This document shows positions 1-31,885 of a DNA stretch of 31,885 nucleotides, in pieces. The DNA is taken from positions 1 to 31,885 of the IMG/VR virus record IMGVR_UViG_3300027782_003828; one strand, 5' to 3'. The translations under genes were made by a program, and so were the position numbers. Below the pieces are notes generated by a model that was not told the DNA's origin, ran no database searches, and saw nothing but the letters and a program-made list of their open reading frames with translations. The DNA is from a virus. The first letter of the stretch is position 1; each line of letters starts with the position of its first letter.

Positions 1-41
1 AGAAGTACGGTGGACCACTGCCAGATTACTCTAAAAAATAA
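1..41 (+). CDS. 3' end of an upstream gene (partial)
   Basis: The frame starting at base 3 reads KYGGPLPDYSKK and stops at the TAA ending at 41; the other two forward frames give less protein-like peptides. Twelve residues are too few to name a family. The gene is co-directional with the amidohydrolase that follows, separated by about 75 bases that hold two copies of a 12-base motif and a TTAAATA box. Confidence 0.45.
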   Translation, partial: KYGGPLPDYSKK

Positions 42-57
42 AGAATCTTAAAATCCT

Positions 58-89
58 AATAGCGAGCCAATAACCCCAATAGCGAGCCA
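58..89 (+). repeat. Two tandem copies of AATAGCGAGCCA, 20-base period
   Basis: The 12-mer AATAGCGAGCCA occurs at 58-69 and again at 78-89, separated by ATAACCCC. Two more exact copies lie inside genes at 2514-2525 and 8738-8749, all on the plus strand. It is not palindromic. This pair lies between a gene stop and the promoter-like box of the amidohydrolase. Function unknown. Confidence 0.6.
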
Positions 90-101
90 CAACTACTTTA
101 C

Positions 102-108
102 TTAAATA
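102..108 (+). promoter_or_regulatory. Late-type promoter core TTAAATA
   Basis: TTAAATA lies 8 bases before the ATG at 117, with no Shine-Dalgarno between. It matches the TAAATA core recurring before many starts in this window and resembles the T4-like late consensus. There is no clear -35 box. Confidence 0.45.
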
Positions 109-116
109 ATATTGTT

Positions 117-1085
117 ATGATAATTGATTGCGATGCTCATCTTGCTACATTGAATTGTTTTGATCGTTTGAGTGATAGAGACTGGAGAGAATCTTATATA
201 AATGACAACCACGGAAACATAATTCCCATTGAACAACATATATCAGAAGCAAAAACTAAACTAGGTTTACAGAAACAAGTAATTAACTTTTTTGGAGGTT
301 CTGTGGGTTTAGGTTATTCAATTGCTCCAAGTCTAGCTAGAGAAATCATGCAGGTGTATAACAATCACATGATTGATGTGATGTCACACAGCGATAATTT
401 CTTTACTGCCACAGCCTGGTTATCTTTGCAGGATATCAATGCTTGTTTAGAAACAATGAAAAATATTCCAAATAAAAACTTTTTTGGATATTTCATAGAT
501 GATACTATACCATGGGGAAGTATTGAAGAAGTTAAACCAATTTTTCAACGAGCACACGATCAAAATATGCCAGTGTATATTCATATCTCTGGAGGCAAAG
601 CCATGCAAGGCAGATTCTTTAATTATAGATATACTAAAATTATGTCCACGATAAAACAAAGAGAATGGACAGCACAATGCAAGATAGATCCTGTGGATCA
701 ATTTCTTTTAATGTTAGTGAGTTTATTAGAATGCAATTGGTGGAATGATATGCCCAATTTAAAGATAGTGTTGGCTGAAAGAGGCATAGACTGGATCAAT
801 CCTCTACGAGCTTTTATGATAGAACAAGGCCGACCCGATCCTTTGCCACGTCTACAAAACAATTTTTGGTTTACCACAGAGCCAGAACATATTGATTTTA
901 AAAAGCACGGTGATCTAATAGGATGGGATCGTTTGCTATTTGCCACAGATCACGGACATGGTGGTATGGATTGTGGAGGATGGAACTATGGTCGAGATAT
1001 AGAAACAATTAAAAATTTAGGTCTAACACAAGAACAAATGGATCAATTAACGCACAAAAACTTCCAAAAGATTATTCAACGATAA
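117..1085 (+). CDS. Amidohydrolase-2 family metal-dependent hydrolase
   Basis: A 322-residue protein with the TIM-barrel amidohydrolase-2 layout (ACMSD-like decarboxylases and hydrolases). Visible blocks are an N-terminal IIDCDAHL (Asp4, Asp6, His8), YIHISGG (His156), PNLKIVLAERGIDW (about 214-226), which matches the family's strand-7 motif, and LLFATDHGH (Asp278), which matches the usual SDYPH block. The family acts on C-N or C-C bonds of small metabolites, often using Zn. The classic HxH at the N terminus is reduced to DxH, as in several family branches. It ends one base before the convergent radical SAM gene. A role in making or trimming the product of the aminotransferase/amidinotransferase operon is inferred from position; the substrate cannot be read. 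Confidence 0.75.
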   Translation: MIIDCDAHLATLNCFDRLSDRDWRESYINDNHGNIIPIEQHISEAKTKLGLQKQVINFFGGSVGLGYSIAPSLAREIMQVYNNHMIDVMSHSDNFFTATAWLSLQDINACLETMKNIPNKNFFGYFIDDTIPWGSIEEVKPIFQRAHDQNMPVYIHISGGKAMQGRFFNYRYTKIMSTIKQREWTAQCKIDPVDQFLLMLVSLLECNWWNDMPNLKIVLAERGIDWINPLRAFMIEQGRPDPLPRLQNNFWFTTEPEHIDFKKHGDLIGWDRLLFATDHGHGGMDCGGWNYGRDIETIKNLGLTQEQMDQLTHKNFQKIIQR

Positions 1086-1925
1086 TCATTTATATTCCAC
1101 ATTCTTTCTATGATCTATAACGGATTCTAAATCATTCTCTGATGGACATTGTCTACAGATAGAGTGTGGTTTACCAAAGTTATTGATAAACTGTTCTAGC
1201 TCTTGTTCTGAACAATCTGATGATAAACCGTTGGTGATATAATTTTTCCAAAGATCCGTATGAGTATTCTTTTGTTTCTCCAGCATCGGGGGAGTCAAGG
1301 CCGCTGTACCACACTTGAATAGATTACCGTTAAACAATAGAGGACATCGTTTTTGTACGCAAAGAGCAAATGCTTCTCGAGGATCATTGTCATGTGGTAG
1401 CATATCGTTATAAGGGCCACGGAATGTTTTAAAGAATCTCTCTGGACAGTTTATTTGAAACTTAAATTCATTATCAGTACTCCATCGATTGATATTGAAT
1501 TCAGTGACTGGACGCCAATCAAAACGATTCATTATGTATTTTACCATACGATTTATTCTATCATCTTCCACATGGACACTGATCTTAAGAACACTATGTC
1601 CCAGCTCATACAACATATCTATGATGTCTATGTGTTTTTCCAATAGCAACCCATTGGTCACAAATCTTATTTGAGCATCGGGAAGTGTTTCTCTTATGCC
1701 CAATAACCAATCTCTTATGCGAGGATGTATCAATGGTTCTCCACCCATTAATCCTATGGCTTCTATGTTTAGTCTCTGAGACCAATTGATTAACCATTGC
1801 CGATTGGTCTCCCAATCTGAATAATCACCCTGATGTTTGAGATCACTGAATGTGGTACAACCATGACAGCTTAAATTGCAAGAACGCAACATCATTACTT
1901 CTAAGAAAGGAAGATTAAGTTTCAT
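1086..1925 (-). CDS. Radical SAM protein with C-terminal cysteine clusters
   Basis: A 279-residue protein with the radical SAM signature CNLSCHGC (Cys16, Cys20, Cys23), which binds the 4Fe-4S cluster that cleaves S-adenosylmethionine, and the SAM-contacting MGGEP at 60-64. The C-terminal third has further cysteines (CVQKRC, FKCG, CRQC) resembling a SPASM- or twitch-type auxiliary cluster region, common in enzymes that modify peptides or sugars. It is the last gene of the minus-strand operon, and its start overlaps the stop of the TEK-motif gene by 4 bases, suggesting translational coupling. Substrate unknown; modification of a sugar or peptide made by the operon is an inference. Confidence 0.8.
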   Translation of the reverse strand: MKLNLPFLEVMMLRSCNLSCHGCTTFSDLKHQGDYSDWETNRQWLINWSQRLNIEAIGLMGGEPLIHPRIRDWLLGIRETLPDAQIRFVTNGLLLEKHIDIIDMLYELGHSVLKISVHVEDDRINRMVKYIMNRFDWRPVTEFNINRWSTDNEFKFQINCPERFFKTFRGPYNDMLPHDNDPREAFALCVQKRCPLLFNGNLFKCGTAALTPPMLEKQKNTHTDLWKNYITNGLSSDCSEQELEQFINNFGKPHSICRQCPSENDLESVIDHRKNVEYK

Positions 1926-2938
1926 TGACTATTACCTATTCCAAAACATTTCTTTACAGCATCAGCATCTATACTGTTATAAAGTTTATGATTGTGTTCT
2001 AATACGGGCAACATCCTATTATATAAATTTTTTAATTGATCTGCTGGCATTTTAGATATTTTCTCTATTATATCTGACATCATCTGACATCTTAGAGCTC
2101 CTTCTGCTCCATCATATGACTCACTCCAAAACTTATCAAAAGTTTGAAAGCCAATTTGTCGTAAATGTTTTAGAGTATTTTTTGCACCAAACATTAAGAA
2201 CGGTGTTTTAGTTGCAAGAGGTCTTGCTGTTTTCTCACTAAGAAAGAATAGATTACCAGTAAAATAGGTTTCAGTAACTATGTCTACAAAAAACTTATTA
2301 TAAGAATCTAATAAATCATTCGCCAAATGATCATTACAATCACTCGAGAGAACTTGTATAGGTAAATCCGCAATCAGTTTATTAATTTGATTAAAATATT
2401 TTTTATCTAAAAAGTTAAAAAAGAACTGTTCTATATCCATATTAGAAACGTGGGTAGAATTAGACAGGTCTCTCCTGTAAGAGTAAAGACTTTTATCTTT
2501 ATATCTATCATGCAATAGCGAGCCAAAGAACAATCGTGGATAGGTACTGTGTTGTATAAAAGAACCAAAATGATATTTTAACTCTTTGTTGAAGTTTTTA
2601 ATTTTATTCTGAAAAGTAAAAAAAAGATTCCCACTTCCATTCTTAAAATTATAAACTATATTAGGTAAAAGACTTTTATCTTCTATAAGATTAGAAGTGG
2701 TATAGATAATTTTATTCTTATTGTAATTAAACTTTTGGCAACACTTTTCTATTAAAGATAATAGATTAATATCTTGCTTGTATCCTATGGATCGGAGACA
2801 CGGTCCTTCAAACTCATTGTCTAATACAATATCCTGTTGTTGACTCATAGACTCACACATCTCAATCACAAGATCGTTTAGATTGTATATGATACCATCA
2901 CTGGACCAAATTCTTAGAGTCTTAGGAGAAGTAGTCAT
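1922..2938 (-). CDS. TEK-motif glycosyltransferase-like protein, paralogue A
   Basis: A 338-residue protein, one of five paralogues in the window. The shared C-terminal block runs from VTET (about 221-224) through FLSEK (Glu235, Lys236), RPL, TPFLMFG and GFQTFD to ESYD and a closing LEHN motif. The spacing of the acidic ET and the (S/T)EK resembles the donor-binding end of GT10 fucosyltransferases (ENS...YITEK...PVV.G). That relation is inferred from motif shape. Outside this block it most resembles paralogue B (the RYKDKSL and DLP stretches). It overlaps the amidinotransferase by 17 bases and the radical SAM gene by 4. A copy of AATAGCGAGCCA lies inside it on the antisense strand. Confidence 0.6.
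   Translation of the reverse strand: MTTSPKTLRIWSSDGIIYNLNDLVIEMCESMSQQQDIVLDNEFEGPCLRSIGYKQDINLLSLIEKCCQKFNYNKNKIIYTTSNLIEDKSLLPNIVYNFKNGSGNLFFTFQNKIKNFNKELKYHFGSFIQHSTYPRLFFGSLLHDRYKDKSLYSYRRDLSNSTHVSNMDIEQFFFNFLDKKYFNQINKLIADLPIQVLSSDCNDHLANDLLDSYNKFFVDIVTETYFTGNLFFLSEKTARPLATKTPFLMFGAKNTLKHLRQIGFQTFDKFWSESYDGAEGALRCQMMSDIIEKISKMPADQLKNLYNRMLPVLEHNHKLYNSIDADAVKKCFGIGNSQ
2514..2525 (+). repeat. AATAGCGAGCCA, third dispersed copy
   Basis: An exact copy of the 12-mer found at 58 and 78, here preceded by C as in copies 2 and 4. It lies antisense within TEK-motif paralogue A, where it encodes part of a Gly-Ser-Leu-Leu stretch. The aligned paralogue B reads Ser-Ala-Leu-Leu, so the site falls in natural coding sequence, not an obvious insertion. 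Confidence 0.55.
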
Positions 2939-3989
2939 GCTGTTCGCCTTCTCGATATAGATCCTGTGTTAGACAATGCACACCTCCATCCCAAAACCAA
3001 CGATGTCTCTGTGTACATATCACAGGTTCTATCTTATGTTTCTTTAAAAAATTAAAAACTTTTTCGTTATAACTGTTGACCAATACCAGCTCTGGATTGA
3101 TGGACAGCATGTTGACTTCAAACACAGTCTCTTCACAGTAGCCCACCCAATTGCCCAACCAGCTCTCCACATAATTGATCAGTTCATCATTGTGTTCCTC
3201 GCCTTGTATCCACCATTTGCCACCCACTTTCTTCTTCATGGTACGGAAAGGACTCAGCTGATCCCAATACTTGTCTTCTAAATAAAGTATATCCCAACCT
3301 GGAAACTTCTCTGAATAGTTCTGTAGATCGTGTAGAGTGACTATCACTCCTGGTTTTAGAATACACCAAGTGGCATCGCCATGTCCACCCATCTCTTCTG
3401 TGGCTTGTATATTAACTCGAAATCCCTGTGACTCCCACAGTTGCTTGTGATGCCGTATAATGGGAGAGTCTTTCCAACCTGGCGTGTTGGTACCCCAAAA
3501 TATATCTCGACCCAATAGATGTATGAATGATGTACTCAATAATCTCTGTTGATCTGGTATGTTGTTTTGGTCTATGTTTAATTCATAAGTGAAGCTGGGA
3601 TCAGTGTAATCCATGTATCGTTCAGGATAGTACATTTTATCGCTGTCAATGTTGGCAAAGATATAATGATACTCTGGCAAGTTGTTGGCCACAAAACATC
3701 CTTCTCCTACCACAGCCATGTCGTCACGAGTTTGTTGCGGAGGCTTTCTACGATAGGTAGATAGATCATCCGCAGTCTCGCTCATGTTGGGACGATGTAC
3801 CTCTACTCCAAACTTCTTTAGAGTATTGGATAAGTTTTCCAAATCCTCTTTGGTTTCATCTATAACTCTTGCCAATGGAGATAATACTTTATCTTCCTTG
3901 ATGTGTTTAAACTTCTCAATAGGAAACACATCTCCCACAATGGCAGTCTTTAATGGATCAAATGTGCAATAACCTTTTATTGGAATCAT
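2922..3989 (-). CDS. Amidinotransferase family protein, divergent copy
   Basis: A 355-residue member of the glycine/inosamine-phosphate amidinotransferase family (arginine deiminase fold), which moves an amidino group from arginine to an amine through a cysteine intermediate. It shows GGHGDATW (His203, Asp205), matching the HIDAT block, and GGVHCLTQD with the presumed catalytic Cys339 near the C terminus. The FDAAD block of glycine amidinotransferase is not conserved: when GRDIF (160-164) is used as anchor, Ser152 falls where the catalytic Asp is expected. Activity may therefore be altered. It is the second gene of the operon; its start overlaps the aminotransferase by 4 bases, consistent with the aminotransferase supplying the acceptor amine. 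Confidence 0.75.
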   Translation of the reverse strand: MIPIKGYCTFDPLKTAIVGDVFPIEKFKHIKEDKVLSPLARVIDETKEDLENLSNTLKKFGVEVHRPNMSETADDLSTYRRKPPQQTRDDMAVVGEGCFVANNLPEYHYIFANIDSDKMYYPERYMDYTDPSFTYELNIDQNNIPDQQRLLSTSFIHLLGRDIFWGTNTPGWKDSPIIRHHKQLWESQGFRVNIQATEEMGGHGDATWCILKPGVIVTLHDLQNYSEKFPGWDILYLEDKYWDQLSPFRTMKKKVGGKWWIQGEEHNDELINYVESWLGNWVGYCEETVFEVNMLSINPELVLVNSYNEKVFNFLKKHKIEPVICTQRHRWFWDGGVHCLTQDLYREGEQHDYFS

Positions 3990-4582
3990 ACGAATTTTAA
4001 TTCTCTACAATCTGGATAGGGTTTATATTCTGGAGCAAACTGTCCTCTCTCTTGATACTCTTGTAATTTTGTCATAGCAGACTCTGCTTCTTCAATCCTC
4101 ATCATGTAATGATATCCCTGTTCAAATGTCTCTTGCTCTTCCCACCTAGCGACTGACAAGTCTCTGCCATCATTGCTCATTTGTTTTAATCTTTTATAAT
4201 GTTCCTCATTGTCTAATAATACAGCACCACCACGAGTGTTGTCTAATGGTTTGCCTGGACCAAAACTTAGGCATTGGTATTGTCCTGTATGATACATGCC
4301 TGGCCTCAGCATACGAGCACTATCCCATATGGGTGTTTCCTTAAAACGATATTCTCCTAGCCACATATAAAAATTCAAATCATAATTCACTCCCAGCAAT
4401 CGTAGAGTTTGTGGCACAGACAGATAGGTATGAGCAGGCAGAGAGCAAGCCTTTATGTCCAGTAATCTAAAACACAGCTCAATAGCATGAGTACAGCAAT
4501 CGGTGGCTACCACATAAGGTGCTCCTGTGAATTCAGCTAGAGCTTGTTCAAATTTGGTAATTGTATCGTAATTTTTTGTCAT
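3986..4582 (-). CDS. Compact DegT/DnrJ/EryC1/StrS-type aminotransferase
   Basis: A PLP-dependent sugar or cyclitol aminotransferase-like protein of only 198 residues, against roughly 370-400 in the family. It keeps the N-terminal FEQALAEFTGAPYVVATD block, the IWDSAR block (Asp87, expected at the PLP ring nitrogen) and GPGKPLDNTRGG, whose Lys111 is the expected Schiff-base lysine. The segment between the cofactor-binding N terminus and the Asp block is shortened, and most of the C-terminal small domain is missing. No stop or frameshift explains this, and the next gene starts inside its last codons, so it looks like a genuinely reduced form. First gene of the operon with amidinotransferase, TEK-motif and radical SAM genes. 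Activity without the small domain is uncertain. Confidence 0.7.
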   Translation of the reverse strand: MTKNYDTITKFEQALAEFTGAPYVVATDCCTHAIELCFRLLDIKACSLPAHTYLSVPQTLRLLGVNYDLNFYMWLGEYRFKETPIWDSARMLRPGMYHTGQYQCLSFGPGKPLDNTRGGAVLLDNEEHYKRLKQMSNDGRDLSVARWEEQETFEQGYHYMMRIEEAESAMTKLQEYQERGQFAPEYKPYPDCRELKFV

Positions 4583-4598
4583 TGGATAATTAACTGTG

Positions 4599-4606
4599 TA
4601 TTTAAT
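4599..4606 (-). promoter_or_regulatory. Possible promoter core for the aminotransferase operon
   Basis: The minus strand reads ATTAAATA here, 16 bases before the aminotransferase ATG. It sits between divergent genes whose starts are only about 25 bases apart. No -35 match is evident. Confidence 0.35.
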
Positions 4607-4607
4607 T

Positions 4608-5090
4608 ATGCCAGTATTACAGACAGGAAACCTTGGTATTGAAGTTGGTGTGGATTTTCATAATCTACCGTATCGTCGTAAACCCGATGCGGTTATTGAC
4701 AACATGAAAAATCCAGCAGTGCTGGGAGAAATGTTTGCAGACATGGACAACAATGGCACTTACAATTTTGATTACCTAAACACGCAAGGATGGAACAACA
4801 TGGCTTGGTGCTTCTACAGATTGAATCCTGGCTGTGTGGTGCCGAAGCATGTGGATCATTTTATCAACTATATGAAGTATTACAAAATAGAGGATCGATC
4901 CAAGATAGTTAGAATGTTGGTATTCCTAGAAGATTGGAAATCTGGACATTATTTTGAAGCAGATAATCAAAGTTTCACACACTGGCAAGCCATGGACTAT
5001 GTTATGTGGAGTAATGATACTCCTCACCTGGGTGGCAATCTAGGCGATGAGGTAAGATACACTGTGCAGATCACAGGCACAATCAATTAA
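4608..5090 (+). CDS. Fe(II)/2-oxoglutarate dioxygenase-like (Asp/Asn hydroxylase-like)
   Basis: A 160-residue double-stranded beta-helix protein with the iron-binding triad HVD (His81, Asp83) and a distal His140 in NDTPHLGGN, followed by Arg150 in VRYTVQITG, the usual 2-oxoglutarate anchor. The layout resembles aspartyl/asparaginyl beta-hydroxylase and cupin-8-like oxygenases. I start at the ATG at 4608; an in-frame GTG at 4596 would add four residues. The stop abuts the end of the convergent TEK-motif gene. A distant paralogue lies at 20696-21397. These enzymes hydroxylate protein side chains or small molecules; the substrate is not readable. Confidence 0.65.
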   Translation: MPVLQTGNLGIEVGVDFHNLPYRRKPDAVIDNMKNPAVLGEMFADMDNNGTYNFDYLNTQGWNNMAWCFYRLNPGCVVPKHVDHFINYMKYYKIEDRSKIVRMLVFLEDWKSGHYFEADNQSFTHWQAMDYVMWSNDTPHLGGNLGDEVRYTVQITGTIN

Positions 5091-6212
5091 TTATTTTTTA
5101 AATTTTCTTCTCTCAGTGTTCCAACTGGGCCAAACCCAGTTGTCTGGTTGTACTCCCCAATAGAAAGCATCATAGGAATAGGCACCGTAATCTATTTGAT
5201 GTTCTGTAGCTCGATGTGCAGACTCTAATATCTGCTCATTTTCTTGCACTAAATTTTGATAGTTAGATTGACATTTTTTAAATACAAGCACAGGATCACT
5301 GTCTAACAATGCTTGGCAATTTTTTTCTATGTGTGGCCAGTTCTCTCTTAATTTTTGTGGAGTACTGATATCCAGTTGATCATATTCAGGATAAGGTAAA
5401 AACTCTTGAAAGCAATCATATCCTCGATCCTTTAAGTGTTTTAATGTGCCTGGTTGACTTAAAATTATAAACGGGTGATGATTAAAGATTGTTCTAAAAG
5501 TCTTCTCTGTACAAAAATTGTATTCCCAATCCCATTTTACTTTGGTCTCTGGAACTAAACTGAGTTGATGTGTTTGATAAATTGAATGATCATACGGCAC
5601 ACCTGCCATGTGGAATGCTCCTATGTTGCTCTCTCCGTTGGTTACTTGAGCATGATCTGGACTGCCTTGATATTTGTTCACTAATTCTAATATTCTATTC
5701 TCTGATAAATCACACACACCTGTGGCATGTTTCATATCCATGTTGTTGTTCCAGAACAGGCTAGCCGTAAATTTTAATTCACTCTTATCTAAAAGGTCCA
5801 ATACAGGCAGTCTATTGGTGCTAAGAGGTTTTCCTGTTAAGAATAAAATCTTTTTGTTTTGAGCAGTTATTTCTGTGTTATATTTTTGCTCATTGACTTT
5901 GTGATAGAATGCTTGACTCTGTATATTATTATCACAAAACACTATAGGAAATCTCTCCCATTTAGAATCTGGTGGTCTTTTCACTCCTAAATTTAAAAAT
6001 AAACCGATATTTTTATAATTTCTAATACCACACCAATCAATCCAAGCATCCACAGCACGACCGCTGACATCGTTGGTGTGTTCCAACCAAATAAAATTGT
6101 TTGGATTTTCAAATAACAATCTCACTCTATCGTTGAGTTCTTGGTTAGGAAATCCTTTGCAAGAGTCTGGTACTAAATGTTGTACTCGTATGATATGATG
6201 TTTATAACTCAT
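5091..6212 (-). CDS. TEK-motif glycosyltransferase-like protein, paralogue C
   Basis: A 373-residue protein, the most divergent of the five TEK-motif paralogues. It retains PET (221-223), FCTEK (Glu236, Lys237), HPFIILSQPG, LKHLKDRGYDCF and a closing acidic/aromatic region. A middle stretch with KKILFLTGKPLSTNR (about 120-134) resembles the Rossmann-like segment expected before the donor-binding half of a GT-B fold. Its first base is the last base of paralogue B, a 1-base overlap, so the two are probably co-translated. Glycosyltransferase identity is inferred from the motif pattern; an acceptor cannot be suggested. Confidence 0.55.
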   Translation of the reverse strand: MSYKHHIIRVQHLVPDSCKGFPNQELNDRVRLLFENPNNFIWLEHTNDVSGRAVDAWIDWCGIRNYKNIGLFLNLGVKRPPDSKWERFPIVFCDNNIQSQAFYHKVNEQKYNTEITAQNKKILFLTGKPLSTNRLPVLDLLDKSELKFTASLFWNNNMDMKHATGVCDLSENRILELVNKYQGSPDHAQVTNGESNIGAFHMAGVPYDHSIYQTHQLSLVPETKVKWDWEYNFCTEKTFRTIFNHHPFIILSQPGTLKHLKDRGYDCFQEFLPYPEYDQLDISTPQKLRENWPHIEKNCQALLDSDPVLVFKKCQSNYQNLVQENEQILESAHRATEHQIDYGAYSYDAFYWGVQPDNWVWPSWNTERRKFKK

Positions 6213-7216
6213 TATAGATATGTCCTGTTTATTTTTAAAAGAGTTATATCAGCATATACTCTTTTATTGTGTTCTAATGTATCTTCTATATTTTTTAATA
6301 TAGTATTCATTTCTGTTAAAGAGAATTGAGATATTGTATCTAATAATTTTTCCATGTGATGTAGTCTATCCGCTCCTTCGTGATTGTCATAGTCTTCATC
6401 CCAAATATCATTAAAAGTTTTAAATCCCAGTCTTCTTAAATTCTGCAGATAGTTTCGTGGACCAAACACAACAAATGGTGTACCTGTTAATAATGGTCTT
6501 GCCATCTTCTCAGTGAGGTAAAATGTTCGACCTTGGTGCATGGTTTCGCACACCACATCAAGAAATATTTCATCATAGCGATCAATAAAATCATAAGCAC
6601 GATCATAATTGATCCAACCTGTGTTGTTATTGTTTAATCTATCTTCTTCACAGAGATGCATAGGTAAATGATTTACAAAATTTGTTATTTGTTCTAATAA
6701 CTCTCTCTTACAGAATCTAGCCATGTTAGATAATAACTCATCAATGTGTAGATTGGCCGGTTGTTTGGGGTCTTTAAGATGTTGCCAAAAACTTATTAAT
6801 GAATCATCTCTGTATCTATTAAACAATAGAGCAGATAGGTAGAGTCGATGCCACGTGGCTCTGCCAACGAATATACCAAATTTGCTCTTTATATTTTTAA
6901 TTCCTTTATAACTTATTTTTGTACCATATTCAAAAGGATAAACTCCTGGAACAATTTTTATATTTGGCCACACACTCTTATCCTGTATCATGTTTTCAGT
7001 CATGAGTGATATAGATTCTTTCTTCAATGATTGCTCTGTGCAAAACTTCTCTAAAAAATTTAAAAAACCAATATCGTCTACTCTAACACACTCTAGAGCA
7101 GGAGCATCCTCCAATTGTAGATGGATAGTGGACTGTTCTCTGTTGGTTAGTAGATAAGACAGCAGATCTGTTGTGTTAACCACCGAGCCCTCCACTACTT
7201 TGACTGAGAATTGCAT
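6212..7216 (-). CDS. TEK-motif glycosyltransferase-like protein, paralogue B
   Basis: A 334-residue protein closest to paralogue A. It carries CET (223-225), FYLTEK (Glu236, Lys237), ARPLLTGTPFVVFGPRN, LGFKTF, DEDYD and a terminal LEHNKRVY. The N-terminal half also aligns with A (RYRDDSL, HIDELL, NHLP), so A and B are full-length paralogues rather than proteins sharing one domain. A TTAAATA box lies 6 bases before its ATG with no Shine-Dalgarno. It heads a two-gene minus-strand unit with paralogue C and is divergent from the second amidinotransferase. Confidence 0.6.
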   Translation of the reverse strand: MQFSVKVVEGSVVNTTDLLSYLLTNREQSTIHLQLEDAPALECVRVDDIGFLNFLEKFCTEQSLKKESISLMTENMIQDKSVWPNIKIVPGVYPFEYGTKISYKGIKNIKSKFGIFVGRATWHRLYLSALLFNRYRDDSLISFWQHLKDPKQPANLHIDELLSNMARFCKRELLEQITNFVNHLPMHLCEEDRLNNNNTGWINYDRAYDFIDRYDEIFLDVVCETMHQGRTFYLTEKMARPLLTGTPFVVFGPRNYLQNLRRLGFKTFNDIWDEDYDNHEGADRLHHMEKLLDTISQFSLTEMNTILKNIEDTLEHNKRVYADITLLKINRTYL

Positions 7217-7222
7217 GGAAAT

Positions 7223-7229
7223 TATTTAA
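7223..7229 (-). promoter_or_regulatory. Late-type promoter core TTAAATA
   Basis: The minus strand reads TTAAATA, 6 bases before the ATG of TEK-motif paralogue B. There is no Shine-Dalgarno. It is paired with a divergent box at 7247-7254. Confidence 0.5.
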
Positions 7230-7246
7230 CAAACAAAAATCAAAGG

Positions 7247-7254
7247 TTTAAATA
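7247..7254 (+). promoter_or_regulatory. Late-type promoter core TTTAAATA
   Basis: TTTAAATA lies 6 bases before the ATG at 7261, with no Shine-Dalgarno. With the box at 7223-7229 it forms a back-to-back divergent pair inside 44 bases. Confidence 0.5.
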
Positions 7255-7260
7255 AAAACA

Positions 7261-8268
7261 ATGAAAGTCTTTACCAAAAACGAGTATGGTCGTCTAAAAT
7301 CAGTGATAGTGGGTCGAGCAGATCATGCCAATTGGCCCAAAGGAGATATATTCTTTGATAGAATGCTGTCACTGAGTACCTACCCAGGTTCTCTCAAAAT
7401 AGGACCAGTAGCAGACAAAGTGATTGAAGAAACTCGCGAAGACCTATTCGCATTCATAGACCTATTAAAAGAAAATGGAGTATCAGTGCATAGACCCGAA
7501 ATAATGGATTGGAGAAGAACCACAGCATCGCTGGATCATGTCACCACAGGCATGCACAGTTACAGTGCTAGAGACCTTCTACTGTCTGTGGGTAATATGA
7601 TTATTGAATGTCCTACTCCTTTTATCAGCCGACAGAATGAAACACGAGCTTACCATGTGATAAAAAATGAAGCCATAAAAGATGGCTGTCGTTGGATGGC
7701 CGCACCACGAGCTGTGATGGAGACAGCTGAATGTGTGGTAAAAGATAGCAGAATGAATCTCACAGAACGATATCCAATTTTTGATGCTGCCAATGTGTTA
7801 AAGTTTAATGACAAATTATTATATCTAGTTTCCGGCACAGCCAATCATGCAGGCGCAGAATGGTTACAAAAAATAGTGGGCACAGAGTTTGAAGTGATCA
7901 AATGGGAGGGTGTTTATGCTTTCGCTCACATAGATTCCACTCTAACATCTCTAAATGCAGATACTATATTGGTCAATGCTGAGCGAGTCAAAGAAGACAC
8001 TCTACCTAAGTTTTTAAGATCACACAAAAAGATCTGGTTTTCAAAATGCACAGAAAGAAAGTTTCACAAGTTTCCTTATGCCAGTAAATGGATAGGAATG
8101 AATATACTTTCTATAGATCCAGAAACAGTTATAATAGATCCAGCACAAACATTTTTAAAAAAACAATTACAAGAAGCAGGATTCCGAGTATTAGAATCAG
8201 AGCTAAGACACAGTCGTACACTGGGCGGTGGACATCATTGTATAACCTGTGATTTGGAGAGAGAATGA
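7261..8268 (+). CDS. Glycine/inosamine-type amidinotransferase
   Basis: A 335-residue amidinotransferase with all three expected active-site blocks: IFDAAN (Asp175), AHIDST (His223, Asp225) and GGGHHCITCDL (Cys327). These match human glycine amidinotransferase and StrB-type inosamine-phosphate amidinotransferases, which transfer the amidino group of arginine to a primary amine. Length is slightly short of family members. This copy looks catalytically complete, unlike the one at 2922-3989. Its stop overlaps the start of the sugar dehydrogenase by 4 bases (ATGA), so the two are probably coupled. The acceptor could be an amino sugar, a cyclitol or an amino acid; the sequence does not decide. Confidence 0.85.
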   Translation: MKVFTKNEYGRLKSVIVGRADHANWPKGDIFFDRMLSLSTYPGSLKIGPVADKVIEETREDLFAFIDLLKENGVSVHRPEIMDWRRTTASLDHVTTGMHSYSARDLLLSVGNMIIECPTPFISRQNETRAYHVIKNEAIKDGCRWMAAPRAVMETAECVVKDSRMNLTERYPIFDAANVLKFNDKLLYLVSGTANHAGAEWLQKIVGTEFEVIKWEGVYAFAHIDSTLTSLNADTILVNAERVKEDTLPKFLRSHKKIWFSKCTERKFHKFPYASKWIGMNILSIDPETVIIDPAQTFLKKQLQEAGFRVLESELRHSRTLGGGHHCITCDLERE

Positions 8269-9473
8269 AAATAGGATTTATAGGCCTTGGCAAGTTAGGA
8301 ATGCCCTGTGCTGAAGAAATGACACGACAGCACGAAGTGATAGGATATGACGTGGAACACAGAGTAAGCTCACACGTGAAGATAACACAGGATATCAAAA
8401 AAGTATTTGAAGGAACTGAGATAATATTCATAGCAGTGCCTACTCCTCATCACCCAGATTATGATGGATCCAAGCCCACTACACACCTACCAGTGAAGGA
8501 TTTTGATTATTCTTTAGTGATAGATGTATTAAAACAATGTCAACGATATGCTCATAAGAATCAGATAGTGTCTCTGATCAGCACAGTGCTACCAGGCACC
8601 ACACGCAGAGAATTTGCTCGATACACTCGAAACTTTCAATTCGTTTACAATCCTTACCTAATTGCCATGGGATCCGAAGCCTATGATATGGTACACCCAG
8701 ATATGGTGATCATTGGAACAGAATACGGAGAAGACACAATAGCGAGCCAGACGCTGTCTAAGTTCTACAAGAAGCTGATATTAAACAATGCTCAACAGAT
8801 GATCGGCACTTGGGAAGAAGCAGAAGGATTTAAAATATTCTACAACACAATGATATCGGCTCGACTATCGTTGGTCAACATGATTCAAGATGTGGCACAG
8901 AAAATTGGACACATGAATGTGGATAAGATCACAGATGCATTTAAACAAGCTTCTGTAAGGATCACGGGTCAAGGATATTACAAGGCTGGCATGGGCGATG
9001 GAGGTGCTTGCCATCCTCGAGACAATATAGCACTCAGCTGGCTGGCAAAAGAATTAAATTTAGGATATGATCTTTTTGCCGCAATATCTCACAGTCGAGA
9101 ACAGCAAACTCGCAACATGGCAGAATTCATTGCTGATGTGTGTCGCAAAGAGAATAAACCTTGTGTGATAAATGGCAGAGCTTATAAACCCTCAGTGCCA
9201 TACACTATAGGATCTCCCAGTGTGCTATTGGGCGGATATCTAAAAGAGATGGGAATCGATGTTAGCTATGCAGATTCAGAAACGGGAAATATTTTAGTGG
9301 GAGAACAGGACTGTGTGTGCGTGATGACACACGATCCTCAAACCACATACAGCCACACAGGCAAGAAGTACGAACAGAAGTTATACTTTGATTTAAAAGA
9401 AGGTGCTACAGTAATCGATCCATGGCGTTGTTTCAAAGACGACAGATACAAAATAATATATTATGGAAAATAA
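8265..9473 (+). CDS. UDP-glucose/GDP-mannose dehydrogenase family protein
   Basis: A 402-residue nucleotide-sugar dehydrogenase, a family that oxidises the C6 hydroxyl of UDP- or GDP-sugars to a uronic acid with two NAD+. It shows the N-terminal Rossmann loop IGLGKLG (6-12), VPTP (58-61), STVLPGTT (106-113), EGFKIFYN with Lys190 and Asn194, and GDGGACHPRDN with the presumed catalytic Cys249. The C-terminal domain contains NGRAYKP, where the family usually has GlaFKp. The start overlaps the amidinotransferase by 4 bases. A uronic acid, or a keto sugar precursor for amination, would suit the nearby genes. A copy of AATAGCGAGCCA lies inside the gene. Confidence 0.85.
   Translation: MKIGFIGLGKLGMPCAEEMTRQHEVIGYDVEHRVSSHVKITQDIKKVFEGTEIIFIAVPTPHHPDYDGSKPTTHLPVKDFDYSLVIDVLKQCQRYAHKNQIVSLISTVLPGTTRREFARYTRNFQFVYNPYLIAMGSEAYDMVHPDMVIIGTEYGEDTIASQTLSKFYKKLILNNAQQMIGTWEEAEGFKIFYNTMISARLSLVNMIQDVAQKIGHMNVDKITDAFKQASVRITGQGYYKAGMGDGGACHPRDNIALSWLAKELNLGYDLFAAISHSREQQTRNMAEFIADVCRKENKPCVINGRAYKPSVPYTIGSPSVLLGGYLKEMGIDVSYADSETGNILVGEQDCVCVMTHDPQTTYSHTGKKYEQKLYFDLKEGATVIDPWRCFKDDRYKIIYYGK
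8738..8749 (+). repeat. AATAGCGAGCCA, fourth dispersed copy
   Basis: An exact 12-mer match to the copies at 58, 78 and 2514, preceded by C as in two of them. Here it is in the sense strand of the sugar dehydrogenase, encoding Ile-Ala-Ser plus the first base of Gln. Confidence 0.55.
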
Positions 9474-9489
9474 TAATTAAATTAAAACC

Positions 9490-9843
9490 ATGACCAACTT
9501 AGATAATCTATACGGAGTATTCAATAGAATATCCGGAATATATTCTCAAGTACCAATAACTAACAATCCACTAAAAATGTTTGCTTCTGTGGACGAAGCT
9601 AAATCATTTTTTCATACCGATGCCGCATTGGCAGTACATAACGAATGCTGCACAGAATTGCTGTGGGCATTAGAAGGATCTACTCAGTTAAAAAGAACTA
9701 TGGCTTTTGGTATTAAAAAAAATGATAAAGAAGAAGTACACTGGGCTGATCAGTTTAATTTAAGAAAAAATCAATTAATGAACAAAAATCAATGGGCAAA
9801 AAATATTTACACTTTTAAAATAGTCAAAAGTCATCTACTTTAG
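9490..9843 (+). CDS. Hypothetical protein, 117 aa
   Basis: A small soluble-looking protein of no family I recognise. It has a mid-region CCTELLWALEG and a lysine-rich C terminus (KNDKEEVHW, LRKNQL). It starts 16 bases after the dehydrogenase with no clear Shine-Dalgarno, so it may be read from the same transcript. It ends about 20 bases before the hairpin at 9862-9883, which could also stop this transcript in the plus direction, though the T-rich tail favours the other strand. Confidence 0.5.
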   Translation: MTNLDNLYGVFNRISGIYSQVPITNNPLKMFASVDEAKSFFHTDAALAVHNECCTELLWALEGSTQLKRTMAFGIKKNDKEEVHWADQFNLRKNQLMNKNQWAKNIYTFKIVKSHLL

Positions 9844-9853
9844 ATTTTCAAGT

Positions 9854-9885
9854 CAAAAAAAAGGGCGACCCGAAAGCCGCCCTCT
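9854..9885 (-). terminator. Rho-independent terminator of the 9912-10298 gene
   Basis: On the minus strand AGGGCGGC and GTCGCCCT form an 8-bp stem with one G.U pair around a TTTCGG loop, followed by a run of eight T (plus-strand A run 9855-9862). The orientation is set by that T tract and the G.U pair. It lies 28 bases beyond the stop of the small basic protein gene. It is the clearest intrinsic terminator on the minus strand. Confidence 0.85.
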
Positions 9886-9911
9886 TTGTAGTAAATTAAT
9901 CCGGAGATTAA

Positions 9912-10298
9912 TTATGCAGAAAAGTTAATTACTTTTCTTCCTGATTTTCTTAATAAAGAAATTACATTAGCTTTGATTGATAAAGCAGATGATTTAGGAG
10001 CAGTTCCTAAAACATTTACGTTAAAATCAACGCCTTTAGAAATCAGCTTGTTAGTAGCTGTTTTTCTTGCAGTGTTTCTCACGTTCAAATTTTTGAACTT
10101 GATTTTTCCACCGTGAACTTCACCATCAACCATATAAGCAGATGCTGGTTCAGCAAATACACCGATTTGTTTTGCTCTAGTTTTGAACTCTCTCGTATAG
10201 ATTACGAAGTTATTAGTTCTTGACATATTTTTCTCTTCCTTTGTAGTGTGAGAAGCAGAGCTAGATTTTTTAGACTTACCAAATAAGTTAAAAAACAT
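9912..10298 (-). CDS. Small basic protein with its own strong promoter and terminator
   Basis: A 128-residue Lys/Arg-rich protein with no family I recognise. The N terminus (FFNLFGKSKKSSS) is short, hydrophobic then basic and Ser-rich; the rest alternates short hydrophobic and basic segments (KIKFKNLNVRNTARKT). Two starts are well supported: ATG at 10298 behind AGAGGA, and in-frame ATG at 10226 (Met25) behind AAGGAAG. It stands alone between a near-consensus sigma70 promoter and a strong terminator, the best-defined transcription unit here. That suggests an abundant, probably early product made with host polymerase. A nucleic-acid-binding or virion role is possible but unproven. Confidence 0.6.
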   Translation of the reverse strand: MFFNLFGKSKKSSSASHTTKEEKNMSRTNNFVIYTREFKTRAKQIGVFAEPASAYMVDGEVHGGKIKFKNLNVRNTARKTATNKLISKGVDFNVNVLGTAPKSSALSIKANVISLLRKSGRKVINFSA

Positions 10299-10361
10299 TG
10301 TAGTCCTCTTTCTCGTTAGTTAATACTGCTATCAGAACATTCCGATAACATATAAAAATAT

Positions 10362-10389
10362 ATTTTACACGAAATTCTAAATATGTCAA
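10362..10389 (-). promoter_or_regulatory. Near-consensus sigma70 promoter
   Basis: The minus strand carries TTGACA (10389-10384), a 16-base spacer and TAAAAT (10367-10362). This would start transcription near 10355, leaving a leader of about 55 bases that contains AGAGGA before the ATG at 10298. The -35 box sits just before the stop of the 219-residue gene. It is one of only three sites I find with a clear -35 hexamer. Confidence 0.8.
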
Positions 10390-10392
10390 CCG

Positions 10393-11052
10393 CTAAAAGT
10401 CTTTTAAAATCAACAAAGAAAACACTAGATCATCTTTTTTTAATGTCTTTCCTGAACGAAGTGCTGTGATTGTTTCAATATTAAAGTAATTGTATTGATC
10501 AGCATCCGTCTTCTGCTCCCAACTATACATATTGCCAAATCCGTTTTTCTCAGGATTAGGATTGTGGTTTGGAGGAGTAGCACCACTGAATGTGTGATAA
10601 TCTGGATTCCAATCCAATCCGTGTTCAGTGACTAGTATTCTATAACCTTTGCTGACTCTAGCACGCCATGGCCAAAATATTGCCAGTATGTTCCATAGAT
10701 TGTTGCCCTGCTCATCTCGCTCATCCCACACAGTGCCATGCACCATTTCAGTTACTAATATCCGTCTACTTAAAACATTCTCTTGCTCGGTCATGTCAAA
10801 TGGCATGGGTATAGTGAATGATAATCGAGTTAATCCTTGTATGCCTTGACAATGTCTTATGGTTTTATTGTTACGCCATTCGTCTGATCTATACTTCGTT
10901 AAGTCTCCGCGTAGGTTCTTATACCACTCGGGCATGAAGTTTCGACAAGGCTGTGGAGGTGGACATTCTATATCTCGCAAGAAGTCGTCTACTCTTGCTG
11001 ATTCCCATGTGAGGAAATCATTTACTTGAACTGCTACAGGTTGATTAAGCAT
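10393..11052 (-). CDS. Hypothetical protein, 219 aa, with DUF1178 gene
   Basis: A soluble, tryptophan-rich protein I cannot assign. Visible traits are an N-terminal PPPQPCRNFMPEWYKNL stretch, a central TIPMPFD, a WNILAIFWPWRARVSKGYRILVTEHGLDW block and a C-terminal LLILKDF. The pattern of a conserved N-terminal Pro/Trp segment and a beta-rich centre recalls small uncharacterised families shared by phages and bacteria. It overlaps the DUF1178 gene by 8 bases and is co-transcribed with it. No catalytic motif is evident. Confidence 0.55.
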   Translation of the reverse strand: MLNQPVAVQVNDFLTWESARVDDFLRDIECPPPQPCRNFMPEWYKNLRGDLTKYRSDEWRNNKTIRHCQGIQGLTRLSFTIPMPFDMTEQENVLSRRILVTEMVHGTVWDERDEQGNNLWNILAIFWPWRARVSKGYRILVTEHGLDWNPDYHTFSGATPPNHNPNPEKNGFGNMYSWEQKTDADQYNYFNIETITALRSGKTLKKDDLVFSLLILKDF

Positions 11053-11512
11053 CGTCTTTTACATTGGGCAAATGAAATAGGTCTATGCCCTCTTCTAATA
11101 GTTCTTTAACTTCTTCTTTGCTGGGAGTACCATAAAATCGGTCATCCCTCTCACCTTTTTCGTGTTTCCTGTATTCTTTTACGAACCGATCACCCACATT
11201 ATCAAACTCAGTTACGATTTGTTTTCTTATTTTACGCAGAATATCTTTGGCTCTGGATGCTGGTATCATGGTGTCATCTGTGAATTGTCCTCTGTAGAAT
11301 TCTTCTTTGTCCAATTGACTTTTGCTTTTTGTTTTAGTTTTTGTTTTTGTTTTGCCTATCCTAGGAGACATGATAGCTCTGTCCACTTGATTGCTATCAC
11401 ACATGGGACATATCAATAATTTCTTCTCTTGCTGTCGCTCGAATTCTGTTATGTTTGGAAACCATCCATCAAAACGATGTTCGTTGTTACAAATTAATTG
11501 GTATTTGATCAT
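11045..11512 (-). CDS. DUF1178 family protein
   Basis: A 155-residue protein matching the proteobacterial DUF1178 family from end to end: N-terminal MIKYQLICNNEHRFDGWF, a zinc-ribbon-like CPMCDSNQV pair, IMSPRI, then VGDRFVKEYRKHEKGER, YGTPSKEEVKELLEEGID and a closing LP. Zinc binding through CxxC plus the upstream Cys9 and His12 is likely. Function is unknown in any organism I know of. A Lys-Thr repeat (KTKTKTKSKS) fills the linker that is variable in the family. The family is typical of alphaproteobacterial and other proteobacterial chromosomes, so a phage copy points to host-derived DNA. It is first in a two-gene unit behind a sigma70-like promoter. Confidence 0.85.
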   Translation of the reverse strand: MIKYQLICNNEHRFDGWFPNITEFERQQEKKLLICPMCDSNQVDRAIMSPRIGKTKTKTKTKSKSQLDKEEFYRGQFTDDTMIPASRAKDILRKIRKQIVTEFDNVGDRFVKEYRKHEKGERDDRFYGTPSKEEVKELLEEGIDLFHLPNVKDDA

Positions 11513-11513
11513 G

Positions 11514-11531
11514 CAAATACTTATTGTACAC
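11514..11531 (-). repeat. 18-base promoter-associated repeat, copy 1
   Basis: The plus strand reads CAAATACTTATTGTACAC, identical to 14683-14700. On the minus strand it supplies TACAAT followed by AAGTATTTG immediately before the DUF1178 start codon, in the same orientation as the second copy before a TEK-motif gene. Confidence 0.7.
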
Positions 11532-11550
11532 TAATTGTTATCGTTGTCAA
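11523..11550 (-). promoter_or_regulatory. Sigma70-like promoter of the DUF1178 gene
   Basis: The minus strand has TTGACA (11550-11545), a 16-base spacer and TACAAT (11528-11523). The predicted start point is within a few bases of the ATG at 11512, so the mRNA would have almost no leader. No Shine-Dalgarno is present. Confidence 0.7.
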
Positions 11551-11558
11551 ATCATTAC

Positions 11559-11566
11559 ATTAAATA
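11559..11566 (+). promoter_or_regulatory. Late-type promoter core ATTAAATA
   Basis: ATTAAATA lies 9 bases before the ATG of the SGNH hydrolase, with no Shine-Dalgarno. It is divergent from the DUF1178 promoter in a 63-base intergenic region. Confidence 0.4.
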
Positions 11567-11575
11567 TCATACACA

Positions 11576-12226
11576 ATGACAAAAAAGATATTAATAACTG
11601 GGTGTAGTTACGGCTGTGGAGAGTGGAGTAATAATCCATACAGTAATACTCACAGGGGCATTGCCGCATATCTCGAAGAAAAAGGCTATACAGTAAATAA
11701 CGTATCAAAACCTGGAGCCAATAATTGTGTGGCATTAGAAAATATAAAAAAAATATACAAAGAGTTTGATCATGTGATTTTTTTATTAACAGCCGTGTCT
11801 CGAGATGTGAACAGTTACTTTCCCTATGATTCTACGGTATCCGCATTGGATAATGCAAATAAAATTGCGAACAGAGTTATAGAAGAGATTTATAAAGTAT
11901 GTGGGACAAAAACCATTTTAGTAGGAGCATTATATAAAGTGCCAGCAAACAATTTAAAATTTTTAGCACAATTCAATGGAGTGGATATACTGATACCCAA
12001 TAACAAATTTCCTGAAAGTTATTTTAATCCTCACGATTTAATGAGCCTACACAATGGTCCAGGTCATATAGATTTAAAAACTTTTAAAAAAGAAATTCTA
12101 AAATGCAATGATGAGTACTTTTGGAAGACCATGGAAGAGCATCCTGAATACTATCAACCCGACGGCGTGCATTGGAACAGAGAAGCACACAGAGTTATCA
12201 CAGAAGAGATATTAAAATATCTATAA
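11576..12226 (+). CDS. SGNH/GDSL-type hydrolase-like protein
   Basis: A 216-residue protein with an N-terminal ILITGCSYGCGEWS, placing the presumed nucleophile Ser11 right after the first strand, KPGANN (46-50) as the Gly/Asn oxyanion blocks, and PDGVHWN with Asp196 and His199 as the C-terminal dyad (DxxH). This is the order of an SGNH esterase/acetylhydrolase fold, whose members deacylate sugars or lipids. No signal peptide is seen. Next to GT17 and methyltransferase genes, sugar O-deacylation or acyl transfer is plausible. The stop overlaps the end of the convergent GT17 gene by 6 bases. Confidence 0.7.
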   Translation: MTKKILITGCSYGCGEWSNNPYSNTHRGIAAYLEEKGYTVNNVSKPGANNCVALENIKKIYKEFDHVIFLLTAVSRDVNSYFPYDSTVSALDNANKIANRVIEEIYKVCGTKTILVGALYKVPANNLKFLAQFNGVDILIPNNKFPESYFNPHDLMSLHNGPGHIDLKTFKKEILKCNDEYFWKTMEEHPEYYQPDGVHWNREAHRVITEEILKYL

Positions 12227-13048
12227 AGACAATAGATCTTTAAATCTATCTATGTTGTTTTGTATGTGAGCGGGCAGTTTCTTAATATCATATAATGACA
12301 AATGATCTGTGTTAAGAGCGTAATTGAATCGTCCACCCCATATATCTTTTTTGTTTGCTACACAATCATCTATGTGTTGTGGAGAAATAAACTCTGCTCG
12401 TTCATTGTGTGCATAAGAGGACACTTTATATAATATATCTTTCGCAGATGAACAATAACTGAAATGCCAACCACCTCTCTGTATAATTTGTTTTTTCAAC
12501 TCGTTATAGATATCCATTTTGATATAAGGACGATCATGTATTCTAAACTCTGCTGGCCAACCCAAATATTGATATCGAATGCCCTTGGAGCCATAGAAAG
12601 GAGTCAATCCAGGATTCAATAGATTTAATTTTAATTGCATACAATCCTGTTTGAATATAAACAAATCATTACTGAGATCCATATTGGATAGTATAGGTAT
12701 CTCGTCAGCATCTGATAATAACACTATATCGTTGGGTTCAGCATCTGACAAACCCAACCCAATGCTGTTGCGAAGATAAAACTCTCTGTACATCTGCTCA
12801 TAGCTAAAATAGGTCCAGTAATTTTTGTTACTGTAATCAGCTCTACCATCTGTGACAGGATGGTATCTTATTTTGTGTTTAAACTTTGGAAAATTGTCTG
12901 TATTGAATAGATATTGTTTAGATTGTCCAGAAAAAGTAGTGTTGGATTCCACAATAACAAAATAATCCACACGTGAGTCAAGCTCATGGAATCTTATTTC
13001 AGCAAGGTCCTGCTCACCATTATATAGAAAGCAATCATAGATTTTCAT
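12221..13048 (-). CDS. Glycosyltransferase family 17 (MGAT3-like)
   Basis: A 275-residue protein matching GT17, the family of beta-1,4-mannosyl-glycoprotein N-acetylglucosaminyltransferase. It has the family opening KIYDCFLYNGEQDLAEIRF, then VDYFVIVESNTTFSGQSK and the metal/donor motif LSDADEIP (Asp113-Pro118), and a C-terminal GGWHFSYC block. Such enzymes use UDP-sugars; bacterial and phage members generally lack a membrane anchor, as here. The start overlaps the methyltransferase gene by 14 bases, so they form a two-gene unit. Donor and acceptor are unknown. Confidence 0.85.
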   Translation of the reverse strand: MKIYDCFLYNGEQDLAEIRFHELDSRVDYFVIVESNTTFSGQSKQYLFNTDNFPKFKHKIRYHPVTDGRADYSNKNYWTYFSYEQMYREFYLRNSIGLGLSDAEPNDIVLLSDADEIPILSNMDLSNDLFIFKQDCMQLKLNLLNPGLTPFYGSKGIRYQYLGWPAEFRIHDRPYIKMDIYNELKKQIIQRGGWHFSYCSSAKDILYKVSSYAHNERAEFISPQHIDDCVANKKDIWGGRFNYALNTDHLSLYDIKKLPAHIQNNIDRFKDLLSL

Positions 13049-13601
13049 TGTTTTTAAAAAAGAGCAGTGTGCTTCGACACCACGGTGCTCGTAAGAGTTT
13101 ATCTGTGTTTCTTAATATTTTTGTTTCAGATTCTATGTTAGAGAAATTGTTCTGTTGAAATCGTTCTAACCAATATTCAGTCTCCTGACAGTTCACATGA
13201 TGGTACCCATCCTGTCCCGGTGTGGCATGACTGAATAGAACATATCTACACAATTTTAATGTGGCGAACCAATTGTCCTCATATTGCTGTTCCACATGCT
13301 CAGCAAACTCTGTACACAAACCAAGATCAAAAGAATGCTTAGGCACATATTTGTCCACAGTATAATCATGCTGTATCGTAATTTTGGGCAATATGGATTT
13401 GGCTATGGCTGTGGGATCTCCTTCGATGCCCAGTGCAGGCGACTTTCTATAATCTCGAAACCATTTTAAATTCTGTCCTGTGCCACAACCAACATCTAAC
13501 ACTGATCTTAAACCGTATTTGATTGTGAGATATCCCCAAATGTCTGGCATGTAGGTGTGTGGATCTCCACCCTCAATATAACCCCCCAAATGATTAGACA
13601 T
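13035..13601 (-). CDS. Class I SAM-dependent methyltransferase
   Basis: A 188-residue Rossmann methyltransferase with motif I VLDVGCGTG (34-42), an acidic motif II (GIEGDP) and a following FDLGLCTEFAEHV segment typical of the Methyltransf_11/23 group. It is likely to methylate a small molecule or sugar, given its overlap with the GT17 gene. An exact TATAAATA sits 5 bases before the ATG, so it is probably expressed late from a near-leaderless mRNA. A nucleic-acid target cannot be excluded, but no DNA-methylase motif (DPPY, PC) is seen. Confidence 0.8.
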   Translation of the reverse strand: MSNHLGGYIEGGDPHTYMPDIWGYLTIKYGLRSVLDVGCGTGQNLKWFRDYRKSPALGIEGDPTAIAKSILPKITIQHDYTVDKYVPKHSFDLGLCTEFAEHVEQQYEDNWFATLKLCRYVLFSHATPGQDGYHHVNCQETEYWLERFQQNNFSNIESETKILRNTDKLLRAPWCRSTLLFFKNNENL

Positions 13602-13606
13602 GCAAA

Positions 13607-13614
13607 TATTTATA
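13607..13614 (-). promoter_or_regulatory. T4-type late promoter TATAAATA
   Basis: The minus strand has the exact 8-base T4 late consensus TATAAATA, 5 bases before the methyltransferase ATG. There is no -35 hexamer and no Shine-Dalgarno. The following TATTTGCATG is nearly identical to the DUF1178 start region. Confidence 0.65.
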
Positions 13615-13616
13615 GA

Positions 13617-14678
13617 TTAACTATTCCAGTACTGTAAGAACTCAGAGTTCCACTGATTATTAAAGAAATGTTTTTTATTGTGTTCTAGCACAGGACGAAG
13701 ATTCTCTAGAACCACACGTGGATCCTTTTGACTTAACTTGTACATGGTTTGTATGATCTTATCTATCCTTTTATCTTCATTGGTTTCTTCATCATATGAT
13801 TCATCAATCTCGGAATCAAATGTTTTAAATCCTAAACTTCTAAATGCTCGTAGATGATGCTCAGAACCAAATACCACAAATGGTCTCTGTGCAATTATAG
13901 GCTTGGCAAACTTTTCTGTAAAACAAGCTATTCTAGGATTAGTGAATGTTTCACATACAAAACTATAATAAGTTTGATTATAGATTTCAGGATCAATTAA
14001 TTCGCTGATCCTAATAGGTAGTTTATCGATTGTTTCTGCTGTGTGTTGTTTGGGTTTTTTTACATACTTGCTCCACGAACCCTGAGCTGGATCATTCTTA
14101 AAATATTTCATAAAAACTTTTTTGTTAAGAGGATGAGCATTAATTTTATTGTATATGTTGTCTTTATGACTTGCTGTTAAACCTAACAATACTTCCCAAT
14201 GTAGAGGTACATCTTTATTTTTATTATTGATTAGTTTATATAACAATGAGTCTGATTCTTTGTACATATCATATGCCATGGGCCACAACATCTTTTGTAC
14301 AAAATGTAATGGTCTATTAATTTTTACGTGTGATACTGTACTGGCAAAAAAAGTTACATTGTCTTTTTCATTAAATCTATTAATAAAATCTGTGATAGTA
14401 AGATAAGGATCTCCACTGTCTCCTGTGTAATAAAATCCTGGTTCATTAAAATGCACACAAACATGATCCGATATAGACAGGTGTTCTCTAATTTTAGAAT
14501 AAAATTTCTCTGTTTCCTCATCACTTAATAACAAGTTTATAAGGAAAGAATACTTTTTACCTGTGGATTGTTTAAATTTTTCTAAATTATAAAATATATT
14601 AGGTACTCGCTGATCTTTAACCCAATAGAGAAAATCCCGATCTACAAATTTGTTAGAAAACTGCTGGTTATTATTCAT
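13617..14678 (-). CDS. TEK-motif glycosyltransferase-like protein, paralogue D
   Basis: A 353-residue paralogue with the full C-terminal signature: FVCET (240-243), CFTEK (Glu255, Lys256), AKPIIAQRPFVVFG, GFKTFDS, DESYDEET, and LEHNKKHF near the end. The IIAQ, GF.TFDS and ESYD.ET segments link it most closely to paralogue E. The N-terminal half is lysine- and aromatic-rich and differs from A and B. It is separated from the methyltransferase by 15 bases. Its promoter region carries the 18-base repeat shared with the DUF1178 gene. Confidence 0.6.
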   Translation of the reverse strand: MNNNQQFSNKFVDRDFLYWVKDQRVPNIFYNLEKFKQSTGKKYSFLINLLLSDEETEKFYSKIREHLSISDHVCVHFNEPGFYYTGDSGDPYLTITDFINRFNEKDNVTFFASTVSHVKINRPLHFVQKMLWPMAYDMYKESDSLLYKLINNKNKDVPLHWEVLLGLTASHKDNIYNKINAHPLNKKVFMKYFKNDPAQGSWSKYVKKPKQHTAETIDKLPIRISELIDPEIYNQTYYSFVCETFTNPRIACFTEKFAKPIIAQRPFVVFGSEHHLRAFRSLGFKTFDSEIDESYDEETNEDKRIDKIIQTMYKLSQKDPRVVLENLRPVLEHNKKHFFNNQWNSEFLQYWNS

Positions 14679-14682
14679 GCAA

Positions 14683-14700
14683 CAAATACTTATTGTACAC
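14683..14700 (-). repeat. 18-base promoter-associated repeat, copy 2
   Basis: Identical to 11514-11531 and in the same orientation, placing TACAATAAGTATTTG directly before the start of TEK-motif paralogue D. Unlike copy 1, there is no good TTGACA at the right distance upstream, so the shared part is the -10 region through to the leader. Confidence 0.7.
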
Positions 14701-14702
14701 CG

Positions 14703-14730
14703 TTGACAGTTATATTAAACCATGTTAAAT
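14703..14730 (+). promoter_or_regulatory. Sigma70-like promoter of a small basic protein
   Basis: TTGACA (14703-14708), a 16-base spacer and TTAAAT (14725-14730) lie just before the ATG at 14739. The predicted start point is within a few bases of that ATG, so a near-leaderless mRNA is again expected. Confidence 0.55.
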
Positions 14731-14738
14731 TTACTATT

Positions 14739-14885
14739 ATGGCAAAAAAAACATTAGCAACACAAATAGAGAGAAACTACAAAGCAACCAGTGCAGGTCG
14801 TCCAGGTAATCTAACTAAAACTTCTAGCATGAACAAACACAAAAGAAGAAGTTTTAAGATTTATAGAGGACAAGGCAGACCTTAA
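14739..14885 (+). CDS. Small highly basic protein, 48 aa
   Basis: A 48-residue Lys/Arg-rich peptide beginning MAKKTLATQIERNYK, ending KRRSFKIYRGQGRP and rich in Gly and Ser between. I start at the ATG at 14739, since upstream in-frame codons overlap the promoter. It resembles ribosomal or nucleic-acid-binding small proteins in composition, but I do not recognise it as bS21 or another named family. Its stop is immediately followed by the ATG of the next gene, so the two are co-translated. Confidence 0.55.
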   Translation: MAKKTLATQIERNYKATSAGRPGNLTKTSSMNKHKRRSFKIYRGQGRP

Positions 14886-15146
14886 ATGACTAGTGAGTAT
14901 GGAAAAACTTGGGATGGCAAATCACGTCCTGTGGATGACACATACAGACAAAACTACGACGATATATTTGGTCCTAAGAAGCAAGATGTGGGAGACCCCG
15001 AACAAGATCTACTGCTAATGGATGAGCAGATACAGGAAATCAAAAGACTGCGAGCACACATAGGCAATATGCAGGTACAGATAGCAGATTATCAACAGAT
15101 AGTTAATGAGCTTACTGATCGTTTAGAAAAATTAAAGATTTCTTAA
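14886..15146 (+). CDS. Small coiled-coil protein, 86 aa
   Basis: The N-terminal half is polar and acidic (DDTYRQNYDDIFGPKKQD). The C-terminal half, from about residue 40, has heptad-like leucine/isoleucine spacing (LLLMDEQIQEIKRLRAHIG through LTDRLEKLKI), indicating a coiled coil. It begins directly at the stop of the 48-residue basic protein. The last 15 bases overlap the convergent membrane-protein gene. An oligomerising or chaperone-like role is possible; no family is recognised. Confidence 0.55.
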   Translation: MTSEYGKTWDGKSRPVDDTYRQNYDDIFGPKKQDVGDPEQDLLLMDEQIQEIKRLRAHIGNMQVQIADYQQIVNELTDRLEKLKIS

Positions 15147-15590
15147 AGAATAGATCACAGCATCTTTGCGAGTGCGAAACTTGATGTATAGATCTTCATT
15201 GCTGTCCGTGCCACAATACACATTCGCTCGACCACCATTGTTCTGCACGAACTCCTCATCATCAAAATCTACATAAAATTCTACATCTCGAGCAATCATA
15301 ATCTTTGTACCCCAGAACATGGGCCACCAATAGAGAGGATTAGCGCCAAATTTATCTATAATCAAAGCAAAGAATCCCACGATAGGCAGCGTCACAAATA
15401 GGGTTAAAGGTTCCACCCACCATACCATAAGATTGCCCACAGCCCAGTCTATCCAATGCACCACCAGCCAATAGATTCCCCACAGTGCCAACAATATGCC
15501 CAACAGCAGGACTGTTTCTCCATCATCGGGCTCATAATGGTCTCGATAGTATCCGCGATGTTTTCTTCTACCAAATTGTGGAGGCAACAT
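15132..15590 (-). CDS. Small membrane protein with soluble C-terminal domain
   Basis: A 152-residue protein. A charged, arginine/tyrosine-rich N terminus precedes two hydrophobic helices at about 26-45 and 61-79, each rich in Trp. A Trp-rich stretch (LYWWPMFWG, 87-94) follows, then an acidic soluble tail (YVDFDDEEF) ending in TRKDAVIYSLRNL. Two transmembrane segments with a charged N terminus fit a holin-like or inner-membrane phage protein, but the roughly 70-residue tail is long for a holin. It is a single minus-strand gene between plus-strand genes, with no clear Shine-Dalgarno. Confidence 0.5.
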   Translation of the reverse strand: MLPPQFGRRKHRGYYRDHYEPDDGETVLLLGILLALWGIYWLVVHWIDWAVGNLMVWWVEPLTLFVTLPIVGFFALIIDKFGANPLYWWPMFWGTKIMIARDVEFYVDFDDEEFVQNNGGRANVYCGTDSNEDLYIKFRTRKDAVIYSLRNL

Positions 15591-15613
15591 ATATTTTTAG
15601 TTATCTTGCACAA

Positions 15614-15621
15614 AATAAGTA
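15614..15621 (+). promoter_or_regulatory. Promoter-like AATAAGTA box
   Basis: AATAAGTA lies 10 bases before the sulfotransferase ATG. The same 8-mer precedes the DUF1178 gene and TEK-motif paralogue D. Confidence 0.35.
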
Positions 15622-15631
15622 AAATGAAAAT

Positions 15632-16330
15632 ATGCCCAAACTTTTACTACACAACGGAAACATGTATCTAGGCAATGCCAAATCTGGCACTACCAGTGTG
15701 AAAAAACAGTTTGATTCAATAAAGAGTAACGGTAGTCTAGAAATTCCAAACTCTAATAATTTTACCAAAGAATATCTACAAAGCATACAGAACCATTGTG
15801 ATCCTCTGAAAAAATTTGTGCTGTTCTGCCATGTGAGAGAACCTTGGGATCGTTTTCTATCAGCGATTGCCACAGATATAAAAAGATCCGAGAATCCCGC
15901 TGCAGTGAAAGAAAGATGTGAAGAAATAAAAAACAAATATAGATTGATAAATCTCAACGATCCCAACACTGTTCAAGCAGCAGGATTAAAATTAAATCTT
16001 CCAGCCGTTATAGAAACTGTATATAAAGTAATACTATTGACTCTACCACCCATGAAAGATCGTATAGAAAGAATAGATATATGGAATTACGGATCATTAA
16101 AAGAGTCCATGGAAGAGAATTGGAATTGCGAATTTGTTGCTCGAGAAAATGTCACACCCAACACAATAAAAAAGACTGTGTATGATTTCTTTGAACAGGA
16201 AACAGAATTCAAAAAAGAATGGATGGAAAAGAATAAAAAAGACTATGAGCTATATGAGCTAGTAAAAAATAAACCCGTACATTCTCTATCTTGTCGAGAA
16301 TATATCAATAGATTCTACGAAAAACTTTAA
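15632..16330 (+). CDS. Sulfotransferase (carbohydrate type)
   Basis: A 232-residue PAPS-dependent sulfotransferase-like protein. The 5'-phosphosulfate loop is NAKSGTTSVKK (15-25), close to the usual PKSGTT, and the 3'-phosphate block is VREPWDRFLSA (68-78). These match the sulfotransferase family 2/3 (carbohydrate) layout. The middle helix bundle and lysine-rich C terminus are less recognisable. No membrane anchor is present, unlike eukaryotic Golgi enzymes. With many glycan-modifying genes nearby, sulfation of a sugar is the natural inference. The stop directly abuts the convergent P-loop gene. Confidence 0.75.
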   Translation: MPKLLLHNGNMYLGNAKSGTTSVKKQFDSIKSNGSLEIPNSNNFTKEYLQSIQNHCDPLKKFVLFCHVREPWDRFLSAIATDIKRSENPAAVKERCEEIKNKYRLINLNDPNTVQAAGLKLNLPAVIETVYKVILLTLPPMKDRIERIDIWNYGSLKESMEENWNCEFVARENVTPNTIKKTVYDFFEQETEFKKEWMEKNKKDYELYELVKNKPVHSLSCREYINRFYEKL

Positions 16331-16969
16331 TTAATAATTTATTTTAAATTGTTCCTGATCAAAAGGACCTTCTTCTGCAGGTTTAACATATTTGCCATTG
16401 GCTTCCATGGTCAGTATTTCATCAATGTATGCATCTTCACAAGCAATAGGAAACCCTATTTGTTTAGATAGATTCAAAAGATAATCTTTACCGTAAAGAA
16501 AGAATAACTCTTGTGATAGATAGAATACATTATCTGTTAAATCTTTTAATTTAGCAAATTCTTCTACAGCGACAGGAGCAGTGTGTTCTCCTCGTCTAAC
16601 TCTCAGTTGCTGATACTTTAACACATTCTTGTCTCGACCTATGATACCTAATATTATATTACAGTGTTTTTTTGCTTCGTTGATAAATTGTGCATATTTG
16701 GGTATTGAAAATTTTTTGTTTAATACATAAGGACAGCTAATACTAGTCATGTAATATTGAGATTGTGTCCAATCAAAATCTTTTAATTGTTCTGGATTCT
16801 GCCAATACTGTTGAAAAGGCTCTTGATCGTGTCCTACCCATACTCGATCATACAATGCTGTCCAACCCGTTACTGCTGAATGTAATGAAAATATTTTACT
16901 GAATAGATGATTACCCGATCCTTGTGGACCTGTGATTATTAATAGTGTGGGTTTTTCTATCGATGCCAT
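16331..16969 (-). CDS. Sulfotransferase-like P-loop protein
   Basis: A 212-residue protein (from the ATG at 16969; a TTG at 16990 would add seven residues) with a P-loop IITGPQGSGNHLFSK (11-25) in the position of the PAPS loop of sulfotransferases, where GSGN replaces SGTT. Later IIGRDKNVLKYQQLR may be the 3'-phosphate region (R..N...QQ). A nucleotide kinase cannot be ruled out, since GPQGSGNH also fits a Walker A-like loop without the usual GK(S/T). It overlaps the upstream methyltransferase by 13 bases and is co-directional with it. Confidence 0.55.
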   Translation of the reverse strand: MASIEKPTLLIITGPQGSGNHLFSKIFSLHSAVTGWTALYDRVWVGHDQEPFQQYWQNPEQLKDFDWTQSQYYMTSISCPYVLNKKFSIPKYAQFINEAKKHCNIILGIIGRDKNVLKYQQLRVRRGEHTAPVAVEEFAKLKDLTDNVFYLSQELFFLYGKDYLLNLSKQIGFPIACEDAYIDEILTMEANGKYVKPAEEGPFDQEQFKINY

Positions 16970-17505
16970 TCTGCGTAGAGTCTCACACAAGAACGATCGG
17001 CGTTGCTCTCTTCTTTGCCAACAGTTTGTTTATAACCGTGTTGATCAGCAAATGATTGTAGAATCTCCAGTGTCCATGGAAAATAATCAATGTTCTCACA
17101 GAATCTGTTGGGATGATCTTGTCTGCCTGGATTTAATCTCCAGTAGATTCGACTTTTGGGTTTAAGACACGATACTACCTTAGCAATCTGCCTGGCAATA
17201 ATATCTTGATTACCAAAATTTATACTGCCTAAACAAGTGGCCACATCAAACAAACGATCTGGTTGGTAATCTTCTATAGTGGTCAGTATATCAGCATGAG
17301 TATTAGCCGGATCTATGGCCACAACTTGTTTGCCTTGTTTACGAAAATGATTGTCTCCACAACCCACATCTAATAACCACTCATCGTTGCTGATTTTTGA
17401 TCCCACATCAGTCCAATTGCTGAAAGTAAATCCATCAGAAACAGGCCTCCAATGTTTGGAAAACCATTCATTTAACAGTGCTTGATCGTGTTTCAGATTA
17501 TCCAT
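16957..17505 (-). CDS. Class I SAM-dependent methyltransferase
   Basis: A 182-residue protein with motif I LLDVGCGDNHF (44-54), the acidic VVAIDPAN motif, DVATCLGSINFG at the usual motif IV position and a RIYWRLNPG strand. It looks like a small-molecule or sugar methyltransferase rather than a nucleic-acid enzyme. It shares only the common fold motifs with the methyltransferase at 13035-13601. It is first in a two-gene minus-strand unit with the P-loop protein. Confidence 0.75.
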   Translation of the reverse strand: MDNLKHDQALLNEWFSKHWRPVSDGFTFSNWTDVGSKISNDEWLLDVGCGDNHFRKQGKQVVAIDPANTHADILTTIEDYQPDRLFDVATCLGSINFGNQDIIARQIAKVVSCLKPKSRIYWRLNPGRQDHPNRFCENIDYFPWTLEILQSFADQHGYKQTVGKEESNADRSCVRLYAEWHR

Positions 17506-17522
17506 ATTGTATATTTGTTGTC

Positions 17523-17530
17523 TTTAAATA
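17523..17530 (+). promoter_or_regulatory. Late-type promoter core TTTAAATA
   Basis: TTTAAATA lies 12 bases before the ATG at 17543, the first gene of the tctA operon. There is no Shine-Dalgarno. Confidence 0.45.
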
Positions 17531-17542
17531 ACGTCAATACTT

Positions 17543-18136
17543 ATGAATAACAAATTTCCAGAATTTATTTTTGTCACAGGAGTGATAGGATCCATGTGGA
17601 CAGCTCTCATAGAAAATGTACAAGAATCTGGAGAGTTTAATATCACTGATAGAAATTCCTCTAGACAATTTACCCATCATGGTAAAATACGACACCTAGG
17701 AGTATTTTTTGGCAGAGATCAAGAATATAAATGCAATCTAGATTATGCTAATCTTGTGGCTCCGTTCCGAGACAAGAGCGGATCTAAAATAGTGAAAGCA
17801 CACGAGTGGGCACTGATGTTGGATGAGATTAAAGAAAAATATCCTTCGAGTTGGATATGGCTGATATATCGTCCCAATGATGTTGCTTTAACTTGGTGGA
17901 ACAAAGCGGGTGGATATGATATCGTTCATCCTATAAATGGTTGTGGACCAAAGAATTTCTATGATTCACAATATGAAGTGGCCAAACAGAATGAAGCAAT
18001 TATGGAATTTGGATTAAAACATAATGCTGTTTGGTATCATAACACTCCAAAATTTTATCAAGAAGTGTTTGGCATCAATGTAAATTTAGAAAATTTATCT
18101 GCCAATTCCAGCATATTGAACGCAGTTATAAAATGA
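17543..18136 (+). CDS. Sulfotransferase-like protein upstream of tctA
   Basis: A 197-residue protein whose N terminus, FIFVTGVIGSMWTALI (9-24), resembles a sulfotransferase PAPS loop with the Lys/Ser-Gly-Thr residues replaced (GVIGSMW against PKSGTTW). A later KIVKAHEW and WLIYRPNDVALTWWNKAG fit the second strand and the R.P.D...SW 3'-phosphate block, with Arg in place. So the fold is probably sulfotransferase, but the loop is degenerate. Its stop overlaps the start of the permease gene by 4 bases (ATGA), so it is translationally coupled to a transporter, an odd pairing. Confidence 0.55.
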   Translation: MNNKFPEFIFVTGVIGSMWTALIENVQESGEFNITDRNSSRQFTHHGKIRHLGVFFGRDQEYKCNLDYANLVAPFRDKSGSKIVKAHEWALMLDEIKEKYPSSWIWLIYRPNDVALTWWNKAGGYDIVHPINGCGPKNFYDSQYEVAKQNEAIMEFGLKHNAVWYHNTPKFYQEVFGINVNLENLSANSSILNAVIK

Positions 18137-19605
18137 TAGAACTACTGACGCAATATCTACCCATTCTACTGATTGGTGTGGGATACGGATTTCTTTTTGG
18201 ATTGATTCCTGTAGCTGGTGCTCAAGTGGCTTTGATTGCTCTGTTTCCTTATGCTGAACATTTCATGGGAGATCCTTACAGCATGGTTGTAATGACCACT
18301 GCAGTGGTTATATCGGCGACAATTGGAGACATGTTCAGTTCTGTGGTATTGAATATACCTGGCGGTGCAGGATCGGCAGCAACTATGATTGATGGATTCC
18401 CTATGGCTAAAAGAGGAGAGGCAGCTCGAGCTCTATCTGCTGGATTGTGTTCTGCCGCAGCACAGTCATTGATTTGGGGTTTTTTGTTTATTGTGTTGTT
18501 GCCTTATTATGTTAAAATAGTATATCTCTTTGGCATGCCAGAGATGCTGTTGTTTTTAATACTGGCCATGACAGTCATCTGTTTTGTTTCTAACAAATAC
18601 TGGATTAGAGGAATCGTTGCTCTAGTATTTGGAATTTGCGTGGGTTTAATCGGTGAGGTTCCAGAAGTAGTGGGCGAGTATAGATGGACATTTGGTTGGG
18701 ACTATCTCAAATCTGGTATAGAAATATTGCCTGTAATGGCAGGTGTACTCGCAATGCCTGAAATAATTGAAGGTGTTCTTGGAAAGACAAAAGCAGCCAC
18801 CAAAATTAAAAATACCTGGGCACAGATGTGGCAGGGAGTTAAAGATTGTTGGAAGTATCGCTGGGACAGTTTTCGAGGTGGTGTAGTTGGAGGCATCATT
18901 GGTGCTCTACCCGGATTGGGCGGAGGTATTGGCGATTATATTGCTTACAGTCTAACAGCAATTAATAAAAGGAAAGATGATAAAGTTCCATTCGGCAAAG
19001 GCAACGTGAGAGGCGTAATTGGTCCAGAAGGAGCCAACCTTTCCCACAAAGCCACAGCTTATTTTCCAACTGTTTTATTTGGTATACCCGGAGCACCATT
19101 TGAGATATTGGTGTTAGCCTTACTGGCCTATGTGGGGTTGGATCTAGGCAGTCCTCGTTTGTTGGCTAATCAAGATTTTTTTACTGTGCTAAGTTTTGGA
19201 TACATGGCTGCTCTATTGGTCACTGTGATAATCTCTATATTCTTCATTAGGTATGCTATTAAATTAACACAGATACCCAAGAAAATTTGGTTTCCGTTTT
19301 TGTTAATAGTGATAGTATGGTCTTGTACAAGGCACACAGGCGGATGGAATGATTATATAATATTAGGAATATTTTGTGCAATAGGGTTCATTATGCGATA
19401 TCTCAAAATGAATCGCGTTGCATTCTTGATTGGCTTTGTGTTAGCGGCCAAGATAGAAAAAATAGGAGGAGCATATTGGCAGTTGTATCACAAAGAACCA
19501 TTTATATTCTTAACCAGACCCATGAGCTTGTTCCTATTGATTACCATAATCTGTATCATAATATACGCACTCAGATTTAAAGGCAACAAAATAGAGTACT
19601 ATTAA
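18133..19605 (+). CDS. TctA-type permease of a tripartite tricarboxylate transporter
   Basis: A 490-residue multi-pass membrane protein with the TctA signature: NIPGGAGSAATMIDGFPMAKRG (about 74-95, written here in part as PGGAGSAAT and DGFPMAKRG), then ALPGLGGGIGDYIAYSL in the second half and LFGIPGAPFEI. Hydrophobic stretches number about 11 or 12, and the length is that of full TctA. In bacteria TctA is the large permease, working with small TctB and periplasmic TctC to import citrate or other di/tricarboxylates using an ion gradient. No TctB-like gene is present here or fused to it. The gene is followed after 39 bases by a TctC-like gene. A transporter in a phage genome is unusual. Confidence 0.85.
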   Translation: MIELLTQYLPILLIGVGYGFLFGLIPVAGAQVALIALFPYAEHFMGDPYSMVVMTTAVVISATIGDMFSSVVLNIPGGAGSAATMIDGFPMAKRGEAARALSAGLCSAAAQSLIWGFLFIVLLPYYVKIVYLFGMPEMLLFLILAMTVICFVSNKYWIRGIVALVFGICVGLIGEVPEVVGEYRWTFGWDYLKSGIEILPVMAGVLAMPEIIEGVLGKTKAATKIKNTWAQMWQGVKDCWKYRWDSFRGGVVGGIIGALPGLGGGIGDYIAYSLTAINKRKDDKVPFGKGNVRGVIGPEGANLSHKATAYFPTVLFGIPGAPFEILVLALLAYVGLDLGSPRLLANQDFFTVLSFGYMAALLVTVIISIFFIRYAIKLTQIPKKIWFPFLLIVIVWSCTRHTGGWNDYIILGIFCAIGFIMRYLKMNRVAFLIGFVLAAKIEKIGGAYWQLYHKEPFIFLTRPMSLFLLITIICIIIYALRFKGNKIEYY

Positions 19606-19608
19606 ATA
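19601..19608 (+). promoter_or_regulatory. Late-type promoter core ATTAAATA before tctC-like gene
   Basis: ATTAAATA overlaps the tctA stop codon and lies 36 bases before the next ATG. A Shine-Dalgarno-like AAAGGAAAT follows before that ATG. The binding protein may thus be made in excess over the permease. Confidence 0.4.
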
Positions 19609-19644
19609 ATTTTACCAAAATAAAAGAAAACAAAAGGAAATAAA

Positions 19645-20694
19645 ATGAAAAGACTGTTGTTAATTATAATGACCTATTTTTTAGTCAATGTTTCATTCGC
19701 TTCTGCAAAAGATAAATTTACAACTATTGCACCACAAAATCCTAATCAGCCATGGTTAGAAGTTGTGAACAGAGAATGGACTAAAAAATTAGATGCTGAA
19801 CTCGTAATCAAGTATCATCCAGGAGCCAAAGACATACCTGGAGCCAATGCTTGGGAAAAAGAATATCAGCACGATCCAAAGAATATCATGCTGTTGCATG
19901 GTGGCAACGCAGAATCATATCTATTGGATGAGATAGAATATGATTATAAAAATTACGCTTACGTAGGACTGCAAAACCTATCTCAGGTTGTGGGTAAAAA
20001 GAAAGACTCAGATCCTGAAAAAGGTGTAAAGATTGCTTATTCATCTGGCTCAAATCCCAGCGTGATGAGTATTGTTATGATGGTATGTGGACCAAAAACC
20101 ACATTAGATGAATATCTTAAATGCTACAATGAAAAATTTACCTATGTAACAGGACTTAACAATGCTGAGATAGCATTGAGTTTTGCCAGAGGAGAGACCA
20201 ACGTAACAAGAAATCCACCACCAAAATGGAATCTAGAAATCAGTCAACTACCAGGAGCTGAATTTTGGTATAGTCATGGTATATTGGATTTAAAAACAGG
20301 CAAGATTGTTAAAGATCCTAACTATCCTGTAACATTTGAAGATGCATTTGAAAAAAGATGGGGCAAAAAACCATCTGGAGATTTCTATGATGCTTATCTT
20401 TTATTAAGAAATCACAGAGATGTGTTTCAACGAGTGTTAGCTGTGAAGAAAGACAACCCACATCTGCCAAAACTAAGATCCACTCTACAAGCAACAATCA
20501 ATGATGCTGAGAGCGGAAAAGTTTTTAAAGAGAAACTTGGCGATTATCCATGGCACACTGGAGATGAAGTAATGAAATTGTTTGAAATACTTAAAAAACA
20601 AACCACTGATAAAAATTTAAAAACATTGGTTTGGTGGCACGAAAATGCTTTCAAACAAAAAGTAGTTTATAAACCTCAATTGGCAAAAAACTAA
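19645..20694 (+). CDS. TctC-like periplasmic substrate-binding protein
   Basis: A 349-residue exported protein. A signal peptide (MKRLLLIIMTYFLVNVSFASA, cleavage near residue 21) is followed by a divergent TctC/Bug-type body: an early strand ending TTIAPQNPNQPW, GANAWEKEY, MLLHGGNAESYLLDE, then NYAYVGLQNLSQVVG. Typical Bug proteins are about 320 residues, so this is slightly long, and the usual ...PGGG.D..AR start is altered. A clear AAAGGAAAT ribosome-binding site is present, unlike most genes here. As neighbour of TctA it should capture the transported substrate in the host periplasm. The family assignment rests on context as well as sequence. Confidence 0.65.
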   Translation: MKRLLLIIMTYFLVNVSFASAKDKFTTIAPQNPNQPWLEVVNREWTKKLDAELVIKYHPGAKDIPGANAWEKEYQHDPKNIMLLHGGNAESYLLDEIEYDYKNYAYVGLQNLSQVVGKKKDSDPEKGVKIAYSSGSNPSVMSIVMMVCGPKTTLDEYLKCYNEKFTYVTGLNNAEIALSFARGETNVTRNPPPKWNLEISQLPGAEFWYSHGILDLKTGKIVKDPNYPVTFEDAFEKRWGKKPSGDFYDAYLLLRNHRDVFQRVLAVKKDNPHLPKLRSTLQATINDAESGKVFKEKLGDYPWHTGDEVMKLFEILKKQTTDKNLKTLVWWHENAFKQKVVYKPQLAKN

Positions 20695-20695
20695 T

Positions 20696-21397
20696 ATGTC
20701 AAACGCACCAGATCCAACACAGTACGAGAGTAATTGGGAATATACCAAAGTTACTAGTCGATACCATTTTGATCCATATCAAACTGATCCAAGATGGGAC
20801 ACTGTGATTGGACTGGGACGTTTTTCTGGAGATTGGGACGGAGAAGTAGATGACATAATTAAACATGCTCGAGCCATCAGCTGGAGAACAAGACAATTCA
20901 GTGCCAATTCCGAATATGCCAAATCTCCCATGATCAAACAAGAAGAACACGATTTAGAAAAAGCAGGAATGAATCCCACACATACTCTATTTAGAGTGAA
21001 TGATTTATCAGAATTTCCAACAAAATTAAAAAAGATAGCAGAGATATTTCAACTGGAAGAATTAAAAGCAAAAATACACGTTCAGTTTCCAGGAGAGCTG
21101 TTGACCACACACATAGACAAATTAAACACTCTTAAAAATGTTAAGAAAGAAAACATAATCAGAATCATGATAGCATTGAAAGATTGGGTGCCTGGACACT
21201 TCTATCAGTATGGTAACTTTCCTTACATACAATGGAGAAAGGGAGATGCACACACATTCGCTTGGGAACATGTACCTCACATGACTGCCAATGCTAGTCT
21301 TGAACCTAGACCTATTATGAATTTAATTGGTGGTATAACAGAAAAAACTCGAGAATTCCTAGCCTACTTTAAAGAACAAGCTGTTGTAGAAATTTAA
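20696..21397 (+). CDS. Fe(II)/2-oxoglutarate dioxygenase-like protein
   Basis: A 233-residue protein with a C-terminal double-stranded beta-helix: THID (His139, Asp141) and VPHMTANA (His195) as iron ligands, and RPIMNLIGG with Arg205 as the likely 2-oxoglutarate anchor. The core (R..IALKDWVPGHFY...W..GDAHTFAWEHVPHM) parallels the oxygenase at 4608-5090 (R.LVFLEDWKSGHYF...W.AMDYVMWSNDTPHL), so the two are paralogues; this one has an extra N-terminal domain of roughly 90 residues. It begins 1 base after the stop of the TctC-like gene, as last gene of the operon. A link between a carboxylate transporter and an enzyme using 2-oxoglutarate is suggestive only. Confidence 0.7.
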   Translation: MSNAPDPTQYESNWEYTKVTSRYHFDPYQTDPRWDTVIGLGRFSGDWDGEVDDIIKHARAISWRTRQFSANSEYAKSPMIKQEEHDLEKAGMNPTHTLFRVNDLSEFPTKLKKIAEIFQLEELKAKIHVQFPGELLTTHIDKLNTLKNVKKENIIRIMIALKDWVPGHFYQYGNFPYIQWRKGDAHTFAWEHVPHMTANASLEPRPIMNLIGGITEKTREFLAYFKEQAVVEI

Positions 21398-21400
21398 TTT

Positions 21401-22207
21401 TTATTCTTGTGTATATTCCTCACCGCTGACCTTTTTAGCGATATGAGCCACATAGTTGGTCATGCTGTGATCACTGAAGTTTTTGAATGATCCTTTTTTA
21501 ATGCCCTTCCATATGCCTCGGAATTTGTCTTTGATTCTTTGCCAGTATGTGAACTCTCTCACATTACCAAAATTATTAAGATAACGAATAGTGCCGTGAT
21601 GTATGTAACCCATGATAGCCAGTGGCACTGTGGTCACTTGATCAGCATTGTTAACCCAACGCCAGTGCGGCACATGTAGATTGTTTACAAATCCTCTCCA
21701 ACCTGCTCGTGGCGAACCAAATGTGAATATAGCACCAATAATGATATGTGGAGCATGATAAAAACATCTTGCGGCGCAGAGTGTGGTCATGGCAGCACCT
21801 AGACTGTGTCCAGTGAACCATGTCATTTTTTCTGAAGTTTCAATCTGTGCTTTGATACCCGCCCAAATTTTATCTGCTTCTCGTTTAAATCCTAGATGTA
21901 CCAATCCCATAGTTTGGCTGCGTACTGGCAGTGCATTCATATCTGCTGCTAGATCACTCAATTCAGTGGGTTCTGTGCCTCGACATGCAACCACTAAATC
22001 CTTAGCAGTTTCAAAAGTGTAACCTTGAGCACCATTGTGATCAAAGAAATGCACTTCTGTAAATCCTATTTCTTTGGCCTGTGCTGTGGCCTGTTTCTCG
22101 TCATTGTAGGCTATTAGGCTTAACTCAGCAAACAATAGACTCTGCTGATACACATCCAATTCTTGTATGTTTAGTGTTTTGCCATTCTGTATCAAGTTTG
22201 TGATCAT
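21401..22207 (-). CDS. Class 3 lipase (alpha/beta hydrolase)
   Basis: A 268-residue lipase_3-type protein. The elbow FTGHSLGAAMTT places the nucleophile at Ser135; NNADQVTTVP gives Asp189 and DHSMTNYV gives His247, a full catalytic triad. LVVACRGTEP (71-80) is the family's oxyanion-side strand. I start at the ATG at 22207, because TTAAATA sits 4 bases upstream; in-frame codons further upstream cross that box. No signal peptide is seen. It would cleave acyl esters, perhaps host membrane lipid, inside the cell. It is a lone minus-strand gene, convergent with the dioxygenase. Confidence 0.8.
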   Translation of the reverse strand: MITNLIQNGKTLNIQELDVYQQSLLFAELSLIAYNDEKQATAQAKEIGFTEVHFFDHNGAQGYTFETAKDLVVACRGTEPTELSDLAADMNALPVRSQTMGLVHLGFKREADKIWAGIKAQIETSEKMTWFTGHSLGAAMTTLCAARCFYHAPHIIIGAIFTFGSPRAGWRGFVNNLHVPHWRWVNNADQVTTVPLAIMGYIHHGTIRYLNNFGNVREFTYWQRIKDKFRGIWKGIKKGSFKNFSDHSMTNYVAHIAKKVSGEEYTQE

Positions 22208-22211
22208 ACTG

Positions 22212-22218
22212 TATTTAA
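22212..22218 (-). promoter_or_regulatory. Late-type promoter core TTAAATA
   Basis: The minus strand reads TTAAATA, 4 bases before the lipase ATG chosen here. A matching plus-strand box lies at 22276-22282, giving a divergent pair. Confidence 0.5.
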
Positions 22219-22275
22219 CTGTTATATGGGTATTTTTGAGCATAGACAAGTCACATTATTATGCTATACTGTAAG

Positions 22276-22282
22276 TTAAATA
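22276..22282 (+). promoter_or_regulatory. Late-type promoter core TTAAATA
   Basis: TTAAATA lies 5 bases before the ATG at 22288 and decides that start over the upstream in-frame ATG at 22261. Confidence 0.5.
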
Positions 22283-22287
22283 CTCAT

Positions 22288-22590
22288 ATGCAAAAGAAAA
22301 CTCGCAGTATCCTGGAAGAATTAAGCTCAGTAAGAGTCAATAAAGAACCAGAAAACTTTGTTGAAAGCAGAGCGAGTCACATCATTGATTCTGCAATCAA
22401 TCTTGTAAATTATATCAGAGAAAACTTTGATCAAGAAACTGCATACCTACTAGAAAAAAAATTTAACGCAGCCATAAAAAATTTAGACCCAGATAAATTC
22501 AGCAGAGGAGTTACCAAAATTAAAGAACTTAAAGATGTCAAAAACAGTCTATCGTTAAAAGAGGGTGAACTCCGCGACGAGGACGAATAA
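22288..22590 (+). CDS. Small helical protein, 100 aa, phage backbone
   Basis: A charged helical protein (MQKKTRSILEELSSVRV, then ASHIIDSAINLVNYIRENF and AAIKNLDPDKF) ending in an acidic tail. It starts at 22288 behind a TTAAATA box, and its last base is the first base of the next gene. I recall similar short proteins beside the following gene in marine T4-like phages, but no function is known to me. The helical, charged make-up fits a structural or assembly protein. Confidence 0.55.
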   Translation: MQKKTRSILEELSSVRVNKEPENFVESRASHIIDSAINLVNYIRENFDQETAYLLEKKFNAAIKNLDPDKFSRGVTKIKELKDVKNSLSLKEGELRDEDE

Positions 22591-23807
22591 TGCTGATAGA
22601 AGAAGTACTAAACGAGTTTAAAAGAACTCATCTGCAACACATAGAAGATATCATTCTAACTGATGGACACTTGGGCGGTCAGAGTGTGATAGATTATTTC
22701 CAAGGCATTCTACAAACACTGCAAGGTTCAGCCGATCAACCTATCAACGTTTCTGTTAAATGGGATGGTGCACCAGCTATAGTGTGTGGTATCAATCCTG
22801 AAAATGGCAAGTGGTTTGTGGGCACCAAAGGTATATTTGCCAAAACACCCAAACTGAATTATACGAAAGAAGACATTGCTCGTAATCACGGCACAGACGA
22901 TCTAGGACAAAAATTATTAAAGTGTCTAGTGCATCTCAAAAAATTAAACATACAAGGCATTGTGCAAGGTGACTTTATGTTTGACCGAGACACTCTCACA
23001 AGACAGAGCATGGCAGGAGAGAATTACATAACGTTCAAACCCAATACCATCACATACGCAGTGCCTGAGAACAGTGATTTGGGTAGACAGATGTCCTCAG
23101 CACAGGTGGGTATCATATTCCACACCACCTACACAGGAGATACCATAGCCAATCTAAAAGCTCAGTATGGTGCTGATGTGGCTGCATTCACTCGCACACC
23201 TGATGTATGGTTTGACAATGCCACATATAAAAATGTCAGCGGCACTGCCAACTTCACAGCGGAAGAGCAACAGCAATTCACCACAGGTATAGAGCAATTG
23301 AAGTCATTGTTGAACAGTGTACCAACTAATCTTTCGGCCATGTTGGGAGTGAACAAAGACTTCTTACCTTTCTTCATGCTATTCATTAATGATCAGATAC
23401 GACAAGGCCGGATACCCACAGATACCAATCAATATCTAAAAGATTTTGCACAATTCTATCAAGGCAGAATGCAACAGCAGGCAGCAGGATTGAAAGCACA
23501 GAAAGCTCTACAACTGAGACAGCAGAAGATGAAAGACATGCCTCTGTTCCTAAAACAGATGCAGAAGCCATTAGCGGCTATGATGGCATTCTATAAAGAA
23601 GTTATTGCACTTAAAAATTTAACACTGGCAAAATTAAACAAAGCCACATCTATTGGCACATTCGCACAGACAGATGCAGGATTAGAAGTAACTGACCCAG
23701 AAGGATTTGTAGCAGTGGGCACAGCCGGAGATGCAGTTAAGTTAGTAGATCGATTAGGATTCAGCAGAAAGAATCTAACTGCGATCAACAAGTTTCAAAA
23801 AGCCTAA
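22590..23807 (+). CDS. Nucleotidyltransferase-like protein with KxDG motif
   Basis: A 405-residue protein conserved, as I recall, in marine T4-like phages without assigned function. It carries signatures of the covalent nucleotidyltransferase superfamily (DNA/RNA ligases, capping enzymes): motif I KWDGAPA with Lys57 as the would-be AMP/GMP-linked lysine, a GIVQGDFMFD strand (123-132) where motif III is expected, EGFVAVG (371-377) resembling motif IV (EG.V) and VKLVDR (383-388) resembling motif V. The order and spacing fit, except for a long helical insertion before motif IV. It overlaps the previous gene by 1 base and the convergent TEK-motif gene by 33. Activity is inferred. Confidence 0.6.
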   Translation: MLIEEVLNEFKRTHLQHIEDIILTDGHLGGQSVIDYFQGILQTLQGSADQPINVSVKWDGAPAIVCGINPENGKWFVGTKGIFAKTPKLNYTKEDIARNHGTDDLGQKLLKCLVHLKKLNIQGIVQGDFMFDRDTLTRQSMAGENYITFKPNTITYAVPENSDLGRQMSSAQVGIIFHTTYTGDTIANLKAQYGADVAAFTRTPDVWFDNATYKNVSGTANFTAEEQQQFTTGIEQLKSLLNSVPTNLSAMLGVNKDFLPFFMLFINDQIRQGRIPTDTNQYLKDFAQFYQGRMQQQAAGLKAQKALQLRQQKMKDMPLFLKQMQKPLAAMMAFYKEVIALKNLTLAKLNKATSIGTFAQTDAGLEVTDPEGFVAVGTAGDAVKLVDRLGFSRKNLTAINKFQKA

Positions 23808-24824
23808 CACAGTTTCATTCACAGCATTGGATAGAGCTTTGCTATCATAGAACCTATTGCGATTGTGCTGTCTAATTGATTCTGTTTCTCTGTAGATTTT
23901 AGCTTTATCCACAGTGCGAAGGTGTTGGCACAGAGACACTAGCTTTTCTATTCTTCTATTGGGATCTGTTTCTTGATCATAGCTCTCATCAAACACAGAA
24001 TCAAATGTACGAAATCCCATTTCCTTTAATCTTTTTAGATATCCGTAATTGCCATGCACCACAAATATCTGCTGTGCTATGATGGGTTTCCACAGTTTCT
24101 CAGTAATGAATACATCATGATTATTATCGTTGGTTTCGGATACTAGGTTAAAAGCACAGTCATTAAACTGTGGTTCATACATGTCTTGATCACTGCCATA
24201 ACGCGGATAACGGCTGGCATCTACCCAAGGCAACTCATAGGCTCGATCTAATTTGATATTGTGGGGAGGATCCAGGAAACTGATTAGACTATTATCCAGT
24301 AAAGATTCTTTACGTAGAGCATCAAACAGTTTTTTTCTATGTGTTCTAGATTGTTTGTTTAGATAAAGAAAATCATACTTTTTATTAGAGTGATTGAAAT
24401 TGTATTTTCTATCCTGGTGTTTGCGATGCATTAGGAACCAAAACCAACTGATACTGCCACTCCATGTGCAGTGTTTGGTATTGCGAAGATACTCTTTATA
24501 ATACTGCTGATTCTGCATGTTCTCTTCAGATTCCCACGGTTGTGATAGAATAAAAGAGAATCCACGATCTCGTAAAACTTTGATTCTGCGCTCTGTCTCC
24601 TGCCAATATTCAGGATTCTGCCAAAGACGATCGTTCTCTCTACGATGATCGATCAGTGCAAACAGTCTATCATACTTTTTTAAATCCACACTGTGCAGAG
24701 TATAATACTCTCCATTGCACACTATTTCTTCATTGGGTAATGATGCTTGAGCAAGGAATTGCTCAAGATCCTGGTGATTACCGGTTTTCATTAAGTCAGT
24801 GAGAAAGAAACTCTTAGTGGTCAT
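23775..24824 (-). CDS. TEK-motif glycosyltransferase-like protein, paralogue E
   Basis: A 349-residue paralogue whose signature is closest to the GT10 fucosyltransferase end: LVSETNDNNHDVFITEKLW (Glu230, Glu242, Lys243), then FVVHGNYG, MGFRTFDSVFDESYDQET and RQHNRNRF. A middle FLYLNKQSRTHRKKLF (152-167) matches the strand-and-HR segment seen before the donor site in GT-B enzymes. It is a single minus-strand gene set inside the plus-strand backbone, and its 3' end overlaps the nucleotidyltransferase-like gene by 33 bases. That suggests insertion as a cassette. Glycosyltransferase identity is best supported in this copy. Confidence 0.65.
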   Translation of the reverse strand: MTTKSFFLTDLMKTGNHQDLEQFLAQASLPNEEIVCNGEYYTLHSVDLKKYDRLFALIDHRRENDRLWQNPEYWQETERRIKVLRDRGFSFILSQPWESEENMQNQQYYKEYLRNTKHCTWSGSISWFWFLMHRKHQDRKYNFNHSNKKYDFLYLNKQSRTHRKKLFDALRKESLLDNSLISFLDPPHNIKLDRAYELPWVDASRYPRYGSDQDMYEPQFNDCAFNLVSETNDNNHDVFITEKLWKPIIAQQIFVVHGNYGYLKRLKEMGFRTFDSVFDESYDQETDPNRRIEKLVSLCQHLRTVDKAKIYRETESIRQHNRNRFYDSKALSNAVNETVLGFLKLVDRS

Positions 24825-24840
24825 TTATTATATGTATCTC

Positions 24841-24848
24841 TATAAATA
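24841..24848 (+). promoter_or_regulatory. T4-type late promoter TATAAATA
   Basis: The exact T4 late consensus lies 5 bases before the ATG of the cysteine-rich peptide. If start-point spacing is as in T4, the mRNA begins at or next to that ATG. There is no Shine-Dalgarno. Confidence 0.65.
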
Positions 24849-24853
24849 TTGTC

Positions 24854-24988
24854 ATGATAGAATGTATATGTGAAAAATGCAGTTGTGAGCATCATTGCGA
24901 AACTGAGTGTTTTGAGTGCTTAAATTGTGGTTCTTGTGCCTGTGAGCACTGCAAGGATGAAAAAGAGAGCATTCCTTCCGAAAATTAA
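24854..24988 (+). CDS. Cysteine-rich, metallothionein-like mini-protein, 44 aa
   Basis: A 44-residue peptide with 11 cysteines (4, 6, 9, 11, 15, 19, 22, 25, 28, 30, 33) and three histidines, arranged in CxC and CxxC units (CICEKCSCEHHC, CFECLNCGSCACEHC). The tail is short and acidic. Such density is typical of metallothionein-like or zinc/copper-chelating peptides; no signal peptide is seen, so disulfide-rich toxins are less likely. Support for being a gene: an exact TATAAATA 5 bases upstream, placement between two other genes without overlap, and a reading frame that uses both TGT and TGC codons. No close named family is recognised. Confidence 0.6.
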   Translation: MIECICEKCSCEHHCETECFECLNCGSCACEHCKDEKESIPSEN

Positions 24989-25018
24989 TATAATACAGTA
25001 GAATTTACCAATCCGCAG

Positions 25019-25026
25019 TATAAATA
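25019..25026 (+). promoter_or_regulatory. T4-type late promoter TATAAATA with structured leader
   Basis: Exact TATAAATA upstream of a leader of about 55 bases. The leader holds a short hairpin (TCACC/GGTGA, 25038-25052) and AAGGAG at 25074-25079 before the ATG at 25088. A strong, stable late mRNA is likely. Confidence 0.7.
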
Positions 25027-25087
25027 ACTGCAACATGTCACCTGAGCGGTGATATGCCATTTAACAAGAGAAAAAGGAGAAAATAAA

Positions 25088-25393
25088 ATGGCTGAAGTAA
25101 CAAATAACCAACCTAAGATTTCTTTAAATCAAGGGCTTGGACCAAGAACCACAATCGTTAACCTAGCATTAACCAATATGACCAATGCTAACGTTGATAC
25201 TGTGTTAAAAGCAATTGCCCAAGATGGTTTCACCATCGCTGGCGTTACAACTGCTGACGGATCAGTATTTGTATCTGGCACAACTGACAACATCCAAATC
25301 GCAGTACAAGGTACAGCAACCTTCTCAGCTGATGGTTCAGATGCTTACGGTGTAACAGGTGCAGCAACTACAGTGTTAGCAATATTTGCTTAA
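25088..25393 (+). CDS. Small Ala/Thr/Val-rich protein, probable abundant virion-type protein
   Basis: A 101-residue protein rich in Thr, Ala, Val and Gly, with beta-prone repeats (DGFTIAGVTTADGSVFVSGT, IQIAVQGTATFSADG). I take the ATG at 25088 because AAGGAG precedes it; a GTG at 25049 lies upstream in frame but inside the hairpin leader. Expression signals are strong: TATAAATA, ribosome-binding site and a downstream hairpin. Composition and signals suggest a structural or decoration protein. The next gene has the same arrangement and an almost identical hairpin, so the two may be ancient duplicates, although the proteins are very diverged. Confidence 0.6.
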   Translation: MAEVTNNQPKISLNQGLGPRTTIVNLALTNMTNANVDTVLKAIAQDGFTIAGVTTADGSVFVSGTTDNIQIAVQGTATFSADGSDAYGVTGAATTVLAIFA

Positions 25394-25422
25394 TTAGAAA
25401 TAATCAAGTAAGTTATTAAAGT

Positions 25423-25452
25423 AAAGGGTGGACATTTGTTTGTTCACTCTTT
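25423..25452 (+). terminator. Hairpin after the 101-aa gene, copy 1
   Basis: AAAGGGTGGAC pairs with GTTCACTCTTT (11 bp with two G.U pairs) around an 8-base loop. Only TTT within the stem follows, with no further T run, so this may be a weak terminator, an RNA-processing site or a stabilising hairpin. Nearly identical to 25865-25894. Confidence 0.6.
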
Positions 25453-25474
25453 CATATAAAAAGGAAAAAACAAA

Positions 25475-25843
25475 ATGGCTAGTTTTACTAGAACCAACAG
25501 CACAACACCTTTTGCAGTGGGAGCATACGTTCAAACTTCAAATGTGGGAGCTTACATTATCACTGTGAAAAACAGCGATAACAACGTACAAGATCTAAGA
25601 ACGGCAACAGGAAGTTTAGAAGCAATCGAAATGCTTGTATCTAACCTAAACGTACTTGGATACACAATCACTGACAGTGGTGCAGGAACTATCTCTATAT
25701 TAGTAGATAATTCACAGCACAATGCAACATCAATACGAGATCTTGTGAGAAATTTCGTATCAGCTGACAGAGACGATTCAACTGAAAATTTAGGTTTTGG
25801 TGGATCAACAGTTGTTGCGGCAACTACAATCACAGTAGCGTAA
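25475..25843 (+). CDS. Small beta-rich protein, 122 aa, probable abundant virion-type protein
   Basis: A Ser/Thr/Asn/Val-rich protein with strands such as VGAYIITVKNSDNNVQDL and GYTITDSGAGTISILVDN, and no cysteine. The ATG at 25475 has AAGGAA at 25461-25466. It is followed by a full terminator whose stem and loop match the hairpin before the gene. The two-gene cassette (25019-25897) seems built for high late expression. No family is recognised; a head or tail decoration protein is the likely type. Confidence 0.6.
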   Translation: MASFTRTNSTTPFAVGAYVQTSNVGAYIITVKNSDNNVQDLRTATGSLEAIEMLVSNLNVLGYTITDSGAGTISILVDNSQHNATSIRDLVRNFVSADRDDSTENLGFGGSTVVAATTITVA

Positions 25844-25864
25844 TTAAGTTTATTAAACTGATCG

Positions 25865-25897
25865 AAAGGGTGGACATTTATTTGTTCACCCTTTTTT
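25865..25897 (+). terminator. Rho-independent terminator, copy 2 of the hairpin
   Basis: AAAGGGTGGAC (25865-25875) pairs with GTTCACCCTTT (25884-25894), 11 bp with one G.U pair and an 8-base loop, followed by more T and GTTTT. It is a perfected version of the hairpin at 25423-25452. Confidence 0.85.
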
Positions 25898-25905
25898 GTT
25901 TTGCG

Positions 25906-25913
25906 AGTAAATA
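25906..25913 (+). promoter_or_regulatory. Late-type promoter core AGTAAATA
   Basis: AGTAAATA directly after the terminator and 5 bases before the ATG at 25919. There is no Shine-Dalgarno. Confidence 0.45.
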
Positions 25914-25918
25914 GTAAT

Positions 25919-26380
25919 ATGCACACATATTGTATTACCACGCTGGTGGACATCACGGAGAACGGAGTACTACGCAGTCAATTCCCATTCAAAACCAAGA
26001 GTGGAGAACTGGTGCATGACTCTGCCACTCTTGCCATTGCTCGTAATCAACAGGCCAATTTTACCACACTGTTACAATTACTACAGATGAGAAGTAACAT
26101 TGATTGGGAATCCACTCCCAAGAAACAGATGGATAATATAGTGAACTGGCGTTTTGGATCTGTGTTCGAAGGTCGTCATACCATATGGCAGTTCGAATGG
26201 CAGGTGGAACAATCAGAAGTGTATGCTTTTGATAGTGATCCTGTAGGCGGATTGATAGAAGATTTTGATCAGATACCCATAATAAATTTTTGCAAAGAAA
26301 CAGCCGCATTTCCTAAGAATGTTTTTAACACACAAGACCCACGTTATATAAACACCTACTTTACGAAAATAACGGTTTAG
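25919..26380 (+). CDS. Conserved phage-type protein, 153 aa
   Basis: A soluble protein starting MHTYCITTLVDITENGVLR. It has a helical QQANFTTLLQLLQMRSNIDW segment, then beta-rich WRFGSVFEGRHTIWQFEWQVEQ and a C-terminal TQDPRYINTYF. Similar proteins occur, as I recall, in the late region of marine T4-like phages, function unknown. I start at the ATG at 25919, set by the box at 25906-25913 and preferred to the TTG at 25901. Confidence 0.6.
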   Translation: MHTYCITTLVDITENGVLRSQFPFKTKSGELVHDSATLAIARNQQANFTTLLQLLQMRSNIDWESTPKKQMDNIVNWRFGSVFEGRHTIWQFEWQVEQSEVYAFDSDPVGGLIEDFDQIPIINFCKETAAFPKNVFNTQDPRYINTYFTKITV

Positions 26381-26388
26381 AATAAATA
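26381..26388 (+). promoter_or_regulatory. Late-type promoter core AATAAATA
   Basis: AATAAATA directly follows the stop of the 153-residue gene and precedes the ATG at 26435 by 46 bases. A Shine-Dalgarno-like AGGA sits shortly before that ATG. Confidence 0.4.
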
Positions 26389-26434
26389 ATGTTACTCAAG
26401 GCACAAACAGCACTAATAGGCTCCGCAGGAAGTA

Positions 26435-26737
26435 ATGGCAAATATACAGGCTCGGTTAAGAGAAATACGTACACAAGTAACGGAAATAAAACGAGAGTTG
26501 AGAATATTAATGAGTGATTTAGAAAAAACAAATTTAGAAGCACACGTGGACCTTTGCGCCGAGCGTTATAAAGGTTTACACGATCGTCTTTCTGCCATTG
26601 AAACCAGTCTTAAACGACTGAGTGACGATGTGCTTGAAGGACAAAAGAGCCAGAGCAAAACTCTTATAATGACTGCTGGCACTGTGGTAGCAGGTTTACT
26701 CAGCACCATAGTAGTGGTATTAATGAAAATCAGTTAA
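26435..26737 (+). CDS. Coiled-coil protein with C-terminal membrane anchor, 100 aa
   Basis: Residues 1-75 form a charged coiled coil (IQARLREIRTQVTEIKRELR, then HDRLSAIETSLKRLSDDV). Residues about 79-98 (IMTAGTVVAGLLSTIVVVLM) are a single transmembrane helix ending in KIS. This is the layout of XhlA-like haemolysin proteins and some phage lysis or tail-associated membrane proteins, where the tail anchor sits in the host inner membrane. A lysis-related role is inferred. A weak AGGA precedes the ATG. Confidence 0.6.
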   Translation: MANIQARLREIRTQVTEIKRELRILMSDLEKTNLEAHVDLCAERYKGLHDRLSAIETSLKRLSDDVLEGQKSQSKTLIMTAGTVVAGLLSTIVVVLMKIS

Positions 26738-26748
26738 TCTATAATAGA

Positions 26749-26973
26749 ATGTACGTACACATATCTCGCCATGTGCGAGTATTCATCACTGAAAAGCAAC
26801 ATCTGTTCATTCACAAATGGCAGAATCATGAACACTTCCTACAATCTGAATTACCAATAGAAGAAGCTATCACAGCCAAAACACTGAGTGACAAAGGCAT
26901 ACTGGTAAGAAAAAAACTTGACAACGACACACAATACGCTTTAAATAAGCATATAAGATTTACTAACGAATAA
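26749..26973 (+). CDS. Hypothetical protein, 74 aa
   Basis: A small basic protein starting MYVHISRHVRVFITEKQHLF, with HKWQNHEHFLQSE and a C-terminal DTQYALNKHIRFTNE. Histidine content is high, but no motif is clear. It lies 11 bases after the coiled-coil gene and 6 before the next, so it is within one plus-strand unit. Confidence 0.5.
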   Translation: MYVHISRHVRVFITEKQHLFIHKWQNHEHFLQSELPIEEAITAKTLSDKGILVRKKLDNDTQYALNKHIRFTNE

Positions 26974-26979
26974 TAAAAT

Positions 26980-27489
26980 ATGCGTAATCGCGATGAACTG
27001 CTGAGACAGATAGAGGCCTACAATCTTGACGACAAACTCAAGGCGTTGGCCGAGCATGACGAGAAACATCGTCCATTTCGCCATCTACCCAAACAATTCA
27101 GCAAAGGTATTCTGATTGGCAACATAGCCATTGTACCTCGCAGAGCTGATGAAACTCGTTTTGTGTATGTGATAGCAGACATGATACAAGCACGAATTGT
27201 GTACGAAGATATACACCTCAAACAGAGTGCCATCCTCATAGCACATCATCTAGCAGATGGTAAAACAGTGCCAGAAAATATACTGCATTGGGATTCAGAA
27301 TTTGCCAGTCGCATATTCGATATAAAGAGCTACAAAGGCAAACTGAGATCAGCAGAAAAAAGCGGTGATGAAGATCAAGCATTCATATATGAGAACAAAT
27401 TCCGCGAAGCAAACCGTCAAGCGGACGCTATTAAGCAGAGAATACACAATTTATTTGATAGCACGTTCAGAACCAACCCAGCTAAATAA
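26980..27489 (+). CDS. Hypothetical protein, 169 aa, phage backbone
   Basis: A charged protein with N-terminal helices (RDELLRQIEAYNLDDKLKAL), a beta-rich core (GILIGNIAIVPRRADETRFV and YVIADMIQARIVYEDIHL) and a long basic/acidic helical C terminus (KLRSAEKSGDEDQAFIYENK). It has no cysteine, catalytic motif or membrane segment. Its stop codon overlaps a CTAAATA box serving the next gene. Position among late genes suggests a structural or assembly role. Confidence 0.5.
   Translation: MRNRDELLRQIEAYNLDDKLKALAEHDEKHRPFRHLPKQFSKGILIGNIAIVPRRADETRFVYVIADMIQARIVYEDIHLKQSAILIAHHLADGKTVPENILHWDSEFASRIFDIKSYKGKLRSAEKSGDEDQAFIYENKFREANRQADAIKQRIHNLFDSTFRTNPAK
27482..27488 (+). promoter_or_regulatory. 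Late-type promoter core CTAAATA
   Basis: CTAAATA, a form I recall as typical of T4-like cyanophage late promoters, overlaps the preceding stop. It is followed by AAGGAA (27499-27504) and the ATG at 27513. The gene has both box and ribosome-binding site, like the small virion-type genes at 25088 and 25475. Confidence 0.5.
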
Positions 27490-27512
27490 ACACAGTACAA
27501 GGAACAACACAT

Positions 27513-27815
27513 ATGGCAACAACAGTAACCGTAACTTACATATTAGAACAGGACGAAGGTAGTACCGAATTTCCTGCATCAGCTGTTAGCAGATTAAATG
27601 CAGCATTAGCCAGCGGAGCATTAGTTTCGAATACTAAAACACCAATTGTGTACCCATCAGAAGTAGTTGCAGGAAAATCAAGATTTAACGTTGTGAGAGT
27701 TTGGAGATCAGCAGAAGATAGACAAAGTTTTATGAATGCTTCAATTGCAGATACTGAATTACAATCATATTTAACAAGTAGCAACACAAACATAATTAAT
27801 TCAACTATATCATAA
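27513..27815 (+). CDS. Small Ser/Thr/Val-rich protein, 100 aa, probable virion-type protein
   Basis: The protein starts MATTVTVTYILEQDEGS, continues with PASAVSRLNAALASGALVSN and a VVRVWRSAEDRQSFMNAS segment, and ends Asn/Ser/Thr-rich. Size, composition and expression signals (CTAAATA plus AAGGAA) resemble those of the 25088 and 25475 genes, although sequence similarity is not obvious by eye. It is probably an abundant late protein. The following gene starts 1 base after its stop. Confidence 0.55.
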   Translation: MATTVTVTYILEQDEGSTEFPASAVSRLNAALASGALVSNTKTPIVYPSEVVAGKSRFNVVRVWRSAEDRQSFMNASIADTELQSYLTSSNTNIINSTIS

Positions 27816-27816
27816 T

Positions 27817-28668
27817 ATGAAAGCAACAGATCTAACAAAAAATATTACTACAGAGGGACTATTAACTCAATTCGAATCTCGATTTGGACAAACCATGAAC
27901 CTACAAGGTCTAGCAGTGGAACAGTTAGAAGACATGGCTAATATGGTTAGAACTAAAATTCACGAGATTACAAACAATCAGCATTTTGGACAAGAATTAA
28001 AAGATGACAACTATCACAAACATCAGATGATGTTGGACATTTTAAATCAAGCAGTGCGAGAAGCTCAAGGTATCAACACACAGATTACTCCACAGCAACA
28101 ATCTATAGCTAAAAAAATTCAACAAATATCTACTCTTAAACCACAAGACAAAGATGCTATAATTGGAGCCATGGTTCAAAAAGAAACTGCAGTTAAAGAA
28201 GGCATTGAAAATCAATCAGAATTAATTCTAGCGTCCAAAGATATGATGGACAAAGTGACAGCATTCTTAGAAGATTTAGCAAAAATGAAAACTGAGAGCA
28301 TGTTAGAATTATCTGACAGAATTAGAGATGAAATGGGAGCAGACAAAGCAGATGCTTTTGCACAAAAAGTTAAACCAGCTCTAGAATCAGCAGAACAAAC
28401 ATTAACCGCTACAAGAACGGAATTAGATCAAGCAGTGAGAATATTAACAGGCGAAGAGATTGCAGCAACTGAACCAGTGGGATCATTGGATGAACCATTG
28501 GACACCACAGGTGATGAATTAGCTTCTTTAGAAGCACCAGCTTCAGATGAATTTGCAGCCACAGACGCCAATGCAGGCGGCACAGAACCCGAAGGTAGAC
28601 AGAAGAGAGAAAGCCGTGAAGTTTTCGAAGCCAGCAACAGAATTTATTCAAGACTAGCTGGGAAGTAA
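27817..28668 (+). CDS. Acidic helical protein, 283 aa, possible scaffold/core protein
   Basis: A largely helical, Glu/Gln/Asp-rich protein: N-terminal LEDMANMVRTKIHEITNNQ, repeated helices (MMDKVTAFLEDLAKMKTES), an acidic low-complexity linker (ATEPVGSLDEPLDTTGDELA through EFAATDANAGG) and a basic C terminus (KRESREVFEASNRIYSRLAGK in part). This architecture suits a prohead scaffold/core or head-completion protein of a T4-like phage, but I see no decisive signature such as a protease site. It lies 1 base after the previous gene and 4 before the next. Confidence 0.5.
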   Translation: MKATDLTKNITTEGLLTQFESRFGQTMNLQGLAVEQLEDMANMVRTKIHEITNNQHFGQELKDDNYHKHQMMLDILNQAVREAQGINTQITPQQQSIAKKIQQISTLKPQDKDAIIGAMVQKETAVKEGIENQSELILASKDMMDKVTAFLEDLAKMKTESMLELSDRIRDEMGADKADAFAQKVKPALESAEQTLTATRTELDQAVRILTGEEIAATEPVGSLDEPLDTTGDELASLEAPASDEFAATDANAGGTEPEGRQKRESREVFEASNRIYSRLAGK

Positions 28669-28672
28669 TCCC

Positions 28673-29032
28673 ATGCGTTTTTCTGAGTTCCTCAACAATA
28701 CCAATAATGAATTAGAATCAGTGATTGTAAACACTCTGCAGAATTTACGAGGCGATGCCGACGAGCAAGGACAAACAGCAGAGATTAGTTTTGATGCTCT
28801 ACAACAAATAATTAAAAATACAGGGTATGCTACTTTCAACTACAATCTATTTAAAAGTATCTATGACAAAGGCACTGCTCTAAAGAATGTTGTGGATGAT
28901 TTTAACCAAGAAAAAATTGTTCTCAAAACAGAGAAACAGGCAGAAAAAGATCCTGCAATGAACAAAGACAATATTGGCAGTACAGATACTGTAAAAAAGA
29001 TGGCTAAAGCAGCCATGAAAAGAAGAAGTTAA
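28673..29032 (+). CDS. Conserved marine T4-like phage protein, 119 aa
   Basis: A helical protein opening MRFSEFLNNTNNELESVIV, with NTLQNLRGDADEQGQT, FDALQQIIKNTGYATFNY and LFKSIYDKG. The C terminus is lysine-rich (MAKAAMKRRS). I recall close relatives in cyanophages and pelagiphages, with no function assigned. It is the last plus-strand gene of the backbone, and its stop overlaps the end of the convergent radical SAM gene by 4 bases. Confidence 0.6.
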   Translation: MRFSEFLNNTNNELESVIVNTLQNLRGDADEQGQTAEISFDALQQIIKNTGYATFNYNLFKSIYDKGTALKNVVDDFNQEKIVLKTEKQAEKDPAMNKDNIGSTDTVKKMAKAAMKRRS

Positions 29033-30357
29033 ACTTTATCCAACCACTCGGCAATCGTAGGAAATGTTTTTTTATAATCAGTTCCTCTTCTACGATCTAA
29101 TTCTGTTAGATAAATTTTAAATTGTTTTTGTCTAAATAGATCAGGTTGTCTGTTTTCAAATTCGTTCATTATACCATTCATATAATTTTTATGATTAAGT
29201 TTAACAGAATCAGGATATCCATGACTATTAACATCAAAAAGATCCACAGCTTCTTTTAAACCAATGTCGTTAATTTTCCTACCAAATATACCCGGATATA
29301 GATATGGTCTTGGTCCAAAATTATGTGTACTGGCTTTCATCATAGACCAATAAACCGGTCTAATTTTTGACCATTTGTTTATATTTTTTACAAGCTCTGG
29401 CATGCCTGGCACAGCAGTTGCAGTCAATGCAGAATTAATATTTTGTAGAGTATTAGATTCATTTAATATGTATTCAAAGTTTTTTTGAAATAACTTTAAA
29501 TCTAATCCATTCCTAACATATTCTGCTTCAGCACCCCACGAATCAAGAGATCCTATGATCTGTAATTTGTCTAATCTTTTTTCTTGCACAAGACGATTTA
29601 ATCTTTGTACCCAATTTTTAACTCTTTCATGATCCACAGTTAAATTACTAAAGAAACATAGAGTAAGATCTGGTAATTCTTTTTGTTCTAAAAAAGCAAT
29701 CATTCTTTCTGTTTCTTTTTGTATGAAAGGCTCTCCTCCTAAAATAATTAATTTGTGTAAATGATGTATATTTTTTTCAAACCAAAGAAATAATTTCTCT
29801 GTAGCTTCTTCAATGCGTGTAAAATTTGCAAATTCTCTGTTCCATTTTGCATCCATAACTACACCTTCTGTATTAAATGGTCCAAATCGTTTTTCCTCTT
29901 GATGTATTTTTGAACTAAAAATTTGACTACAATATATACATTTTAAATTACAAGTGTTGCCCCAGTATACTTCTAATATTCGAGGAGTAAGTTCAACTGC
30001 ATCTAAATTATGCTCTAATTCTGGAGGTGCAGTGGTACCTTCCATATTAAGATGTATAGTTCTATCACTAGCTCCTCCAGCTTGTTCTATATGTTTACAA
30101 TGTTCACAACCATTACCGGGCCACTCTCCCTTCAACATCTTTTTTCTTTCCTCAATCTTGTTAGGTATGTTATGAAAACCTAATACTTCTCCGCTTAGAT
30201 CTAAAGGTCCATATCCTGCTCTATGACAACTAGCAGTATATCCGTCTGTAAGATAAACTGTGGAATGTGTCCATTTGAGTTGGCAAGCTATGCCTTTTTT
30301 TACAGGAAAAATTTTAGGAGGTTGTTGAGATATTCCCATTAGTTTACTCCACAACAA
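29029..30357 (-). CDS. Radical SAM protein with N-terminal twitch/SPASM-like domain
   Basis: A 442-residue protein. Residues 1-100 hold an extra cysteine set (Cys25, Cys44 in SCHRAG, Cys84 and Cys87 in CEHC), placed before the radical SAM core instead of after it. The core follows with CNLKCIYC (Cys136, Cys140, Cys143) and LGGEPF (206-211). Inverted 'twitch' proteins of this type occur, as I recall, in marine phages. The ATG at 30357 overlaps the upstream gene by 19 bases; an alternative ATG at 30339 overlaps its stop as TAATG, typical of translational coupling. Substrate unknown. Confidence 0.8.
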   Translation of the reverse strand: MLWSKLMGISQQPPKIFPVKKGIACQLKWTHSTVYLTDGYTASCHRAGYGPLDLSGEVLGFHNIPNKIEERKKMLKGEWPGNGCEHCKHIEQAGGASDRTIHLNMEGTTAPPELEHNLDAVELTPRILEVYWGNTCNLKCIYCSQIFSSKIHQEEKRFGPFNTEGVVMDAKWNREFANFTRIEEATEKLFLWFEKNIHHLHKLIILGGEPFIQKETERMIAFLEQKELPDLTLCFFSNLTVDHERVKNWVQRLNRLVQEKRLDKLQIIGSLDSWGAEAEYVRNGLDLKLFQKNFEYILNESNTLQNINSALTATAVPGMPELVKNINKWSKIRPVYWSMMKASTHNFGPRPYLYPGIFGRKINDIGLKEAVDLFDVNSHGYPDSVKLNHKNYMNGIMNEFENRQPDLFRQKQFKIYLTELDRRRGTDYKKTFPTIAEWLDKV

Positions 30358-31352
30358 TGATAACAGGCATTTAATCTTACATCAGTATTGGTGCCATTTA
30401 TACCTTGTTCTAATTTACGAAAAAAAGATCCTTTTAATATTTCATCTAGTGATGTTTTATTTAAATTTATTTTATTGTAATCATCTACTAATTTTTGTGA
30501 TTCGTGTGTTTTAGGATCTCCTATCCAACAGCAAGGAGTAACATAACCAGAAGCTAATAGATATATTTCAAATTTATTATTAGAACACGATACACAAGAT
30601 ATTTTTCTTGTTGCAAAATCATTTACTACTTCATTTGGAAGAATTTTTTTATTAATTTTTTCTACAACAGTAGTAAGTTTCTTTTCCATAGAAGGCTTTT
30701 CAATGTAATAATCATCCACTTGAATTTTATCCACATCTCTAAAAGTTCCATCGTAATCATAATCTTTCCACCTAGATGTAAAATCTAAATGAAAATGTTT
30801 AAAGCCCATACTTTTTGCTAATTTTTCTGCTTCAGTTGATTGATGCTGATTATGTTTAAAAGAAAACATTCTCCATCCAGCTTTCCCTCCTGCTGCTATG
30901 AAAGCTCGAACATTTGCCATGAGTTTGTCCCATTTAACATTCCTTCTATATAGATGGTTGGTATCTTCTAGTCCGTCTATATGAAAAAGCACTTCTACTC
31001 CTATCTTTGCTAATTCTGACCAAAATTCTGGAGTTCTTGCACCACCATTGGTAAAAAGTTCTAGTTGACATGTAGTATTATTTTGTCTAAGATGTTCATA
31101 TATCTCTAGGCATTCTGGATTCATGGAACCATCCCCATAGGTGCCACACGAATAAAAACGATTTAATCTTTTTATAATGTTCAAACCAATTTTGTCTTTT
31201 ATTAAATCCAATGATGTGTGAGAATTATTGGTAACATCTTTCCTCAGTTCCAATTTAAAATTGAATCTAGAACACATAGGACAGGCTGCATTGCAGTAAT
31301 TAGAAAGCTCTGCATTGATACTGTTGATATTATCGATTGTGATATATGACAT
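30339..31352 (-). CDS. Radical SAM/SPASM-type protein
   Basis: A 337-residue protein with CNAACPMC (Cys20, Cys24, Cys27) for the SAM-cleaving cluster and YGDGSMNP where the GGEP motif normally lies. The C-terminal cysteines (CVSCSNNKFEIYLLASG, PCCW, ACYHCC) fit a SPASM-like auxiliary cluster. SPASM enzymes typically modify ribosomally made peptides or alter carbohydrates. It is first in a two-gene operon with the twitch-type enzyme. It is divergent from the exonuclease gene, with only 14 bases between the two starts. Confidence 0.8.
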   Translation of the reverse strand: MSYITIDNINSINAELSNYCNAACPMCSRFNFKLELRKDVTNNSHTSLDLIKDKIGLNIIKRLNRFYSCGTYGDGSMNPECLEIYEHLRQNNTTCQLELFTNGGARTPEFWSELAKIGVEVLFHIDGLEDTNHLYRRNVKWDKLMANVRAFIAAGGKAGWRMFSFKHNQHQSTEAEKLAKSMGFKHFHLDFTSRWKDYDYDGTFRDVDKIQVDDYYIEKPSMEKKLTTVVEKINKKILPNEVVNDFATRKISCVSCSNNKFEIYLLASGYVTPCCWIGDPKTHESQKLVDDYNKINLNKTSLDEILKGSFFRKLEQGINGTNTDVRLNACYHCCGVN

Positions 31353-31366
31353 TCTAATATATAATT

Positions 31367-31885
31367 ATGATAATGAAATTTACCAATGATACTCTCCTGG
31401 CTAAAGGCATAGCCTATGTAGTCAAATATCCTTATAATGAATTGAATCGTACATCGCCAGAGGGTAAAAGACACTATACTACACCAGATGGACGCACGGT
31501 GCCTTCGGTAACCACAATACTGAGTCAAACCAAAGACATGACACATCTCAATGCTTGGAAGAAACGAGTAGGTGAACAAGAAGCACAAAGGATAGCCACA
31601 GAATCAGCCAACATTGGCACAGTGATGCATCGCAGTCTTGAAAAACATGTCAAAGGTGAAGCTCGAGTGCCCGGTTCCAATCTTATACAGCAACAAGCAC
31701 ATGCTATGGCCAATGTGATCATAGAGAATGGTTTGAAAGATGTGTCAGAGGTATGGGGATCAGAGATTAATCTTTATTATCCTGAATTGTATGCAGGTAC
31801 CACAGATTTAATAGGAGTATATAAAGGTGCTCCTGCAATAATGGATTTTAAACAAGCTCGTAAATTAAAGAAAAAAGAGTGGGTA
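31367..31885 (+). CDS. PD-(D/E)XK exonuclease (partial, runs off the window)
   Basis: The first 173 residues of a RecB/Cas4-type nuclease. Visible are SVTTIL (47-52), GTVMH with His88, SEINLYYPELYAGTTDLIG giving Glu133 and Asp147, and IMDFKQA giving the Asp160-x-Lys162 active-site pair. Together they form the two-metal PD-(D/E)XK centre. Such exonucleases are common in marine T4-like phages, where host DNA breakdown or recombination is the proposed role. Start at 31367 (ATG-ATA-ATG; 31373 is also possible). The gene continues beyond the window. Confidence 0.85.
   Translation, partial: MIMKFTNDTLLAKGIAYVVKYPYNELNRTSPEGKRHYTTPDGRTVPSVTTILSQTKDMTHLNAWKKRVGEQEAQRIATESANIGTVMHRSLEKHVKGEARVPGSNLIQQQAHAMANVIIENGLKDVSEVWGSEINLYYPELYAGTTDLIGVYKGAPAIMDFKQARKLKKKEWV

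Follow-up and report, generated by a model that had tools for sequence, protein, structure and literature searches.

Genes at the locus

The window, i.e. the whole stretch of DNA analysed here, is an entire viral contig of 31,885 bp. Open frames were confirmed for all genes named in an earlier sequence-only reading of this DNA, at or inside the coordinates assigned to them there. The features, with the basis for each assignment, are as follows.

117..1085, + strand: amidohydrolase-2-like protein (E=0.0017, under the Pfam cut-off)
1086..1925, - strand: radical SAM protein 1 (PF04055, 9.6e-11)
1922..2938, - strand: TEK-motif protein a, putative glycosyltransferase family 10-like (ET...TEK...G motif, clustering)
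2922..3989, - strand: AT2, divergent amidinotransferase (profile, hhalign, residues)
3986..4582, - strand: miniDegT, half-size DegT protein, 198 aa (PF01041, residues, model)
4596..5090, + strand: 2OGa, Fe(II)/2-oxoglutarate oxygenase (alignment, model, Foldseek)
5091..6212, - strand: TEK-motif protein b, putative glycosyltransferase family 10-like (motif, clustering)
6212..7216, - strand: TEK-motif protein c, putative glycosyltransferase family 10-like (motif, clustering)
7261..8268, + strand: AT1, predicted StrB1-type amidinotransferase, 335 aa (PDB 1bwd, residues, tree)
8265..9473, + strand: dehydrogenase, UDP-glucose/GDP-mannose family, phrog_9148 (Pfam, NCBIfam, PHROG, residues)
12221-13048: clear GT17 glycosyltransferase, outside 1922-9473 (profile)

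The DUF6267 protein of the contig is common almost only to T4-like cyanophages and pelagiphages. The contig is an ocean virus of bacteria which, like many uncultured relatives, carries a small conserved set of probable guanidino-transfer genes.

Both gene overlaps described in the sequence-only reading were found. The DegT-type gene (3986-4582, PF01041 match) overlaps by 4 bp the gene for AT2 (2922-3989, AGAT profile match), and the catalytically complete amidinotransferase AT1 (7261-8268) overlaps by 4 bp the nucleotide-sugar dehydrogenase-family gene (8265-9473). The coupled expression proposed on these grounds is supported for each pair, but the pairs lie on opposite strands and thus form two transcription units. 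The radical SAM protein and the dioxygenase (2OGa) named as part of the same cluster also stood, whereas the amidohydrolase match fell short of the Pfam threshold; that gene, which is also present in L021, is loosely linked to the cassette. The pairing of a radical SAM protein with miniDegT recurs in Synechococcus phage S-SCSM2R.

The genes previously called glycosyltransferase-like do share the TEK motif, but glycosyltransferase profiles do not recognise the TEK-motif proteins of 1086-9473, and the clear GT17 gene lies outside, at 12221-13048. When the GT10 profile was compared with 28 TEK-motif members, one matched (E=0.009); pairwise alignment to an annotated GT10 was weak, and a PDB profile search with the TEK-motif proteins gave zero matches. 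As the profile, PDB and pairwise tests gave no confirmation, a firm GT10 assignment was dropped. An amidinotransferase identity for 1922-2938 was ruled out, this frame being a TEK-motif protein.

AT1 and its conserved partners

AT1 aligned end to end with StrB1 (PDB 1bwd) at 38% identity (E=2.5e-63), a match over the entire protein that rules out chance similarity. By alignment, its active site comprises D105, D175, H223, D225 and C327. Among 72 phage relatives of AT1, D105, H223, D225, N281 and C327 were kept in all, and D175 in 70. Diagnostic residues shared with StrB1 and absent from AGAT numbered 25, versus 3 in the opposite direction. In a quick tree with SH-aLRT support and no bootstrap, 70 phage AT1 sequences grouped with StrB1 and three cellular relatives, separate from AGAT (SH-aLRT 98). 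Judged by its sequence, AT1 is complete in length and in catalytic residues and belongs to the StrB1 (inosamine-phosphate) type of amidinotransferase; amidino transfer by AT1 is strongly indicated. An AGAT (glycine) reading is disfavoured by the tree and the diagnostic residues. A deiminase or dihydrolase identity was rejected, the ADI match being confined to the last 57 residues and the full-length matches being amidinotransferases. Relatives of AT1 were found in at least 579 viral stretches, versus 7 loci in 84,980 species genomes scanned.

The surroundings of AT1 were compared at 72 non-redundant loci. Within 8 kb of AT1, a 2OG gene was present at 57, a TEK-motif gene at 56 and a dehydrogenase gene at 52; at 43 loci, the dehydrogenase and 2OG genes lay on the same strand as AT1 and no more than three genes away. 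The typical 2OG/AT1 junction is a 4-bp overlap. The conserved core around AT1 is thus a dehydrogenase, a 2OG-Fe(II) oxygenase and AT1, often next to a TEK-motif gene. The genes do recur together in other phages, whereas the sequence-only reading had named their never being combined as grounds for its refutation. In about a dozen close relatives, synteny extends over the set AT2-(miniDegT)-2OG-AT1-dehydrogenase.

The 2OG oxygenase is a constant AT1 partner that the earlier reading had not singled out. By alignment, 2OGa has an HxD..H facial triad (H80, D82, H139) and the 2OG arginine (R149). Its predicted structure (pLDDT 88.9) matched 2OG oxygenases with a double-stranded beta-helix in Foldseek. 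The alignments used for the predicted structures of 2OGa and miniDegT excluded rows from annotated phage records.

The dehydrogenase matched UDPG_MGDP_dh (4.5e-19, Pfam) and phrog_9148 (5e-81, PHROG), and its NCBIfam score was 167 bits, under the 189.8 cut-off. The catalytic Cys249, Lys190, Asn194 and Asp253 are present and were kept in 50/50 full-length members. In UDP-glucose 6-dehydrogenases, Glu141 of a Pro-Glu motif is invariant and Tyr10, tied to thioester hydrolysis, is 98% conserved (PMC4794789). All 50 full-length members of the present family instead have Tyr in place of Glu141 and Lys or Arg in place of Tyr10 (Lys in the protein at 8265..9473). With both residues replaced, it is doubtful that the thioester is hydrolysed in the standard way to give a uronic acid, and the substrate may differ from a nucleotide sugar. 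The dehydrogenase is assigned to the sugar C6 type and not to the StrI/GMC type found beside true StrB1.

It is possible, though on the whole unlikely, that the acceptor of the amidinotransferases is a small amine or an amino acid (such as glycine, lysine, a polyamine or ethanolamine). The product would then be a head group or a guanidino compound in free form, and the sugar genes would happen to adjoin the amidinotransferase genes in a hypervariable glycan island. Amino acids or polyamines serve as acceptors for AGAT, HsvA and other relatives, and the cellular relatives of AT1 occur in varied small-molecule clusters, e.g. guanitoxin; both points are in keeping with such a role. So is a guanidinoacetate methyltransferase reported from ocean viruses (PMC11360552). 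AT1, however, groups with StrB1 in the tree, and its operon link to the dehydrogenase and 2OG oxygenase is held across very divergent phages, which argues for one pathway.

AT2 and miniDegT

AT2 gave profile matches to AGAT (5.6e-17) and also to StrB1, HsvA and SxtG, and hhalign aligned it to AT1 at 99.8%. No deiminases were matched, and a deiminase identity was ruled out; both proteins therefore place with the amidinotransferases, AT1 by tree and diagnostic residues and AT2 by profile, and not in the dihydrolase or deiminase branches, a placement that the sequence-only reading had named as refuting it. AT2 keeps D89, H203, D205 and C339.

MiniDegT matched PF01041 (1.1e-16) and has the PLP lysine K111, which bears out the DegT-type assignment in part; at 198 aa it is about half the size of a normal DegT enzyme (about 360-400 aa, two domains), the C-terminal domain being absent. 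Proteins of this family are the smallest DegT-like ones encountered in this analysis. The predicted structure of miniDegT (pLDDT 92.7) gave Foldseek matches to WlaRG, perosamine synthase, WbpE and BtrR (TMq 0.7 / TMt 0.4).

We consider it unlikely that AT1 and its operon alone are of importance, with AT2, and perhaps miniDegT, having decayed or taken on other roles. The aspartate of the FDAA(N/D) motif is lost in AT2 and replaced by S, N or T in most of 91 sequences, at a position where the alignment is uncertain, and miniDegT lacks an entire domain. Yet C339, H203 and D205 of AT2 were kept in 91/91 sequences and R/D in about 97%, and K111, the ring-binding D87 and S106 of miniDegT were invariant in 20/20 aligned members. 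Each family has hundreds of viral members.

Neither protein is an obligate member of the cassette. AT1 was near just 11 of the 60 non-redundant AT2 loci, ruling out AT2 as its obligate partner. MiniDegT was close to AT1 at 15/72 non-redundant AT1 loci and was found in 15 of the 37 records searched whole, making the putative amine-forming enzyme an inconstant member. In the reverse search, an amidinotransferase lay within about 10 kb at only 13 of 63 non-redundant miniDegT loci, and DegT as an obligate amidinotransferase partner was ruled out; the other 50 had no amidinotransferase and mostly had FolE-, GT4- and GalE-like genes.

A QueE-like neighbour cluster, judged from its own sequence, was found at 14/60 non-redundant AT2 loci, and DNA had been named in the sequence-only reading as a possible target. 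Modification of nucleobases or DNA by the cassette, e.g. guanidinylation of an aminomethyl-deazaguanine by AT2, is nevertheless highly improbable: QueE, QueC, FolE and DNA transglycosylase were not recognised in the window, the neighbour clusters seen at AT1 loci had no QueE link, and the link at AT2 loci may reflect shared synteny of one phage group.

The same reading had proposed a streptidine-like order, in which a cyclitol is oxidised, transaminated by a DegT enzyme and then guanidinylated by the amidinotransferases. This is partly supported, AT1 being of StrB1 type and the miniDegT fold matches including BtrR, a 2-deoxy-scyllo-inosose aminotransferase. The order itself did not hold up. 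The dehydrogenase belongs to the sugar C6 family, the DegT protein is half-size and optional, and a Pfam scan covering the main open frames in the window detected neither a cyclitol synthase nor an inositol dehydrogenase, a kinase or a phosphatase. A true StrB1 locus, moreover, adjoins a full-length DegT, a streptomycin-biosynthesis dehydrogenase and a GMC oxidoreductase. We regard a streptidine pathway as very unlikely.

Proposed function of the cassette

Guanidine is the charged group of arginine and is also found in streptomycin. StrB1-type guanidinylation is familiar chiefly from pathways that make antibiotics and toxins, and to our knowledge the attachment of guanidine to a sugar-like molecule has hardly been described in viruses.

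The protein families, conserved active sites, gene order and coupling by overlap were observed directly. Beyond these, the reading that we favour, at about an even chance, is a small-molecule or glycan tailoring cassette, which would make a sugar or glycan unit bearing a guanidino group to decorate the virion or host surface. Oxidation of an activated sugar would fall to the dehydrogenase and the 2OG oxygenase. In the key step, AT1 would move an amidino group from host arginine onto an amine, either on the sugar or on a partner destined to be joined to it, after which the finished unit would be coupled to a glycan of the virion or host surface by the linked transferase-like proteins. The amine might come from miniDegT here, and from the host or another phage gene in phages without miniDegT. 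The S-SCSM2R cassette lies beside annotated glycosyltransferases, and miniDegT elsewhere beside GalE-like and GT4-like genes; we have moderate confidence in a sugar or glycan as the acceptor of AT1, and the order of steps and the final location of the product are suggested weakly.

A more specific, virus-specific version of the tailoring route is rather improbable. The altered dehydrogenase, which has kept its catalytic cysteine but not the residues for thioester hydrolysis, would stop at the C6 aldehyde; miniDegT or another enzyme would aminate this, and AT1 would convert it to a 6-guanidino sugar. Alternatively, the dehydrogenase would pass a C6 acyl thioester to an amine, forming an amide. 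The 2OG oxygenase would carry out further oxidation, and virions or infected cells would bear the product as a cationic glycan, made by an operon spread over many uncultured phages.

Should the tailoring reading be correct, StrB1-type guanidinylation would be a chemistry that tailed phages encode in a conserved operon, with glycans as its probable target. Guanidino groups have a strong positive charge, and their presence could alter adsorption, receptor masking, superinfection exclusion or enzyme sensitivity. The operon is also a source of an unusual NDP-sugar-dehydrogenase-like enzyme and of very small DegT-like proteins.

Comparison with known systems

The literature searched contained no mention of the dehydrogenase-2OG-AT1 operon, nor of any pairing of phage with guanidino sugar or inosamine-phosphate amidinotransferase; subscription papers were outside this search. 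AT1 shares with StrB1 full-length homology, the catalytic residues, its side of the tree and StrB1-specific residues. Unlike StrB1, it is phage-borne, has no streptidine genes with it and is coupled to a C6-type dehydrogenase and a 2OG oxygenase. MiniDegT has the PLP-domain fold and key residues of WlaRG, GDP-perosamine synthase, WbpE and BtrR, but is half as large and lacks their C-terminal domain.

Amidinotransferase and radical SAM modules were noted in 2010 in Campylobacter phages CP220 and CPt10 (PMC2853527). Like the AT1 cassette, they combine amidinotransferase, radical SAM and glycosyltransferase-like genes in a phage. Their amidinotransferases, however, form deep branches in the AT1 tree, five radical SAM genes dominate the module, and no dehydrogenase-2OG-AT1 operon was seen in these two phages. 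The phrog_9148 proteins of Pelagibacter phage HTVC008M and Synechococcus phage Bellamy share the NPYLIA signature with the present dehydrogenase but, unlike it, have NadE-like, carbamoyltransferase and methyltransferase genes as neighbours and no amidinotransferase.

Synechococcus phage S-SCSM2R (PQ898602) is an isolate that carries AT1, 2OG and miniDegT genes, in one run of miniDegT, rSAM, GT, 2OG, AT1 and GT2, with AT2 and another 2OG gene placed elsewhere. The UGDH annotated in this isolate belongs to the ordinary NPEF type, and its gene is about 35 kb away from the AT1 run, unlike the dehydrogenase described here, whose gene overlaps that of AT1.

Phage type and gene layout

The window is a complete IMG/VR record of 31,885 bp with a G+C content of 36.6%. 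It encodes a DUF6267 protein, whose relatives are nearly confined to T4-like cyanophages and pelagiphages, as well as a phrog_298 exonuclease and a weak match to a virion protein, and together these point to a T4-like marine phage as its source. Besides the radical SAM protein of the cassette region listed below, two more, one of them with a SPASM domain, adjoin the exonuclease gene (29029-31352). Adjacent TctA and TctC-like solute-binding protein genes (18133-20694) form a phage-borne tripartite tricarboxylate transporter pair, also present in relatives L008, L009, L011, L023 and L032. The window further carries a DUF1178 gene (11045-11512), which most close relatives also have near the cassette, and a phage-borne class 3 lipase gene (21401-22249; PF01764, 8e-16).

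Between positions 117 and 9473 the genes fall into two groups, one per strand.

Genes of the cassette region
7216-5091, minus strand, TEK-motif proteins c and b (ET...TEK...G motif; glycosyltransferase family 10-like, unproven)
4582-3986, minus strand, miniDegT, a half-size DegT protein
3989-2922, minus strand, AT2, a second, putative amidinotransferase
2938-1922, minus strand, TEK-motif protein a
1925-1086, minus strand, radical SAM protein 1
4596-5090, plus strand, putative Fe(II)/2-oxoglutarate (2OG) oxygenase
7261-8268, plus strand, AT1, predicted StrB1-type amidinotransferase
8265-9473, plus strand, dehydrogenase of the UDP-glucose/GDP-mannose family (phrog_9148)

The minus-strand genes overlap slightly. 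The sequence-only reading had taken gene overlaps as a sign of coupled expression; the overlaps were correctly described, but strand and coordinates place AT1 and AT2 in separate transcription units.

AT1 and its conserved neighbors

AT1 matched StrB1 (PDB 1bwd) over its whole length (2.5e-63, 38% identity), and its match to AGAT, the glycine-using relative, was much weaker (28% identity). Residues D105, H223, D225, N281 and C327 were invariant among 72 non-redundant relatives, and 25 conserved positions agreed with StrB1 and not AGAT, versus 3 with AGAT and not StrB1. In a tree of 100 rows, built by a quick search without bootstrap, 70 phage AT1 sequences fell together with four proteins of cellular origin (StrB1, a StrB1-like protein of Streptomyces, and plasmid-encoded ones of Robbsia and Amycolatopsis), split from AGAT and the others with an SH-aLRT of 98. 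The full-length match, diagnostic residues and tree argue against AT1 being a deiminase or AGAT and identify it as a predicted StrB1-type amidinotransferase, although these comparisons do not give its acceptor.

The AT1 profile found at least 579 viral stretches versus 7 loci in 84,980 species genomes, both counts being too low given the pattern-based search. Two of these seven fell inside the phage AT1 group; loci L035 and L036, from genomes labelled Verrucomicrobia and Bacteroidetes and placed inside that clade, are probably phage contigs binned with bacteria. Cellular StrB1 relatives are also carried by plasmids.

Neighbors were counted within 8 kb of AT1 in 72 non-redundant loci, drawn, as for the other anchors, from the best 80 per scan and mostly contig fragments: the 2OG gene was present in 57, TEK-motif genes in 56, the dehydrogenase in 52 and miniDegT in 15. 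The dehydrogenase and 2OG genes were both on the same strand within three genes in 43 of the 72. The TEK-motif gene usually came first, on the opposite strand, followed by the dehydrogenase, 2OG and AT1 genes, with a 4-bp overlap usual between the last two. The dehydrogenase was much rarer at loci anchored on miniDegT (12/63) or AT2 (11/60), so its link is specific to AT1; where it did occur with AT2, AT1 was nearly always there too. In 23 of the 72 loci, AT1 had a 421-aa protein shortly downstream, fibre-like by eye and of no recognised family (L105, 11664-12926).

The associated enzymes

The catalytic Cys, Lys, Asn and Asp of the dehydrogenase were kept in all 50 full-length members. NDP-sugar dehydrogenases are described as having an invariant Pro-Glu motif and a 98% conserved Tyr10 credited with thioester hydrolysis (PMC4794789). 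In this family Pro-Tyr replaces Pro-Glu and Lys/Arg replaces Tyr10, and the NCBIfam score was under the cut-off; formation of a free uronic acid therefore cannot be predicted safely, and an aldehyde or acyl transfer is a possible outcome. The same Pro-Tyr signature occurs in phages HTVC008M and Bellamy (L114, L115), where neighboring NadE-like and carbamoyltransferase genes suggest amide or carbamoyl sugars.

Alignment of the 2OG protein shows the HxD..H triad and the arginine, and the protein's confident model has the 2OG oxygenase fold; no close family was found to name its substrate.

In miniDegT (198 aa), K111, D87, S106 and other PLP-site residues were kept across 20 aligned members. Its model (pLDDT 92.7) matched sugar aminotransferases in their PLP domain; the TM-score was ~0.7 when normalized to the length of miniDegT and ~0.4 when normalized to that of the enzymes matched, which indicates that the C-terminal domain is absent. 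As modelled, miniDegT is half an aminotransferase; it may still function, perhaps via residues from a partner subunit. The viral family is large (at least 594 stretches). An amidinotransferase was nearby in only 13 of 63 non-redundant loci, and miniDegT is probably a general sugar gene, not particular to the amidination step. Judged by sequence, neighbor clusters looked GT4-like in 40 of these loci and GalE-like in 31; a FolE-like (GTP cyclohydrolase I-like) gene adjoined miniDegT in 47, as in L161 (7030-7728) and relatives.

The confident matches of the AT2 profile to solved structures were amidinotransferases only, and AT2 aligned with AT1 at 99.8% probability. Cys339, His203 and Asp205 were kept in 91 of 91 sequences and Asp89 in 89; the FDAAN-motif aspartate was not kept. 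AT2 formed a separate clade with a long branch in the quick 100-row tree, and appears to be a divergent amidinotransferase. L002, a contig closely similar to the window, carries a second, distant AT2 copy at 13994-15061. Of 60 non-redundant AT2 loci, 14 (e.g. L218, 11405-12289) had a neighbor that looked QueE-like, again by sequence, which may point to a connection with deazaguanine DNA modification.

Proposed pathway and comparison with known systems

The most economical reading is that a sugar or sugar-linked molecule would be oxidized and an amine guanidinylated by AT1, with arginine as amidino donor. A glycan is the likeliest destination, given the glycosyltransferases in the cassette context of the Synechococcus phage S-SCSM2R, the GalE- and GT4-like genes by miniDegT, and the dehydrogenase family; the main rival is that the product is a small-molecule guanidino compound. 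The streptidine-like pathway proposed from the sequence alone is unlikely as such, because three genes of a real StrB1 locus, for a DegT of full length, a streptomycin-biosynthesis dehydrogenase and a GMC oxidoreductase, are all missing from the window.

In the literature searched, no paper was found on the dehydrogenase-2OG-AT1 operon. The S-SCSM2R record carries the annotation inosamine amidinotransferase, and an ocean survey reported a viral guanidinoacetate methyltransferase (PMC11360552). For Campylobacter phages CP220 and CPt10, Timms et al. (2010, PMC2853527) described gene clusters that are interchangeable and include a putative glycine amidinotransferase along with five radical SAM genes.
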